The notes under the pieces are model-generated. The model made no database searches. It was not told the DNA's origin and saw only the letters and a list, made by a program, of their open reading frames with translations. A DNA stretch of 64,000 nt from Luteibacter sp. 9135. Its GTDB lineage: Bacteria; Pseudomonadota; Gammaproteobacteria; Xanthomonadales; Rhodanobacteraceae. The stretch spans positions 1,240,001-1,304,000 of the forward strand of contig NZ_JQNB01000001.1 of assembly GCF_000745005.1 (NCBI RefSeq), in the 5' to 3' direction. The first letter of the stretch is position 1. The number at the start of each line of letters is the position of its first letter. Below are positions 1 through 64,000 of the stretch, one piece after another. The translations under genes were made by a program, and so were the position numbers.

Positions 1-3000
1 CGTTCGCCGACTTCGGCACGCTGGCACTGGGCGGTAACGGTGGCAGTACCGCCAGCAACTACACGCTGGCCGGCGGCATCGATTGGGTGACGATCACCCC
101 GGCCGCGCTCACCGTCATCAATACCACCGCGGCGGACAAGGTGTACGACGGCAACACCGTGGCGCAGCTCAGCGGTGCACAGCTGGCCGGTGTGCTCGGC
201 AGTGACACCGTGAGCCTTGATGGCGCGACCACGACGACAGGCACGTTCGCCAGCAAGAACGTCGGCACGCGCAACGTCACCACCGCCATGCAGGTCACCG
301 GCAGCGACGCCGCCAACTACGTCGTGGTGCAGCCCACCGGAATCTCGGCGGCGATCACGCCCAAGGCCATCACGGCCACGGCCACCGCGCAAAACAAGCA
401 GTACGACGGCACCACCGCCGCGACCACGGCGCTGGCCTCGTCGGGCGTGGTGACCGGCGACAACGTGACGTTCGCCGATACGTCCAGCACGTTCGACGGC
501 AAGGACGTGGCCAATGGCCGCACCGTCACCGTGTCCGGCATCACGGCCGGCGGCGGTGACGCCGGCAACTACTCGCTGGGCAATACCAGCGCCACTACCA
601 CGGCCAACATCACGCCGCGCGTGCTCACGCTGACTGGCAGCCGCGTCTACGACGCCGGCACGTCTGCGGCGGCGAGCACCCTGGTGCTGGGCAACCTGGT
701 ATCCGGCGAGTCGCTCGTACTGGGCGGTGCCGGCACGCTGGGCAGCAAGAACGTCGGCGTGTACCGCAATGGCTCCGGTTTCGATAACACCGGACTGACC
801 CTTGCCGACAACGCCGGTCTTGCTTCCAACTACACGCTGGCCGGCGGCGCCGATCGCTACACGGTGACCAAGGCGGCGCTGACCGTGAGCGGCACGACGG
901 CGGCGAGCAAGATCTACAACGGCAACCGCGACGCGGCCCTGACGGGCTCGCAGCTCAACGGCGTGCTGGGCAGCGACGACGTCAGCATGACCAACGCGGC
1001 GCTGGGCACGTTCGACACCAAGAACGTCGGCACCAACAAGGTGGTCACCATCGCCATCGGCCTTGCTGGCGGCGACATGGGCAACTACAGCCTGTCGCAG
1101 CCGACCAACGTGCGCGCGGACATCACGGCGAAGTCGATCGCCGTGACCGCGACGGGCGTCGACAAGGTCTACGACGGCACCACGGCGTCCGCCGCCACAT
1201 TGGGCAGCAGCGACGTCGCCACCGGCGACAGCGTGAGCTTCAGCGCCGGCACCAATACGTTCGATACCAAGGATGTCGGTACCGGCAAGACGGTGTCGCT
1301 GACGGGCATCGTTGCCAGTGGCACCGATGCGGCCAATTACACCCTGGCCAATACCACGACCACCACCTCGGCTGCGGTCACGCCCTTCGTCATCAACCTG
1401 ACCGGCACGCGCGTGTACGACCGTACCACCGCCGTGGCGGCGACGTTGTTCGGCAGCAACGGCGTGCTGAATGGCGCCAACGGCGAGACGCTGACGTTGG
1501 GTGGCAGCGGTGTCACCAACGCGAAGAACGTGGGCACCTACAACCGGGCCGCCAACGGCACGGGCACGTTGTCGCTGGGCACCCTGGCGTTGACCGGCAA
1601 CGGCGGCGCCAGCGCGGGCAATTACACCCTGACCGGCGGTGTGGATCGCCTCACCATCACGCCGTACGCGCTCACCGTGGCTGCCACGGGCGTGGACAAG
1701 GTCTACGACGCCAACCGCAATGCGACCGTCACCCTGGCTTCCGGTGGGGTGTTCACGGGCGACACGGTGAACCTGGCGTACGGCACGGCGCTGTTCGGCG
1801 ACAAGAATGCCGGCACCGGCAAGACCGTGTCCGTCGGTGGCATCGCCGCCTCGGGTGCGGACGCCGCCAACTACACGGTCAACACCACCGCCAGCACCAC
1901 GGCCACCATCACGCCGAAGGCCATCGCCGGCAGCATCGTGGCGGACGGCCGCGCCTACGACACCACCACGAACGCGACCACCCACGGCAGCCTGTCCGGT
2001 GTGATCGTCGGCGACAGCCTGTCGTACGCCTCCACGACCGGCAGCTTCCTCGACAAGACGGCCGGCACGGGCAAGACGGTGAACGTTTCCGGCGTGCTGA
2101 CCGGTGCCGACCGCAACAACTACGTGGTGACGACCAACGCGACGACGACCGCGTCGATCGCCAAGGCGGCGATTGTCGTCGGCACCACGGCCAGCAACGA
2201 GGTATACGACGGCACGTCCGGCGCCGTGACCTCGCTGGTCAAGAGTGGCGTGCTCGGCAGCGATGTCGTGGACTTCACCAGCGCGGGCGCCAGCTTCAGC
2301 GATGCCAACGCAGCCAATGGCAAGACGGTCACCACCACCGGCATCGCCGGCAGCGGCGCCGACGCCGGCAACTACACGTGGAACACCGTCTCGACGACCA
2401 CGGCGAACATCACGCCCTATGTCATCAGCCTCACCGGCAGTCGTGTGTATGACGGGTCGGACGCGATCGCCGCGGGCGTGCTGTCCACCAATGGCCGCGT
2501 TGCCGGCATCAACGGCGATGCACTGGCGCTCTCGGGTGCCGGCGCGGTGGCCGACAAGAACGTGGGTAATGCCAAGTTGCTGACATCGCTGGGGACACTG
2601 GCCCTGGTGGGCACCGGCGGCTCGATTGCGACCAACTACACACTGATCGGCGGTACGCATACGGCCAGCATTACGCCCAAGGCGATCACCGGCAGCATCC
2701 TGGCAGACGACCGCACCTACGACGGCACCACCCACGCCACGACGCACGGCACCCTCTCGGGTGTGGTCGCCGGCGACGATCTGCGCTACACCGGCACGAG
2801 CGGCAGCTTCGCCGACAAGAACGCGGGTGCGGGCAAGACGGTCACGGTGTCCGGCGTGCTCGGCGGCGCTGACCTGGGCAACTACACGGTAGCCGCCAAC
2901 AACGCCACGACGGCATTGATCGCCCGTGCGGCGATCCAGGTGGACACGACGGCCGCCGACAAGGTCTACGACGGCACCGATACCGCGACCACGGTGCTGG

Positions 3001-4937
3001 CTCCGACCGGCATGCTCGGTGGCGATGTGGTGACCTTCAGCAGCACGGGTGCCCACTTCAGCGACGCGAATGCGGCCACGGGCAAGACGGTGACCACGTC
3101 GGGCATCGCGGCGTCCGGAGCCGATGCGGCCAACTACCTCTGGAACGCGGCCTCCACCACCACGGCGTCCATCACGCCCTACGTGATCAGCCTGCAGGGC
3201 ACGCGCATCTACGACGGCTCCACTACCGTGGCGGCGGATAGCTTCGGGCCCGGCGCGCAGGTGGCCGGGATCAACGGCGACACGCTGACCCTGTCGGGCA
3301 TCGGTGCCGTCGGCGACAAGAACGTCGGCACGCAGAAGGCGGTGACGTCGCTGGGCACGCTGGGCCTGCAGGGCAACGGCAGCGCGCTCGCCGGCAACTA
3401 CACGCTGCTGGGTGGCACGCACACGGCCACGATCACGCCGAAGCAGATCGTCGTCGACGCCACGGGTACCAGCAAGGTCTACGACGCCAACACGCTGGCG
3501 ACGGCCGCGTTGTCGTCCACGGGTATCGTGTCGGGCGACCAGGTCGCCTTCACGGCCGCCAGCACGCGTTACGACACGAAGAACGTCGGCAACGGCAAGG
3601 CGGTGACGGTAGGCGGTATCGCCGCTTCGGGTGCCGACGCGGGTAACTACGCGATCAACACCGCGGCGGTGACGACCGGCGACATCACGCCGTTGGCCAT
3701 CACGGGCACGATCGCCGCGGATGGCAAGACCTACGATGGCACCGCCGCGGCGCAGACGCATGGCAGCTTTGTCGGCACGCTGGCCGGCGACGACCTGGGC
3801 CTGACCACGCAGGGTGCGTTCACCGACAAGAACGCCGGCACAGCCAAGCGGGTGGATGTCGGTGCACAGCTGACCGGGGTCGATGCCGGCAACTACGCCC
3901 TGACCACCAACGCCGCCACCACGGCCGACATTCGCCAGGTCGTCCTCGACCTGGCCGGCACGCGGGTGTACGACGGGACGACGCTCGCTGGGGCCGGTAT
4001 GTTCGGCGACCACGGCGTGCTCGGCGGCATTGCCGGCGAATCGCTCACCCTGTCCGGTAGCGGTGGACTGGCCACCCGCAACGTGGCCACGGATCGTCCG
4101 CTCGCGTCGCTGGGCACGCTGGCCCTGACCGGCAACGGCGCCACGCTTGCCGGCAACTACACGCTGGCCGGTGGCCGCGACGTCGCCACGGTGACGCCGC
4201 TGGGCATCACGGCGGCGGTCACGGCCGACGACAAGGTGTACGACGGCAACGCCTCAGCCCTCACCCGCGGTTCGCTGGGTGGCGTGGTGGCGGGTGACGA
4301 TGTGCGCCTGTCCACGCTGGGCCAGTTCGTCGACAAGAACGCCGCTAACGGCAAGTCGGTGACCGTGGCGGGGCGCATCGACGGTGGCGACGCCGGTAAC
4401 TACGTGCTGTCCTTCAATCCGCTCACCACTGCCAGCATCGTGAAGCGGTCGGTGACGGTGGCCGCGCAGGGGACTGACAAGTTCTTCGACGGCAGCCGCA
4501 ACGACACGGTGCGCCTGAGTGCCGACGGCATCCTGCCGGGCGACCAGGTGGGCTTCGCGGCGGGCAGCGCGACGTTCGCCGATCCGACAGTCGGCCTTGG
4601 CAAGTCGGTGCAGGTGAGCGATATCGCCGCAAGCGGCGCGGATGGTGGCAACTACGCGTTCAACACCACCACCCAGACCCAGGCGAGCGTCCACCAGAAC
4701 GCGTCGCAGGGTGCGTCCGCCACTGCGCTGACCCAGATCGATGCGGTGCTGAACCCGGAGTCCATCGCCACCCCGTATGGCGTGGCCTCCAATGTCACCG
4801 TCGGCCAGTACTCGGGCAACCACAAGAAGACGCGCCAGCCCGTGGAGAAGAACGTGCAGCGTGCGGATTTCACGCCCGGTCTTTCCCTCCAGGTGGTGGA
4901 AGGCGGCGTGCGCCTGCCGGCGGATGCGATGCACTGA
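1..4937 (+). CDS. Giant TPS exoprotein (filamentous haemagglutinin-like) with YDG/MBG repeats, 3' part only
   Basis: The reading frame is open from base 3, so the gene begins left of the window; about 1,644 codons are visible. The protein is almost entirely tandem beta-rich units of about 80-100 residues. Each unit starts with a variant of K-V-Y-D-G-T/N and ends with a G-A-D-A-x-N-Y segment, the pattern of the YDG and MBG repeat families found in secreted filamentous adhesins. The last ~70 residues are unique, have no membrane anchor, and end in a basic then hydrophobic segment. The TGA overlaps the ATG of a following frame (TGATG), and a ShlB/FhaC transporter follows directly, so this is the TpsA partner of a two-partner secretion pair exported to the cell surface or medium. 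The N-terminal TPS domain should lie upstream and cannot be seen. Function as an adhesin or biofilm protein is inferred from the family. Confidence 0.9.
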   Translation, partial: FADFGTLALGGNGGSTASNYTLAGGIDWVTITPAALTVINTTAADKVYDGNTVAQLSGAQLAGVLGSDTVSLDGATTTTGTFASKNVGTRNVTTAMQVTGSDAANYVVVQPTGISAAITPKAITATATAQNKQYDGTTAATTALASSGVVTGDNVTFADTSSTFDGKDVANGRTVTVSGITAGGGDAGNYSLGNTSATTTANITPRVLTLTGSRVYDAGTSAAASTLVLGNLVSGESLVLGGAGTLGSKNVGVYRNGSGFDNTGLTLADNAGLASNYTLAGGADRYTVTKAALTVSGTTAASKIYNGNRDAALTGSQLNGVLGSDDVSMTNAALGTFDTKNVGTNKVVTIAIGLAGGDMGNYSLSQPTNVRADITAKSIAVTATGVDKVYDGTTASAATLGSSDVATGDSVSFSAGTNTFDTKDVGTGKTVSLTGIVASGTDAANYTLANTTTTTSAAVTPFVINLTGTRVYDRTTAVAATLFGSNGVLNGANGETLTLGGSGVTNAKNVGTYNRAANGTGTLSLGTLALTGNGGASAGNYTLTGGVDRLTITPYALTVAATGVDKVYDANRNATVTLASGGVFTGDTVNLAYGTALFGDKNAGTGKTVSVGGIAASGADAANYTVNTTASTTATITPKAIAGSIVADGRAYDTTTNATTHGSLSGVIVGDSLSYASTTGSFLDKTAGTGKTVNVSGVLTGADRNNYVVTTNATTTASIAKAAIVVGTTASNEVYDGTSGAVTSLVKSGVLGSDVVDFTSAGASFSDANAANGKTVTTTGIAGSGADAGNYTWNTVSTTTANITPYVISLTGSRVYDGSDAIAAGVLSTNGRVAGINGDALALSGAGAVADKNVGNAKLLTSLGTLALVGTGGSIATNYTLIGGTHTASITPKAITGSILADDRTYDGTTHATTHGTLSGVVAGDDLRYTGTSGSFADKNAGAGKTVTVSGVLGGADLGNYTVAANNATTALIARAAIQVDTTAADKVYDGTDTATTVLAPTGMLGGDVVTFSSTGAHFSDANAATGKTVTTSGIAASGADAANYLWNAASTTTASITPYVISLQGTRIYDGSTTVAADSFGPGAQVAGINGDTLTLSGIGAVGDKNVGTQKAVTSLGTLGLQGNGSALAGNYTLLGGTHTATITPKQIVVDATGTSKVYDANTLATAALSSTGIVSGDQVAFTAASTRYDTKNVGNGKAVTVGGIAASGADAGNYAINTAAVTTGDITPLAITGTIAADGKTYDGTAAAQTHGSFVGTLAGDDLGLTTQGAFTDKNAGTAKRVDVGAQLTGVDAGNYALTTNAATTADIRQVVLDLAGTRVYDGTTLAGAGMFGDHGVLGGIAGESLTLSGSGGLATRNVATDRPLASLGTLALTGNGATLAGNYTLAGGRDVATVTPLGITAAVTADDKVYDGNASALTRGSLGGVVAGDDVRLSTLGQFVDKNAANGKSVTVAGRIDGGDAGNYVLSFNPLTTASIVKRSVTVAAQGTDKFFDGSRNDTVRLSADGILPGDQVGFAAGSATFADPTVGLGKSVQVSDIAASGADGGNYAFNTTTQTQASVHQNASQGASATALTQIDAVLNPESIATPYGVASNVTVGQYSGNHKKTRQPVEKNVQRADFTPGLSLQVVEGGVRLPADAMH
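3..4700 (+). repeat. Array of at least 18 YDG-type protein repeats with higher-order periodicity
   Basis: Eighteen YDG-like motifs can be read in the translated frame, from KVYDGNT near base 140 to KFFDGSR near base 4480. They are of two main types. The long type begins with L-x-G-S/T-R-V/I-Y-D and ends with L-G-T-L-A-L-x-G-N-G then N-Y-T-L; it occurs as units 3, 6, 10, 13 and 16, and its tail is also the first thing in the window. Shorter units lie between, giving a superrepeat of three, once four, units. Divergence between units is considerable, so the array is old compared with the repeats in the second adhesin. Confidence 0.8.
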
Positions 4938-4990
4938 TGCATCGCATCGCCACCGCCGACCCCATTCAACCCCTTCGTACCGGTCAATCG

Positions 4991-6673
4991 ATGAACACTG
5001 CTTTGCTTCCCTCGCGCACCGTGAACCTCCTGGGCGCGTGCATCCTCTTCGCCCTTGCCGGCGGCGTTCATGCGCAGTCTTCCCGCGCACCGCAGGCTGG
5101 CGACCTGCTGCGGCAGGTGCCCACGGCGCCGCAGCCCGCCCGGGGTAACGACACCGGCCTCGAGGTGGCGCCTGCCCCCGCCGTGGCGACCGCGGACAGC
5201 GCCCCGTTTCACGTCACCACCATCGAAGTCACCGGGGCCACGCTGCTGCCCGCTGCCGAACTGCATGCCCTGGTAGCGACCGGTGAGGGCAGCGATCTCA
5301 CGCTGTCCCAGCTGCAGGCGCTGGCGGCGAAGATCACCGCCGCCTATCGCGAAAAAGGCTACCCGCTGAGCGTGGCCTATGTGCCGGCGCAAACGCTGTC
5401 CGGCGGCACCGTGCGCATCGCGGTGCAGGAAGCGCGGCTGGGCAAGGTCACGCTGGAAAACCACAGTCGCACGCACGACGCACCGTTGCAGGCCACGCTC
5501 GACCCGCTCACCTCGGGCATGCCGATCTCCACGCACGGTTTCGATCGCAGCCTGCTCCTGCTCGGCGACGTGCCCGGCGTGACGGAAACCTCGGTGCTGC
5601 GGCCCGGCGATCAGCCTGGTACGTCCGACCTGGCGGTGCGTACCGACGACCGGCCGCGCTACACCGGCCTGGTGGCCCTGGACGACTACGGCAACCGGTA
5701 CACGGGCCGCGTGCGTGCCACCGGTACGTTCAGCGTCAACAGCCTGCTCCACCAGGGCGACGTGCTGGACCTGACTGCGCTGAGCGCCGGCGCCAACATG
5801 AATTACGGGCGCGTGGGGTATCGCTACCTGCTCAACGGCCAGGGCACCGTGGTCGGTGCCGCCGTGTCCACGCTCGATTACAAGCTCAAGGGCGACCTGC
5901 GTGTGCTCGACGCGCATGGCACGGCCCAGGTGGCCAGCGTGTTCGTCAGCCACCCCTTCATCCGCAGCGCCCAGGGCAATCTGTACGGCCAGCTGGGTTA
6001 CGACCGTCGCCGTCTCAACGACATGGTGGACGTGGTCGCGGTGCGGACCCGGCGGCACACACAGGGCTGGACGGCGACGCTTGCCGGCGACCAGCGCGAC
6101 GCCCACGGCGTGACCAACTTCAACCTGGCCGCCACGTACGGCATGCTCGGCTTCGACGACGCGTTCGCCGAATTCGTCGATGCGGTGAGTGCGCGGACCA
6201 AGGGTCATTACCTTAAGTATTCGTTCTCCATCGCGCGGTTGCAGCAGCTGTCCGAGAACAACGCGCTGTACGTCGGCTTCCAGGGCCAGTGGGCCAACCG
6301 GAATGTCGACACGGCCGAGCAGTTCTATCTCGGCGGCGCGAACAACGTGCGCGGCTACGATACCGGTGCGCTCGCCGGTACTCAGGGACAGATGGTCAAC
6401 CTTGAGTATCGTCGTACGCTGAACATTGGCGCGCCGGGCAACTGGGTGGCCCTGGCCTTCGTCGACGGCGGCCGTGTGTCGATTTACAAGGATACGTTCG
6501 CGCCGGGTACCAACAGCGTGCACATGCAGGATGCCGGCCTCGGCCTGCGCTGGCTGGGCGACGACCAGTGGTCGGTCAGCGCCGATGTGGCGCATCCGAT
6601 CGGGGCGCGGCCGGCCATCCTCGGGCAGACGCACGATGTGCGCGCCTGGGTGCAGGTGCAGAAGGGCTTCTGA
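4991..6673 (+). CDS. TPS outer-membrane transporter (ShlB/FhaC/HecB family)
   Basis: This is the TpsB partner that should export the YDG-repeat protein across the outer membrane. From the ATG at 4991 the protein has 560 residues. It has a Sec signal peptide ending in V-H-A-Q, a proline/alanine-rich linker, a POTRA-like region with T-I-E-V-T-G and A-Y-R-E-K-G-Y-P-L (about residues 80-160), and a C-terminal 16-strand barrel with the conserved V-R-G-Y segment (N-N-V-R-G-Y-D-T-G) and a terminal phenylalanine (V-Q-K-G-F). An in-frame ATG at 4937 overlaps the previous stop and would add 18 residues. The 4991 start is preferred because it puts the signal peptide at the N-terminus. Neither start has a clear ribosome binding site, so translation may be coupled to the upstream gene. 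Confidence 0.92.
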   Translation: MNTALLPSRTVNLLGACILFALAGGVHAQSSRAPQAGDLLRQVPTAPQPARGNDTGLEVAPAPAVATADSAPFHVTTIEVTGATLLPAAELHALVATGEGSDLTLSQLQALAAKITAAYREKGYPLSVAYVPAQTLSGGTVRIAVQEARLGKVTLENHSRTHDAPLQATLDPLTSGMPISTHGFDRSLLLLGDVPGVTETSVLRPGDQPGTSDLAVRTDDRPRYTGLVALDDYGNRYTGRVRATGTFSVNSLLHQGDVLDLTALSAGANMNYGRVGYRYLLNGQGTVVGAAVSTLDYKLKGDLRVLDAHGTAQVASVFVSHPFIRSAQGNLYGQLGYDRRRLNDMVDVVAVRTRRHTQGWTATLAGDQRDAHGVTNFNLAATYGMLGFDDAFAEFVDAVSARTKGHYLKYSFSIARLQQLSENNALYVGFQGQWANRNVDTAEQFYLGGANNVRGYDTGALAGTQGQMVNLEYRRTLNIGAPGNWVALAFVDGGRVSIYKDTFAPGTNSVHMQDAGLGLRWLGDDQWSVSADVAHPIGARPAILGQTHDVRAWVQVQKGF

Positions 6674-6738
6674 CGGGCTGGACGCGCTGTTGACGGGGTA
6701 GGTGGTCTGCTGGGCGTCCTGCCTCGTGGAGCACCGCC

Positions 6739-6900
6739 ATGCACCAGCGCGATCCCGACGACGAGCCCACCACCGGCTCGGGCGACCCCCAGCACCGCAC
6801 GCCCGGCGGCGCACCGGAGGAACCGGTCACCACCGGCTCCGGTGATCCACAACACCGCCCCGAACCGGAGAATCGCCATGGCGACCGGCTGGGCGGGTGA
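6739..6900 (+). CDS. Small hydrophilic protein with a duplicated TTGSGDPQHR motif (53 aa)
   Basis: ATG at 6739 is preceded by GGAG at a good distance. The 53-residue product has no hydrophobic stretch and contains the ten-residue motif TTGSGDPQHR twice, at residues 11-20 and 31-40, each preceded by an E-P pair (E-P and E-E-P-V), so about half of the protein is a direct duplication. It ends 23 bases inside the following zinc-finger gene in another frame, which suggests translational coupling. I do not recognise a family. It might be a stress-related small acidic protein, or the repeat could be a chance frame; the repeat plus ribosome binding site favour a real gene. Confidence 0.5.
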   Translation: MHQRDPDDEPTTGSGDPQHRTPGGAPEEPVTTGSGDPQHRPEPENRHGDRLGG

Positions 6901-7144
6901 TACCGCCGTTCAGGACCAGATCGACGCCACCGTGGAGGATGCGGTCAAGCGGGCGCGCAGCCATCTGCCGAAAGGGCCCAGCCTGACGCACTGCGAGGAA
7001 TGCGATGCGCCGATCCCCGAGGGTCGGCGCAAGGCCATACCCGGGGTTCGCCTGTGCGTGGCCTGTCAGGAGAAGGCCGATCTCGGCGAGGCAGTGGCCA
7101 CCGGCTATAACCGGCGCGGCAGCAAGGACAGCCAGTTGCGCTAG
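6878..7144 (+). CDS. ybiI: DksA/TraR-type C4 zinc-finger protein, YbiI-like
   Basis: The 88-residue product begins M-A-T-G-W-A, has a Cys4 zinc finger of the form C-E-E-C then 17 residues then C-V-A-C, and ends in Y-N-R-R-G-S-K-D-S-Q-L-R. Start, length and C-terminus match the E. coli YbiI group of short DksA/TraR relatives as I remember it. Such proteins lack the DksA coiled coil and their role is poorly known; interaction with RNA polymerase is only a family-based guess. ATG 6878 is chosen because it follows CGGAG at proper spacing; a longer frame from 6842 lacks such a site. Confidence 0.88.
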   Translation: MATGWAGDTAVQDQIDATVEDAVKRARSHLPKGPSLTHCEECDAPIPEGRRKAIPGVRLCVACQEKADLGEAVATGYNRRGSKDSQLR

Positions 7145-7155
7145 CGGCTTGGTGT

Positions 7156-7196
7156 CGACCTGCCCGGGCGGATCGGTGGATCGCCCGGGTAGGTCG
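7156..7196. terminator. Long GC-rich hairpin between convergent genes, probable bidirectional terminator
   Basis: Arms at 7156-7174 and 7179-7196 pair over about 17 bp, with one G-T wobble and one bulged G, around a loop of about four bases. It lies between the stop of the YbiI-like gene (7144) and the stop of the opposing nuclease gene (7221). There is no T-run on either side, so it may terminate in a Rho-assisted way or simply protect mRNA ends. Confidence 0.5.
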
Positions 7197-7220
7197 GTAT
7201 CGCCAGGCTTCCGGCTGACG

Positions 7221-7988
7221 TCAGTTCGGCAGCGGCAGCGAGATGGCCTTCTGCTTGACCGCGGCGCTCAGGGCCGGGAACGGGTCGATACCGGTCTCGT
7301 CCGTGATCGCCTTGACCGACATCACCGTGCACACCGTCGCATCGACGTTGCTGCAGCGCCACACGGCCGCTCCGCCTTCCGCCGGAATATAGACCGCCTT
7401 CCAGGTGTAGTTGGGCACGATGACCGCGTCGGCGCCGATGGTGCTGGGCGTCGGGCCGTCGAAGGCCGGGCCGGTCACGACCCAGGCTTCGCCGTCGTTG
7501 GTCACCATGGTGCGCAGGCTGGTTTCGATGCGCTCCCACTTGCCCGTGTTCAGCAGGTGGTCCTGCGGCACCATGTTGGCCAGCGAGAAACTCTGGCGCT
7601 GCGCGGTGGCGTTGGGCTCGTCACCCGACGGGGTCATGTGGCCGCGGTCGTAGCCGCTGCCCTTGTAGTCGGCCAGCTGCGAGCGGTCTTCCGCGGGAAT
7701 GGCCGTTTCCGGATGGAAAGCGTCGGTACGCGGGGTGTTCTTGGCATTGGCGATCTGCGTGGCGGTCAGGTGCTCCGCGGACCACAGCGGACCCTTGGTC
7801 ACGCCGGAGGCGATCAGCGCATAGGCGTCGTTGCACACCACGGTGGTGCGCTCGGCCAGCGACGTGTCGATCAGGTCCGGGGCCTGCTGGCCCTGGAAGA
7901 ACTGCGGGCAGGCGGTATCGGACGCATGCACCGTGCCGGCGACGGCGAAGATGACGACGGCAACGGCACTCAAAAAGCGGTTTTGCAT
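7221..7988 (-). CDS. Secreted DNA/RNA non-specific endonuclease (NUC1/EndoG family)
   Basis: The 255-residue product starts at the ATG at 7988, preceded by GGGGAA, with a signal peptide that probably ends at V-H-A-S. The mature part carries the family signature D-R-G-H at residues 114-117, whose histidine is the catalytic base of beta-beta-alpha-metal nucleases. It also has the S-F-S-L-A-N-M-V-P-Q and N-T-G-K-W-E-R-I-E segments, which hold the metal-binding asparagine and the adjacent helix. The enzyme should hydrolyse single- and double-stranded DNA and RNA in the periplasm or medium with Mg2+. Four cysteines may form disulfides. It is divergent from the aldehyde oxidoreductase operon, with 246 bp between the starts. 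Confidence 0.9.
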   Translation of the reverse strand: MQNRFLSAVAVVIFAVAGTVHASDTACPQFFQGQQAPDLIDTSLAERTTVVCNDAYALIASGVTKGPLWSAEHLTATQIANAKNTPRTDAFHPETAIPAEDRSQLADYKGSGYDRGHMTPSGDEPNATAQRQSFSLANMVPQDHLLNTGKWERIETSLRTMVTNDGEAWVVTGPAFDGPTPSTIGADAVIVPNYTWKAVYIPAEGGAAVWRCSNVDATVCTVMSVKAITDETGIDPFPALSAAVKQKAISLPLPN

Positions 7989-8234
7989 GATGTTCCCCAA
8001 GCGAATGGCAGTTCCCCTGCTCGCGAGCCCGGGTATTGTTGCCACGATCCATGACAGGAGTGGGACACCCGCGGGCGTGAAGTGAGACCTGGGTCGCACT
8101 TCGTATTCATGAAATCCACACATCGCGTCGTTCGATTCTTGCTATGAATCCCGCGTTACCTTCCGCCGGACCTTCGGCGGGCAAGGCAGGCCATCCCGGT
8201 CGATCACATCGACACAGACTACAGGCCCACCCAA

Positions 8235-8876
8235 GTGGACACGATAGACACACTGAAGATTTCCCGCCGCGGCTTCCTCAAGCTGAGTGCCGCGACGGCC
8301 TCCGCCGGCGCCGTGCCGCCGCTGGTCGCCAAGGCCGCGGCTCCTGCCGCGCCGCGTCCCCCGGTGACCGCCACGGTTACCCTGCACGTCAACGGCAAGC
8401 CGCAGACGCTTACCCTGGACACGCGCACCACGCTGCTGGATGCCTTGCGCGAGCACATGCACCTCACCGGCACGAAGAAGGGCTGTGACCACGGGCAGTG
8501 CGGTGCCTGCACCGTGATCGTCGACGGCCGCCGGATCAACAGCTGCCTCAGCCTGGCGGTGATGCACGAAGGCGCCCGGGTCACCACGATCGAGGGCCTG
8601 GGCACGCCGCGGGCCCTGCATCCGATGCAGGCGGCCTTCGTCAGGCACGACGGTTACCAGTGCGGCTATTGCACGCCGGGCCAGATCTGCAGCGCCGTGG
8701 CGGTGCTGGACGAGATCCGCGACGACATCCCCAGCCATGTCAGCGGCGACCTGGGCGTACACGCCACGCCCAGCCCGCTGGAAATTCGCGAACGCATGAG
8801 CGGCAACATCTGTCGCTGTGGCGCCTATTCGAACATCGTCGAGGCGATCGCCGAGGTAGCCGGGAGCAAGGCATGA
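8235..8876 (+). CDS. paoA: Periplasmic aldehyde oxidoreductase, 2Fe-2S subunit
   Basis: This 213-residue subunit passes electrons between the molybdenum and FAD subunits. It opens with a Tat signal containing S-R-R-G-F-L-K (twin arginines 11 and 12), so the complex is exported folded. Cys84, Cys89, Cys92 and Cys104 form the plant-ferredoxin-type cluster; Cys143, Cys146, Cys193 and Cys195 form the second [2Fe-2S] cluster. The start is GTG with only a weak CAGG upstream, chosen because it gives a complete Tat signal. The gene overlaps the next one by ATGA, typical of stoichiometric subunit synthesis. The family (E. coli PaoABC/YagTSR) oxidises aromatic and other aldehydes to acids. Confidence 0.93.
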
Positions 8877-9823
8877 AACCCTTTACCTACGAGCGCGCCA
8901 CCAGCCCGGCCGCCGCTGCGGCCGCCGCGGTGCGCCAGCGCAACAGCCGCTTCATCGCCGGGGGCACCAACCTGCTGGACCTGATGAAGATCGAGGTCGA
9001 GCAGCCCGAGCACCTCATCGACGTCAATGGGCTGGACCTGGCCGCCATCGCGGCCACGCCCGAGGGCGGCCTGCGCATCGGTGCGTTGGTACGCAACACC
9101 GACCTGGCCGCGGATGCCCGCGTTCGTCGCGACTATGCCTTGCTCACCCGCGCGCTGGTGGCCGGTGCCTCGGGCCAACTGCGCAACAAGGCCACCACGG
9201 CGGGCAACCTGCTGCAGCGCACGCGCTGTCCCTATTTCTATGACACCAACCAGGCCTGTAACAAGCGTCTGCCGGGCAGCGGTTGCGCGGCCATCGGCGG
9301 CTTCAGCCGTTCGCATGCGGTGATAGGCACCAGCGCCTCGTGCATCGCCACGCACCCGAGCGACATGGCCGTGGCCATGCGTGCACTGGATGCACGGGTC
9401 GAGACCGTGCAGCCCAACGGTACCACCCGGCAGATTCCCATCGCGGATTTCCACACGCTGCCCGGCAGCACGCCGCAGGTCGAGACCACGCTGGTGCCCG
9501 GCGAGTTGATCACCGCCGTGACCCTGCCCCGGCCGCCCGGCGGCACGCACATCTACCAGAAGGTACGCGACCGCGCGTCTTACGCGTTTGCCTTGGTCTC
9601 CGTCGCCGCGGTGATACAGAAGGACGGTACGGGGCGGGTCGCCGTGGGTGGCGTGGCGCACAAGCCATGGCGGGTGGAAGCGGCCGAGGCGGCGCTGCCG
9701 CAGGGCGCCAAGGCGTTTACGGCGCAGCTGCTGGCCGGCGCCATGCCGACTGAGCAGAACGCCTTCAAGATTCCCCTGGTCGAGCGCACGCTCGGCGCGG
9801 TACTGGCCGAGGCAAAGGGCTGA
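8873..9823 (+). CDS. paoB: Periplasmic aldehyde oxidoreductase, FAD subunit
   Basis: The 316-residue product matches the CO-dehydrogenase-type FAD-binding subunit: A-G-G-T-N-L-L-D near residue 30 for FAD, and the T-T-A-G-N-L-L-Q segment near 110. It also has the insertion that carries an additional [4Fe-4S] cluster in E. coli PaoB; candidate ligands here are Cys119, Cys129, Cys138 and Cys157, in a segment [12 protein letters not shown]. There is no signal peptide, as expected for a subunit that rides out with the Tat-tagged PaoA. ATG at 8873 overlaps the paoA stop, and the gene ends 3 bp before paoC. Confidence 0.93.
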
Positions 9824-9826
9824 GCC

Positions 9827-12025
9827 ATGAAATTCGACACGCCCGCCACCACCAATCCCATCGACCGCATGAGGGTCGTTGGCCAGCCGCACGATCGCAT
9901 CGACGGCCCGCTGAAAACCACCGGCACCGCACCGTACGCGTACGAGCAGCACGCTGCCACGCCCGACCATGCCTACGGTTACATCGTGGCGTCGTCCATC
10001 GCGCGTGGCCGCATCGCCGGTATCGATACCCAGGCCGCGCGCCGTGCGCCCGGTGTGCTGGCCGTGGTGACCGCCGCGGATGCCGGCAAGCTGGGCAAGG
10101 GCAAGTACAACACCGCCCGGCTGCTCGGCGGCCCGGAGATCCAGCACTACCACCAGGCGGTGGCCGTGGTGGTGGCGGAGACCTTCGAACAGGCACGTGC
10201 GGCCGCGTCGCTGGTGCATGTGGATTACGTGCGTACGCCGGGGCAGTTCGACCTGGTCGCCGTCAAGGCCGGCGCGGTGAAGCCCGACGATGCCGATGCG
10301 GACAGCGCGCACGGCGACTTCGCGGCGGGGTTTGCCGCGGCGCCAGTGACGCTGGATGCCACCTACACGACGCCGGACCACGCGCACGCCATGATGGAGC
10401 CGCACGCGTCCATCGCGAAGTGGGACGGCGACAAGCTCACCCTGTGGACATCCAACCAGATGATCGCCTGGGGCAAGGGCGACGTGGCCACCACGCTGGG
10501 CATGCCGAAGGAAAACGTGCGGCTGATCTCGCCCTACATCGGTGGCGGTTTCGGCGGCAAGCTGTTCGTGCGCGCCGACGCCTTGCTGGCCGCGCTCGGC
10601 GCGCGTGCGGCGAAGCGCGCCGTGGCCGTCACGTTGCCTCGCCCGGTGATGTTCAACAACACCACGCATCGCCCGGCCACCATCCAGCGTATCCGTATCG
10701 GCACCGACACCGCCGGGAAAATCCAGGCGATCGCCCACGAAAGCTGGTCCGGTGACCTGCCCGGCGGCGGGCCGGAAACGGCGGTGCAGCAGACCCGCCT
10801 GCTCTATGCCGGGGCCAACCGCATGACCGCCACGCGGCTGGCCGTGCTCGACCTGCCCGAGGGCAACGCCATGCGCGCGCCGGGCGAAGCGTCCGGCCTG
10901 ATGGCGCTGGAGATCGCCATCGACGAGATGGCCGAGAAGCTGCGCATGGACCCGGTGCAGTTCCGCATACTCAACGACACCCAGGTGGACCCGGAACATC
11001 CCGAGCGCCCGTTCTCCCAGCGCCAGCTGGTGAAGTGCCTGCGCGACGGCGCCGACAGGTTCGGCTGGAGCAAGCGTGGCACGGCGCCGGGCAGCCTGCG
11101 CGACGGCCGCTGGATGGTGGGCATGGGCGTGGCCGCCGCCATCCGCAACAACCTGGTGATGACCTCCGCCGCGCGGGTGCGCCTGGGTACGGATGGCCAC
11201 GCCACCGTCGAAACCGACATGACGGACATCGGCACCGGCACCTACACGATCATCGCCGCCACGGCGGCCGAGATGCTCGGGCTGCCGCTGGAGGCAGTGA
11301 AGGTGGTGCTCGGCGATTCTTCGCTACCGGTCTCCGCCGGCTCCGGTGGGCAATGGGGCGCCAACAGCTCGACCGCCGGTGTCTACGCTGCCTGCGTAAA
11401 ACTGCGCGATGCCATCGCGGGCAAGCTGGGCATGGATGCAGGCACGGCCGTGTTCGAGGACGGCAAGGTCACCGCCGGTGGCCGCAGCCTGCCGCTGGCG
11501 CAGGCTGCACGCGACGGCGAACTGGTGGCCGAAGACACGATGGAATACGGCAACCTGGCCAAGAAGTACCAGCAATCCACCTTCGGCGCGCACTTCGTCG
11601 AGGTGGGCGTGGACGCCGCCACCGGCGAGATCCGCGTCCGGCGCATGCTGGCGGTGTGTGCCGCCGGCCGCATCCTCAACCCCAAGTCCGCGCGCAGCCA
11701 GGTCATCGGCGCCATGACGATGGGTGTCGGTGCGGCCTTGATGGAGGAACTGGTGGTCGACAAGCGCCTGGGCTTCTTCGTCAATCACGACCTGGCCGGC
11801 TACGAGGTACCGGTGCATGCCGACATCCCGCACCAGGAGGTGGTGTTCCTCGACGAAGCCGATCCCATCTCCTCGCCGATGAAAGCCAAGGGCGTCGGCG
11901 AACTGGGCCTGTGTGGCGTGGCGGCGGCCATCGCCAATGCCGTGCACAACGCCACCGGTGTGCGTGTACGCGACTACCCCGTCACGCTGGACAAGCTGCT
12001 CGATCGCTTGCCGGCGGTTGGCTGA
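9827..12025 (+). CDS. paoC: Periplasmic aldehyde oxidoreductase, molybdenum-cofactor subunit
   Basis: This 732-residue catalytic subunit binds the molybdopterin cytosine dinucleotide cofactor and oxidises aldehydes. Motifs visible are G-G-G-F-G-G-K near residue 245, R-A-P-G-E near 350, the G-S-G-G-Q-W-G-A-N-S segment near 505, and K-G-V-G-E-L-G near the end, placing the catalytic glutamate at residue 692, the position I recall for E. coli PaoC. Length is normal for the family. It closes the paoABC run; a MocA/PaoD-type chaperone is not seen nearby. Confidence 0.94.
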   Translation: MKFDTPATTNPIDRMRVVGQPHDRIDGPLKTTGTAPYAYEQHAATPDHAYGYIVASSIARGRIAGIDTQAARRAPGVLAVVTAADAGKLGKGKYNTARLLGGPEIQHYHQAVAVVVAETFEQARAAASLVHVDYVRTPGQFDLVAVKAGAVKPDDADADSAHGDFAAGFAAAPVTLDATYTTPDHAHAMMEPHASIAKWDGDKLTLWTSNQMIAWGKGDVATTLGMPKENVRLISPYIGGGFGGKLFVRADALLAALGARAAKRAVAVTLPRPVMFNNTTHRPATIQRIRIGTDTAGKIQAIAHESWSGDLPGGGPETAVQQTRLLYAGANRMTATRLAVLDLPEGNAMRAPGEASGLMALEIAIDEMAEKLRMDPVQFRILNDTQVDPEHPERPFSQRQLVKCLRDGADRFGWSKRGTAPGSLRDGRWMVGMGVAAAIRNNLVMTSAARVRLGTDGHATVETDMTDIGTGTYTIIAATAAEMLGLPLEAVKVVLGDSSLPVSAGSGGQWGANSSTAGVYAACVKLRDAIAGKLGMDAGTAVFEDGKVTAGGRSLPLAQAARDGELVAEDTMEYGNLAKKYQQSTFGAHFVEVGVDAATGEIRVRRMLAVCAAGRILNPKSARSQVIGAMTMGVGAALMEELVVDKRLGFFVNHDLAGYEVPVHADIPHQEVVFLDEADPISSPMKAKGVGELGLCGVAAAIANAVHNATGVRVRDYPVTLDKLLDRLPAVG

Positions 12026-12031
12026 GCCGGC

Positions 12032-12811
12032 ATGGTCCAGTTCGATTGCACGATGTGCGGCCGCTGCTGCCACGGCCTGCGCCTGCCGCTCAGCCTTGCG
12101 GAAGCCATGGGCTGGCTGCGCGACGGCCACGACGTGCAGTTGTTCTGCGAGGCGATTCCCTGGCCGTCCGAGCCCCCCGAGGACAACCTGCCGGCGATGC
12201 ACAAGCGGCGCCGCTCGTTCGAGGCCGTGAGCGGCACCCTGCCGGTGCGCGTGATCGCCACGCTGATGGCCTCCTTCGACGGCCCGTGCCCCAACCTGCA
12301 ACCGGACATGCGCTGCGGCATCTACGACCGGCGCCCCGCCACCTGCCGGATCTATCCGGCCGAGGTGAATCCGTTCATTCGCTTGGACCCGGCGGTGAAG
12401 CTCTGTCCGCCCGAGGCGTGGCAGGGCGAGACCACCATCCTTGCGGACGACGGCCGCTGGGCGAATGCGGACCTGGCTGCCACCATCGTCTGCGCGCGCG
12501 ACGCCGATGCCTACGACGCGGTGCTCAAGCGTCAGCTGTGTGCCGCGCTCGGTTGCGCCACGGCGGCGTTGTCCAACGAAGGCATGGTGATCTTCTCGCC
12601 ATCGCGTGAAGCGGTCCTGGCGGCCTTGAGCGACACCCTCGGCAGCGATGGCGACGAGCGCCTGGCCACCGACATGTCCTGGCAGCTGGTGAGCAACCGG
12701 TCGCAGACCCTGGGCGCATTGCAGGAATCGGGCTCGTCGTTCGCCTCGCCGGCCACGATGGGCGCCGCGGGGCTCAGGTATCTGGGGTATTTCGAGGGGG
12801 AGGTGGCTTGA
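12032..12811 (+). CDS. YkgJ-family cysteine-cluster (CxxCxxCC) protein
   Basis: The 259-residue product starts with F-D-C-T-M-C-G-R-C-C, the CxxCxxCC motif (Cys6, 9, 12, 13), followed by a second cluster C-P-N-L, C-G-I-Y-D-R-R-P-A-T-C-R-I-Y-P. This pattern defines a family thought to bind zinc or an iron-sulfur centre; the biochemical role is unknown. It sits 6 bp after paoC in the same direction, so it is probably transcribed with the oxidoreductase, which may hint at a metal-centre or maturation role (inference). The C-terminal third is more variable. It converges with the GGDEF gene, with only 6 bp between stops. Confidence 0.85.
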   Translation: MVQFDCTMCGRCCHGLRLPLSLAEAMGWLRDGHDVQLFCEAIPWPSEPPEDNLPAMHKRRRSFEAVSGTLPVRVIATLMASFDGPCPNLQPDMRCGIYDRRPATCRIYPAEVNPFIRLDPAVKLCPPEAWQGETTILADDGRWANADLAATIVCARDADAYDAVLKRQLCAALGCATAALSNEGMVIFSPSREAVLAALSDTLGSDGDERLATDMSWQLVSNRSQTLGALQESGSSFASPATMGAAGLRYLGYFEGEVA

Positions 12812-12817
12812 GTGCGG

Positions 12818-14638
12818 TCACACCGATTCCCACCGAATCGCGGGATTTGAAGAGAACGGCCCAGTAACGTCGGCATTCACGGTGTCACCCGTCACCAGTC
12901 TATTGCGGCCCGTACGCTTCGCCTCATAAAGCGCGGCGTCCGACGCGCGACAAAGCTGGGCGAGGTCATAGCCGACGGCTTCGGTGCATGCCAGTCCAAG
13001 GCTTGCCGAGAACGGCACGGTCAGTTGGTCGACGACGAGAGGCGTCTTTTCAAAGGCAAGTCGAAGCTGCTCCGCTATGACCGACCCTTGAAGGCAGGGT
13101 GCATCCAGTAGGAGGATGCCGAATTCCTCTCCGCCGAGGCGGCCGAAAATATCTGTTCGACGAAGGTGGGATTTGCATATTTCCACCACATGCTTCAGCA
13201 CGGCATCACCCACCGCGTGTCCAAACGTGTCGTTGACCTGCTTGAAGTGGTCTAGGTCGAACGACACGAGGCAGCCTTGCCCTTGGCGCTTCTCGAGAAC
13301 ATGCAGAGCGCGCCCGGACTCGGTCATGAAATGTTGATGGTTGAAGATGCCCGTCAAGCCATCGCAAGCGGAAAGCCGCTTGAAGCGGAGCTGCGACCGT
13401 TTGATGCGTACCATCCAGAGCACGATAGACGCCAATGCCAGGCCCAGCACCACTATGTAAAGGCGACTGGTTTCGACGGCCTTGCTATCGAGAGCCTGTT
13501 GCAGGCGCAGGATGCTGTTTTCCTTGCTTAACCCGTCCGTTTCCAGTTTTTCCGTCAGAAAGTGCTGGCGAGCTGCTTCGTAAGCGACGTTGCGTGCGCT
13601 TGCATCCTGCAGGTATCCCTGGTCCTGGGTTACATATTGCTCGTAATAGCTGAGGGCGCTCGCGTAATGGCCGCCCGCTTTTTCGAGCTTGTACAGGATG
13701 CGGTATGCCCCGCGCAGCCATTCGTTGACATCACCGGGGTGGCTCAGTGCGACGGCCCGAAGCGCAGCCGCACGTGCCTGCGACTCGTTGCCAAGCTGGG
13801 CATACGTCTGCGCGCGTTGGTTTTCAAGACCCACCAGATGAGGAAAGTATCTGCTCGCCTCGATGGACGGCGCGACCTTGTCGAGCATGGCCATGGCTTG
13901 GTCAGGATGATGTTCGGCAAGCAATCGGTCGACAAGAATCAACGACATCGCATTGGCGTAAACGGGCTGCCCTGCCGCCGTACAGATAGTGATGGCGTTG
14001 AGTAGCTCTGCGCTGGTCGAACTCAGTTCGCGCCCACCCTCCATAGCCACCACCTTCTGCGCGTAGGCCTGGCAAGGTGGCTCGCCCGCGGGAGTCGAAG
14101 CCTCCATCATTTTCGCGTAGTTGAGCGCAAGGCTGGTCTGCCCGGCGAAGGTGAGCATTTCCGAAAGATTGGCCAGCAGCACGAAACGCGCGACCGGGTC
14201 GGTCACGGCAGGAAGCGTTTCCGCAGCGCGTGTCGCTATCGCGTAAGCCTCCGCATACTTACCCTGGAGGCTCAGGTTGTTCATGAGAAGACCTGTCGCA
14301 CGCGTGGCGATCGAATCGTCATTCGCATGGTCGACGACATCGCGCAGGATCGCCTCGGCTTCGGGATACCGCCCTTCGAAATTCAATTCCCATCCGTCGA
14401 GGTAACGCAGTCGCCATGTCTGACGTGGGCTCAACGTCACGGCGTCACGGTGGAACTGGTCCAGGCCCTCGACAAAGCGCGCATGATCCTTCGTCCTCAG
14501 CGCTTCGACGCGGCTGAGGCGTGCATCCACGTCGGCAGTAGGGGCGGTCGCTGCGCGGCCCGAGGCCATGGCCGCGCACAATACAAGGCCCGTGAGGGCA
14601 GACCGTGAAGCGAGGAAGCGTCGGCTCAACCGAGCCAT
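12818..14638 (-). CDS. Membrane diguanylate cyclase with periplasmic TPR-like sensor domain
   Basis: This 606-residue protein has an N-terminal signal peptide, a long helical repeat region resembling TPRs (about residues 40-350), a coiled coil, one membrane helix (about 392-411) and a cytoplasmic GGDEF domain. The active site is G-G-E-E-F at 502-506, and an RxxD inhibitory site is intact at 493-496, so the protein should make c-di-GMP under product feedback. Its ribosome binding site (GAGG) overlaps the stop of the preceding precursor gene, and only 9 bp separate them, so it is very likely the last gene of the methyltransferase/precursor operon. What its sensor domain detects is unknown; a peptide ligand is an attractive guess but unproven. 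Confidence 0.9.
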   Translation of the reverse strand: MARLSRRFLASRSALTGLVLCAAMASGRAATAPTADVDARLSRVEALRTKDHARFVEGLDQFHRDAVTLSPRQTWRLRYLDGWELNFEGRYPEAEAILRDVVDHANDDSIATRATGLLMNNLSLQGKYAEAYAIATRAAETLPAVTDPVARFVLLANLSEMLTFAGQTSLALNYAKMMEASTPAGEPPCQAYAQKVVAMEGGRELSSTSAELLNAITICTAAGQPVYANAMSLILVDRLLAEHHPDQAMAMLDKVAPSIEASRYFPHLVGLENQRAQTYAQLGNESQARAAALRAVALSHPGDVNEWLRGAYRILYKLEKAGGHYASALSYYEQYVTQDQGYLQDASARNVAYEAARQHFLTEKLETDGLSKENSILRLQQALDSKAVETSRLYIVVLGLALASIVLWMVRIKRSQLRFKRLSACDGLTGIFNHQHFMTESGRALHVLEKRQGQGCLVSFDLDHFKQVNDTFGHAVGDAVLKHVVEICKSHLRRTDIFGRLGGEEFGILLLDAPCLQGSVIAEQLRLAFEKTPLVVDQLTVPFSASLGLACTEAVGYDLAQLCRASDAALYEAKRTGRNRLVTGDTVNADVTGPFSSNPAIRWESV

Positions 14639-14647
14639 ATCACGGCC

Positions 14648-14971
14648 TCAGTTCCCGGGTGCGTCTTCGGTGTCGGCACGCTGGCGGTCCGACTCCTTAT
14701 CCGACTCTTCGTCGTCCCCGTCGTCCCCGTCGTCCGGCTGGCAATCGTCGTCGTCGCCCTCGTGCGCACCGGTTTGGGTAGCGTGCTCGGTATGCATCTG
14801 GATGAGGCCCAACTCTTGTGTAAGGAGATCACAGGAGCCGTTTTCGACCATCTGACGCAGGCCCTCGGACGCACTGGCTTCTTCCAGCACGCGCGCAAGC
14901 TCGTCGCTGGACGCATGCCGTAAGGACGCGTCGCTGCCAATGGCTTCGAGTAGTTCAATCGTATCGCTCAT
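14648..14971 (-). CDS. Putative split-borosin precursor peptide 1, with acidic tail (107 aa)
   Basis: The start is the ATG at 14971, preceded by AGGGG. Residues 1-56 align with the second precursor in this locus: M-x-D-T-I-E-L-L-E, G-x-D-A-x-L-R, A-x-x-D-E-h-A-R-x-L and E-L-G-L. This pattern resembles the helical borosin-binding domain of bacterial split-borosin precursors such as SonA. After E-L-G-L come a short variable stretch (57-61) and the shared motif E-H-x2-Q-T-G-A-H-E (62-71). The tail (71-107) is extremely acidic, 19 of 37 residues Asp or Glu, encoded partly by three 9-bp tandem repeats at 14711-14737. It lies 65 bp after methyltransferase 1. Which residues would be methylated is not known; no protease or exporter is adjacent. 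An alternative is an unmodified binding partner of the enzyme. Confidence 0.7.
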   Translation of the reverse strand: MSDTIELLEAIGSDASLRHASSDELARVLEEASASEGLRQMVENGSCDLLTQELGLIQMHTEHATQTGAHEGDDDDCQPDDGDDGDDEESDKESDRQRADTEDAPGN

Positions 14972-15036
14972 GTTGTCCCCTACCCGTTGACGAAAGCTGT
15001 TTAACCGACTGTTTGTCGGCCGATGATGCACCTTCT

Positions 15037-15888
15037 TTAGCCGGGAATGCTACGGGCGCCCGGCCTCGTGTCTTCCTGGATGGCGTCGAGCCGGTCCAGT
15101 CGGGCGCGCATGGCTTTGTCCGGCTTGAGTCGCTTCCCCGGAGGAATGACCAGGGTTTCCTGCCCGGTTACCTTCTCGTCAGCCAGATCGCGCAGCGCCA
15201 GCCGTCGTATGCCCGGCCCCTGGATCGGCAACGTCGCCGCGCTGTACAGGATTACCTCATGCTCGGGTGCGTAGTCGTTGAGCAGCAGCTCGATCAGCAG
15301 GCTTCGATAGGGGCTCGATGTGCTGAAACGCGTAAGCGACCGATCCCCTATGGCGCTGACTTGCCAGATCACGACGTAGCCGGTGGTATCCAGCTTTCGT
15401 TCGTAGAACAGCATCTGGCTTGCTTCCAGATGCTGGCAACCCCGATCGCCCGGATCGATCCCCAGGTCGGCATACAGGCAGTCTTCCGCGGAAATGCCCG
15501 GTTCCATATGGGCGTCGTAACCCTCAGCACGAGCCACCTGGATCACCCGATGCGGCGACCAGGCAAAGACGCCCGGATGGCCATAGAAAACGCCACAGAC
15601 GCGTTTGCCTAGCCGTACTTCGCTCATCATGAGCTCAACCCATTCGCGATAGGTCGTAGCCCTGGACTTTCCTTCAGCGTAATAGGGCTGGAGACTCCGG
15701 AATGCGGGATTGATTCTCTCCAGCCAGAGCTCCATGAGCCGGTGGGAGAGCGCCGCGAAAACGATGTCTGCCTGCTTGATGTGGGTACGCGCAAGCGGGG
15801 TCAGATGAGACCCGAGGGTTATGCCCGTGCCGACGCAGGCAATACGGCCACGAGTCGGTTGTAGGGCTATCGGTGTGGAAGCACTCAT
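15037..15888 (-). CDS. Putative borosin-type peptide alpha-N-methyltransferase 1 (TP-methylase fold)
   Basis: The 283-residue product has the tetrapyrrole-methylase fold: A-C-V-G-T-G-I-T-L-G near residue 17 for SAM, Y-G-H-P-G-V-F and G-I-S-A-E-D-C-L-Y-A-D-L. These segments are those of the OphMA-type peptide backbone N-methyltransferases. The catalytic signature Tyr-x5-Arg-x3-Tyr (Tyr66, Arg72, Tyr76 in OphMA) is present as Tyr70, Arg76 and Tyr80. There is no fused core peptide, so this is the split form, acting on a separate precursor. About two thirds of residues match methyltransferase 2 by eye. No Shine-Dalgarno sequence is obvious before the ATG at 15888, unlike the two precursor genes. 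Cobalamin or siroheme roles are unlikely because no such pathway genes are near. Confidence 0.85.
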   Translation of the reverse strand: MSASTPIALQPTRGRIACVGTGITLGSHLTPLARTHIKQADIVFAALSHRLMELWLERINPAFRSLQPYYAEGKSRATTYREWVELMMSEVRLGKRVCGVFYGHPGVFAWSPHRVIQVARAEGYDAHMEPGISAEDCLYADLGIDPGDRGCQHLEASQMLFYERKLDTTGYVVIWQVSAIGDRSLTRFSTSSPYRSLLIELLLNDYAPEHEVILYSAATLPIQGPGIRRLALRDLADEKVTGQETLVIPPGKRLKPDKAMRARLDRLDAIQEDTRPGARSIPG

Positions 15889-15939
15889 GGCGATATGTGA
15901 AACCGATTTTCCAGCGTGCTTTTTTACATGTCTGCAATC

Positions 15940-15966
15940 GGGCAGATCTCATTGCAAGACCTGCCC
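15940..15966 (-). promoter_or_regulatory. Hairpin just after precursor gene 2
   Basis: In the leftward transcript, a 10-bp stem (arms 15957-15966 and 15940-15949, one G-U pair) with a 7-base loop begins 12 bases after the stop of precursor 2 and ends 51 bases before methyltransferase 1. No U-run follows, so it is not a classical terminator. It may slow polymerase or protect the 3' end of the upstream mRNA, raising precursor dosage relative to the downstream enzyme. Confidence 0.5.
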
Positions 15967-15978
15967 GGCCTCGCCATG

Positions 15979-16230
15979 TCAATGCATCAGAAGATCGTCT
16001 TCGTCCTCGTGCGCGCCCGTCTGGCTTTGGTGTTCGACCTGCCATCCCCAGCCGTCGCCTCCCAATCCGAGTTCGCGTTTCATCGCACCGCCATCACCTT
16101 TAGCGAGCAACTCGTGCAAGCCGGCGGATGCGCCGGTTGCCGTCAAGGTGCGCGCCATTTCATCGGCGGTTGCATAGCGTAGGGTGGCATCGCGGCCAAA
16201 TGTTTCGAGTAGTTCGATCGTGTCACGCAT
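15979..16230 (-). CDS. Putative split-borosin precursor peptide 2 (83 aa)
   Basis: ATG at 16230 follows a strong ribosome binding site, AAGGAGAG. The N-terminal ~56 residues parallel precursor 1 (D-T-I-E-L-L-E, F-G-R-D-A-T-L-R, D-E-M-A-R-x-L, L-L-A-K-G-D, R-E-L-G-L) and look like a small helical enzyme-binding domain. The following segment differs from precursor 1: glycine-rich with aromatic residues (G-G-D-G-W-G-W-Q-V, 57-65). Then comes the shared E-H-x2-Q-T-G-A-H-E (66-75) and a short acidic end. The gene lies 38 bp after methyltransferase 2 and is presumably its substrate. The hydrophobic W-G-W-Q-V stretch and the Q-T-G-A-H-E block are both candidate cores; the sequence cannot decide between them. 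Confidence 0.72.
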   Translation of the reverse strand: MRDTIELLETFGRDATLRYATADEMARTLTATGASAGLHELLAKGDGGAMKRELGLGGDGWGWQVEHQSQTGAHEDEDDLLMH

Positions 16231-16268
16231 GCATCTCTCCTTGGGGCTGAGGGGGTACATCGGGTCGG

Positions 16269-17114
16269 TCAAGTTGTTGCTGGAAGTTCGGCGCCGGTGC
16301 CGTGGATCGCGTCGAGTTCGTCGAGGCGCGCACGCATGACGCCGTTTCGCTTCAATGGGCCAGCGGGTGGAAGTACCAGGGTTTCCTGGCCGGTGAGCGT
16401 GGCATCCGGAAAGTCGCGTAGTGGCATACGCTGTATGAAGGTCTTCTCGAGCGCCAGCGTGGCTGCCCTGTAGAGAATCACTTCGTGATCGGGCGAGTAA
16501 TCCTTGCAAAGGCGTTCCACCAGCAGTTCGCGATAGGGCCGCGGTGTCGTGAATCGCCCCAGCGACCTGTCACCGAGCACGCCCAATTGCCAGAGGACGA
16601 CATGTCCCGTGGTATCCAGCACCCGCTCGTAGAAGAGCATCTGGCTGGCCTCGACATGCTGACACCCCAGGCTGCCAGGATCGATACCCAGATCGGCATA
16701 GAGGCAGTCTTCGGCCGAAACGCCCGGCTCCATTACTGCCTGGTACCCTTCAGCCCTGGCGAGGGCCACCACCTTGTGCGGCGACCAGGCGAAAATGCCC
16801 GGATGGCCATAGAAGACGGCACACACCCGCTTGCCCTCGCGAACCTCTGCGATCATCACCTCGACCCACTCGCGGTAGGTCTTCATCCGCGACTTGCCCG
16901 GTTTGTAATAGGGCTGGAGGCTACGAATATTGGCGTTCATCCGCCCGAGCCACAATTCAGTCACCTTGTCCGCCAGCGCGGCGAACACCACGTCGGCGGT
17001 TTCGATATGGTTTCGGGATATGGGCGTCAGGTGCGAGCCAAGCGTAATACCCATGCCTACGCAGGCAATGCTGCCTGGGCGTTTTGTCTCGGAAGCCGCG
17101 GAAGATGTATTCAT
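16269..17114 (-). CDS. Putative borosin-type peptide alpha-N-methyltransferase 2 (TP-methylase fold)
   Basis: This is a close paralogue of methyltransferase 1: A-C-V-G-M-G-I-T-L-G for SAM, Y-G-H-P-G-I-F, G-V-S-A-E-D-C-L-Y-A-D-L-G-I-D, and the Tyr70-Arg76-Tyr80 triad corresponding to OphMA Tyr66, Arg72 and Tyr76. From the ATG at 17114 it has 281 residues, aligned at the N-terminus with its paralogue. The frame stays open to 17222, but that extension is not conserved. The ATG lacks a Shine-Dalgarno sequence, and a TATTAT element ends only six bases upstream, so initiation may be leaderless or start further upstream. First gene of the leftward operon. Expected reaction: iterative N-methylation of backbone amides in the neighbouring precursor, using SAM. 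Confidence 0.85.
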   Translation of the reverse strand: MNTSSAASETKRPGSIACVGMGITLGSHLTPISRNHIETADVVFAALADKVTELWLGRMNANIRSLQPYYKPGKSRMKTYREWVEVMIAEVREGKRVCAVFYGHPGIFAWSPHKVVALARAEGYQAVMEPGVSAEDCLYADLGIDPGSLGCQHVEASQMLFYERVLDTTGHVVLWQLGVLGDRSLGRFTTPRPYRELLVERLCKDYSPDHEVILYRAATLALEKTFIQRMPLRDFPDATLTGQETLVLPPAGPLKRNGVMRARLDELDAIHGTGAELPATT

Positions 17115-17219
17115 GGCGTGATAATAGGCGTTATTCGGGTAGTCAACACAAGGGATCTCGTGCAGAAGGCAAAGGTCCCCTGATGGCGGGCGTGGCACCC
17201 GTGAAAATCGCGAATCAGG

Positions 17220-17243
17220 CATGGTCGATCACCGCTGACCATG
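17220..17243. promoter_or_regulatory. 24-bp inverted repeat in the divergent promoter region
   Basis: CATGGTC at 17220-17226 and GACCATG at 17237-17243 form perfect 7-bp arms around a 10-bp spacer. It lies 106 bp upstream of methyltransferase 2 and 150 bp upstream of the sapC-like gene. Size and symmetry fit a dimeric regulator site, but no protein can be assigned. Confidence 0.4.
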
Positions 17244-17357
17244 GATAAGCGATCCGGCAAGTTCTTGCGATTTAGGGTTGCTGCTAATTCGCCACTCCCA
17301 AATCGTCAAGTACCCCCAACGACCGATTGACGAAGCACAACGGAATCTTCACCATAA

Positions 17358-17373
17358 TGTGACACAGCTCACA
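17358..17373. promoter_or_regulatory. CRP/Clp-type operator, TGTGA-N6-TCACA
   Basis: The sequence AATGTGA-CACAGC-TCACACTTT matches the symmetric CRP consensus at every core position. Xanthomonad Clp, a CRP relative that answers to c-di-GMP, recognises the same core (known for that family). The site ends 19 bp before the GTG of the sapC-like gene and overlaps the likely start region: a CATAAT at 17353-17358 and TTGACG at 17327-17332 with long spacing. That position suggests repression of the rightward adhesin operon rather than class I or II activation (inference). Confidence 0.65.
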
Positions 17374-17392
17374 CTTTGGCTGAGGGGACACC

Positions 17393-18139
17393 GTGAAGCA
17401 GTTGCTCATCTACGACCGCCCCCGGCCATTGAACCGGGAGGCGCACCGCTCGCTGCGCCTCGTTCCCGGCATGCCGGACTGGACGTTCGCGCGTGGGGTG
17501 AATTCCGTGCCCATGGTGCTGGCGGAATTCGCCAACGCCGGGCTGGATTATCCCCTCGTCTTCGCGGGCGCCCCGGGCCAGGAGCAGCCGGCGGTGCTGC
17601 TCGGGCTGCACAGCGGCGATAACCTGTTCGTCGACGAGGCCGGCCACTGGGCCCTGGAGGCCTACGTCCCGGCATTCCTGCGGCGCTACCCGTTCGTGCT
17701 GGCCGAGGTCGATGGCGGGGAGGATTTCACCGTCTGCGTGGACGAGGCCTATGCCGGCTTCGACACCACCCTGGGTGAGCCCCTGTTCAACGAGGACGGC
17801 AGCGATACCGCCTTGCTCGGTCATGCCGTGAAGTTCCTGTCCGATTTCCAGGCGGGCCTGCGTGCCACCCAGGCGTTCACCGCCCGGTTGCGTGAGCTGG
17901 ACCTGCTCGAGCCGCGCACGCTGCACGTGCAGCCGGCGCAGGGCAACGCCACCACGCTGGACGGTTTCCAGGTGGTATCCCTCGAGCGCCTCGCGGCGAT
18001 CGAGGGCGAGGCGCTGGCCGCCCTGCACACCAGCGGCGACCTCGCCGCCATCCATGCGCACCTGAATTCGCTGAACAACGTGGCACGGCTCTCGGCGCGG
18101 CTCGACCGCCGCCGCTCGCCCGCGACCGCGTTGAACTGA
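17393..18139 (+). CDS. SapC family protein
   Basis: The 248-residue product starts at a GTG preceded by GAGGGG and matches the SapC family: Y-D-R-P-x-P-L-N, H-x-x-L-R, F-A-R-G-V-N-S-V-P-M-V-L-A-E-F, then Y-P-F-V-L-A near residue 105 and F-N-E-D-G near 135. The family is named after a Campylobacter fetus S-layer locus gene, but its biochemical role is not established, and the protein has no signal peptide. The giant adhesin gene begins 60 bp downstream in the same direction, so co-transcription is likely. A role in expression or surface display of the adhesin is a context guess. Confidence 0.87.
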   Translation: MKQLLIYDRPRPLNREAHRSLRLVPGMPDWTFARGVNSVPMVLAEFANAGLDYPLVFAGAPGQEQPAVLLGLHSGDNLFVDEAGHWALEAYVPAFLRRYPFVLAEVDGGEDFTVCVDEAYAGFDTTLGEPLFNEDGSDTALLGHAVKFLSDFQAGLRATQAFTARLRELDLLEPRTLHVQPAQGNATTLDGFQVVSLERLAAIEGEALAALHTSGDLAAIHAHLNSLNNVARLSARLDRRRSPATALN

Positions 18140-18199
18140 GCCTTCGTACTTTCGTTCGACCGTCGCGGCGCATCGTCGCGGCGTAACAGGGGAAAAATC

Positions 18200-21100
18200 A
18201 TGTCCAGGTCGCCGACCCGTTCCCACGGGCCGCAGGGTGTCGAGCGCGTTGCCGTCATCCCGCAGGGTATTGCCGCCCATCCGTTGCGCAAGCTCAGCGT
18301 GGCGTTGGCCAGTGCGATGGCGATCGGCGTACCCCACGCGGTACTCGCGGCCTCGACGGTTACCGCGCGCGCCGGCCTGCCCACGGGCATGACCCAGGTT
18401 GCCGCCAATGGCGCGACCATCGACGTGACGACGGTGCGCGCCAATGGCAGCACGACGACGGCGTTCAACAGCTTCCGCGACTTCAACGTGGGGCAGGGCG
18501 ACACGGTCAACCTGCACCTGCCCACCGGCGCGAACAACCTGGTCAACCTGGTCGACAGCCAGGCCATCGTCAACGGCACGGTCAACGGCATGGTCGGCAC
18601 GACCAGCGGCGCAGGGCGGGTGTTCTTCGCCGACGCGAACGGCATGGTCGTGGGGGCCACCGGCGCGATCAACGTCGGCGCCCTGTCCATCGCCACGCCC
18701 AGCCAGGCGTCGATGGATGCGCTGTCCGGCGAGGCCCTGCTGGGCGGCGGCGCCTTCACCTCGAAGCTGCTCGACGGCAGCATCGACCACGACGCGGCCT
18801 CGGTGGTCGTCGATGGGCACATCACCGCGACCTCCGGCGTGCGCATCCAGGCGCATGCCATCGATGCGTCCGGCACCGTGTTCGTCACGGGCGGCGCGAC
18901 GGGCACTGGGCTGGATACCGCCGTGAACACCGGCAGCGACGGCACGGTCACCGTCGTCAAGGACGACCAGGGCATCCGCCTGGTGGCGGAAGACATCGCC
19001 ATCAAGCAGGGCGCCCAGGTGAAGGCCGTGGACAGCCATGGCACCGGCGTAGCCGACGTGACCCTGGCCGCCTCGGGCGAGGCCACCGTCACTTCCGGTC
19101 AGGCCAGCGCCAACAGCAGCGTCACCGTCAACGGCACGCTTGCCGGCAAGAACGTGAGCATCGGTGCGACCAGCGCGGCCACCGCGGACTACCAGAACGC
19201 CGACGACGCCATTGCCACGCTGGGCAGCGTCGCCACTGACGCGGCGGCCAAGCTCGGTGTGAGCAACCTGCCGATCGGTGTGGTTGCCGCGGCCAGCAAT
19301 GCCGCCGTGACGCTCGGTGCCAACGCGATCATCGTCGCCGATGGCGATGTGGTGGTGCAGGCCGCCACGGCCGCCAAGGCCGCCACGTCCGCGCTGAATG
19401 ACAAGGCGGGCCAGAGCCTGCTCGCCGCCGGCGTCTACGGTGAGACCACCGGCACCACCACTGCCACGGTGCAGTCGGGCGCGAGCATCGCCGCCGGCGG
19501 CAACGTTTCGGTGAAGGCGCTGCACAGCAGCGATCTCGACATCACCGCCAAGGTCTCGGGCAAGAACACCGTGGCCGTCGCGGCGGCCATTGGCAACGTG
19601 TCCGCCGAGACGGACGCCAGCATCGCCCAGGGTGCCACGATCACGGGCAACGGCATCGCTGTGCTGGCGCATAACAGCGGCAGCTATGGTGTCACCTCCA
19701 CGGTGGAGGCGAACAGCACCAGCCCGGTCGGCGCGAACGCGGCGCTGCTGTTCGTCGACACCAACGCGAACGCGACCAACAGCGCCAACCTGGGCACCAC
19801 CGCCAAGCCGGTCGGCTCGCTTACCGTGCTGGCCGACTCCGTCACCTCAAAGACCGAGGTGGGTGCCGAGACCTCGGTGGGTGGTGCGGACAAGGACGCG
19901 GCGCCGAAGCCGGTGGTCGCTTCCGCGGGCGACGGCATGATGCCGTTTCTGCAGGGCAAGCTGGGCGACAACCTGTCCAAGGCCGACGACACCACCGCGA
20001 AGCAGGAAAACCAGCCGGCGCAGCCCAAGGGCGACGACGCCGCCGGAAAGAGCGCCTTGCGTGGTGGCGTGGGCATCAGCCTGGCGACCGTGGACCAGGG
20101 CGCGCACGCATCGATCGGTAACGGCGCGGTGGTGAAAGCCAGCGGCGACCTGGTCGTGCAGGCCAACCTGGTCAGCGCGGGCACGAAGATCGCAGCGACC
20201 ACGGAGACGGAATCGGGCGAAGACAACGCGGCCAAGGTGTCGGCCAGCCTCGCCATCGGCGTGAGCCTGCTGCACAACGATGCCTCCGCCACCATCGGCG
20301 CGAATGCCGACCTCACGGCGCTGCACATCGGCGTGGGCAGCAACGTGTCGGTGCCGTGGGACCTTCCGTCCACGTCCGGCCTGAACGAATTCTCGAATAT
20401 CCCGGAATTCCTGAAGGACATCTACACCGATCTTTCCAAGAACGGCGGGCCACTGGCGGCCAGCTACGTCAACGCGAAATCGCAGAGTGCCGATGTCGGC
20501 CTAGCCGGTGCCATCAGCTTCTTCGCGTTGGCCAACGACAACACAGCGTGGGTCGGCAGCGGCGCGAAGCTCAACGCCACGGCGGCCACCGACGCGGCGT
20601 GGACGGGCAGCGTCGCGCTGGGCAACGATGCGGAGGGGGCAGCGATCGCGCCCGTGGCGCTGTCGTTCAACCACGCGATCGGCGTGACCGCGAATACCAC
20701 GGTCCAGACCATCGACATCAGCGGCAACATCGACCTGCTCAAGGTCAACGGCACGGGTGGCACATCCACCGATGCCGATGCCGTGGGCGGCGGGGTCAAC
20801 CTCACCAACTACGCGGACAACACCATCGCCGGTATCGGCGACGGCGTGACCGCGACGGCGAAGGGTGTCAGCGTCGACGCCAACGACACCCAGCAGATGG
20901 TGGTGATCACGCCGTCGGCCGGTCGTGGCTCGGGCGTGTCGGGCAACGTCATTTTCGCCACGGCGAACATCGACAACACGACGCATGCCTCCATCACCAA
21001 TACGGCGCGCATCGTCGCCGACGTGGTGGATGTGACCGCGCACCAGGGGGCGGGCATCTGGTCCATCGCGGGCGCCATCGCCCAGGGCACCAGCGTCGGC

Positions 21101-24100
21101 GTGGGCGTCGGTATCGCCATCAATCACCTGGACGGCGACACGCGGGCGTATATCGGCAACAACGCGGCCGACGCGACGCAGGTCGATCCGGCCATGGCCG
21201 CGGCGACGGCCATGCCGACCGCCGGCATCGCTGCCGGTGCCGTCAACGTGCTGGCCTCCACCGACGGGCGCAGCGGCGCCATCGCGATTTCCGGGGCGCA
21301 GGCAAAGGGCGAGGACAAGAAGCCGACGGACGGTTCGGGCGGCAGCGGCGGTACCGGTACCGGCGGCACAGGCACGGGCACGACGAGCGGCAGCACGCCG
21401 TCGGCGGAAGGTATCTCGAACGACCTCAGCCCCGATTTCCTCAAGACCACCCAGGCCAGCAGCGACAGCAGCACCAGCGGCTTCGGCATCGATACGATCC
21501 TGGCCAAGCTGCCGGTCATCGGCGACATGCTGGGCACGGCGAAGAAAGAAGAAGGCAGCTCCGACACCGGAACGCCACCCCCGGCCAGCAAGCCGAAAGT
21601 TGCCGTCGGTGTGGCGGGCAGTGCCACCGTGGATATCGGCAACCTCGACACGCGCGCCTCGATCGACGGTATCGCCATCGACCGCGGCACCGGTGCCACG
21701 GCCAGCGACATCGGCGTGACCGCGCTTAACCAGACCGATCTGATCAGCGCCAGCGGCGCGGCGGCACTGGCTTCGGCCAAGACCGAAAGCAAGGCCAGCA
21801 CGGGCCTGGCCGGTGCGGTGGCCTACAGCGTCATGGACAACGACACTACGGCGACGCTGAGCAATGTCACCGCCCCGCATGCGGGCGATGTGACGGTGCG
21901 CGCGTTCTCCGGCGGGTCGATCCTGGACCTGGGCCTCGGCCTGGCGAAGAACGCCAACAGCGACCAGGAAGCCTCCGCGGCGGCCGGCTCGTTCTCCATC
22001 GGCACCACGAACAACGACACCTCGGCGGGTATCGCCGCGTCCACCCTGACCGCCGCGGATGCCACCTCGTCGCTGGGCGTCACCGCGTATGACCACACCG
22101 ATATCGGTGCGGGTGGCGGTGCGTTCGCGATCGGTGGCAGCAAGGGCTTCGGTGTCGCCGTGACCTGGAGCGACATCACCAACACCAACGCCGCCTCGAT
22201 TTCCTGTGGCACCTACAGCGGTTTCGGCGGGTTGTCCGTGCAGGCGCTGACTGCCTCGCGCATCGCGGCGGCGGCCATCGGCACCGCGTATTCCAACACC
22301 ACCGACAGCCAGGAACTGAGCGGGTCGTTCACCTTCAACCAGGTGAGCAACAGCGTATCCGCGCGCGTCACCAACGCCACCATCGCCAGCGGCCAGGGCG
22401 ATGTCACCGTGCAGGCGAGCGGCAGCGCGCCGGTGCAGGCCTATGACGACCTGCTGGCATCGCACGGTCGCTCGGTGGCCAACGTCATCGACTTCAGCGG
22501 CTCCGCGATCGGCGGCGTCGCGCCCACGGGCGCCGCGATCTTCGCGGTGTCCGGCGCCATTGCCGTCGGCGGCGAGTCGGCCGGCATGGCCGCGGCGGTC
22601 AATACCATCGCGGACAGCTACGCGGCCGTGCTGTCGGGCGGCTCGGTGACCACCACGGGCAACGTAGCAGTCACCGCCACCGACGCCACGCGCATCGTGG
22701 CCCTCGCCGCCGGCATCGGCGGTTCGAAGGGCCAGTTCGCCGGCGCGGGCTCGATGACGGCCAACTTCATCAACGATAATGTCACGGCCACGCTCGGCGA
22801 CAGCAGCAAGCTCACCGGGACCACGGTCAGTGGCGCCACGGTGGCCGTGCAGGCGACCAACGCCGCGTTGATCGACACGCTGGCCGGTGCGGTCGCGGTG
22901 TCCACCAAGGGTGCATCGGCCGGACTGGCGGTGGCTTTCGACGAGATCGGCAGCCAGACCTCGGCCAGCATCGTCGATGCGGGCATCACCACGAACGGCT
23001 CGGCCACGGCGGCCGGTTGCGCCGGTGCCGCGGCGGCTGTCTCCGCCACCGCCTGCGCCACGGGGACGATCAACGCGGCAGCCGTCGGCGTGGCCGGTGC
23101 GGACAAGGTGGCGCTGACCGGGTCGCTGGCGATCAACGACATCGGCCTGGAAGACACCGGTGCCATCGGCAGTCTCGCCAGCGCCCTGCGCCCGACCTTC
23201 ACCCGCGCCAGCATCGACGCCAGCCGGCTGGATACCTCCAGCATCGGCGTGCACGCGAACGACAGCGCCACCATCGACACGCTGGCCGGTGCCATCGCCG
23301 GGTCGAGCGAGGCGGCAGCCGGCGCGGGCTTTGCGCTGGAAAACATCGGCGCCAACACGAGCGCCGGCTTCACCGCCAGCCAGGTCAAAGCAAGCGGCGC
23401 GGTGAATGTCGGTGCCGCCTCCACCGGCAGCATCGATGCCATCGCCGTGGGCGGTGCGCTCTCGGGTGATGTCGCGGTGGGTGGCTCGGTCACGGCCAAC
23501 CTGATCGGCAACCACACCACGGCCACCGTCGACGGGCTGTCCGGCTACGGCGGTGCCACGCGCGCCAGCATGACCAGCCTCGATGTCAGCGCCACCGACA
23601 GTGCATCGATCGACTCCCTGGCCGGCGCGCTCGCGATCGGCCTCGAAGCCGGCGGCGTGGGCGCCGCCTCGTCGGTCAACGGCATTGCCAACCTTACCCA
23701 TGCCACGCTGTCCAACAGCGTGCTGGATGTACGCGACAGCACGACGGTGGAAGCGGCCTCGACGGCGGCGATCCGTTCGCTGGCCGCGGCGGCCGCCGGC
23801 GGCGAAGGCCTGGGCCTGGCCGGTGCACTCACCGTCAACACGATCGGCAACGACATCGCCGCGACGATCTCCGGCGGCAGCCAGGACAGCGCGGGCAATA
23901 CAACGCGCGTCACCGCGTCCGACGACGCGTCCATCCTGTCCATGGCCGGCTCGCTGGGCGTGTCCGCCGGTGGCGGCCTGGGCGCGGCGATCGCGGTCAA
24001 CGATATCCGTACGACGACCGCCGCCGAACTCGACGGCGCCACGTGGCATGCGAAGAACGTGACCGTGGCCGCCGACAGCAGCAATCCGGGTACCGGCGCC

Positions 24101-27100
24101 AACATCCGCACGGTAGCGGCCGGCGTGGGCGGCGGCTCGGTGGGCGGTGCGGCCTCCGCGGCCACCAACCTGTCCAGCGCCAAGGTCAGCGCCGCCATCA
24201 CCGGCGGCGCGCAGGTCACTGCCGAGAACAACATCGCCGTGACGGCCGTGAACCGCCAGGGTATCGACGTGTTCGCCGGCAGCGCCGGTATCGGCGTGGG
24301 TGCGGTCGGCGTCGGCCTCGGTGCGGTGGTCAACTACCTGCACGACACCACCACGGCGTACATCGACGGCACGGGCACGCACGTCAACGCGCTCGGCAAG
24401 GACGCGAGCGACACCGTCAGCGTGGCCAGCGGCCAGCTGGCGCACCCGGAAAAACTCGATACCGGCACGATCCATGGCAGCGGCGATTACGTCAGCCCGG
24501 ACCTGTCCGAGGGCAACGTCGCCATCAGCGGCCTGGCCGTGAATGCCAGCTCGACGCAGGCGGTGGCCACACTCGGCGCCAGCGTCGCCGCGGCGTTCGA
24601 TCCGGTCGGATCCGCCGCCATCGCGGTCATGGGCAATGCCAACGTGCTGGGTGGCACCACCAGCGCGTATATCGCCGATGCCAGCGTCAACCAGGACAAC
24701 GCGAATACGGGTGCCGGCGCGGCACAGGCCGTGGACGTGCGCGCCAGCAGCCATGCCTACGATGCGTCCTTCGTGGCCGGCGTCGCGGGCGGTGCCAACG
24801 TGGCCGGCAGCGGTGCACTGGGTGCCAACGCGTTCCAGCGCAGCACGCAGGCATCCATCCAGGATGCCACCGTCACCACGAACGGCCTCGCCAACGTGGA
24901 TGCCGAGTCCAGCCAGCGCAGCGTCGCTGCCGTCGTCGGCCTCGCCGCCGGCCTGGCCGGCGGTGCGGGCACCGGCGTGGTCAACGTGTTCGACGCCGGT
25001 ACGTCGGCGGCCGTCACCCACGGCACGCTGAGCGCCGGTTCGCTCGACGTCACGGCGCACTCGCTCAGCCAGGCCAACATGATCGGTGGTGCGGGCGCCT
25101 TCGGTGGCGTGGCCGTGGCCGGCGCGTTCCTGTTGTCCGATAGCCACAACACCACTTCCGCCAGCATCGGCGATACCGCCGGTGATACCACCCTGCACGT
25201 CGGCGGGGATGTCGACGTGGACGCCCGCTCCGATGTCACGCTCGGCAGCGCCATGGTCAGCGGCGCGGGTGCCGGCGGCACGGCGGTGGCGGGCATGGCG
25301 TCCGTCACCGTGGTCGGCAACACCACCACGGCCACGCTGGAACGCACGCAGCTCGATCGCGATGCGTCCGACACCGCGGCCAGCAGCCTCGAAGTGCATG
25401 CGGCCGAGACCATCGGCGTCACGCCGGATGCCGCCAGTGCCGCCGTCTCCTTCGGCAGTGCCGGCGTGGGCGCCGCCGCCAACGTGGTGATCGTGCAAGG
25501 CGCGGTCGGCGCATCGATCCTGGACAGCGCGGCCAGCGTCGCCGGCCATACCGACGTGGCGGCCACCAGCACCAAGACCCTCGACATCACCACGTTGTCC
25601 GGCGGCCTCGGTGCCGGCGTGGGCCTCAGCGGCGCGCTGGGCCTGGCGATCATCGGCAACGGCTCGCTCACCGACAGCGCGTCCGGTAGCAACCCGCTCG
25701 GCGAGCTGGACAAGGGCGGCAACGGCACGCTCAGCGCGATGAACGGCATGGGCGGCCAGGGGCTGGCCAGCGGCGCGCAGATGGGCGGCCATCTCTCACA
25801 GTCCGATGCGGATGCCGTCAACGCGGCGACCAAGGTCGGCCTGCTGGATGGCAACCATCAGCTGCTGCGCCAGCGCGACGGTACGCAGGCGACGATCGGC
25901 AACAGCACGCTCGTCACCGGCAGTCTCGATGTCACCGCCACGGGCACCACCTCGCTGACCAACGTGGTCGGCAACGTGGCGGCCGGCGCGTTCCTCGGCG
26001 CCGGTGGCGCCATCGCTTTCAGTCTCGTCGACCAGAACGTCGGTGCCACGGTGGACGCGCAGTCGACCGTCACCAGCGGCGGGGCGATGAACGTCACCGC
26101 GCAGTCGCTTAACGGCACGGCGCACGCTTACGGCGCCAACCTGCAGGCGGAAAGCGGCACTTACTCGGTCGCCACCAGCGCCTACCAGGGCGCGGCCGGC
26201 TTCGTCGGCCTCGGCGGTGCCATCGCCATCTCGGAGCTGTCCAATCACGTCAGCGCCATCGGTGCCGGCACGATCCGGCTCGGCAACGGCAGTGCGCTGG
26301 CGATCACGGCTCAGGACCAGACGGCTGTCGCGGCGCGTGGCGGCGGCGCGGTAGCCGGCGGTCTCGCAGGCGGCGTGGTGGTCAGCCAGGCCGACAAGCA
26401 TGGCGATACCACGGCGTCGATCGGCGACAACGCGTCGGTCTCCGGGGCCGGCGCGGTCGGTGTCAACGCCGGCTCCACCGGCGCGGTGAGCGCGAAGGCG
26501 ACCGCCGTCGCGGCGGGCCTGTTCGTCGCGGCCAACGGTGCCGATGCGAATGCGCGCGACCGTGAAAGCATCACGGCCATCGTCGGCAAGGAAGCGCATG
26601 TCACGGCCTACGCCCTTGCGGTGCAGGCGGTGTCCACGCCGCAGGTGGACGCGCAGGCATTCGGTGTCGCCGTGTCGGGTGGCGTGTCCCTGGGCGCCTC
26701 CGTCGCCACGGCGGAAGGCGACCAGCAGGTGCTGGCGAAGGTGGACGATTCCGCCTACCTCACCGCCACCGGCGACAGCCGTATCCTCGCCACCAACGGC
26801 ACGACGGCCGGCAATGGCGTACGCGCCACGGCTGTCGGCGGTGCCGGCGGTTTGCTGCTGGGCGCCAATGCCAGCGCGGCCACGGCGGCATCCAACGCCA
26901 GCGTGCAGGCCCTGACCGGCGACAGCGTGCGCCTGCCCAACGCCAACCTGACCCTGCAGGCGATCAACACCACGATGCAGACCGCCTCGGCCACGGCCGG
27001 CGCGGCGGGATTCATCGGCGTGGGCGCTGCGGTGGCCGAAGCCGACGCGACCACCGTGACCGCGGCGTCGCTGGGTACCAATACCTTGAGCGGGGGCACC

Positions 27101-30100
27101 CGCACGGGCACCCTGCACCTGGACGCCGAAGGCAGCGACACCAACCTCGCCGATGCCACCGCCGGCAGCGGCGGCGTGATCTCCGGCAACGCGGCCGTGG
27201 CGCGAACGTCCAACACGGGCAGCACGTCCGCCACGGTGGGCGACGGCAGCAGCATCCACGGCGGCGCGATGGCGATCACCGCGTCGCACCAGGCCGATTA
27301 CGCCGTGGCCGTGAACGCGGCGGGCGCCGGCATCGCCAACATGAGCGGCGGCTTCGCTTCCACCAACGTCACCTCCAACGTGAGCGCGGGCCTCGGCAAC
27401 GGCGCCGCCCTCTACGGCTCCGGCTTCATCGACATCGGCTCGAGCAACCACTTCATGAACGTCGGCACGGCACCGCAGGTGCAGGGCGGCGGCGGTGGCG
27501 TGCTCTCGGGCGCGGCGGCGACCAACAGCACCAGCCTGGGCGGCACGGCCTCGGCACGGGTCGGCGACAGCAGCACGATCGTCTCCGGTCTGGACGCGGG
27601 CATGGCAAACGCGCTCGCCAACCAGTACGACGGCTACGTGTACACCAGCGGTGCGGATCCCTTCGCCAACCCCGGTCGCATCCTGATCGGCGCCGATACC
27701 CAGATCGTGGACAACGCGACGGTGTCGCTGGATTCCGGCGGCGCGGTGGCGGGCTCGGGCGTGCGCAACAGCCTGACCGCGACGGTCACCAACGACGTGG
27801 GCACCGGTAGCAACGACAAGCTGCTGACCAACGGTGCCATCGGCCTGGGCAGCGACGTGCAGTCGATGACCTCGCAGTCGGCGCTGACGCATACCTATGG
27901 CGGTGGCGCGCTGGGTGCCGCCTCGGCCTCCACGTCGATCACCGCGACGCAGAACGTCACGGTCGGCGACAACTCGATGTTGCTCGCCTTCAGCCAGATC
28001 AACCTGACCGCGGGCATCGATCCCGCCGGTTTCGCACCCACGGTGTTCTCCGCCGACAGCGTCGGCCAGGCCTATGTGCGCGGCATCATCGCCATCGCCA
28101 CGGGCTCGGCGACCACCACCGTGCACAGCACGGCCAACACCACCATTGGCACCGGCGCGCGCGTGCTCGGCGGTGCGGACATCAACCTCGGCAGCTATCG
28201 CGGCACGGCCAATGTCACGGCGGAAGGCGCAGGCCATGGTTACGAGCTGGGCTTCATCCCGGTCACCACGACCGACAGCAACGCGTCGGCCGACGGTAGC
28301 GAGAACCTGGCCCTGCGCGGGTCCGTCACCGCGGGCATCTACGCCGACAACGAGGTGAACATCGACGCAGGCATGCAGCTCACGCATGCCCACGGTGCGC
28401 CGTTGCTCTACAACCGCGACGACAACTTCAGCCCCTGGTCGTACATCGACCAGCATGCCGCCGGCCTGGGCGCCAATACCGACAGCAGCGGCAACAAGGG
28501 CGTACCGGTCGTGACCGGTGCGGGCCAGTTGCAGGCGCCGACCGGCCTGACCCCGGTCAACAACAACGGCGACTCGGACGTGGCACCCGCAGCCAGTTCC
28601 GGCACCACCGGTGTATCGCCGGGCTCGGCCAGCGCGGACGATCTGTCCGTGGCCGAGATCCTCAAGGGCACGACCACGCCCGGTACCACCTCCGCCTTCA
28701 CGCTCGGCTCGATGTTCGCCTCGGGCGGTAACCTCACCGTGCACGCCGGCAACATCAGCGGCAGCGGCGTGCTTGCGGCCAACGGCAGCCCGTCCGTCGC
28801 CGTGAACAACGCCAGCAGTGCGTACCTGGTGCTCAACGACATCAACGTGTCCGCCAACGCGGGCGGTGCGGTCACCTTCACCGGTGGGGCCAACGCGGCC
28901 AGCGATGCGGCGATGGGCGTGCACAACGACACCAGCGGCATCGCGCCCTCGGTGACGTTGAACAACAGCTACACCGGCTCAATGCCGAACCAGCCGTCCT
29001 CGGTGACCCAGGGCCCGGCCATGCTGCTGGGCGGCACCATCACCAACCTGGGCGGTTTGGTCGACATCAGCAACGCCACCGGCTCGGTCGGCCAGTTCGC
29101 ACCGATCTCCGCGCAGCAGATCAAGGAATACGTGCCCAACGGCGCTGTGGCCGTGTACCTGCCCAACGGCGCGTACCACTCCGGCTCCGATCCGGTGGCG
29201 TCGTACCTTCCGTACCAGATCGACCTGGGCAACGCGACCAACGCCGTGATGTACGCGGTGAACGCGATCTACAACGCCAACGGCCAGTACACCAGCAACG
29301 ACGACCTCTCCAACCGCCTCTACAACACCCTGGGCACCGGCAACCTCGCCTTCAACAACGGCAAGGAGGGCGGCGTATCGATGATTTTCCTCGGCACCTG
29401 CCTGCCGTACGCCAACAGCACCTGTGGTACCAACCCCGGTACCGCCGGTACCTACGACTTCCACGGCCAGGCGTTGCCGAAGCTGTGGGTGCTGCCGACG
29501 ACCAAGACGATCGCCGCCGATCCGACGCCGACCAATGCCAGCGCATCCGGGCTGATCGCCCAGACCATCGCGGTGAAGGCCAAGTTCATCGACATCGACA
29601 GTGCGATGACCGCCGGCCGCCCGACCGACTACACCATCACGCTGAGCGCGGCGGCCAAGACCTTCATCGACGGCCAGAGCGGCAGCAGTGGCCAGGTCGA
29701 CCTGCCGACCAACCTGTGGTGCGCCTCCGGCGGCGCCACCTGCACGCCGGGCCTGGTCAAGTACGACCTGGGCACGAAGACGATCGTCATCGCCAACGTC
29801 AACGCGTCCGGTGGCGGCTTCGTCTCGCTCGATGGCGGCATCATCAGCACCAAGGCGCTGGGCAACATCACCATCAACGACGGCTACGGCCATGTCACGC
29901 TGAACAATGCGCTGGGCCTGCCCGTGCAGCTGGCCGACATCAATACCGGCAACAACGCCGTCGGTGAGCTGAAGATCACGGATACGTTCAAGCAGTACAC
30001 CGATGCCAACGGCAGCTGGAGCCAGACGCAGTGGTACGTCGACACGCGCGGTGCCGGCACCAAGGTGTACACCAACAGCAACCGGGCCACCGACCTCGCC

Positions 30101-33100
30101 GGTGCCGTGGCCGTGGCGCCGTCCAGCGACGCCAGCGGCCTGTACTACGACCCCGAAGCGGGCCTTCGCTACCAGTGGCAGCAGCAGGTCAACCTCAAGC
30201 GCAGCATCCCGACGCTGCAGAGCGTGTCCAACTGGGGCTATGTGGACGCCAGCGGCGTGGCCGTGGCCACGCCGCAATACCTGCTGGTGTCCTCGGGCGT
30301 GATCGAGCACAGCAGCATCTCCGCCAACTTCACCGAGTCCATCGCCGCCACCGCTACTTACGGCGCGGTCGGCAACTCCAACACGGCCAGCGTCGTGGAC
30401 GTGTACTACCACGGCTGCGGCGGCAGCAACGGCTCGGGTTGCCACTATGGCTTCAGTCGTACGACGGATGCGGCGGGCGACATCCACAACGATAGCCACG
30501 GCGCGGGCGTGTGGCAGTACGTGCTGCCCACCGATGCGCAGCTGCTGCTGACCAGTTCGGTCAAGGCCGACAACCGCATCCGCATCAACTTCCAGGGCAA
30601 TGCGTCGGGCCAGGTGCTGGTCAATTCCAATGCCAACGTGCTGCTCTCGGGCAACATCTACAACCCGAGCGGCAACACTACGATCGACGCTACCCAGGGG
30701 GCGGGCGGCGCCATCGTTGCCGGCGTGCATGGCGCGATCACCAGCAACGGGGTGACGCTCAAGGCCACCGGCGGCATCGGTGACGCGGTCAATCCGCTGC
30801 AACTGGTGATGACCGGTGGCACGCTGGCCGCCGATGCCGGTGCGCAGGGCGTCAACATCAAGGCGTCCACCGCACTGCAGCTCGATCATGTCAACGCGGG
30901 TAATGCGAGCGGCTGGGGCGACGTGACCCTCAACGCCGTCGGCAGCGTGACCGGCGGCACAGGCACGACGATCAGCGGCCGGGATATCACCGTCAACGCG
31001 GGCGGTGCGGTCGGTAACACCGGGCAGTCGCTGAACATCGCCGCGCATGGCGTGACCAATGCCTCGCACGGTATCGACCACGGCGTGGTCGACGTGCATG
31101 CGCTCAACGACATCAACCTGCGCCAGCAGGGCGGCGACCTGCGGGTCGGCCTGATCCAGTCCGACGGCGGCTCGGTGAACATCGACGTGCCGGACGGTGC
31201 GATCGTCGATGCCGCCGGTGTCACCTCGGGCCAGGCGCTGTCGCAGGCCCAGCTGGTCCAGGTGCGTGACACGCTGCACCTCACCACGGACGACGATGCC
31301 AACGGCGCCATCGCAGCCGCCAACCGCAAGCGCATCGAGCAGACGGCCGACGGCAACTACACGCAGTACCAGGGCCTGATGGCCAACGGCTCGGTGGTGG
31401 GCGGCAACTTCGTGCTCGACATGGGCAAGATCGCGCTTTACCGAGGCCTGGCCAGCGCCGAGCTCGGCCATGCCGCGTCGGATGCCGAAACGCTGACGTA
31501 TGCCGCCGCGCGCTACGCCACGCTGGACGGTTACTTCACCGGCCTGCTGGGTAACGGTTACGCCAGCTCGTCCGCCTTCGTCACCCCGGTGGCCGACCTC
31601 GCCTATCACGCGACGGACGCGCAGCTCGCGGCGATCACCCAGGATGCCTACTGGAAGCTCGGCTGGCTGACCAGCTCGGTGAACAGCGCGGCGCTGGTCG
31701 ATGCCGGTAGCACCACGCCGCCGCCGCTCTCGTTTGTCGGCAGCGCCGCGCCCAATATCCAGGGCCGTGACGTGACGCTCTCCGCGCGCGGCAACATCGG
31801 CTCGCCGGGCGATGCCGTGAGCATCACCGGGCAGTCGCTCATCGACGGTACGGTGACCGATGCGCAGGCCGCCGCACTGGCCACCGCCAATGCGGCGGGC
31901 GACATCTCCGTGGTCAAGGACGCCAACGGCAACATCGTTCGCCTGGACGTGAAGCAGACGCAGCCGTTGTTCCTGACGGCGGGCGGCACGGTGTCGGCCA
32001 CCACGCAGGCCGGGCAGGGCGGTTCGGTTTACCTGCAGGCCAATGGCGACCTGACTATCGGTACGATCAACGCCGACCGCGATGTGCGCCTTGCGGCGGT
32101 GGGGAACATCCGCGCCGCCGGTGCGGACAACGGCCAGGCGCAGGTGCTCGCCAACGGCGACCTGACCATGTTGACCGGCTCCGGCAGCAGCATCGGCCAG
32201 GCGCTGGACGTGGCCAACCAGATCCCGCAGCGTGCGCTGGTCTACTCGATCGGTGGCCTGCTGGTGGACGCCACGGCATCGCAGGACATCGTGCTGCGCT
32301 CGAAGGATCACGACCTGCGTTTCGACCGCATCCGCACCAACGGCCTGGTGTCGCTGGACGCAGGCAGCGGCTCGATCGTGCAGCAGCTGGCCGGCCTGGC
32401 GCTGAGCGGCCGCGCCATCACGCTGAACGCAGGCGGTGACGTCGGCTACTACGACGGCACCGGCTACCTGCAGGTGGCGACCGGCACGGGCACCCTCGAT
32501 GGCACCGTGGGCGGCAAGGTGCGCATCGCCAGCCCGGGCGCGGGTGCACTCAACATCGGCCACCTGACGGCCGGCGGCACGGTCGACCTGGTCTCCACCG
32601 GCGACCTGACGGTTACCTCCATCGGCGGCAGCGCCGTGAACCTGTCCAGCGGCAACGATGCGACGCTCGGCACCGTCACCGGTACGGGCGACGTGGCACT
32701 GACCGCCGTGCGCGACCTCACCCTGGGCACGGTGAAGGGCGCCACGCTCGCGGTACAGGCCGGGCGCAACATCACCGCGACCGACCTGGGTAGTGGCGTC
32801 GCCAACGCCACCGTGCTGACCGGCGCCACCTTGCAGCTTCACGCGGGCGGCAGCATCGGCTCGCCGCTGCGGGTCTCCGCGGTCGCCGTCCAGGCGCGCG
32901 CCGACCAGGGTGCCCTGATGCTCGACATGGTCTCCGGGCTGCAGGACGGCACGTTCAACGCCGGCGGTGCCTTCACCCTGTCGGGCAACTCGTTGCACGG
33001 CAGCAGCATCCAGGCCGGCGGCGATATCACCGTGGCGGCCACGGGCGACGTGGTGTTCGGCAGCGTTAGCGGTGCGAACACGTCGATGCAGGCCGGCACT

Positions 33101-36100
33101 TCGCTGGGCGTCACCACGCTGGCTGCCAACGGTGCGGCGCGATTGCAGGCCGGCGCGGATGCGTCGGTGGGCACGCTGACCGCGACCGGCGACGCATCGC
33201 TGACCGGCGGCACGACGCTCGGCGTCACCAGCCTCACGGTCGGGCACGACCTGACGGTCGGCGCCGGCGGCAAGACGACACTCGGTACGACGGGGGTGGG
33301 CAACGATGCCACGCTCACGCTGTCCGACGCGCTGGACAGCGGCACGCTCACGGTCGGTCACGACCTTACTGCCGCGGTAACCGGGGCGGTGACGCTCGAT
33401 ACGACCTCGGTCGCCAACGACGCGACGCTGACGCTTGGGAGTGATTTCGCCAGCACGCAGCTGGGCGTGGGGCATGACCTCACGGCTACCGTTACGGGTA
33501 ACGTGCTGAGTAAGCAGCTCGATGTCGGCAACGATATCGCGGCAACGATCGGGGGCAACGCCTCGTTCGATAGCTCGGCAATCCACCACGATGCGTCGGT
33601 GGACGTGGCGGGCACGCTGGACTCGGGCAAGCTCGACGTTACCCGCAATCTCACGGCGAAGGTCGGCGGCAAGACGACGCTGGCCGCAACGACGGTCGGT
33701 GGCGATGCGTCGCTCTCGCTTTCCGATGCACTCGATAGCGGCAGCTTTTCTGTCGGTCACGATCTGATGGCGGCGGCGACGGGTGCGGTCGCACTCGGTA
33801 CGACCGCAGTCTCCAACGACGCGACGCTGACGCTCGGTAGTGACTTCGCCAGCACGCAGCTGAGCGTGGGGCATGACCTCGCAGCGACCATCACGGGCAA
33901 CGTAGCCAGCAAGCAGCTCGATGTCGGCAACGACCTCGGTGCGACGATCAAGGGCAACGCCTCGTTCGATACCTCGGCAATCCACCACGATGCGTCGGTG
34001 GACGTGGCGGGCACGCTGGACTCGGGCAAGCTCGACGTTACCCGCAACCTCACGGCGAAGGTCGGCGGCAAGACGACGCTGGCCGCAACGACGGTCGGTG
34101 GCGATGCGTCGCTCTCGCTTTCCGATGCACTCGATAGCGGCAGCTTTTCTGTCGGTCACGATCTGATGGCGGCGGCGACGGGTGCGGTCGCACTCGGTAC
34201 GACCGCAGTCGCCAACGACGCGACGCTGACGCTCGGTAGTGACTTCGCCAGCACGCAGCTGAGCGTGGGGCATGACCTTGCAGCGACCATCACGGGCAAC
34301 GTAGCCAGCAAGCAGCTCGATGTCGGCAACGACCTCGGTGCGACCGTCAAGGGTCATGCGTCGTTCGATACCTCGACGATTCACCATGCTGCATCGGTGG
34401 ATGTGGCCGGCACGCTGGACTCGGGCAAGCTCGACGTCACCGACGATCTCACGGCGAAGGTCGGTGGCAAGACGACGCTGGCGACGACGACGGTCGGCAA
34501 CGATGCCTCGCTGACCCTTTCCGATGCACTGAACAGCGGCGGCCTCACTGTCGGTCACGATCTGATGGCCGCGGTGACGGGTGCGGTGGCGCTCGATACG
34601 ACCTCCGTCGCCAACGACGCGACGCTGGTGCTGGGTGGTGACTTCGCCAGCACGCAGCTGGGCGTGGGCCACGACCTCATGGCCAGCATCACGGGTGACG
34701 TGCAGAGCACGCAACTCGACATCGGCAACGACCTCGGTGCGACCGTCAAGGGTCATGCGTCGTTCGATACCTCGACGATTCACCATGCTGCATCGGTGGA
34801 TGTGGCCGGCACGCTGGACTCGGGCAAGCTCGACGTCACCGACAACCTCACGGCGAAGGTTGGCGGCAAAATGACACTGGCGACGACCACGGTGGGTGGT
34901 GATGCTTCACTCACGCTGGCCGATGCACTGGACAGCGGTAGCCTCACCGTAGGCCACGATCTGATCGCAGCCGTGACCGGTGCGGTCACGCTTGGCACGA
35001 CGGCTGTCGCCAACGACGCGACGCTGACGCTCGGCGGCGACTTCACCAGCATGCAGCTGGGCGTCGGTCACGACCTCACGGCTGCTGTCAGCGGTAATGT
35101 GGCCAGCAAGCAGCTCGATGTGGGCAACGACCTTGGTGCGGTGGTCAAGGGCAACGCGTCGTTCGATACCTCGGCGATCCACAACGATGCAACGGCGGAT
35201 ATCGCCGGTACGCTCAACTCCGGCCATCTCGACGTCACAGGCAACCTGGCGGCAAAGGTTGGCGGCAAGACGACACTGGCGACGACCACGGTGGGTGGCG
35301 ATGCTTCGCTCACGCTGGCCGATGTGCTGAACAGCGGCAGCCTGTCCGTCGGTCACGACCTGGCAGCGGCCGTGACGGGTGCGGCTGTGCTCGGCACCAC
35401 CTCGGTAGCGAATGACGCGACCCTCACCGTCGGCAGTGACCTGACCAGCGCTCAGATGAGTGTGAATCACGACCTGACGGCGTCGGTCGGTGGCACCACG
35501 TCGAGCACGCGCCTCGATGTCGGCCACGACCTGAGCGCCATGCTTACCGGCAACGCGACGTTCGGCACGACCACGGTGGGCCGGGACGGCCTGTTCGAGG
35601 CTGCCGATCAGCTCGCCCTCGGCATGCTGTCGACGGGCCGGGACACCGTCGCCACGAGCAACAACGATCTCTCGTTCGCCGGCATCGATGCCGGTCGGGA
35701 CATCATGCTGCGCTCGCTGCACGGCCAGGTGCTCGGCGGCACGGCGCATGCTGCGGGACGCCTGCAGGGCACGGCGGCGGGTTCACTCGTCGCGGATGCG
35801 CTCACGGCAGGCCAGGATGTCACGCTCGCGTCCGGCAATGACGTAAAGGTCGGTACGATGGCCGCCGGTACCGTCGTCGGCATCGACGCCGCACACGACA
35901 TCGCGCTGGGCAACGCCACCGCGCAGACCGGTACCCGCCTGGCCGCCGGTAACGATATGGCACTGGGTACGCTGAACGTCCTCCAGGGCAACCTGCAAGG
36001 CACGGCCGGTCGCGACCTGGCCCTGTCGGCCTACGACGTCTCCGGCGACGTATCGCTCGTGGCCGGTCGCGACATGCGCCTTGGCAACGGTCGCAACGGC

Positions 36101-36898
36101 GGCAATCTCACGCTGGGCCTGGGACGCAACCTCGACTTCGCCAGCCTGTCGTCGCGTGGACCGATCGCCATCGATTCGTCCACGGGCACCATCCATGGTG
36201 CGGACCTGGTTACCGACACGGCCACGCTCGGTGCCCATGAGGCCATCGTCCTTGACAGCTCGCACATCGGCAGCCGCCTCAACCTGGCCGCCAGCGACAT
36301 CGACGTGCATACGCTGCAGACGGCGGCCGGCAAGCCGATGACGATGACCCTCACCGGCTATCACGGCAATGTCGCGAAGAAGATCGTCATCGACCTGCGC
36401 AACGCCGACAGCTGGATGATCCAGCGGCTGGCCACGGTGCAGGCCGTGCTCGATACATCGGCCACCAAGGTAACGATCGCCGATGGCGTCGTGCAGGGCG
36501 ACATGCTGCTGGTGACCCCGCAGGCACGCGTCTACATGAACAACGTGACGCCGAAACTGGTCATGGCCGACATCCAGTACTTCGAGCCGGATACCCGCTT
36601 CACGTTCGCGCTGGATGCGAAGGCGGCGATGTCGGATGCCTATGTCTCGCGCTACACGGTGGGCTACGACGTCACCATGCCGAACTACATCGAAAACCAC
36701 CAGTCGGGTGATCTCGACTACTACGGCGGCAGCGTGCTGCGCTACCTGGGCAGCACCCTCACGCTCCATACCAACGACGAACCGGCCCATGACGACGTGC
36801 CTATGCCCGTCCGCCAGGACGACCAGCGCAAGCGCGATGACGACGACCTGATCGCGCCGGATGCCGCGGGCGCCGTCAACCTGGGGTCGGTCAACTGA
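18200..36898 (+). CDS. Giant LktA-type filamentous adhesin / TPS exoprotein (6,232 aa)
   Basis: A single uninterrupted frame encodes 6,232 residues. It opens with an extended N-terminal signal (cleavage expected near V-L-A-A, residue ~50), then a TPS/haemagglutination-activity domain (about 55-170: N-S-F-R-D-F-N-V, N-L-V-N, D-A-N-G-M-V-V-G). Next come thousands of Ala/Gly/Ser/Thr/Val-rich beta-helix residues in modules of the Fusobacterium LktA type (family recognition). A Gly/Thr-rich linker lies near 1050. The region around 3730-4090 has paired cysteines (C-L-P-Y-A-N-S-T-C, W-C-A-S-G-G-A-T-C). A 133-residue repeat block covers about 5010-5810, and the C-terminus is polar and charged with no anchor. 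GGGGAAAA precedes the ATG. The TGATG overlap with the next TpsB gene shows it is the secreted partner. Expected role: surface adhesion, biofilm or host/microbe contact. Confidence 0.93.
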   Translation: MSRSPTRSHGPQGVERVAVIPQGIAAHPLRKLSVALASAMAIGVPHAVLAASTVTARAGLPTGMTQVAANGATIDVTTVRANGSTTTAFNSFRDFNVGQGDTVNLHLPTGANNLVNLVDSQAIVNGTVNGMVGTTSGAGRVFFADANGMVVGATGAINVGALSIATPSQASMDALSGEALLGGGAFTSKLLDGSIDHDAASVVVDGHITATSGVRIQAHAIDASGTVFVTGGATGTGLDTAVNTGSDGTVTVVKDDQGIRLVAEDIAIKQGAQVKAVDSHGTGVADVTLAASGEATVTSGQASANSSVTVNGTLAGKNVSIGATSAATADYQNADDAIATLGSVATDAAAKLGVSNLPIGVVAAASNAAVTLGANAIIVADGDVVVQAATAAKAATSALNDKAGQSLLAAGVYGETTGTTTATVQSGASIAAGGNVSVKALHSSDLDITAKVSGKNTVAVAAAIGNVSAETDASIAQGATITGNGIAVLAHNSGSYGVTSTVEANSTSPVGANAALLFVDTNANATNSANLGTTAKPVGSLTVLADSVTSKTEVGAETSVGGADKDAAPKPVVASAGDGMMPFLQGKLGDNLSKADDTTAKQENQPAQPKGDDAAGKSALRGGVGISLATVDQGAHASIGNGAVVKASGDLVVQANLVSAGTKIAATTETESGEDNAAKVSASLAIGVSLLHNDASATIGANADLTALHIGVGSNVSVPWDLPSTSGLNEFSNIPEFLKDIYTDLSKNGGPLAASYVNAKSQSADVGLAGAISFFALANDNTAWVGSGAKLNATAATDAAWTGSVALGNDAEGAAIAPVALSFNHAIGVTANTTVQTIDISGNIDLLKVNGTGGTSTDADAVGGGVNLTNYADNTIAGIGDGVTATAKGVSVDANDTQQMVVITPSAGRGSGVSGNVIFATANIDNTTHASITNTARIVADVVDVTAHQGAGIWSIAGAIAQGTSVGVGVGIAINHLDGDTRAYIGNNAADATQVDPAMAAATAMPTAGIAAGAVNVLASTDGRSGAIAISGAQAKGEDKKPTDGSGGSGGTGTGGTGTGTTSGSTPSAEGISNDLSPDFLKTTQASSDSSTSGFGIDTILAKLPVIGDMLGTAKKEEGSSDTGTPPPASKPKVAVGVAGSATVDIGNLDTRASIDGIAIDRGTGATASDIGVTALNQTDLISASGAAALASAKTESKASTGLAGAVAYSVMDNDTTATLSNVTAPHAGDVTVRAFSGGSILDLGLGLAKNANSDQEASAAAGSFSIGTTNNDTSAGIAASTLTAADATSSLGVTAYDHTDIGAGGGAFAIGGSKGFGVAVTWSDITNTNAASISCGTYSGFGGLSVQALTASRIAAAAIGTAYSNTTDSQELSGSFTFNQVSNSVSARVTNATIASGQGDVTVQASGSAPVQAYDDLLASHGRSVANVIDFSGSAIGGVAPTGAAIFAVSGAIAVGGESAGMAAAVNTIADSYAAVLSGGSVTTTGNVAVTATDATRIVALAAGIGGSKGQFAGAGSMTANFINDNVTATLGDSSKLTGTTVSGATVAVQATNAALIDTLAGAVAVSTKGASAGLAVAFDEIGSQTSASIVDAGITTNGSATAAGCAGAAAAVSATACATGTINAAAVGVAGADKVALTGSLAINDIGLEDTGAIGSLASALRPTFTRASIDASRLDTSSIGVHANDSATIDTLAGAIAGSSEAAAGAGFALENIGANTSAGFTASQVKASGAVNVGAASTGSIDAIAVGGALSGDVAVGGSVTANLIGNHTTATVDGLSGYGGATRASMTSLDVSATDSASIDSLAGALAIGLEAGGVGAASSVNGIANLTHATLSNSVLDVRDSTTVEAASTAAIRSLAAAAAGGEGLGLAGALTVNTIGNDIAATISGGSQDSAGNTTRVTASDDASILSMAGSLGVSAGGGLGAAIAVNDIRTTTAAELDGATWHAKNVTVAADSSNPGTGANIRTVAAGVGGGSVGGAASAATNLSSAKVSAAITGGAQVTAENNIAVTAVNRQGIDVFAGSAGIGVGAVGVGLGAVVNYLHDTTTAYIDGTGTHVNALGKDASDTVSVASGQLAHPEKLDTGTIHGSGDYVSPDLSEGNVAISGLAVNASSTQAVATLGASVAAAFDPVGSAAIAVMGNANVLGGTTSAYIADASVNQDNANTGAGAAQAVDVRASSHAYDASFVAGVAGGANVAGSGALGANAFQRSTQASIQDATVTTNGLANVDAESSQRSVAAVVGLAAGLAGGAGTGVVNVFDAGTSAAVTHGTLSAGSLDVTAHSLSQANMIGGAGAFGGVAVAGAFLLSDSHNTTSASIGDTAGDTTLHVGGDVDVDARSDVTLGSAMVSGAGAGGTAVAGMASVTVVGNTTTATLERTQLDRDASDTAASSLEVHAAETIGVTPDAASAAVSFGSAGVGAAANVVIVQGAVGASILDSAASVAGHTDVAATSTKTLDITTLSGGLGAGVGLSGALGLAIIGNGSLTDSASGSNPLGELDKGGNGTLSAMNGMGGQGLASGAQMGGHLSQSDADAVNAATKVGLLDGNHQLLRQRDGTQATIGNSTLVTGSLDVTATGTTSLTNVVGNVAAGAFLGAGGAIAFSLVDQNVGATVDAQSTVTSGGAMNVTAQSLNGTAHAYGANLQAESGTYSVATSAYQGAAGFVGLGGAIAISELSNHVSAIGAGTIRLGNGSALAITAQDQTAVAARGGGAVAGGLAGGVVVSQADKHGDTTASIGDNASVSGAGAVGVNAGSTGAVSAKATAVAAGLFVAANGADANARDRESITAIVGKEAHVTAYALAVQAVSTPQVDAQAFGVAVSGGVSLGASVATAEGDQQVLAKVDDSAYLTATGDSRILATNGTTAGNGVRATAVGGAGGLLLGANASAATAASNASVQALTGDSVRLPNANLTLQAINTTMQTASATAGAAGFIGVGAAVAEADATTVTAASLGTNTLSGGTRTGTLHLDAEGSDTNLADATAGSGGVISGNAAVARTSNTGSTSATVGDGSSIHGGAMAITASHQADYAVAVNAAGAGIANMSGGFASTNVTSNVSAGLGNGAALYGSGFIDIGSSNHFMNVGTAPQVQGGGGGVLSGAAATNSTSLGGTASARVGDSSTIVSGLDAGMANALANQYDGYVYTSGADPFANPGRILIGADTQIVDNATVSLDSGGAVAGSGVRNSLTATVTNDVGTGSNDKLLTNGAIGLGSDVQSMTSQSALTHTYGGGALGAASASTSITATQNVTVGDNSMLLAFSQINLTAGIDPAGFAPTVFSADSVGQAYVRGIIAIATGSATTTVHSTANTTIGTGARVLGGADINLGSYRGTANVTAEGAGHGYELGFIPVTTTDSNASADGSENLALRGSVTAGIYADNEVNIDAGMQLTHAHGAPLLYNRDDNFSPWSYIDQHAAGLGANTDSSGNKGVPVVTGAGQLQAPTGLTPVNNNGDSDVAPAASSGTTGVSPGSASADDLSVAEILKGTTTPGTTSAFTLGSMFASGGNLTVHAGNISGSGVLAANGSPSVAVNNASSAYLVLNDINVSANAGGAVTFTGGANAASDAAMGVHNDTSGIAPSVTLNNSYTGSMPNQPSSVTQGPAMLLGGTITNLGGLVDISNATGSVGQFAPISAQQIKEYVPNGAVAVYLPNGAYHSGSDPVASYLPYQIDLGNATNAVMYAVNAIYNANGQYTSNDDLSNRLYNTLGTGNLAFNNGKEGGVSMIFLGTCLPYANSTCGTNPGTAGTYDFHGQALPKLWVLPTTKTIAADPTPTNASASGLIAQTIAVKAKFIDIDSAMTAGRPTDYTITLSAAAKTFIDGQSGSSGQVDLPTNLWCASGGATCTPGLVKYDLGTKTIVIANVNASGGGFVSLDGGIISTKALGNITINDGYGHVTLNNALGLPVQLADINTGNNAVGELKITDTFKQYTDANGSWSQTQWYVDTRGAGTKVYTNSNRATDLAGAVAVAPSSDASGLYYDPEAGLRYQWQQQVNLKRSIPTLQSVSNWGYVDASGVAVATPQYLLVSSGVIEHSSISANFTESIAATATYGAVGNSNTASVVDVYYHGCGGSNGSGCHYGFSRTTDAAGDIHNDSHGAGVWQYVLPTDAQLLLTSSVKADNRIRINFQGNASGQVLVNSNANVLLSGNIYNPSGNTTIDATQGAGGAIVAGVHGAITSNGVTLKATGGIGDAVNPLQLVMTGGTLAADAGAQGVNIKASTALQLDHVNAGNASGWGDVTLNAVGSVTGGTGTTISGRDITVNAGGAVGNTGQSLNIAAHGVTNASHGIDHGVVDVHALNDINLRQQGGDLRVGLIQSDGGSVNIDVPDGAIVDAAGVTSGQALSQAQLVQVRDTLHLTTDDDANGAIAAANRKRIEQTADGNYTQYQGLMANGSVVGGNFVLDMGKIALYRGLASAELGHAASDAETLTYAAARYATLDGYFTGLLGNGYASSSAFVTPVADLAYHATDAQLAAITQDAYWKLGWLTSSVNSAALVDAGSTTPPPLSFVGSAAPNIQGRDVTLSARGNIGSPGDAVSITGQSLIDGTVTDAQAAALATANAAGDISVVKDANGNIVRLDVKQTQPLFLTAGGTVSATTQAGQGGSVYLQANGDLTIGTINADRDVRLAAVGNIRAAGADNGQAQVLANGDLTMLTGSGSSIGQALDVANQIPQRALVYSIGGLLVDATASQDIVLRSKDHDLRFDRIRTNGLVSLDAGSGSIVQQLAGLALSGRAITLNAGGDVGYYDGTGYLQVATGTGTLDGTVGGKVRIASPGAGALNIGHLTAGGTVDLVSTGDLTVTSIGGSAVNLSSGNDATLGTVTGTGDVALTAVRDLTLGTVKGATLAVQAGRNITATDLGSGVANATVLTGATLQLHAGGSIGSPLRVSAVAVQARADQGALMLDMVSGLQDGTFNAGGAFTLSGNSLHGSSIQAGGDITVAATGDVVFGSVSGANTSMQAGTSLGVTTLAANGAARLQAGADASVGTLTATGDASLTGGTTLGVTSLTVGHDLTVGAGGKTTLGTTGVGNDATLTLSDALDSGTLTVGHDLTAAVTGAVTLDTTSVANDATLTLGSDFASTQLGVGHDLTATVTGNVLSKQLDVGNDIAATIGGNASFDSSAIHHDASVDVAGTLDSGKLDVTRNLTAKVGGKTTLAATTVGGDASLSLSDALDSGSFSVGHDLMAAATGAVALGTTAVSNDATLTLGSDFASTQLSVGHDLAATITGNVASKQLDVGNDLGATIKGNASFDTSAIHHDASVDVAGTLDSGKLDVTRNLTAKVGGKTTLAATTVGGDASLSLSDALDSGSFSVGHDLMAAATGAVALGTTAVANDATLTLGSDFASTQLSVGHDLAATITGNVASKQLDVGNDLGATVKGHASFDTSTIHHAASVDVAGTLDSGKLDVTDDLTAKVGGKTTLATTTVGNDASLTLSDALNSGGLTVGHDLMAAVTGAVALDTTSVANDATLVLGGDFASTQLGVGHDLMASITGDVQSTQLDIGNDLGATVKGHASFDTSTIHHAASVDVAGTLDSGKLDVTDNLTAKVGGKMTLATTTVGGDASLTLADALDSGSLTVGHDLIAAVTGAVTLGTTAVANDATLTLGGDFTSMQLGVGHDLTAAVSGNVASKQLDVGNDLGAVVKGNASFDTSAIHNDATADIAGTLNSGHLDVTGNLAAKVGGKTTLATTTVGGDASLTLADVLNSGSLSVGHDLAAAVTGAAVLGTTSVANDATLTVGSDLTSAQMSVNHDLTASVGGTTSSTRLDVGHDLSAMLTGNATFGTTTVGRDGLFEAADQLALGMLSTGRDTVATSNNDLSFAGIDAGRDIMLRSLHGQVLGGTAHAAGRLQGTAAGSLVADALTAGQDVTLASGNDVKVGTMAAGTVVGIDAAHDIALGNATAQTGTRLAAGNDMALGTLNVLQGNLQGTAGRDLALSAYDVSGDVSLVAGRDMRLGNGRNGGNLTLGLGRNLDFASLSSRGPIAIDSSTGTIHGADLVTDTATLGAHEAIVLDSSHIGSRLNLAASDIDVHTLQTAAGKPMTMTLTGYHGNVAKKIVIDLRNADSWMIQRLATVQAVLDTSATKVTIADGVVQGDMLLVTPQARVYMNNVTPKLVMADIQYFEPDTRFTFALDAKAAMSDAYVSRYTVGYDVTMPNYIENHQSGDLDYYGGSVLRYLGSTLTLHTNDEPAHDDVPMPVRQDDQRKRDDDDLIAPDAAGAVNLGSVN
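33229..35625 (+). repeat. Six tandem 399-bp (133-aa) repeats inside the giant adhesin
   Basis: The anchor sequence GGACGTGGCGGGCACGCTGG or its variants recurs at 33601, 34000, 34399, 34798 and 35197, spaced exactly 399 bp each time, so the frame is kept. Each unit contains V-G-H-D-L, N-D-A-T-L-T-L-G, Q-L-D-V-G-N-D and D-S-G-K-L-D-V blocks. Units starting at 33601 and 34000 are nearly identical over more than 200 bp, and parts of the units at 34399 and 34798 are likewise almost identical. Outer units are more diverged. This pattern points to recent unequal crossing-over or gene conversion. Confidence 0.9.
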
Positions 36899-38529
36899 TG
36901 CTTCGGACCTATCGCACGATGAAACGCCGTACCCTGGTAAGCGCCTGCCTGCTCCTGTTGGGCACGCAGGCGGACGTGGATGCACAGACCCTTCCCGCGC
37001 AGGCCCAGCAACAGCCCGCGCAACGCACGGACCGCTATTACGACCAGCGCCAGGCACCACCGGCGCCCGGACGTACGGCCGATCCGCTTCCGGCCTCCAC
37101 CGCGCCGGCCAGGGCCACGGTGCAAAGCGACGTGCGTTTCGTGCTCACGTCGGTCACCTTCGACCACTCGGCTTTCCTCGATGACGCTGCCGTGCGTGCC
37201 GTGGCCCAGCCGTACACCGGCAGGGAAGTGGGCGCGGCGGAACTCAATGCCATCGTCGACGGTGTCAACGCGTTGTATGCGGCCAAGGGCATCAGCACGG
37301 CACGTGCCGTCCTGGGCAAGCAGGGTGTCGTCGATGGCGTGGTCCACGTCGATCTAGTCGAAGGCCACCTGGGTGCGGTGCGTATCCAGGGCAACCACCG
37401 CACCAGGGAAGCCTTCGTGCGGCGTCGTATCCATGCGCAGGAGGGCGAGCTGTTCGACGCCAACGCGCTGCGCGACGACCTGGTCTACCTCAACCGCACC
37501 ACGTCGCTGCACGGTGCCGCGTTGCTCCAGCCGGGCGCCTCGCGGGGCATGACCGACCTGCTGGTCGACGTTACCGAGCCGGCACCGCGCAGCTTCGACG
37601 CCTTCGTCGATAACGCCGGTGTCGACACCAGCGGCACGACGCGCGTGGGCGTGCAAGGCCATGCGGAAGGCCTGCTGGGCGTGAACGACCGCTTGGACCT
37701 GAGCATCGCCAAGGCGCGCGGCGGTACCGACGGATCGCTGTCGTACGCGGCCGTCGTCACTCCGTCCAACGGCATGCTGGGCGCCAGCTACTCACGTAGC
37801 CAGATCGATATCGTCAATGGCGCCTACCGCGACCTCGACATCGTCGGCCATTCGTCGGTGGCGGCGCTGAACTTCACCCAGCCGTTCATTGCCAACCAGC
37901 GCTGGCTGTTCGAGGGCACGGCATCCTATTCGCACGCCAAATCGTCCACGGACATCGCCGGCACGTCGGTGGCCGATATCACCACCAACGGCCTCGGCGT
38001 GGGCATCCTGCTCAACCATCGTGTCGAGGGGCGCGAATGGACGCTGACCCAGTCCGTTACGCACCTCAACAGCGACCAGCCCATCGCCGATGCCGGTTCG
38101 TTCCTCACCGCCACCGGCAGCTTCGACGGCGTGCAGCGCCTGGGCGGCGCCTGGGCACTGCGGCTTGGCGCCGGGTGGCAGTACACCTCCAAGGACGCCC
38201 TGCCGTCGTCGTCGCTGTTCCAGCTGGGTGGCGTGGGCAGCGTGCGTGGCTACGACCGCGGCATCGTGGCCGGCACCCGAGGGTATTTCCTGGACCTGGA
38301 GCTGCACCGCCAGGTGGGTGCGGCGGATCTTTACGCCTTCGCCGACCACGGTGCGGTCTTCGCGGCCTTCCCGCGCGACCGCCAGATCACCGGCGGTGGC
38401 CTAGGCGTGCTGTGGAACTTCCGTCACTGGCTCAGCTTCAACGGCGACGTGGCGCACGCGTTCACCAAGGTGATCCCGGGACAGGACAGCTGGCGGGTGG
38501 ACTTCCGGGCGGCGGTGCACTGGGAGTAG
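36898..38529 (+). CDS. TPS outer-membrane transporter for the giant adhesin (ShlB/FhaC family)
   Basis: This 543-residue TpsB starts at an ATG overlapping the adhesin stop (TGATG); a second ATG at 36919 would give a tighter signal peptide ending near V-D-A-Q. After a Gln/Pro-rich linker come POTRA domains (V-L-T-S-V-T-F-D-H-S, then L-Y-A-A-K-G-I-S-T-A, then V-R-I-Q-G-N-H-R-T-R-E), followed by the barrel with G-S-V-R-G-Y-D-R-G. The sequence is clearly different from the TpsB at 4991, consistent with separate cognate partners. It should bind the adhesin N-terminal TPS domain and thread it through the outer membrane. It ends 29 bp before polB. Confidence 0.92.
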   Translation: MLRTYRTMKRRTLVSACLLLLGTQADVDAQTLPAQAQQQPAQRTDRYYDQRQAPPAPGRTADPLPASTAPARATVQSDVRFVLTSVTFDHSAFLDDAAVRAVAQPYTGREVGAAELNAIVDGVNALYAAKGISTARAVLGKQGVVDGVVHVDLVEGHLGAVRIQGNHRTREAFVRRRIHAQEGELFDANALRDDLVYLNRTTSLHGAALLQPGASRGMTDLLVDVTEPAPRSFDAFVDNAGVDTSGTTRVGVQGHAEGLLGVNDRLDLSIAKARGGTDGSLSYAAVVTPSNGMLGASYSRSQIDIVNGAYRDLDIVGHSSVAALNFTQPFIANQRWLFEGTASYSHAKSSTDIAGTSVADITTNGLGVGILLNHRVEGREWTLTQSVTHLNSDQPIADAGSFLTATGSFDGVQRLGGAWALRLGAGWQYTSKDALPSSSLFQLGGVGSVRGYDRGIVAGTRGYFLDLELHRQVGAADLYAFADHGAVFAAFPRDRQITGGGLGVLWNFRHWLSFNGDVAHAFTKVIPGQDSWRVDFRAAVHWE

Positions 38530-38558
38530 GCCGCCCACCGGTCGGTTAAACTAAGGGG

Positions 38559-40928
38559 GTGACCACCCCCACCCAGAACGGCTACATCCTGACGCGCCAA
38601 TGGCGGGACACGCGGGAAGGTAGCGAGGTCGAACTGTGGGTGGCCATGGAAGGCGGCGCCCGCCGTGTCGTTCTCACCGGGCAGCGCAGCGTGGCCTTCG
38701 TGGCCGCCTCCGCCCGTGAAACCGTGGAATCCGCGATCCGGCGCGATGCCGCCGTCGAGCTGGCACCCCTGCCGCTGAAGACCTTCGCGCAGGAGCCGGT
38801 GCTCGGCGTCTACACGCGCGGGCATCGGGTCATGCAGGCGCTGGAGAAGCAACTCTCGGAGCGGGGTGTCGTGCTGCACGAGGCGGACATCCGCCCCGAC
38901 GATCGCTACCTCATGGAGCGCTTCATCACGGCGTCGGTGACGATCGAGGCGGCGGAGGCCGATGCCGCCACCCTGGTCAATCCGCGCCTGCGCCCCGGCG
39001 AGCGCTACCGGCCGACGCTGCGCACCGTGTCGCTGGATATCGAAACCAGCGCGGAGGGCCAATTGTATTCCGTGGCACTGGAAGGCTGCGGCCAGCGTCA
39101 GGTGTACATGTTGGGGGTGCCCGTTGCGGGCGACGAGACGCCGCACGATTTCGACCTGGCCTATGTCGACGACCACGCGGCGCTCATCGTCGCGCTGAAC
39201 AACTGGTTCCGCCACCATGATCCGGACGTCATCATCGGATGGAACCTGATCCAGTTCGACCTGCGCCTGTTGCAGGCGTGCGCGGATCGCTGCGGCCGCG
39301 TGCTCACCCTCGGGCGGGGCGGCACGCCCATCGACTGGCGCGAACACCGGCATCGCGACCATTACGTGTTCGCGTCCATCCCCGGCCGCCTGCCGATCGA
39401 CGGCATCGAGGCGTTGCGTTCGGCCTCGCTGAGCTTCGCGTCCTTCAGCCTGGAGGCCGTCGCCCGCGAGCTGCTCGGTGAAGGCAAGGACATCGACGAC
39501 CCGTACAGCCGCATGGCCGAGATCGAGCGGCGTTTCCATCACGACAAGCCGGCGCTGGCGCGTTACAACCTGCACGACTGCGAACTGGTGACGCGGATAT
39601 TCCAGAAGACGCGCCTGCTCGAGTTCCTGCTGGAGCGCGCCGACGTGACCGGCCTGCAGGCCGATCGCTCCGGCGGCTCGATTGCCGCGTTCACCTACCT
39701 CTACCTGCCGCGCATGCACCGGGAGGGCTACGTCGCACCACGCACCGGCCGCGCCACGGGCGAATCCTACCCCGGGGGCTTCGTGATGGAGAGCCGTCCC
39801 GGTATCTACGATTCGATCCTGGTACTGGACTACAAAAGCCTTTACCCGTCGATCATCCGCACCTTCCTGGTCGATCCGATCGGCCTGGTGGAAGGCATGC
39901 GGGCGGTGGATCGCGGTGCCTGGATACCCGGCCCGCTGGATACGCGCTTCTCGCGGACGACCCATTGCCTGCCTGCGCTCATCGCGCAGTTGTGGACGGG
40001 TCGCGATGCCGCGAAGGCGCAGGGCAACACCCCGCTCGCACAGGCATTCAAGCTGCTGATGAACGCGTTTACCGGGGTGCTGGGCGCCCCGGATGCGCGC
40101 TTCTTCGATCCCCGGCTGATCTCCGCCATTACCCTGCGTGGCCACGAGATCATGCAGCAGACGCGTGCGTGGATCGAAGCCGACGGCTACGAGACGATCT
40201 ACGGCGATACGGATTCGATCTTCATCGGCCTGGGGCGTCCGCACGACGAAGCCGAGGCGCAGGCGGTGGCCGACACGCTGGTGGCGCGCATCAACACGTC
40301 ATGGGCCGCCAAGCTACGCCAGGAGATGGCGATCGACTCCTACCTGGAGATCGAGTTCGACACGCACTACCGTCGCTTCTTCATGCCGACCGTTCGCGGC
40401 AGCGAGACGGGTAGCAAGAAGCGCTATGCAGGGCTGGTGCGTGACGGCGACGACGAGCAGCTCGTGTTCCGCGGGCTGGAAGCCGTTCGCAGTGATTGGA
40501 CACCGCTGGCCAGGCAATTCCAGGAAGAGCTGTTCGGCATTATCTTCCGGCGGCAGCCTTACGAAGCGTACATCCAGGCCTATGTGCGCGACCTGCGGGA
40601 GGGCCGCCTCGACGAGCGTCTGGTCTATCGCAAGCGCCTGCGCGGCAAGCTGGACTCGTACGACCGCATGACGCCACCCCAGGTCCGGGCCGCCAGGCTG
40701 GCCGACGAGCACAACGCACGGCTTGGCCGCCCCTTGCAGTACCAGGGCGGCGGCTGGATTCGCTACGTCATGACCCTCAACGGGCCGGAACCCATGGAAG
40801 CGCGGCGCGCCGCCATCGACTACGACCACTACGTCGAACACCAGCTGCGCCCGATCGCCGATGCGATCCTGCCCCTGGTCGGCGGCCGGTTCGATACCCT
40901 GGTGTCGCAGCAGACCCAGCTGTTCTGA
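38559..40928 (+). CDS. polB: DNA polymerase II (family B)
   Basis: The 789-residue length fits PolB. The exonuclease site is S-L-D-I-E-T-S near residue 159, with the I-I-G-W-N-L-I-Q-F-D segment near 226. The polymerase motifs are D-Y-K-S-L-Y-P-S-I-I (motif A), K-L-L-M-N-A-F-T-G-V-L-G (motif B) and Y-G-D-T-D-S (motif C). It is a damage-tolerant, error-correcting polymerase for restart and translesion work, SOS-induced in E. coli; no LexA-type box was recognised here. The start is GTG in a run of G, without a well-spaced ribosome binding site, chosen because it gives the usual N-terminus G-Y-I-L-T-R-Q-W-R-D. It follows the adhesin transporter by 29 bp, probably coincidentally. Confidence 0.96.
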   Translation: MTTPTQNGYILTRQWRDTREGSEVELWVAMEGGARRVVLTGQRSVAFVAASARETVESAIRRDAAVELAPLPLKTFAQEPVLGVYTRGHRVMQALEKQLSERGVVLHEADIRPDDRYLMERFITASVTIEAAEADAATLVNPRLRPGERYRPTLRTVSLDIETSAEGQLYSVALEGCGQRQVYMLGVPVAGDETPHDFDLAYVDDHAALIVALNNWFRHHDPDVIIGWNLIQFDLRLLQACADRCGRVLTLGRGGTPIDWREHRHRDHYVFASIPGRLPIDGIEALRSASLSFASFSLEAVARELLGEGKDIDDPYSRMAEIERRFHHDKPALARYNLHDCELVTRIFQKTRLLEFLLERADVTGLQADRSGGSIAAFTYLYLPRMHREGYVAPRTGRATGESYPGGFVMESRPGIYDSILVLDYKSLYPSIIRTFLVDPIGLVEGMRAVDRGAWIPGPLDTRFSRTTHCLPALIAQLWTGRDAAKAQGNTPLAQAFKLLMNAFTGVLGAPDARFFDPRLISAITLRGHEIMQQTRAWIEADGYETIYGDTDSIFIGLGRPHDEAEAQAVADTLVARINTSWAAKLRQEMAIDSYLEIEFDTHYRRFFMPTVRGSETGSKKRYAGLVRDGDDEQLVFRGLEAVRSDWTPLARQFQEELFGIIFRRQPYEAYIQAYVRDLREGRLDERLVYRKRLRGKLDSYDRMTPPQVRAARLADEHNARLGRPLQYQGGGWIRYVMTLNGPEPMEARRAAIDYDHYVEHQLRPIADAILPLVGGRFDTLVSQQTQLF

Positions 40929-41021
40929 ACGAACGCGTTTCGTGGCGCGATCTTCACGTGCACTCGACCCCGCCTTACAGGGCAAGGGGGAAGCTGGGCA
41001 TCCCCCGCACCGGAGCCCCCC

Positions 41022-41156
41022 ATGGCCGAGTCGAACGAATCCACGAAACCGAAGAGCCCGCGCGAGTACGACGCCGGCACGAGCGACCGGGTTGAGAAGA
41101 ACCCCAAGACGCCGGAGTCCCCCCAGCAGCAGCACGACAACGAAGACCACGGTTGA
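41022..41156 (+). CDS. Small hydrophilic protein (44 aa), unknown
   Basis: ATG 41022 follows CGGAG. The 44-residue product is rich in Glu, Lys, Pro, Asp and Gln, has no hydrophobic segment and looks disordered. It lies 16 bp before another tiny hydrophilic gene, and both have ribosome binding sites, so the pair may be one transcript. The style recalls small stress-induced proteins, but I do not recognise a family. Confidence 0.5.
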   Translation: MAESNESTKPKSPREYDAGTSDRVEKNPKTPESPQQQHDNEDHG

Positions 41157-41172
41157 ACCGGGAGTAGCCCTT

Positions 41173-41328
41173 ATGGCCGATCAGGAACACAAACCGCAGT
41201 CCGGCGATCGCAACAACGACTATGTCGCCCGCAACGACAAGCCCCAGCAGGTCAAGCGCGACAAGGCGATCGAGGAAGGGGAGCGAAAGATGGACGAGAT
41301 ATCCAAGCGGGACGAAGGCGTGCGCTAG
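41173..41328 (+). CDS. Small charged protein (51 aa), unknown
   Basis: ATG 41173 is preceded by GGGAG at normal distance. The 51 residues are almost all polar, starting M-A-D-Q-E-H-K-P and containing a probable helix (K-R-D-K-A-I-E-E-G-E-R-K-M-D-E-I). No motif was recognised. Together with the 44-residue gene upstream it forms a pair of intrinsically disordered-looking peptides. Function unknown. Confidence 0.55.
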   Translation: MADQEHKPQSGDRNNDYVARNDKPQQVKRDKAIEEGERKMDEISKRDEGVR

Positions 41329-41404
41329 CCGTCGGTAGTGTTGCCGCCCCACGTACTTCACGCTCTAATGCGCCATTGAATCTCACACCTTGCTACCCGA
41401 CACA

Positions 41405-42052
41405 GTGACCGTTTCCTCCCAGACCCTCGATTTTCGCGCCCGGCGCCGTCTCGTCACGCGTGACACTATCGCCCGTGAAGCGAGGCGGCTGTTCCTCGAG
41501 CGGGGATTCGATCAGGTGACGATCGAAGAAATCGCGGCGGCCGCAGAGGTGGGGCGGATGACGGTGTTCAATCATTTCCCCCGCAAGGAGGATATGTTCT
41601 TCGAACACGACGAGCCGGGCAGGGAGCTGATCCGCGAGACCATCCGCCGATACGATCCGGCCATCGGGCCGCTGGAAACGATGCGCCTGTTCGCCCATGA
41701 ACTGGTCGGGCAGGGAAGTCCGTATATCCGCTTTACCTCGGCGCGGCAGAACTATGTCCAGACCATCGAGGCCAGCGAGACCCTGAAGTCGCGCATTCGT
41801 GCCATTCGGGACGAGATCGCCCAGCTGATCGCCGTCGGGCTGGCCGAGCGGGTCGGCCGCGATCCGGCCGATGCCGAGGCCCACCTGGCTGCCGACATGC
41901 TGCTGGCCACTTATACGGTGGCGATGTGGCAGGCCCACCGGCGTTATCGCCAGCATCCCGACGCCGGCGAAGCCGCAGCCACCTTCCTCCGCCTGGTCGA
42001 CCAGGGCACCCTTGGCATCCAGGCCGCGCTGGTCGGCACGCCCTACGCCTGA
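41405..42052 (+). CDS. TetR/AcrR family transcriptional regulator
   Basis: The N-terminal helix-turn-helix is clear: T-R-D-T-I-A-R-E-A-R-R-L-F, then F-D-Q-V-T-I-E-E-I-A-A-A-A-E-V, then T-V-F-N-H-F-P-R-K-E-D. The C-terminal part is the usual helical ligand-binding domain. A GTG at 41405 (215 residues) and a TTG at 41390 (220 residues) are both possible starts, and neither has a good ribosome binding site. It converges on the secreted beta-helix protein. Targets and ligand are unknown; its operator does not resemble the one found for the other TetR gene in this window. Confidence 0.88.
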   Translation: MTVSSQTLDFRARRRLVTRDTIAREARRLFLERGFDQVTIEEIAAAAEVGRMTVFNHFPRKEDMFFEHDEPGRELIRETIRRYDPAIGPLETMRLFAHELVGQGSPYIRFTSARQNYVQTIEASETLKSRIRAIRDEIAQLIAVGLAERVGRDPADAEAHLAADMLLATYTVAMWQAHRRYRQHPDAGEAAATFLRLVDQGTLGIQAALVGTPYA

Positions 42053-42108
42053 ATTATCGTAACTGCCATGGGTCCACTGCTCCTCGATGGGCACTGCGTA
42101 CGAGGTAC

Positions 42109-44454
42109 CTACTGGCGTAACACATCCTGCGGCAACGGCTGGTTGTCCTCCGGTTGGGATGGCCCATTCTGCGTCTGGTTCTGCCGGATCAGCACGTCCT
42201 TCATCGACAAGGCGTTCTGCAGTCTCACCCTGCGGACGTAGTTGTTTTCGATAAGCGAGTTGCCCACCGAATCCCAGAGGCCCACCTCGCCATCCCCAGC
42301 GAAGACGTTGTGCCGAATGATATTCGTCTGGGTCACGGTGCCGTCGTAACCCGTGCCAGGTGCCTGCTGGCCGTCTCGCCGCGTGGGCCCTTGCCCGGAC
42401 AGTCCTGTCTGGGCGTCGGCAGTCTGCGAGACGGTGTTGCCGAGCAACTGGAAGTGCCAGCCCGGCGTGTAGCCGGTTCCGGTCACGTACTCGCCGGCCT
42501 GCTGCACGATGCCGCCAGCGGCCGTGAACCGGTTGCCCGCCTGGATCACATCCGAGGATGGATAGAAGACGTTCTGGATACCGGGCACGCCGTAGTCGTT
42601 GTTGACGAACAACATGCGTCCGAGGGTACCCGTCAAGGTCAGGACGGACGTGGCGTCCGGATCGACGTCCCAGGGCCGATCGACCGTCACCTGGCGACGC
42701 TGGTCGCTGGCGGTGACGAAGCGCATCTGGCCGGAACCGGTGCCGGCTACCACCATGGCCGAAAAGCCGGTGGCAGGGAACTCGGCTTCATCGGTGATGT
42801 TGCCGGTGAGCGTAAGTGCGGTCCCGTTCACCCCCGCCACGCTGCCGGAATAGATGTTCTTGTTCTCGTCGAAGGTTAGTCCCCATACGGACGGATTGCT
42901 GCTGGAAGCCCGGCGGCTGAAATTGTCCGCGTAGTAGACATCGCGCGTGGGCATGGCAAATCCCCTTTCGACATCGAGCCCCCCTTCCGGCGACGCCGCC
43001 TGCATGAGCGTGTTGCCGGTGAATACGCCGTTTTCCGAGTAATAGCGGAACGACAGGGCGATGTGACGCCATGTAAGCGTCGACCCGGTCACCGACGCGC
43101 CATACACATGACCATTCATGAAGATCGGCTGGCTCGCCGTCACTTCGCTGTCGCGAATGCGCAGGTTGGACACGTTGCCGGCCTGCACGCCTGTCGCCAT
43201 GGTCGTGCCGGACGATCCGAGGTTCATGACGACGTTATCCACGAACGGTACGGAATGCACATCGTTTATCGCCATGTAGTCGAACACGATACCCTTGCCG
43301 TTCGTCATGTTGGGCGCGGTTATCTTGACGTTCCTGATGCCGAAGACACCTTGGGCGTAGTTGTTGTCGACGTTGTTCTGGCTAACGAAGTTAGCCTCGC
43401 CACTGAACAGTTCGCCGCCATTGGCGTCGGGGAAGCGCAGTTCGGTATTCGAACTCTTCCCGCCGTCGATGATCGAGTGGTTGGGTATGGCGTGCTCAAA
43501 GCCCTGGGCGTATTTCCCCGAAAGAACGTACGCGCCATAGCCGAGCGTGATGGTCGCCCCCTCGTTCTCCCAGGTGGCGCGCGTGCCGTTCCCTTTGGCG
43601 TCCAGGCCCCTCGCGCAGTTGAAGGCGATGTCGAAACTGTCGTCGTCGGGCAGTCCTCCGCCGTGGGGGCCGGCCACGGTGCATGTCCGTGCCGGCCAGG
43701 CGACGGGCGCTGCGATCGTAAATGTACTGTCGGCGGTGGGTCCGATGGAGCGGTCCGCGCCCAGGCCGAAGTGGTCGAACTTCTTCCACGCGGCCGGGCC
43801 TCCCGATCCGTTATGGAAATAAAGGTCGTACGAGCCGGCAGGGAGGTCGGCAGGTAGCGCGAAGCTCGCGCTGTAGTTGCTGTCGATGGCCGAACCGGGT
43901 CGATCCGCGGTCAACGTCCTCACAACCGCCCCGTTTTGTACCAGCGCAAGGAGAGGCGACCGTGCCGAGGCCGATACGCCGCCCATCGCGGTGCCATACA
44001 AACGAAGATACCCGCCAGGTGATGCCGTCGAGCCCCGGTCACCCTGCACGAACCAGATATCCGGGACGTTCACCAGGCTCATCGGCCCCACGGCCCCCGA
44101 GCCCGGTTCGACCAGCCGGAAGGCGTAGACGCCGGATACCGGGTCGTGGGGCAGAAACTTGACTGAGTGCGTACTGGCTTGCAGCGGCACGATATCGCTG
44201 GTCTGGGCCTCCGATATCGAAGCATGGGCCAGGGGACTGCCTGCATCGTCGTCGGCCAGTCGTTGGTACCTGACCACGGTATTCGGTGAGGTGTGCGCGG
44301 CACTGACGACGATCGTGTCGCCGGCGACCACGGGCTGCGATGCCCATAACGCGGTGGGTAATCCCGTATCGCCGGCGTGGCTCGGCGCCATGATGCAGGC
44401 TGCGATCGCCAGCGCGATCCCTTGGGCGACTATCCTTTTACGCGAAACGCTCAT
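42109..44454 (-). CDS. Secreted right-handed beta-helix protein, function unknown (781 aa)
   Basis: The signal peptide (residues 1-28, ending S-H-A-G) is followed by an Ig-like/beta region (about 40-250). A parallel beta-helix rich in Asn and Gly covers about 300-520 (segments such as V-S-N-L-R-I-R-D-S-E-V, S-V-T-G-S-T-L-T-W and N-G-V-F-T-G-N-T-L) and continues towards the C-terminus (N-I-I-R-H-N-V-F and S-L-I-E-N-N-Y-V). This pectate-lyase-like architecture is used by polysaccharide lyases, tailspikes and adhesins. I do not see a convincing catalytic signature, so substrate cleavage is not claimed. It stands alone between a convergent TetR gene and a LysR gene. Confidence 0.8.
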   Translation of the reverse strand: MSVSRKRIVAQGIALAIAACIMAPSHAGDTGLPTALWASQPVVAGDTIVVSAAHTSPNTVVRYQRLADDDAGSPLAHASISEAQTSDIVPLQASTHSVKFLPHDPVSGVYAFRLVEPGSGAVGPMSLVNVPDIWFVQGDRGSTASPGGYLRLYGTAMGGVSASARSPLLALVQNGAVVRTLTADRPGSAIDSNYSASFALPADLPAGSYDLYFHNGSGGPAAWKKFDHFGLGADRSIGPTADSTFTIAAPVAWPARTCTVAGPHGGGLPDDDSFDIAFNCARGLDAKGNGTRATWENEGATITLGYGAYVLSGKYAQGFEHAIPNHSIIDGGKSSNTELRFPDANGGELFSGEANFVSQNNVDNNYAQGVFGIRNVKITAPNMTNGKGIVFDYMAINDVHSVPFVDNVVMNLGSSGTTMATGVQAGNVSNLRIRDSEVTASQPIFMNGHVYGASVTGSTLTWRHIALSFRYYSENGVFTGNTLMQAASPEGGLDVERGFAMPTRDVYYADNFSRRASSSNPSVWGLTFDENKNIYSGSVAGVNGTALTLTGNITDEAEFPATGFSAMVVAGTGSGQMRFVTASDQRRQVTVDRPWDVDPDATSVLTLTGTLGRMLFVNNDYGVPGIQNVFYPSSDVIQAGNRFTAAGGIVQQAGEYVTGTGYTPGWHFQLLGNTVSQTADAQTGLSGQGPTRRDGQQAPGTGYDGTVTQTNIIRHNVFAGDGEVGLWDSVGNSLIENNYVRRVRLQNALSMKDVLIRQNQTQNGPSQPEDNQPLPQDVLRQ

Positions 44455-44682
44455 ACGTCCTATCTCCGCTATCCGTGTCAGTAAAATGTCAACGTCAGCG
44501 GTTCTACTCGTGCGCTGCTTCGAGTGCCAGCACGGCGGCGTTCAAGCGCTCATCGAAAGGTAATGCTGTGACGTCTGTCCCAGATAGAAGGCCCTATGCA
44601 GCACCGTTAATTATTGCGATGTCGCGTGTGGCGCCGCCGAAGACGACGAATGCGCCGTTTTACGTCATGGCGGAGACGCGCG

Positions 44683-45564
44683 TCAGGCCTGTGCTACGAA
44701 CGATCCGTCGGGATACCGGCTCGCCATGAATTCCACGAAGGCGCGGACCTTGGGACTCTCGAGTCGCCGAGACGTATGCAGCACCCAGAGGTCGACGTCA
44801 TCACCGGCCACGCCCCACGTCACCAGTTGTCCCCTCTCCAGCATGTCGCCGACGATCGACTGCGGCAGCAACGCGGCACCTGCGCCGGCCGCGACGGCGT
44901 CGCGCACCATCGATAGCGACGAAAGGCGCAATACCGGTTGCGGTGCGATGGCGCGCTTGATGTCTCGCACGGTCCATACGTCGCCATCGCGATAGCTCGA
45001 GGTCACCACGGCGCGGATCGGAAAGGGATCGCTGTCGCCGTCACTGGGTCTCGCGATCGACGGTGGCGCGACAAGCAGCAACCGGTCGTGCGCGAAGCAA
45101 CGACCGACGAGGTCGGAGTCCTTCCGTGGGTTGATCCGGATGGCAATGTCGAAGCGTTCGTCGACGAGATCGACGATGCGATCTTCGGCAACGGCCTCGA
45201 TCTGCACGTCGGGGTAAAGTGCGATGAACTCCGCCGCCAACCTCGCCAGCGCCACTTGCGCGAACAACTGCGGTGCGGCCACGCGCAGCAGCCCACGCGG
45301 CCTATCCATCCCATCACGCGCCGCCGCCAGGGCCTCGGCCACTTCGTGCATCGGGCCTTCCGTCCGGGTCAGCAGGCTGCGCCCCGCGACGGTCAGGGCC
45401 AGGCTCTGGCCGCCCCGTTCGATGAGCCGGGTCCCCAGTGCTTCCTCCAGGTCCGCCACGCGTCGCGATAGCGTGGCTTTCGATCGACCGCTGGCCCGGC
45501 TGGCCTTGCCGAAGCCGCCGTGCCTCGCCACCAACTGGAAGTCCTCGAGCGCGCTCAGGTCCAT
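44683..45564 (-). CDS. LysR family transcriptional regulator
   Basis: The 293-residue product begins with a LysR helix-turn-helix (D-F-Q-L-V-A-R-H-G-G-F-G-K-A-S, S-K-A-T-L-S-R-R-V-A-D-L-E-E) and continues with a periplasmic-binding-protein-like effector domain (D-I-A-I-R-I-N-P near residue 137). It is divergent from the interrupted reductase gene at 45687, with 122 bp between starts, the usual layout for a LysR regulator and its target. An imperfect candidate site, CGGATA at 45583-45588 and TATCCG at 45615-45620, lies in that gap. The effector is unknown. Confidence 0.92.
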   Translation of the reverse strand: MDLSALEDFQLVARHGGFGKASRASGRSKATLSRRVADLEEALGTRLIERGGQSLALTVAGRSLLTRTEGPMHEVAEALAAARDGMDRPRGLLRVAAPQLFAQVALARLAAEFIALYPDVQIEAVAEDRIVDLVDERFDIAIRINPRKDSDLVGRCFAHDRLLLVAPPSIARPSDGDSDPFPIRAVVTSSYRDGDVWTVRDIKRAIAPQPVLRLSSLSMVRDAVAAGAGAALLPQSIVGDMLERGQLVTWGVAGDDVDLWVLHTSRRLESPKVRAFVEFMASRYPDGSFVAQA

Positions 45565-45686
45565 GGTGTCTCAATAATGATACGGATAGTCTCGATCTTA
45601 GTGGCTGTGTTTCTTATCCGCTACCACCTATCGTTCTTTCCACCCAACCAACCCACGGCCGTCCCGGCCATTCAAGGAGTCATGTC

Positions 45687-46562
45687 ATGACCATTCTCGT
45701 TACCGGTGCCACCGGCCAGGTAGGCCGCGAAGTCGTCAACCAGCTCGTCCAGCGCGGTGCCGACGTGCGTGCCTTCGTCCGCGATCCGTCGAAGGCCGAG
45801 CTTCCCGCCGGCGTGGATGTCGCCAAGGGCGACCTGCTCGATGTGGACGCCCTGCGCAGTGCCTTCCAGGGCGTAACGACCCTGTTCCTGCTCAACGCCG
45901 TCACCCCTGACGAATACACCCAGGCCATCGTGACGCTCAACGTCGCTCGCGAAGCCGGCATCGAGCGCATCGTGTACCTCTCGGTGATCCACAGCGACCG
46001 CTACGTCAACGTGCCGCACTTCGCCGGCAAGTTCGGTGTCGAGCGCATGCTCGAAGCGATGGGCATGTAAGCCACCATCCTGCGTCCGGCGTACTTCATC
46101 GGTAACGACCTGAGCATCAAGGATGTAATCACTGGCTACGGCGTGTATCCCATGCCGGTGGGTAGCAAGGGCCTGGCCATGATCGATACGCGCGACCTCG
46201 CCGAGGTTGCCGCACTCGAACTGCTGCGTCGCGAGAACGCCGCGCAGCCATTGCCGCTGGAGCGGATCAACGTGGTGGGGCCGGACACCCTCACCGGCGC
46301 CGCCATCGCGCAGATCTGGACCGACGTGCTGGGCCGCCCCATCGCTTATCCGGGCGAGGACTTCGCGGGTTTCGAGGGCAACCTTCGCCAATTCATGCCG
46401 TCGTGGATGGCGTACGACATGCGCATGATGACCGAGCGTTTCGTCACCGAGGGCATGCAGCCGGAGCAGGGTGACGTGGCACGCCTGACGGCCATGCTCG
46501 GCCGGCCGCTGCGCTCGTATCGCGAGTTTGCCACCGATGTGGCGCGCCATTCGGCGACGTGA
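45687..46562 (+). pseudogene. NmrA/SDR-type NAD(P)-binding reductase gene interrupted by an in-frame TAA
   Basis: AAGGAG precedes the ATG at 45687. The product starts with the Rossmann motif T-G-A-T-G-Q-V-G and runs well for 127 codons to M-G-M, where TAA stands at 46068-46070. The same frame then continues without a break as A-T-I-L-R-P-A-Y-F-I-G-N-D-L and on to a normal end at 46562. That is exactly what family members show after this point, giving 291 residues if read through. No frameshift is needed: one base change (from CAA, AAA, GAA, TCA or a Tyr codon) explains it. The downstream half has no good start. It is therefore probably a recent nonsense pseudogene, or a sequencing error. The intact enzyme would be a NAD(P)H-binding quinone or redox-sensing reductase. 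Confidence 0.85.
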
Positions 46563-46577
46563 TCGTTCCTACGGAAC

Positions 46578-46615
46578 CAGCCGTGGCGGTCACGCTCCCG
46601 CGAGCCGCCACGCTG
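46578..46615. terminator. Hairpin between convergent genes
   Basis: Arms CAGCCGTGGCGG (46578-46589) and CCGCCACGCTG (46605-46615) pair over 11 bp with one bulged C. It lies between the end of the interrupted reductase gene and the end of the opposing hydrolase gene. No T-run is present, so terminator function is plausible but not certain. Confidence 0.4.
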
Positions 46616-46620
46616 TGCCT

Positions 46621-47388
46621 TCACTTGCCCGAGGCGATCGCTGCCTTTTCGATCAGCCGGGCCACGTCGTCCGGATGCGAGAGGTAGGCGACGTGGCTCG
46701 AGTTCACCTCGACAACGGTGCTGCCCGCACGCTTCGCCATGAAGCGCTCCAGATCCGGATTGACGGTGCGATCCGCGGTGGCGACAAGTGCCCAGCTCGG
46801 CTTGGTCTTCCATGCCGCCGTCGAAACCGTATCGGTAAAGGCATGCACGGAAGGCATCACCTGCGAGGCCGCCATGAAGCGCGTCTCCGTCGCGGGTACG
46901 TCGGCGGCGAAGTCGGCTCGCAACTGTGCCGGCACGATGTAGAGGAAATCGTCCGCCGTTTTCTTGATCGCCTTGGTGGCGCCCGGCATCTTCTCGGTCA
47001 GCGTGGCCAGGCTTTCACCGGTCTCCGGCTGATAGGCCGCGATGTACACCAGGCCGGCGACCTGCGCATCGTTCCCGGCCTCCGTGATAACGGCGCCACC
47101 GTAGCTGTGGCCCACCAGCAGGCTGGGGCCCTGCTGCATGTGCAGGACAGCCAGCGTGGCCTTGACGTCGTCAGCAAGCGAGGTCTCCGGCTGTTGCACG
47201 ACGGAGACGTTGTAGCCGTCGCGGGTGAGGATCTCCGCCACCGGCTTCCAGCCCGAGCCATCGGCGAAGAAACCATGGACGAGGACGATGTTCTTCACCG
47301 GACGCGCCGGGGCGGCATGCGCACCGAAAGCACCCAGGGCCAGGGCGAGCACAGCGGCGATACGCGTACGACGAAACGACAGCTTCAT
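46621..47388 (-). CDS. Secreted alpha/beta hydrolase
   Basis: GGAG precedes the ATG at 47388. The signal peptide ends near A-H-A-A (residue ~26). The core shows V-L-V-H-G-F-F-A-D-G-S-G-W for the oxyanion region and the nucleophile elbow G-H-S-Y-G-G with Ser95; the C-terminal S-S-H-V-A-Y-L-S-H segment supplies the catalytic histidine. At 255 residues it resembles small alpha/beta hydrolases of the esterase type located in the periplasm. The substrate is unknown. Its neighbours (interrupted reductase, DJ-1-like protein, TetR, zinc-type dehydrogenase) suggest a reactive-electrophile or xenobiotic cluster, an inference from context. Confidence 0.87.
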   Translation of the reverse strand: MKLSFRRTRIAAVLALALGAFGAHAAPARPVKNIVLVHGFFADGSGWKPVAEILTRDGYNVSVVQQPETSLADDVKATLAVLHMQQGPSLLVGHSYGGAVITEAGNDAQVAGLVYIAAYQPETGESLATLTEKMPGATKAIKKTADDFLYIVPAQLRADFAADVPATETRFMAASQVMPSVHAFTDTVSTAAWKTKPSWALVATADRTVNPDLERFMAKRAGSTVVEVNSSHVAYLSHPDDVARLIEKAAIASGK

Positions 47389-47453
47389 GGGATTCTCCAG
47401 AAAAGGGATGTGCGTGAGCAGGAAGGGATGTGTATGTGTCGGCTGGCGTACTC

Positions 47454-48134
47454 TCAGCCGGCGAGCTGCTTCATCAGCACGGCGGCCGCTTCGGACGAGG
47501 AAGCCGGGTTCTGTCCGGTAATCAGCAGGCCATCGGTCACAACGTACGAGCCCCAGTCCGGACCCTTCGAGTAGACGCCGCCCTTGGCCTTGAGCTCGTC
47601 CTCGACTAGGAACGGCACCACCTGGGTGAGGCCGACGCCGTCTTCCTCGGTGTTGGTGAAACCGGTGACCTGCTTACCTTCCACCAGCGGCTTGCCGTCG
47701 GGGGCCTTCACATGGCGCAGCACGCCCGGCGCATGACAGACCAGGGCGACCGGCTTGCCCGCCTCGATGAACGACTCGATCAGCGCGATGGAGTGGGTGT
47801 CCTCCGCCAGGTCCCACAGCGGGCCGTGGCCACCCGGGTAGAAGACGGTGTCGAAGTCGGCCTGTGACACGGTGTCGAGGCGGACGGTGTTCGCAAGCTG
47901 GGCATTGGCGGCAGCATCCGCTTCGAAGCGGCGGGTCACGTCGGTCTGGAAGGACGGCTCGTTGCTCTTGGGATCCAGCGGCGGCTGCCCGCCCAAGGGC
48001 GAGGCCAGCACGATCTCGGCGCCGGCATCCTTGAAGGTGTAGTAAGGCGCGGCGAGCTCTTCGAGCCAGAAACCGGTCTTGCGGCCGGTGTTGCCAAGCT
48101 GGTCGTGGGAGGTGAGGACGATGAGGACTTTCAT
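47454..48134 (-). CDS. DJ-1/PfpI family protein (type 1 glutamine amidotransferase-like, Hsp31/glyoxalase III type)
   Basis: The 226-residue product has the nucleophile elbow V-C-H-A-P-G with Cys133 followed by His134, the upstream Y-P-G-G-H-G-P motif and E-E-L near residue 26 as acidic helper. This is the pattern of Hsp31-like DJ-1 proteins that act as glyoxalase III, deglycase or chaperone. It begins after a perfect AGGAG. A TetR operator (48158-48174) sits just upstream, and the tetR gene beyond it is closed by its own terminator, so this gene has a separate, TetR-controlled promoter. Induction by aldehydes or other electrophiles is plausible but not shown. Confidence 0.9.
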   Translation of the reverse strand: MKVLIVLTSHDQLGNTGRKTGFWLEELAAPYYTFKDAGAEIVLASPLGGQPPLDPKSNEPSFQTDVTRRFEADAAANAQLANTVRLDTVSQADFDTVFYPGGHGPLWDLAEDTHSIALIESFIEAGKPVALVCHAPGVLRHVKAPDGKPLVEGKQVTGFTNTEEDGVGLTQVVPFLVEDELKAKGGVYSKGPDWGSYVVTDGLLITGQNPASSSEAAAVLMKQLAG

Positions 48135-48157
48135 GATGAACTCCTGAGTGAGTTTAA

Positions 48158-48174
48158 GTAGACCGGTCGTCTAC
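48158..48174. promoter_or_regulatory. TetR operator upstream of the DJ-1-like gene
   Basis: GTAGAC-CGGTC-GTCTAC is a perfect 6-bp inverted repeat with a 5-bp centre. It begins 23 bp upstream of the start codon of the DJ-1-like gene. Nearly the same sequence precedes the tetR gene at 48866-48880, so both are probably bound by that repressor. Confidence 0.75.
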
Positions 48175-48187
48175 AAGACGGTTGTTT

Positions 48188-48213
48188 AAAAAGGCGCTTC
48201 GCTGTGAAGCGCC
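48188..48213 (-). terminator. Rho-independent terminator of the tetR gene
   Basis: Read leftward, GGCGCTTC (48206-48213), a 5-base loop and GAAGCGCC (48193-48200) form a perfect 8-bp stem directly followed by five U residues (48188-48192). It lies 22 bp after the tetR stop and before the next promoter, separating tetR from the DJ-1-like gene. Confidence 0.85.
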
Positions 48214-48234
48214 CGGTAGGGCCCTTCCCCCGGA

Positions 48235-48843
48235 TCAAGCGGGAAGGTGCAGGATCTGGCGAGTAGTGACCATGGCCTTATGGAACGGTTCGACGTTGCG
48301 GACGATCTTGACCATGACGCTGGCGCCGAGCCAGAGTTGGTAGAGGCTCTGTGCCACGTCCGACGCTGGATCGTCGACGGACAGCGATCCATCGGCCATG
48401 CCCGCCTCGATCGCCTGGGACAGGTGCGTCACGATGCCTGCAGTGCCGCGCTTCATCGACGCGCGCATCGCTTCGGACAGGTCGGACACCTCGGCACCCA
48501 GCTTCACCGCCAGGCACTTGCCCTGGCAATCCTCGAACGACTGGTTGTGCTCCCACGCCTGGAAATAGTGCTCCAGCCGCTCCGCCGCGGTACCGCCGGC
48601 CTGCCGGAGCGTGCGATCCATATCCGCAAGGTAATCCTGGAAGTAGGCCTCAAGCATGGCCTCGCCGAAGGCCTCCTTGGAAGCGAAGTAGTGATAGAAC
48701 GAGCCCTTCGGAACGCCGGCGGAGGCAAGCACCTCGTTGAGGCCGACCGCCGAGAAGCCCTTGCCGCCCATGATGCGCTGGCCCGTAGCGAGGATCTTCT
48801 CGCGGACGTCGAAGGTTTCGATGGTGGCGGTGGCGGTGGTCAT
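48235..48843 (-). CDS. TetR/AcrR family repressor
   Basis: From the ATG at 48843 the product has 202 residues, with the helix-turn-helix F-S-A-V-G-L-N-E-V-L-A-S-A-G-V-P-K-G-S-F and Y-H-Y-F-A-S-K-E-A-F typical of TetR. An in-frame ATG at 48864 would add seven residues, but it lies at the edge of the operator. Two matching operators, one before this gene and one before the DJ-1-like gene, indicate autorepression plus control of that neighbour. Cys residues at about 113 and 117 (D-C-Q-G-K-C) could sense thiol-reactive compounds, as in some NemR-like regulators (inference). Confidence 0.92.
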   Translation of the reverse strand: MTTATATIETFDVREKILATGQRIMGGKGFSAVGLNEVLASAGVPKGSFYHYFASKEAFGEAMLEAYFQDYLADMDRTLRQAGGTAAERLEHYFQAWEHNQSFEDCQGKCLAVKLGAEVSDLSEAMRASMKRGTAGIVTHLSQAIEAGMADGSLSVDDPASDVAQSLYQLWLGASVMVKIVRNVEPFHKAMVTTRQILHLPA

Positions 48844-48865
48844 GGGTAGAGACCATACCCTCAAT

Positions 48866-48880
48866 TAGACCAGTCGTCTA
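48866..48880. promoter_or_regulatory. TetR operator upstream of the tetR gene
   Basis: TAGAC-CAGTC-GTCTA is a perfect 5-bp inverted repeat with a 5-bp centre, differing at one central base from the operator before the DJ-1-like gene. It begins 23 bp upstream of the tetR start codon, the right place for autorepression. Confidence 0.75.
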
Positions 48881-48971
48881 CAGCTATTTTCGAAGCGGCT
48901 TCGCGGCAGACGCGAAGCTGGAGCAGTTCGTCGTGGATCCGTGTTAGTCCGGCGATGACGGCCTTGTCGGT

Positions 48972-50000
48972 TCAGCTTTCCTGGGTATCCGGCCTGACGA
49001 GCACCAGCTTCCCGAGCATGCTGCCGGCTTCAAGCTGCCGGTGCGCCTCGATCAGGCGTGCGGCATCGATACCGTCGATACGCTGCGTCAGCGTATGCGT
49101 GATGTCGCCCCGGTCGACCAACTCCGCCACCCGCCGCAGCAACGCATGCTGGCGCGCCATGGTGGCTGTGCCGAACATGGCACGGGTAAACATGAGCTCC
49201 CAGTGGATCGAGATCGATTTGCCCTTGAAAGGCGTGATGTCGACGCTGGCCGGATCGTCGATCAAGGCGAACTGGCCTTCCGGCACCAGCGTCTCGGCCA
49301 CTTGCGGTACGTACGTCGCGCTGTGGTTGAGGCCGATCACATAGGCGAGCCCGTCGATACCCAAGGCCTGCAATTGCGGCTTCCAGGGCTGGTGGTGGTC
49401 GATCGTGTGATGGGCGCCGTGATTGAGCACCCAGTCGCGCGTTTCCGGGCGCGACGCTGTACCAACGATCGTCAGGCCCGTGAGCGCACGCGCAAGCTGG
49501 GTCAGGATCGAGCCGACACCTCCCGCGGCGCCCACCACCAGCAGGACGCGGTGCTCCGTGGGGTCCGCTTCGTGCACGCGCAGCCGGTCGAACAGGAGTT
49601 CCCAGGCGGTGATCGCCGTCAAGGGCAGCGATGCGGCCTCGGCAAAGTCCAGCGAAGCAGGCATGGGACCGACGATACGCTCGTCCACGGCCTGCCGTTC
49701 CGCGTTGCTGCCCGGGCGCGTGATATCGCCGGCATACCACACGCGGTCACCGGCCTTGAAGCGCGTCACGCCCGGGCCGACCGCCTTGACGATACCGGCG
49801 GCGTCCCAGCCCAGGATGCGCGGCTGTCCGGCCGGCACATCGCCATGGGCACGGACCTTGGTATCCACCGGGTTGACCGACACGGCGCGCACATCGACCA
49901 ACAGGTCGTGCTCACGCAGCGCCGGCTCGGGCACGTCGACGTCCTGCAACGCCTGGGGCTGGTCGATGGGAAGGTTCTTGAAGAAGCCGACGGCTTTCAT
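48972..50000 (-). CDS. Zinc-type alcohol dehydrogenase-like / quinone oxidoreductase (MDR family)
   Basis: The 342-residue product follows the medium-chain dehydrogenase plan: a GroES-like N-terminal half (V-R-A-V-S-V-N-P-V-D-T-K-V-R, G-W-D-A-A-G-I-V, G-D-R-V-W-Y-A-G) and a Rossmann half (V-V-G-A-A-G-G-V-G-S-I). The cysteines that hold structural or catalytic zinc in true alcohol dehydrogenases are absent, so it belongs with the zinc-free NADPH:quinone or enone reductases despite its usual name. It lies 129 bp upstream of tetR in the same direction; the operator between them points to tetR. Substrate unknown. Confidence 0.9.
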   Translation of the reverse strand: MKAVGFFKNLPIDQPQALQDVDVPEPALREHDLLVDVRAVSVNPVDTKVRAHGDVPAGQPRILGWDAAGIVKAVGPGVTRFKAGDRVWYAGDITRPGSNAERQAVDERIVGPMPASLDFAEAASLPLTAITAWELLFDRLRVHEADPTEHRVLLVVGAAGGVGSILTQLARALTGLTIVGTASRPETRDWVLNHGAHHTIDHHQPWKPQLQALGIDGLAYVIGLNHSATYVPQVAETLVPEGQFALIDDPASVDITPFKGKSISIHWELMFTRAMFGTATMARQHALLRRVAELVDRGDITHTLTQRIDGIDAARLIEAHRQLEAGSMLGKLVLVRPDTQES

Positions 50001-50064
50001 GGGGTGTGTTTCTCCGTAACGGGTGCGGAAGCGATGACGCTATTCTTGCCTGGGATGAGGTCGC

Positions 50065-50196
50065 TTACTTGTATACGCCCAGTTGCTTGAGCAACACGAG
50101 GTTGTCTTCCAGGTGCCCGTTGTCGTGATCCGTCCATCCGTTTAGCAACAAGGGCATAGCGATGAGCGAAGTAGGCTTGTCGTTCGCTGAGCACAT
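50065..50196 (-). CDS. Short possible coding region or gene remnant (43 aa)
   Basis: In the 227-bp gap after copD, a leftward frame from ATG 50196 gives 43 residues with high GC at codon third positions and a protein-like C-terminus (H-L-E-D-N-L-V-L-L-K-Q-L-G-V-Y-K then TAA). GCGGGA lies just before the ATG. The frame stays open upstream into copD. It may be a small gene or the tail of a decayed larger gene. I do not recognise the family. Confidence 0.3.
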   Translation of the reverse strand: MCSANDKPTSLIAMPLLLNGWTDHDNGHLEDNLVLLKQLGVYK

Positions 50197-50227
50197 CGCG
50201 TCCCGCTGAAAGACGGTGTTGCTGGTC

Positions 50228-51154
50228 TCACGTTACAGGAGAGAGTGTTCCCAGCCACGCCACGAGCCCAAGGATCATCCCGGCCAAACCCGTCTCCACC
50301 AACACGCTGCGCTGAAGGAGACGCAAGGCCCGGCTGGGTTCTCCCTGCTGCCTTGCGATGGTAAGCGCGGGAGCCAGCCGGTAGCGGTTCATGCTCGCCA
50401 CCACGAGCATCATCCCGAACAGCCACAGCTTGATGACGAGAAGATGGCCATAGCGGGTGCTCGCCAGCGTCTCCCACGAGACTCCGGCGATCATCACGTA
50501 GTTGATGACACCCGTCAGCATGAGCAGCGCGACGATCCATACACCGACACGCGTAAAGCCATGTGCGGCCTCGCTTAGGAGGTCGATGGATTGTGGATGC
50601 CCGCGCCGTGCGTCTCGGGCAAGCAGGACGAACGCCACGAGTGCTCCCCACCAGGCACCAGCGGCCCAAAGGTGAACGATATCGGCTGCCAGATGAGCCA
50701 TGCCGCGCGCCGCCGCATCCATCGCGCCATGCCCGGTCCAGGCAAGGCTGGCTAACGAAGCCGCACCGGCGACGGACGCGATAGTCCACATCGGCCTGGC
50801 CGGCCGACGCAGCGCGTGCCCCATAAACAGCAACGCCAGCAGCGCCACCATACGGACCTGCCAAGCCCAACCCATCGTGGTGTCGACTACCAGCACGGCG
50901 TACGTCGACATAGGGATGTCGGACCACGCCGCGGCGCCAGCCATGCCCTTGGCCGACCACGCCAGAGCAGCGACCGAGAGCACAAGCCCTGATATCGATC
51001 CGAAGGCGATCAGCCGGCTATACGACCTGCCCACCCTGCCTGCGCGGTGCGCCTCAGGCAAGGTGTGGAGTGCAAAGAGCGGCACGCCAAACAGCATCAT
51101 CAAGTCGCCGTAGAGTGCCCAGCGCAAGACGATCATCGGCAGCGCGTCACCCAC
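50228..51154 (-). CDS. copD: Copper resistance inner-membrane protein CopD
   Basis: The 308-residue protein has about eight hydrophobic helices, with conserved histidines in G-H-G-A-M-D and H-L-A-A-D-I-V-H-L-W-A-A-G-A-W-W, the CopD family pattern. It is thought to move copper across the inner membrane together with periplasmic CopC. GTG at 51154 is the start, four bases after the copC stop, so the two genes are translated from one transcript. The related YebZ/PcoD proteins have the same layout. Confidence 0.92.
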   Translation of the reverse strand: MGDALPMIVLRWALYGDLMMLFGVPLFALHTLPEAHRAGRVGRSYSRLIAFGSISGLVLSVAALAWSAKGMAGAAAWSDIPMSTYAVLVVDTTMGWAWQVRMVALLALLFMGHALRRPARPMWTIASVAGAASLASLAWTGHGAMDAAARGMAHLAADIVHLWAAGAWWGALVAFVLLARDARRGHPQSIDLLSEAAHGFTRVGVWIVALLMLTGVINYVMIAGVSWETLASTRYGHLLVIKLWLFGMMLVVASMNRYRLAPALTIARQQGEPSRALRLLQRSVLVETGLAGMILGLVAWLGTLSPVT

Positions 51155-51158
51155 CGAT

Positions 51159-51542
51159 TTACTTCACTTCGAACGTAAACGAACCTTTGACCGCGTGCGT
51201 ATCTACCGAAACCACGTGCCAGTCAACGCGGTAACTGCCTCGCGTCAGCGGACGGGTTGGCGTAACTACAAGTGTCTGGCCGTCCGTCCCCGTCGCGACC
51301 GCGGTAGCGACCTTCGCCGGCGCCATGGCCATGCCGGGCATGGCTGTGATCATGACGTCGGCAGCGGAAAATTGCGGCATCAACGCCTCGGAAAAGGTCA
51401 GCTGGATGCTACGAGGAGCTGCACCGACGGCTTTGTCGGCGGGCGTCGAGGAGATGAGCTTGGGGTGGGCGAGGGCGCTGCCGCTGAGGAGGAAGGCGGC
51501 AAGGCCGAGCCACGTGACAGCAAGGCGTCGGAATGTAGGCAT
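51159..51542 (-). CDS. copC: Periplasmic copper-binding protein CopC
   Basis: From ATG 51542 the precursor has 127 residues with a signal peptide ending A-L-A, so the mature protein starts with His (H-P-K-L), as in CopC, where the N-terminal histidine binds Cu(II). Further ligand candidates are the short Met cluster M-P-G-M-A-M-A-P and the final D-T-H-A-V-K-G-S-F. An ATG at 51560 would add six residues but lacks a ribosome binding site; AGGA precedes the chosen start. Forms an operon with copD. Confidence 0.9.
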   Translation of the reverse strand: MPTFRRLAVTWLGLAAFLLSGSALAHPKLISSTPADKAVGAAPRSIQLTFSEALMPQFSAADVMITAMPGMAMAPAKVATAVATGTDGQTLVVTPTRPLTRGSYRVDWHVVSVDTHAVKGSFTFEVK

Positions 51543-51657
51543 GTCAGTCCTGGTGGTCATCGGCTTGGAGGTTCACACGGAAAGGTGAGTGTGGAGCGCG
51601 GTGTGGGTGAATCCACCGCTTCCGGCGCCAAGCATGGGACATGGACCGACGCGAGAG

Positions 51658-51957
51658 TCAAGCTCGGTATGCATGCGGCTGGTCGCCACATTCCATAGGT
51701 GAATTCACCGCGTCACAAGACCGCTTCAGCCTCCGACAAGAAAAGCCATGTCGCTCTAATGCGTTTACTGCGTTTACTGCGTTTGCAAGCGCAATGCCAT
51801 TCGGAATCCATTGCTCAATCTGAGCCTTCGCTTCGCGCGCTGACTGCTGTGGCTGGAAGGTGTCGTTTGGATCGTTTCCACTCACGGCATTACATCCGTG
51901 CATGGCGACGGAGAGAGGAAAGATGCAGATCAATAGCGCTCGGGTCGATCTTTTCAC
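51658..51957 (-). CDS. Putative small lipoprotein, unknown function
   Basis: From GTG 51957 the product has 99 residues: a short basic start, a hydrophobic stretch and Cys22 in a weak lipobox (M-H-G-C), followed by a polar region with the segment G-F-S-C-R-R-L near residue 70. The stretch A-N-A-V-N-A-V-N-A is encoded by a 9-bp unit repeated about three times near 51760-51788, which looks like replication slippage. Apart from this gene the stretch 51561-52119 holds nothing else I can support. Confidence 0.5.
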   Translation of the reverse strand: MKRSTRALLICIFPLSVAMHGCNAVSGNDPNDTFQPQQSAREAKAQIEQWIPNGIALANAVNAVNALERHGFSCRRLKRSCDAVNSPMECGDQPHAYRA

Positions 51958-52119
51958 GACGCGATATCCCTGGCGATGTGGGTATTGCCGTCTGGATGGT
52001 GACATTACGTGATCTTGGCCAGGTTCTGAACGACCGCTTGGCGGGTTGGCGCTACGCTCAGTAAAATGTAAAAATCAAGGGTTGAACGCCTCCTTTATGC
52101 CACCGGTCCCCGAAATAAA

Positions 52120-52974
52120 TTGAAGACCCCCCAAGGCCTGCAGCCGTTGATCGATGACGGCATCATTGACGACGTGCTCCGGCCACTCAAGAGCGGCAAG
52201 GAGGCGGCGGTGTACGTTGTCCGTAGCGGCAACGACGTCCGCTGCGCCAAGGTCTACAAGGACATGGCGCATCGAAGCTTTCAGCAGCGCGTGCAGTATC
52301 AGGAAGGCCGCAAGGTAAGCAGCAGCCGCGAGGCGCGCGCCATCGGCAAGGGAAGCAAGTACGGGCGCAAGCAGCAGGAAGTTGCCTGGAAGAACGCTGA
52401 GGTCGATGCGCTTTACCAGTTGCGCGATGCCGGTGTTCGCGTGCCCGAGCCGTTCGGCTATTTCCACGGCGTGCTGGTGATGGAACTGGTCACGGACGCC
52501 GATGGCCTGTCCGCCCCCCGCCTGGGCGAGGTCGATCTCAGCGCCGATGAGGCTCGGGAATACCATCGGATCCTCGTGCGGCAGGTCGTGCTGATGCTGT
52601 GTGCGGGATTGATCCACGGCGATCTTTCCCCGTACAACGTCCTTGTCGGTCCGGATGGCCCTGTCGTGATCGATTTTCCGCAAGTCGTCAGTGCTACGGG
52701 AAATAATGCGGCGCGCAACATGCTGCTGCGTGACGTCAACAATCTCACCGCCTACCTTGGACGCTCGGCGCCCGAGTTGCTGGAGACGTGGTACGGCGAG
52801 GAGATGTGGGCCTTGCTGCAGGCCGGCGATCTCCGCGCCGATACGGAACTGACCGGTCATTTCGAGCCGGATGAGTCCGAGGTCGATCTGGACAGCATCC
52901 GGCAGTCCATCAATGACGCAAGAGAAGAAATGCTTATACGGCAGCAGGGACGTGAGGCGGCGGAAGAAGACTAG
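52120..52974 (+). CDS. RIO-type serine/threonine protein kinase (PA4780-like)
   Basis: The 284-residue product starts at TTG with the family N-terminus M-K-T-P. Kinase elements are visible: K-S-G-K-E-A-A-V-Y as the nucleotide loop, Lys44 in C-A-K-V-Y, the catalytic loop L-I-H-G-D-L-S-P-Y-N-V-L-V with Asp168 and Asn173, and the metal-binding D-F of V-V-I-D-F-P-Q (Asp185). All residues needed for activity are present. Targets in bacteria are not established. It is a single gene on the plus strand between the lipoprotein and ntrB, and the acidic C-terminal tail is typical. Confidence 0.9.
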   Translation: MKTPQGLQPLIDDGIIDDVLRPLKSGKEAAVYVVRSGNDVRCAKVYKDMAHRSFQQRVQYQEGRKVSSSREARAIGKGSKYGRKQQEVAWKNAEVDALYQLRDAGVRVPEPFGYFHGVLVMELVTDADGLSAPRLGEVDLSADEAREYHRILVRQVVLMLCAGLIHGDLSPYNVLVGPDGPVVIDFPQVVSATGNNAARNMLLRDVNNLTAYLGRSAPELLETWYGEEMWALLQAGDLRADTELTGHFEPDESEVDLDSIRQSINDAREEMLIRQQGREAAEED

Positions 52975-53024
52975 GGGTCAAGGACGCCATTGCATCCACC
53001 CAACCCCTTCCCTAAATTGGTGCA

Positions 53025-54044
53025 ATGCAAGCACCAACCCAAGCCGACCTCCTGACGCTCCTGGGCACCGGCCTAGCCGTCGTCTCCACGGACGGCCGCG
53101 TCAGCTGGATCAACCCAGCCCTCGGCGAACTCCTCGACGTCGGCCCCCGCACCGCCCCCGGGCAGGAGCTCACCGCCCTGATGCGCAACCCAGCCCTGGC
53201 GGCGCAACTCGATCGCGTCGCCCTAGAGCGCCGCGCCTACAACCTCCGCGCCGTCACCTTCGGCGTCGCCCGTGGCCGTGAACTCACTGCCGACCTGATC
53301 CTGCAGCCGCTGGACGACGGCAGCATCCTCGTCGAAGTCCATCCGCTTGCGCCCGAACTCGCGGCAGCCAGCGCCGGCACCCCGCTCTCCGCCACCCTGC
53401 GCGGCTTCGCCCACGAGGTGAAGAACCCCCTCGCCGGCCTGCGCGGCGCCGCCCAACTGCTGGAACGCCGCGTCGTCGACAAGGACCTGCGCCAGCTCGC
53501 CGCCATGGTGATCGCCGAGGCCGACCGGCTTGCCGCGCTCGCCGATGGTCTGCTCCGCCACGGCGGTGCGCCGCGTCTGGGTCCGGTCAACCTCCACGAA
53601 CTGCTGGAGCGCCTTGAAGGCCTGGTCGTCGCCGAAGCGAACGCCCCGCGTGTGCGCCACGACTTCGACCCCAGCCTGCCGGATACGCTGGGCGACGCCG
53701 ACCGCCTGCTCCAGGTGCTGCTCAACCTCACCCGCAATGCCTCTGAAGCGGGTGCTGACACGCTCACCCTGCGCACCCGCGTCGAGCACGGCGCGCGCGT
53801 GGGCGAACGTACCGTGCGCGCCGCGTTGCGCGTAGACGTGATCGACGACGGCCCGGGTGTGCCTGACGAACTGCGCGACACCTTGTTCCAGCCGCTGGTA
53901 TCCGGTCGCCCCGACGGCACCGGGCTGGGGCTGGCGCTGTCACGCGAGATCGCGCTCGAACACGGCGGCGACCTTCGTTACACCAGTCGTCAAGGCGAGA
54001 CCGTCTTTTCCCTCTACCTCCCGATGGAGCGTCCGCATGACTGA
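53025..54044 (+). CDS. ntrB: Nitrogen regulation sensor kinase NtrB (GlnL)
   Basis: The 339-residue protein has no membrane segment, as expected for NtrB. A short PAS domain (about 8-110) is followed by the H-box F-A-H-E-V-K-N-P-L-A-G-L with His130, and ATPase motifs N-L-T-R-N-A-S-E-A (N box), D-D-G-P-G-V (G1) and G-T-G-L-G-L-A-L (G2). It phosphorylates NtrC when nitrogen is low and switches to phosphatase with PII. The stop overlaps the ntrC start by 8 bp, so the two are translated together. glnA and glnK are not in view. Confidence 0.92.
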   Translation: MQAPTQADLLTLLGTGLAVVSTDGRVSWINPALGELLDVGPRTAPGQELTALMRNPALAAQLDRVALERRAYNLRAVTFGVARGRELTADLILQPLDDGSILVEVHPLAPELAAASAGTPLSATLRGFAHEVKNPLAGLRGAAQLLERRVVDKDLRQLAAMVIAEADRLAALADGLLRHGGAPRLGPVNLHELLERLEGLVVAEANAPRVRHDFDPSLPDTLGDADRLLQVLLNLTRNASEAGADTLTLRTRVEHGARVGERTVRAALRVDVIDDGPGVPDELRDTLFQPLVSGRPDGTGLGLALSREIALEHGGDLRYTSRQGETVFSLYLPMERPHD

Positions 54045-55431
54045 GATATGGATCGCCGACGACGATCGCGGGGTGCGTTTCGTGCTGGCCGAGGCCCTGC
54101 GCGATGCCGGTCACAGCGTGCGCGAATTCAGCGCGGGCGATGCGGTGCGCGCGGCGCTGCACGAGAGTCGTCCAGCGCTGCTCGTCACCGATGTGCGCAT
54201 GCCGGGCGAGAACGGCCTGCGCCTGCTCGAAGACCTCACCCGGCGCAACATCGGCCCGGTAATCGTCATGAGTGCGTTCACCGATGTCGCCACCACGGCG
54301 GCGGCGTATCGTGCTGGCGCTGCCGATTACCTGGCCAAGCCGTTCGACCTCGACCGGGCGGTGGAGGCGGTGGGTCGCGCGCTGGCCGCCGCCCATGAGG
54401 AAGTCATCGCACCCGCGCCGCGCGAGGACGAACACGCGCTGCTCGGTGAGAGCACCGCCATGCGCGAAGTATTCCGCCTCATCGGCCGTGTCGCGGCCAG
54501 CGACCTCAACGTGCTGATCACCGGCGAGACCGGCACGGGCAAGGAATTGGTGGCGCGCGCGCTGCACGAGGAAAGCGCACGGCACGGTAAGCCCTATGTC
54601 GCGCTGAACACTGCCGCCATTCCGTCGGAGCTGCTGGAAAGCGAGTTGTTCGGCCACGAGGCCGGCGCGTTCACCGGCGCCACGCGGCGGCAAGCCGGGC
54701 GGTTCGAGCAGGCCGAAGGCGGCACGCTGTTCCTCGATGAAATCGGCGACATGCCGATCGGCCTGCAGACCCGCCTGCTGCGCGTGCTGGCCGGTGGCGA
54801 GTTCTATCGTGTGGGTGGGCGCGAGGCGATCCGCAGCAACGTGCGCATCGTCGCCGCCACGCACCAGGACCTGGAGGCGCGGGTGGAGCAGGGCCTGTTC
54901 CGCGCGGACCTCAAGCATCGTCTGGACGTGGTGCGCATCCAGCTACCGTCGCTGCGCCAGCGCAGCGGCGACATCCCCCTGCTGGCCCGGCACTTCCTCG
55001 CCCGTGCGGCGGCCGAACTGGGTGTGCCGCCCAAGCGTTTCTCGCGTGGCGCGATGAAGGCGGTGGAGCAGCGCGATTACCCGGGCAACGTGCGAGAACT
55101 TGAAAACCTCTGCCGTCGCCTTGCCGTGGTGGCGCCGGGCCTGGAGATACTGGCCAGCGACCTGGGCAGCCTGCCGGCGCGGGAGACGCGCGGCGTGGAA
55201 TGGACGGATGCCCTGCGCATCTGGGCCCAGGACGCGCTGGCGCAGGGCGAGCCCGATATCCACGCGCGTGCCCGCGAGGCGCTGGACAAGACCCTGCTGC
55301 AGGCCGCCCTGCTGGCCAACGACGGCCACCGGCAGCACGCTGCGGCGGCGCTCGGTGTCGGCCGCAACACCCTCACACGCAAACTCGGTGCGTCGCGCAA
55401 GCGGCGGCCGTCCAACGGACAACCCACATGA
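54037..55431 (+). CDS. ntrC: Nitrogen regulation response regulator NtrC (GlnG), sigma-54 activator
   Basis: The 464-residue protein has a receiver domain with Asp52 (L-L-V-T-D-V-R-M-P) and Lys101, a AAA+ domain with Walker A G-E-T-G-T-G-K-E (163-170), the sigma-54 loop G-A-F-T-G-A (210-215) and Walker B L-F-L-D-E-I-G-D, and a Fis-type helix-turn-helix at the end ([16 protein letters not shown]). ATG 54037 overlaps ntrB, and the stop overlaps the acetyltransferase ATG. Complete and probably functional. Confidence 0.95.
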
Positions 55432-55883
55432 GCCTCGACATTCGTCGCGCCGGTCCTGCCGACGCGGATAACCTGGCCCGCTGGAACACCGCCATGGCCT
55501 GGGAGACCGAGCAAAAACGGCTCGATCCCGCCACGGTGGCGCGCGGCGTGCGCGTCGTGCTCGACGAGCCACGCCGTGGTTTCTACCTCGTGGCCGAACG
55601 GGATGGCGTAGCCGTGGGTTGCCTGATGGTCACCTACGAATGGAGCGACTGGCGCTGCGGTGATTTCTGGTGGGTGCAGAGCGTGTATGTGGAAGCCGAA
55701 GCGCGCGGCACCGGCGTGTTCGGCGCCCTCTACCGGCAGGTGAAGGCGCTGGCCGAAGGCGCGGGGGCGGTGGGGCTGCGGCTGTACGTGGAGTACGAAA
55801 ACGAACGCGCCCAGCGCACCTACAGCGGGCTGGGCATGCAGCGCTGCCATTACCACATGTACGAGGCCCCGCTGGGGGATTGA
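55428..55883 (+). CDS. GNAT family N-acetyltransferase
   Basis: The 151-residue product has the GNAT plan: L-D-I-R-R-A-G-P-A-D-A-D-N-L at the start, V-A-V-G-C-L-M-V, the acetyl-CoA-binding strand-loop V-Q-S-V-Y-V-E-A-E-A-R-G-T-G-V-F, and L-Y-V-E-Y-E-N-E-R-A-Q-R-T-Y-S-G-L-G-M. It overlaps the ntrC stop by ATGA, so it is translated with the nitrogen regulators. The substrate is unknown; a small amine or amino acid would fit the context (inference). Its stop directly abuts the end of the opposing GGDEF-EAL gene. Confidence 0.9.
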   Translation: MSLDIRRAGPADADNLARWNTAMAWETEQKRLDPATVARGVRVVLDEPRRGFYLVAERDGVAVGCLMVTYEWSDWRCGDFWWVQSVYVEAEARGTGVFGALYRQVKALAEGAGAVGLRLYVEYENERAQRTYSGLGMQRCHYHMYEAPLGD

Positions 55884-58349
55884 TCAGCCGACCAGGAGGC
55901 GCAACTCGCCCGTATCCACGGCCGCGATGCGTGCCTCGAACTGGCGCGCCGATATGGCCTTGCCGAACAGGAAGCCCTGCATCTGCGGGCAGCCCGCATC
56001 GCGCAGGAAACGGGCCTGCTCGCCGCTTTCCACGCCTTCGGCCAGCACCTGCTTGTTCATGCCCCGGCCCATCGCGATGATCGCGCTGACGATGGCTGCG
56101 CTGTCGTTGTCCCAGGCCACGTCGCGGATGAAGGCGCGGTCGATCTTCAACGTATCGATGGGGAAGTGCTTGAGGTACGACAGGCTGCAATAGCCGGTAC
56201 CGAAATCGTCCAGGCTCAGCGACACACCCAGCGACTTCACGCGGTGCAACAGCCGGGCAATGTGGTCGCCGCCCTCCATCACCGTGCGCTCGGTCAGCTC
56301 CAGCTCCAGCAGGGTGGGATGGATGCCGCTGTCGGTGATGATGCCGCTGAGCGCTTCGAAGAAGCGCGTGTGCTGGAACTGCAGGGCGGATACGTTGACC
56401 GATACGGAGAGCGGTCGGTAGCGCCGCGTCCACAGCTCCGCCTGGCGGCAGGCTTCGCGCAGTGCCCACTCGCCGATCGGCACGATCAGTCCGCAGTCTT
56501 CCGCCACCGGGATGAACTGCTCGGGCGTATAGACGTCCACGCCGTCCACCTGCCAGCGCAGCAGCGCCTCGGCACCGACGATGGCGCCCAGGTCCACGTC
56601 CACCTTGGGCTGGTAATGCAGGCAAAGCTCGCCGCGCGCCAGCGCCTTGCGCAGTTCCACCTCGATCCGCACACGGGCGGCATTGCGCTCGTTCATGCTG
56701 GGATTGAAGAAGCGGTAGCCGTTGCGGCCCTGCATCTTCGCTTCGTACATGGCGGCGTCGGCGTGGCGCAACAACGACTCCGCATCCGCCGCGTCCTCGG
56801 GATACACGCTGATGCCGATACTGAAACTGATGGCCAGTGCGGCGGCGTCGACGCTGACCGCCCGGCTGCAGGCGGCCAGCACCTTCTCCGCCACGACGCT
56901 GGCATCCGCCGGGCCATCGATCACCGGCAGCAACACCACGAACTCGTCGCCACCCAGTCGGCTTACCGTGTCGTCCGCGCGCACCGCCGCGCGGATACGT
57001 CGCGCCACCTCCTGCAGCAGGGCGTCGCCGGCGGCGTGGCCCAGGCTGTCGTTGATCTGCTTGAAATGGTCGATGTCGACGAAGAGCAGGGCGGCACGCT
57101 GGTTGCGTCGCGTGGCCGCCGTGGTGGCGTACTCCATGCGCGATTGCAGCAGGGCCCGGTTGGGCAGGCCGGTCAGGGTGTCGTGGTGGGCCAGATGCGC
57201 CATCTTCAGCGCCAGCGCGCGCGTCTCGCTCACGTCGTGGAACACCACCACCCCGCCGACGACGTTGCCGGCATGGTCGTGGATGGGCGCGGCCGAATCC
57301 TCGATGGGGCTTTCGAAGCCATTGCGGTGGATGAGGATGGCGCCGGTGGTGAGGCCGACGATGGTGTGCCTCTCCACCGCGGCCCGCAGCGGATTGGCCA
57401 GCGGCAGCCCCGACACGGGCTCGCGCAGATGGAATACCTCGTCCATCGGCCGGCCGACCGCTTCCTGGCTGGACCAGCCGGTCATGGCTTCGGCGATGGG
57501 ATTGAGCGAGGTGACGACCAGGTTCGTATCGGTGGTGATCACGGCATCGCCGATGGACTTCAGCGTCACCTGCGCCAGCTCTCGCTCGCGGAACAGCGCA
57601 TCCTCGAAGGCCTTGCGCTCGGTGATGTCCTGCACCTGCGAAATGAAATACAGCGGCTCGCCATGTTCATCGCGCACCAGCGATGCGCTGAGCAGGCCGT
57701 GCACCGTGTGCCCGTCGCGATGCACGTAGCGTTTTTCCAGCAGGTACGATGGGCGGTCGCCGGTCAGCAAGGTGTCGACCAGCGCCAGGTCGCCGGCCAG
57801 GTCGTCCGGGTGGGTCACGTCCTGGAAGGCGGTGCTGAGTAGTTCGTTCTCGGTATAGCCCAGCATGCCGCATAGGGCGTCGTTCACCTGCAGCCAGCGG
57901 CCGTCCGGCCAGACCAGCGCCATGCCGATGGAGGCGTGGCGGAACGCGAGTGAAAAGCGACGCTCGCTTTCGCGCAGCCGCCCTTCGAGCAGCCGCCGGC
58001 TGGAGATGTCGGCGAGCACGATGGACACACCGATCGGCTGCCCGGTGTCGTCTTTGTCGAGGGTGAAGGTGGCCTGGGCGTACCGCCCCGCGGCATTGGA
58101 CATGCCCTGGTCGAAAAACGGCCGGGAGGCCAGCACCTCGCGTATCCCGTCGGCCATCAGCGCACCGATCGGCGCGGGCAGGGCATCGTCCGCGCGGCGG
58201 CCGACCAGCGAGGCGCCATCCGATCCCATCCACGCGAGGAACGCCGGGCTCGCATAGCGAAAGCGCGTATCGGCATCGATGTAGGCCAGCATCGCCAATG
58301 AGCGATCCAGGAGGTAGGCGGGCCAGTCGGTGGGATGATCGCTGTTCAC
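55884..58349 (-). CDS. PAS-PAS-PAS-GGDEF-EAL c-di-GMP turnover protein
   Basis: The 821-residue cytoplasmic protein has three PAS regions (about 10-120, 128-245, 255-375), then a GGDEF domain with intact G-G-D-E-F at 466-470 and RxxD inhibitory site at 457-460, then an EAL domain with E-A-L-L-R-W at 594-599, D-D-F-G-T-G-Y and L-K-I-D-R-A-F-I. Both halves keep key residues, so it could make or degrade c-di-GMP depending on signals. No membrane helices. It is the second c-di-GMP enzyme in this window and is unlinked to the borosin-like operon. Confidence 0.94.
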   Translation of the reverse strand: MNSDHPTDWPAYLLDRSLAMLAYIDADTRFRYASPAFLAWMGSDGASLVGRRADDALPAPIGALMADGIREVLASRPFFDQGMSNAAGRYAQATFTLDKDDTGQPIGVSIVLADISSRRLLEGRLRESERRFSLAFRHASIGMALVWPDGRWLQVNDALCGMLGYTENELLSTAFQDVTHPDDLAGDLALVDTLLTGDRPSYLLEKRYVHRDGHTVHGLLSASLVRDEHGEPLYFISQVQDITERKAFEDALFRERELAQVTLKSIGDAVITTDTNLVVTSLNPIAEAMTGWSSQEAVGRPMDEVFHLREPVSGLPLANPLRAAVERHTIVGLTTGAILIHRNGFESPIEDSAAPIHDHAGNVVGGVVVFHDVSETRALALKMAHLAHHDTLTGLPNRALLQSRMEYATTAATRRNQRAALLFVDIDHFKQINDSLGHAAGDALLQEVARRIRAAVRADDTVSRLGGDEFVVLLPVIDGPADASVVAEKVLAACSRAVSVDAAALAISFSIGISVYPEDAADAESLLRHADAAMYEAKMQGRNGYRFFNPSMNERNAARVRIEVELRKALARGELCLHYQPKVDVDLGAIVGAEALLRWQVDGVDVYTPEQFIPVAEDCGLIVPIGEWALREACRQAELWTRRYRPLSVSVNVSALQFQHTRFFEALSGIITDSGIHPTLLELELTERTVMEGGDHIARLLHRVKSLGVSLSLDDFGTGYCSLSYLKHFPIDTLKIDRAFIRDVAWDNDSAAIVSAIIAMGRGMNKQVLAEGVESGEQARFLRDAGCPQMQGFLFGKAISARQFEARIAAVDTGELRLLVG

Positions 58350-58424
58350 GTCGTCCCACTCTAGTCCGTCCGTCTACGCTTAACTATGCGAAGACGTCCT
58401 AATCGTGGGGCCGTACCGGCAGGG

Positions 58425-59552
58425 TCAGTGCAGCGCGGGTGCCGGGGCCGTCAGCGTGCCGTCGCCGTCCAGCATCACCCGGCCCAGGGTCTGCACTTCG
58501 CTGGCGGCACCGTAACGCTCGGCCAGCGTTTCCAGTAGCGGCACCAGGGCATCGGGTGCCAGCGGGTAACCATGGGCCAGGATGCGCGCCTTGCCGGGTA
58601 CCGGCTGCGCCACGGTGATCGCGGCCATGCCCAGGCCGGGCGCCTCGTGGGCATAGAGTCGCGGCGCCTCGGCCGCGGGATCGGCCTCGGCCAGCGCCTC
58701 GACCAGGTAACCGGCGGGGCCGGGCGGCATGCCGTCCATATCGAGGTGCAGGTGATGGGCCGCGAGCAGCGCCGCGTACTGGCGCAGCTCGAACAGGGTG
58801 CCGGCAAACTCGTGCGCGGCGTTGCCGCCCTTGTTCGCATCCCGGGCGAACCAGCCGGCGAGGGCGGGGATGCCTACCCGCCCCTCGGCGTAGCGCAGCG
58901 GCAGGCCCCGTGAGCCCAGCGCGGTTTCCTGCTTGTACGGCGTGAGCAGCGCGGCTTCCAGCATCGTCCACAGGGGGGCCAGGTTGACGTGCTCGTATTG
59001 CACGCAGGTGAGTGCCAGCAGGTCGTCGCGGCTGAGGTAGCGCGCGTGCTCCAGTCGCATGCCCAGCGTGCGCATCAGGAAGTCGGCCGTGGCCGTGCCG
59101 GCCTCGCCCTTGGCGGCCAGCTCGCGCTCCATCGCCTGCGACAGGTCCTCGGCCTGGTCGGCGGGTGCCAGCAGCATCCATGGCACCAGGCGCATCGGGC
59201 CGCCGGCGTAATGCGGGTCGGGCACCAGCGGCTGGGCGGGCATGTGCCCCTCGTGCGAGCCGAACGCCACCACGCCACCGGCGGTGACCACGCGCGGCAC
59301 GCGGCGGGCCAGTTCCTCCAGCGTGGCGAACACGGGGAAACCCGGACGGAGCAGCTCCACCCCGTCGAACAGCGCACCAGCCAGCGCGAAACGCGAGGCC
59401 TCGACGCCGGGCAGCAGGGTGCGCAGGTCGTCGGCCACCAGGTCGGCCAGGGCCTGCGCCTCGTCGCGGGTCAGCTCGAGCCGGTCGGGCATCTCGCCGT
59501 CGGCCAGCTCCAGGGCGAGGACGGCGGGGCAGGCGATCAGCGACTCGTTCAC
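58425..59552 (-). CDS. Conserved-looking hypothetical protein (375 aa)
   Basis: I do not recognise a family. The protein is mixed alpha/beta, has no signal peptide or membrane helix, and is acidic. Segments with conserved character are P-D-P-H-Y-A-G-G-P-M-R-L-V-P-W-M near residue 113, Y-E-H-V-N-L-A-P-L-W-T-M-L-E-A near 190 and A-R-D-A-N-K-G-G-N-A-A-H-E-F near 240. Codon use is like that of its neighbours, arguing for a real gene. It is divergent from the thiolase gene, with 157 bp between starts. Confidence 0.75.
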   Translation of the reverse strand: MNESLIACPAVLALELADGEMPDRLELTRDEAQALADLVADDLRTLLPGVEASRFALAGALFDGVELLRPGFPVFATLEELARRVPRVVTAGGVVAFGSHEGHMPAQPLVPDPHYAGGPMRLVPWMLLAPADQAEDLSQAMERELAAKGEAGTATADFLMRTLGMRLEHARYLSRDDLLALTCVQYEHVNLAPLWTMLEAALLTPYKQETALGSRGLPLRYAEGRVGIPALAGWFARDANKGGNAAHEFAGTLFELRQYAALLAAHHLHLDMDGMPPGPAGYLVEALAEADPAAEAPRLYAHEAPGLGMAAITVAQPVPGKARILAHGYPLAPDALVPLLETLAERYGAASEVQTLGRVMLDGDGTLTAPAPALH

Positions 59553-59709
59553 GGCGGGGATTTCCGAACGGCAAAGGAATGCGATTCTACCATCGGGGTT
59601 TATCGGGGTTTCCCCGGGACGGGATGCGGGTTAGCCTTGCCGATACGCGTTCGTCGGCGATCGTCGGCGTCCGCGATCCCTTCGCCTTCGATCCGGTCCT
59701 TTATAAAGC

Positions 59710-60996
59710 ATGGAAAAGACGCAAAAGCGTGTGGGTGTGGTCGGCGGCGTCCGCATTCCTTTCTGCCGCAACAACACCGCCTACGCCGACGTCGGCAATT
59801 TCGGAATGTCGGTGAAGGTGCTGGGTGCCCTGGTCGAGAAGTTCGGCCTGCATGGCGTCGAACTGGGCGAAGTGGCCATGGGTGCGGTCATCCGCCACTC
59901 GTCGGACTGGAACCTGGCGCGTGAAGCGCTGCTTTCGTCCGGCCTGGCGCCGACCACCCCGGGCATCACCTCGGCGCGCGCCTGCGGCACCTCGCTGGAC
60001 AACGCCATCGCGATCGCCAACAAGATCGCCACGGGCCAGATCGAGGCCGGCATCGCCGGGGGCTCGGATACCACCAGCGACGTCCCCATCGTCTACGGGC
60101 AGAAGCTGCGCAAGCGGCTGCTGGCGCTCAACCGCGCCCGCTCGTTGAAGGAAAAACTGCAGGTCGCCACCCGCGGCTTTTCGCTCAAGGAACTCAAGCC
60201 CTCGTTCCCCGGCGTGGCCGAGCCGCGTACCGGCAAGTCCATGGGCGACCACTGCGAGCAGATGGCGAAAACCTGGAAGATCGGTCGCGTGGAGCAGGAC
60301 GAACTGGCCCTGGCCAGTCACCGCAACCTGGCCGCCGCCTATGACTCCGGCCTGCTGGATGACCTCGTGGTGCCGTTCCGTGGCCTCAAGCGCGACGGCT
60401 TCCTGCGTGCGGAATCCACCCTGGAAAAACTCGGCTCGCTCAAGCCCGCGTTCGACAAGACCTCGGGGCAGGGCACGCTCACGGCCGGCAATTCCACGGG
60501 CCTGTCCGACGGCGCCGCCGCGGTGCTGCTGGCCAGCGACGAGTGGGCTGCGGCCCGCGGCCTGTCCATCCAGGCCTATTTCACGCATGCGGAAGTATCG
60601 GCGGTGGATTTCGTCCACGGCGAGGGCCTGCTGATGGCCCCGACCGTGGCGGTGCCGCGCATGCTCAAGCGGGCGGGGCTGACGTTGCAGGATTTCGACT
60701 TCTACGAGATCCACGAAGCCTTCGCCGCGCAGGTGCTGTGCACATTGCGTGCATGGGAGAACGACGACTATTGCCGTACCCGGCTGGGCCTTGACGGTCC
60801 GCTGGGTTCGATCGATCCGGCCAAGCTCAACGTCAACGGCTCCAGTCTCGCGTCCGGTCACCCGTTCGCGGCCACGGGGGCACGCATCGTCGCCACCCTG
60901 GCGAAGATGCTGGAAAAGAAGGGTTCGGGCCGTGGCCTGATCTCCATCTGTACCGCAGGCGGCATGGGCGTCACGGCGATCCTCGAACGTCCCTGA
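59710..60996 (+). CDS. Acetyl-CoA C-acyltransferase (thiolase, FadI/HADHB-like)
   Basis: The 428-residue product carries the thiolase active site: Cys92 in S-A-R-A-C-G-T-S, E-I-H-E-A-F-A-A-Q (His335, the HEAF form found in FadI and mitochondrial trifunctional beta subunits), G-H-P-F-A-A-T-G with His384, and C-T-A-G-G-M-G with Cys414. It should cleave 3-ketoacyl-CoA in beta-oxidation or run in reverse. No fadJ partner lies next to it in the window; a TonB-like gene follows by 22 bp. Confidence 0.93.
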   Translation: MEKTQKRVGVVGGVRIPFCRNNTAYADVGNFGMSVKVLGALVEKFGLHGVELGEVAMGAVIRHSSDWNLAREALLSSGLAPTTPGITSARACGTSLDNAIAIANKIATGQIEAGIAGGSDTTSDVPIVYGQKLRKRLLALNRARSLKEKLQVATRGFSLKELKPSFPGVAEPRTGKSMGDHCEQMAKTWKIGRVEQDELALASHRNLAAAYDSGLLDDLVVPFRGLKRDGFLRAESTLEKLGSLKPAFDKTSGQGTLTAGNSTGLSDGAAAVLLASDEWAAARGLSIQAYFTHAEVSAVDFVHGEGLLMAPTVAVPRMLKRAGLTLQDFDFYEIHEAFAAQVLCTLRAWENDDYCRTRLGLDGPLGSIDPAKLNVNGSSLASGHPFAATGARIVATLAKMLEKKGSGRGLISICTAGGMGVTAILERP

Positions 60997-61018
60997 TCCT
61001 GTCCGTTCCCGAGACCGC

Positions 61019-61582
61019 ATGCTCGCACTTCGTACCAGCACGTCCCTCAGCGCCCTCGGGCTCGTCATCGGCATTGCCGGCACCAGCTGGCTCACCGCCC
61101 TGACCTACGAACGGGCGCCGGCCACGCGGCCGTTCGCCGAAGTCGTGATGCCCGGCACGGGCCATGGCCTGCCGCGACCGACGGCCCGGTCGGCACGCAC
61201 CGATGTGGCGGATGCCGTCACGGAGAACCGTTCGTTGCGGGAGCGGCCCCGTGCTGCGCCGGTTGTCCGGCCGTCCGCCCCGCGCGTCGCGGCGACGCCC
61301 CGGCAGGCACCGAACGACCTGGTACCCGTCTACACCCCGTCGCCGCGCTATCCGATGTCGGCCTTGCGTGCACACCGCGAGGGCCAGGTGGTCCTCAGTG
61401 TCACGGTGACGCCGGAGGGTGGCGTGGCGGATGTCGCCGTGGGACGTTCCAGTGGCGACACGGACCTGGATCGCGCCGCCGAAGAGGCCGTGCGCAACTG
61501 GCGCTTCGCCAGCGCGGAAGACCGCGGGCCGCGCTATACCGCCGACCTGCCGGTGCGCTTCGAGCTCACCCGCCCCGACTGA
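61019..61582 (+). CDS. TonB-family energy transducer protein
   Basis: The 187-residue product has one N-terminal membrane helix (about 10-28), a Pro/Arg-rich periplasmic spacer, and a TonB C-terminal domain from about 105 (Y-P-M-S-A-L-R-A-H-R-E-G-Q-V-V-L-S-V-T-V, then A-A-E-E-A-V-R-N-W-R-F). It should couple inner-membrane energy to outer-membrane receptors, but no exbBD genes or receptor are adjacent. The domain is complete. Confidence 0.85.
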   Translation: MLALRTSTSLSALGLVIGIAGTSWLTALTYERAPATRPFAEVVMPGTGHGLPRPTARSARTDVADAVTENRSLRERPRAAPVVRPSAPRVAATPRQAPNDLVPVYTPSPRYPMSALRAHREGQVVLSVTVTPEGGVADVAVGRSSGDTDLDRAAEEAVRNWRFASAEDRGPRYTADLPVRFELTRPD

Positions 61583-61599
61583 TCCTCAGCGGCAGTCCA

Positions 61600-63555
61600 T
61601 CAAAGGATGCCCGCGGCCGATGAGCCGAAGGCCGTGATCATGCGCGTGTAGATCAGCTTCAGCGACACGTCCACTTCGGGAAAGTCGCCCACGGCCTCGT
61701 AGCAGTCGAAGAAGCGCGGGTCTTTCCAGCGCATCGGGATGCAGCCGGGCTTGAGCTGGTAGCTGGTGGCATAGCGGAACGGCCACAGATCGAAGAACGG
61801 CAGGCGCTCGGAGACGTCGCCGATGAATTCGTTGACCGACGACAGCACGGGAATGGTTTTCTGTCGCGGCCCGATCGACCACGCGTTCTCCGGGCGGATG
61901 TCCTGCATGATCGAATCGCGCAGGCGGTCGGAAAAACGCTTGTCGTAGATGATCACGCCCGATTCGGTGTTGTAGTGGTCCGAGCGCGGGTCGAAGTTGT
62001 GCGTGCCGACCATGGCGAAGGTGTCGTCCACCACGATCGACTTGGCGTGCAGCCCGAAGCGCACTCCCTCGGTCAGCAGCGGTGCCGGGCGGGATCGCGG
62101 CCCCTGGTGCGGACGGCGACCGCCGAAGGCCATGAAGCCGGCGGATTCCGAGGGCGCCGCCGCGGGCAACGCACGGCGGCCACTGCGCCGTCCCGACTTG
62201 CTGGCGCCGCTGCCGCTCCCGCTGGCGGTCAGCAGGGGGGGCGACGGTTCCTCGCCGGTCTGCCATTCCCGTGCGTCGGGGTCGCCATTGGCCGGGTGCG
62301 GCTTCATCTCGTAGATCTCGAAGCCGTAGTCGATCAGGTAACGCTTGCGATGCTTGTATGACATGGCATACACCGCGAACGCATCGGTGGAGGCCAGGGA
62401 ATTGGTCGAGACCACCACGCGCGGCGGTGACGGCTTGCGTTGCAGCGTGCTGAAGATCTTCTTCGCCGGCTTGCTCATCACCAGGTACGGCGTCTGCAGG
62501 ATCACCTCGCTGTGCGCGTTACGCACCAGGCCCATGATGTGGCGGGTGAGCGCACGCGCCTCGCGCCGTTTCGGCTCGTCGGTCTTGCCGGGCAGGTCGG
62601 ACAGGTATTCGACGCGGTTCATGCGCAACGTGTCGCGTTGGATACGGTCGGCGATCCACTCGGGGTCTTCCGCATCGGCGACGATGTCGACCACGCGCTC
62701 GGGATGCTCGTAGGTGGGCGTGACCCAATGGCGTGGGTCGTCGGTGTCGCGCACCAGTTCCTTGTTGACGTCGCGCAGGTGCGTGAGCTGCACGGCGCGC
62801 TTGTGGTTCCAGAACTGGGCGAAGCTGGCACCCATGGCCCGGGCGGCCGGGCCGCCGATCATGACGTCGCGGTCCACGTAGTCGAACGTGCCGTCCCAGT
62901 CGAAATAGCGATCCTCGTAGTTGCGGCCGCCGGTGATGCCGATGACGTCGTCCACCACGATCAGCTTGTTGTGCATGCGCTGGTTGAACTTGAAGAAGCA
63001 GCACACGATGCCCGCCGCGAAGGCCATCGGTGTGGTGTGAGCGCTGTGGAAGGTGGGGTTGTAGAGGCGGATCTCGAGGTGGTCGCTGGCGCGCGCCAGC
63101 CCGGCCAGCAGGCCGGCATCGCGGAAGGAGAACAGCTGGTCGGCCAGGATGCGCACGCGGACGCCACGGCGGGCCGCCCGCACCAGTTCGTCGAGGACCA
63201 GCTTGCCCGCGTCGTCCTGTTCCCAGATGTAGGTCTGCACGTCGATGGTCTGCGTCGCCGCGCGGATCAGGTTGATGCGCGCGGCCATGGCGGTCTCGCC
63301 GTCTTCCAGCAGCGTGGCCACGTGCACCGGCCGCGTGTCGGTGGACGCCGCGTCCGCTTCCCGGGCCGCGTCCACCAGGGTAGACGGCGCGGCGCAGTGC
63401 TCAGCCTCCTGGGCGCAACTGCTCTGCCGGTCCACCGTCAGCGCGACCACGGCGTCGGCCTTCCGGATGCGCTGTGCGGACAGCGAACAGCCCGAAACCG
63501 CCAGGACGGCGATGATGAGAAAGAGGAAGTGGTGGCGTCGCATGGCGGGGATCAT
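61600..63555 (-). CDS. Phospholipase D-family lipoprotein, cardiolipin-synthase (ClsC)-like
   Basis: The 651-residue protein begins with a lipoprotein signal (V-S-G-C, Cys23). It has two HxK(x)4D sites, H-N-K-L-I-V-V-D-D (His195, Lys197, Asp202) and H-A-K-S-I-V-V-D-D (His503, Lys505), as expected for a phosphatidyl transferase that joins two phospholipids into cardiolipin or hydrolyses them. Between them, at about 425-480, is a basic Gly/Ser/Arg-rich low-complexity insert unusual for the family. ATG 63555 is taken; an ATG four codons later is equally possible. The gene is convergent with the tonB-like gene. Confidence 0.88.
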   Translation of the reverse strand: MIPAMRRHHFLFLIIAVLAVSGCSLSAQRIRKADAVVALTVDRQSSCAQEAEHCAAPSTLVDAAREADAASTDTRPVHVATLLEDGETAMAARINLIRAATQTIDVQTYIWEQDDAGKLVLDELVRAARRGVRVRILADQLFSFRDAGLLAGLARASDHLEIRLYNPTFHSAHTTPMAFAAGIVCCFFKFNQRMHNKLIVVDDVIGITGGRNYEDRYFDWDGTFDYVDRDVMIGGPAARAMGASFAQFWNHKRAVQLTHLRDVNKELVRDTDDPRHWVTPTYEHPERVVDIVADAEDPEWIADRIQRDTLRMNRVEYLSDLPGKTDEPKRREARALTRHIMGLVRNAHSEVILQTPYLVMSKPAKKIFSTLQRKPSPPRVVVSTNSLASTDAFAVYAMSYKHRKRYLIDYGFEIYEMKPHPANGDPDAREWQTGEEPSPPLLTASGSGSGASKSGRRSGRRALPAAAPSESAGFMAFGGRRPHQGPRSRPAPLLTEGVRFGLHAKSIVVDDTFAMVGTHNFDPRSDHYNTESGVIIYDKRFSDRLRDSIMQDIRPENAWSIGPRQKTIPVLSSVNEFIGDVSERLPFFDLWPFRYATSYQLKPGCIPMRWKDPRFFDCYEAVGDFPEVDVSLKLIYTRMITAFGSSAAGIL

Positions 63556-63588
63556 AGGTGACCCGTCACAACGCGACGTGAGTGTCTG

Positions 63589-64000
63589 TCAGGGCGGGCT
63601 GAGGACGATCGCCATGCCGAGGTTCACCCGGTCGGACAGCGCACCCCGGCGCCCACGCATCTCGAAGTCGGTGCGGTCGATCATGCCTTGCAGCTGGAGC
63701 ACGCAACCGGCCAGCGCGTCCGACGGGCAGCGGTTGGCCTGGAGGTGGAAGGTTACGGGGCGGGTGATGCCGCGCATGGTCAGCTGGCCCTTCACGTCGC
63801 CACCCTGGCTGATGAGGTCCAGCGGAAGCGGCTCGGACACGAACTGGATCTGTGGGTAATGCACCGCGTCGAAGAATTCCGGCGCCAGCACCCAGCGCCG
63901 CAGGCGGGCCGATTCCATGGTGATGCTTTCGGTGGCCAGGTCGGCGCGCACGATGGCCGTGCGCGCCTCATGGTCGATGGCCAGCTCACCCCGGATGTTT
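63589..64000 (-). CDS. YceI family protein, partial (C-terminal part)
   Basis: The frame is open to the right edge of the window, so the N-terminus, probably including a signal peptide, is missing; about 136 residues are visible. The segments F-F-D-A-V-H-Y-P-Q-I-Q-F-V-S, G-D-V-K-G-Q-L-T-M-R-G-I-T-R-P-V-T-F and the R-T-D-F-E-M-R near the end are the YceI lipocalin-like pattern, periplasmic proteins that bind isoprenoid lipids. Two cysteines (C-P-S-D-A-L-A-G-C) sit in the insertion after the fourth strand. Confidence 0.85.
   Translation of the reverse strand, partial: NIRGELAIDHEARTAIVRADLATESITMESARLRRWVLAPEFFDAVHYPQIQFVSEPLPLDLISQGGDVKGQLTMRGITRPVTFHLQANRCPSDALAGCVLQLQGMIDRTDFEMRGRRGALSDRVNLGMAIVLSPP

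Follow-up and report, generated by a model that had tools for sequence, protein, structure and literature searches.

A probable operon for peptide backbone N-methylation in the soil bacterium Luteibacter sp. 9135 includes the gene of a membrane sensor, and the recurrence of such sensor genes beside split-borosin cassettes in related bacteria is the main finding on this locus. The window, by which we mean the whole analysed stretch of 64,000 nucleotides, comes from a host genome of one contig (4.49 Mb). It contains a split-borosin operon in which the enzyme-precursor unit has been locally duplicated, followed by a protein that combines a tetratricopeptide repeat (TPR) domain with a GGDEF domain. 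Because related bacteria repeat this arrangement of cassette and sensor so often, the modified peptides may be signals. We lean towards the reading that the TPR sensor binds an N-methylated peptide from the duplicated operon, which would thereby act on c-di-GMP signalling; for a signalling role of the window peptides in general, the chances appear even or slightly better. The literature searched yielded no link of borosins to diguanylate cyclases, GGDEF proteins or TPR sensors, and the terms GGDEF, diguanylate and tetratricopeptide are all absent from the main text of the SonM-SonA paper (PMC8429565). Provisionally, we regard the borosin-sensor link as new.

Composition of the operon

The first-pass annotation described two methyltransferases and two precursors, all reading leftward, and these four open reading frames are indeed present. 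In the direction of reading, they are methyltransferase A (MT-A; 16269-17114, minus strand), a predicted SonM-like peptide backbone N-methyltransferase of 281 aa, identified by homology and its residues Y70/R76/Y80 and matching PF00590; precursor A (15979-16230, minus strand; 83 aa), which has a borosin-binding-type N-terminal domain and a core, without a long tail; methyltransferase B (MT-B; 15037-15888, minus strand; 283 aa), a diverged paralogue of MT-A; and precursor B (14648-14971, minus strand; 107 aa), which consists of a five-helix N-terminal domain, a core and a long acidic tail. In precursor B, EHATQTGAHE (residues 62-71; 14759-14788, minus strand) is the putative core, with the same numbering as the core of SonA. 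The putative core of precursor A (residues 66-75, EHQSQTGAHE; 16006-16035, minus strand) was located by aligning the two precursors and following the register of SonA. The four-gene description was nevertheless incomplete, as the fifth and most informative gene had been overlooked. This gene encodes a predicted membrane diguanylate cyclase of the TPR-GGDEF type (12818-14638, minus strand; 606 aa); it starts 9 bases past the stop of precursor B and is counted as part of the operon.

The sensor comprises an N-terminal hydrophobic segment or signal peptide, a TPR domain (13457-14566), a transmembrane helix at about residues 392-412 and a GGDEF domain. Its GG(D/E)EF motif is intact, as GGEEF, and diguanylate cyclase activity is predicted on this basis. 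The predicted topology places the TPR domain outside the cytoplasm. Peptide-pheromone receptors of the RRNPP group (Rap, NprR, PlcR and AimR) bind their peptides, in the known cases, with a TPR superhelix, and the modelled TPR domain of the window sensor is a superhelix of the same general fold, which is generic for TPR domains. Unlike the RRNPP receptors, the window TPR domain is predicted to be periplasmic, membrane-bound and fused to GGDEF, and the likeness observed is one of fold.

A SapC homologue (17393-18139) is the divergent upstream neighbour of the operon. Near the SapC gene and the c-di-GMP operon, a repetitive open reading frame of 6232 residues (18200-36898) seems, by eye, to encode a giant adhesin-like exoprotein. 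The promoter scan gave 0 matches, and the terminator scan gave 6 matches against 3.5 expected.

Recurrence of the sensor gene

All 23 Luteibacter genomes carry one to three methyltransferases of this kind, 41 in total, and 37 of the 41 lie no more than 6 kb from a TPR-GGDEF gene on the same strand. Such proximity is far above chance, because the host genome has just 23 GGDEF matches in 4.49 Mb (with two TPR-GGDEF genes and two methyltransferases). In the host's taxonomic family, a methyltransferase match was obtained in 132 of 197 genomes (E up to 0.001; four at about 4e-4 only), and a TPR-GGDEF gene is located downstream, before the next methyltransferase, for 86 of 93 methyltransferases at 89 distinct loci. 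These loci are the window, 39 other genus matches, L010-L018, L151 and two 20-region sets, one mostly from the top of the family match list and one from its lower part; L014, which equals L129, was removed. The seven exceptions are MT-A of the window, L065 (sensor upstream), L066, L067, L085, L088 and the second copy in L120 (GGDEF fragment only).

The arrangement extends beyond the host family. A second family gave methyltransferase matches in 46 of 98 genomes (six of them weak only), and a GGDEF or kinase sensor is found downstream at 18 of 20 loci, of the kinase type in 8; L194 was scored as a sensor on its kinase domain alone, L200 has none downstream and L209 is ambiguous. In a wider sample of the order, 71 of 295 genomes match SonM. 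Among 20 order-level loci, the sensor lies downstream in 14 and upstream in 3, while L260 has none, L251 has a GGDEF remnant only and L253 has two TPR-only proteins. When the two samples are pooled (20 + 20 loci hand-picked from the match lists, from related families and with SonM-SonA relatives included), a GGDEF or histidine-kinase sensor is downstream at 32 of 40 loci, and TPR-GGDEF is replaced by a TPR-histidine kinase in some related clusters. Like the window operon, the close relatives of SonM (L242-L247, 69-93% identity) precede a GGDEF protein, of about 540-640 aa, in all six cases; a TPR domain was recognised by Pfam in L242 and by BLAST in L245 and L246, and a SonA-like precursor reading frame is visible in five, with none listed for L246. 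Among distant class-level loci, a sensor was found in 2 of 8 (L152 and L153) and none was seen in the other six by the search made. A separate observation concerns L253, where a methyltransferase and a SonA-like precursor are followed by the two TPR-only proteins, which have signal-like N-termini and are without an output domain.

The recurrence of the TPR sensor at most loci read also bears on another explanation, namely that the locus is a plain split-borosin natural-product operon, whose peptides serve a different use (antibiotic, metal binding or host interaction) and whose diguanylate cyclase only regulates or follows production. The known fungal borosins are bioactive peptides (PMC8429565), and precursors without a sensor in the stretch read occur at L066, L067 and L088; a single methyltransferase before 12 (L075) or 7 (L074) precursors has the look of a peptide library, and the precursor tails of L068-L070 are His-rich. 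Besides the recurrence of the sensor, however, the existence of precursor-sensor pairs without a local methyltransferase speaks against this explanation, and a scan of the genes flanking the window operon turned up neither an exporter nor a protease. We consider it unlikely, while granting it some weight.

Precursor-sensor pairs and their co-variation

The genus has 66 TPR-GGDEF matches, 25 of them away from any methyltransferase. Out of 19 such distant genes examined, 12 have a precursor directly upstream. One example is found in the host genome itself, where a third precursor with an acidic tail (C1:3788344-3788622, minus strand) is directly upstream of its own TPR-GGDEF gene, about 2.5 Mb from the window and with no methyltransferase nearby (L214). 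The profile search of the host genome returned three precursors, precursor A among them, and one non-significant match (E 0.97). Sensor-precursor pairs are amplified within loci L018, L168, L175 and L176. Since the pairs occur without a methyltransferase and multiply within loci, it is the precursor and the sensor, rather than the enzyme and the sensor, that seem inseparable.

Precursors directly before a TPR-GGDEF gene are also distinguished by their tails. In the host family, 86 of 91 such precursors have at least 6 acidic residues past residue 60, as against 1 of 34 elsewhere, the exception being precursor A (Fisher p 9e-24, with rows related by descent). The remaining 5 of the 91 have proline-rich tails, with cases next to TPR-GGDEF in L121, L168 and L175. 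These counts cover 125 of 128 precursors; the first of L174, the first of L018 and the tenth of L075 were dropped as not clean reading frames or spurious-looking. Outside the host family the rule appears weaker: 11 precursors from GGDEF loci and 9 from kinase loci, chosen by eye together with their starts, differ with a Mann-Whitney p of 0.001 and, at a threshold of 6, a Fisher p of 0.05.

Several precursor sets are unusual in themselves. L075 (G010) has one methyltransferase, 12 precursor genes and one TPR-GGDEF gene, and L074 (G017) has one, 7 and one, respectively; in both, only the last precursor carries an acidic tail. The precursor tails of L064, L065 and L068-L070 are rich in His and Asp and possibly metal-binding, and the precursors of L052 and L054 contain repeated core-like motifs and are perhaps multi-core.

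Across 89 precursor-sensor pairs, the distances between cores correlate with those between TPR domains (partial r 0.28, 0/300 permutations), and more so in 57 close pairs (0.39, 0/300), after removal of the GGDEF, leader and enzyme distances. The corresponding values for core versus GGDEF distances are 0.09 (11/300) and, in close pairs, 0.03 (97/300). Such co-variation would be expected if the TPR domain recognises the core. As the leader distances are also correlated with the TPR distances (0.42 and 0.35), the core-TPR correlation may instead arise from the TPR domain tracking ancestry best.

The tails and the leaders raise the question of whether the precursor stays whole and regulates the sensor as a protein, touching it with the helical domain or the acidic tail in a contact tuned by methylation, with no peptide released. 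The contrast of 86/91 with 1/34 and the divergence of the N-terminal domain, which likewise follows the TPR domain, are what such a regulator would lead one to expect. Yet the precursors have no visible export signal, while the TPR domain is predicted outside the cytoplasm; the SonA-like precursors that adjoin GGDEF genes in L242-L245 and L247 are without an acidic tail; and in other families GGDEF and kinase loci contrast less strongly in their tails. An intact regulator is, in our opinion, rather improbable, and a methylated peptide as the ligand of the sensor is the reading that we favour.

Relationship to known borosins

Eleven borosin types exist (PMC11395268). The closest comparison is SonM-SonA of Shewanella oneidensis, a type IV split borosin, which likewise has a separate methyltransferase and precursor as well as the Y/R/Y residues (PMC8429565). 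MT-A and MT-B share 66% identity over 271 ungapped residues, much as first estimated (about two thirds), and the reported Y70-R76-Y80, YGHPG and SAEDCLYADL are found in both. The host's family shows no variation at Y70, R76 and Y80 (93 of 93 methyltransferases, the window pair counted); these residues align with Y58, R67 and Y71 of SonM, which are described as stabilising the deprotonated amide (PMC8429565). In the PDB search, SonM is the best solved relative of both enzymes, and E-values of about 1e-67 for each indicate that the kinship is not due to chance; OphMA-type borosins come next. Judged by sequence, MT-A and MT-B are borosin-clade methyltransferases with Y/R/Y catalytic residues and belong to the split-borosin (SonM) family rather than to the tetrapyrrole methylases, and borosin-type N-methylation at the window locus is predicted with high confidence. 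That they are cobalamin or siroheme tetrapyrrole methylases adjoining unrelated small proteins is extremely improbable and is refuted by sequence, for although both match PF00590 (TP_methylase, Pfam), no NCBIfam equivalog model is above or even near its cut-off (YabN scores highest, with 37 bits versus 525; no cobalamin or siroheme model exceeds 16 bits, versus cut-offs of 93-400), and the SonM and OphMA matches span most of the length of both enzymes. Six short MT-A patterns, which reach close relatives only, had no match in viral contigs.

OphMA has the same Y-x5-R-x3-Y spacing as MT-A and MT-B. The catalytic fold of the fused fungal borosins of the OphMA type is likewise that of the window enzymes, but the window substrate is a separate protein.

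Over 75 aligned columns, the two precursors have 48% identity, and they do share the EHxxQTGAHE element that had been noted in them. In precursor A, which has a 4-residue insertion, this element sits 4 residues further on than in precursor B. With precursor B as the query, a protein search returned 90 matches, the top one being itself or near-identical, and the same search with precursor A gave itself only, at the sensitivity used. With a profile of 14 host-family precursors (both window ones included, no SonA-like row), the best PDB match is SonA, on which SonM acts (E 3.5e-4), gap-free over residues 1-61; with a 19-row profile containing one SonA-like row, the E-value for SonA is 1.4e-7. A close-set profile did not reach SonA in the PDB, and neither hhalign of that profile with a SonA-like precursor nor Foldseek with the precursor model gave anything useful. 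In the AlphaFold model of precursor B, residues 2-53 contain five helices, with modest confidence (pLDDT 63). In SonA, the five-helix-bundle leader spans residues 1-53 and the core residues 62-71 (PMC8429565); the leader has the same register as that of the window precursors, and it is because of this register that EHxxQTGAHE (residues 62-71) is taken as the core of precursor B. At the profile level, the window thus encodes separate, adjacent precursors with a predicted borosin-binding helical domain. Unlike SonM-SonA, the window has two enzymes and two precursors in tandem, its putative core is EHxxQTGAHE, and precursor B carries a long acidic tail.

Duplication and evolutionary history

The proposal of a tandemly duplicated split-borosin locus with two diverged enzyme-precursor pairs holds as regards the enzymes, the separate precursors and the local duplication; a matching of each enzyme to its own precursor is conjectural. 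The best matches of precursor B are scattered over several clades. For precursor A, the N-terminal domain is closest to precursors adjoining MT-A orthologues, a weak hint of an A-A pairing. In the tree, MT-B is sister to MT-A plus its orthologues (99/97), within the Luteibacter-locus clade (99/99). A topology with MT-A and MT-B as sisters has an AU p of 0.077, so a recent split is disfavoured, not rejected, and the placement of MT-B is unsure because of its long branch. An origin of MT-B outside the Luteibacter locus is rejected, since this enzyme falls in the same clade as the MT-A orthologues. The named loci closest to MT-A are from Luteibacter in 5 of 6 cases and Pinirhizobacter in 1 of 6, and the window sensor is closest to sensors at the same orthologous locus.

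Of the 23 genomes in the genus, the host's is the sole one to carry a pair of methyltransferases at a single locus. The layout, thought at first to be without a described counterpart, is nevertheless not unique. Three other loci in the host family have two methyltransferase-precursor units in tandem, with a full sensor per unit in L119 and L121 and in the first unit only in L120; in other families, two methyltransferase genes per locus are found at L193, L195, L199, L206, L254 and L261.

Proposed mechanism and significance

In the first step, which is very likely from homology, MT-A and MT-B would bind the helical N-terminal domain of the precursor and catalyse SAM-dependent N-methylation of backbone amides in the core, at about residues 59-71 of precursor B or 63-75 of precursor A. 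Either the whole methylated precursor or a peptide cleaved from it would then enter the periplasm and dock on the TPR superhelix of the co-encoded membrane protein, and binding would alter the c-di-GMP output of the cytoplasmic GGDEF domain. Precursor B, encoded directly before the sensor gene, is the likely ligand. Precursor A, which has no sensor of its own, may give a further product or else modulate that sensor.

It is an evenly balanced proposition that, in many Gammaproteobacteria, split borosins serve peptide signalling through dedicated TPR sensors with an exchangeable output (diguanylate cyclase or histidine kinase), the window being a duplicated case, with two enzymes and two precursors acting on a single sensor and with a third precursor-sensor pair elsewhere in the genome. 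When the SonM-SonA paper appeared in 2021, a final natural product had not been linked to any split borosin (PMC8429565). If the sensor is the receptor, the purpose of bacterial borosins becomes directly testable. The finding, if true, would provide a peptide input to c-di-GMP signalling in Gram-negative bacteria, together with a large natural collection of enzyme genes and the peptide and receptor genes that match them.
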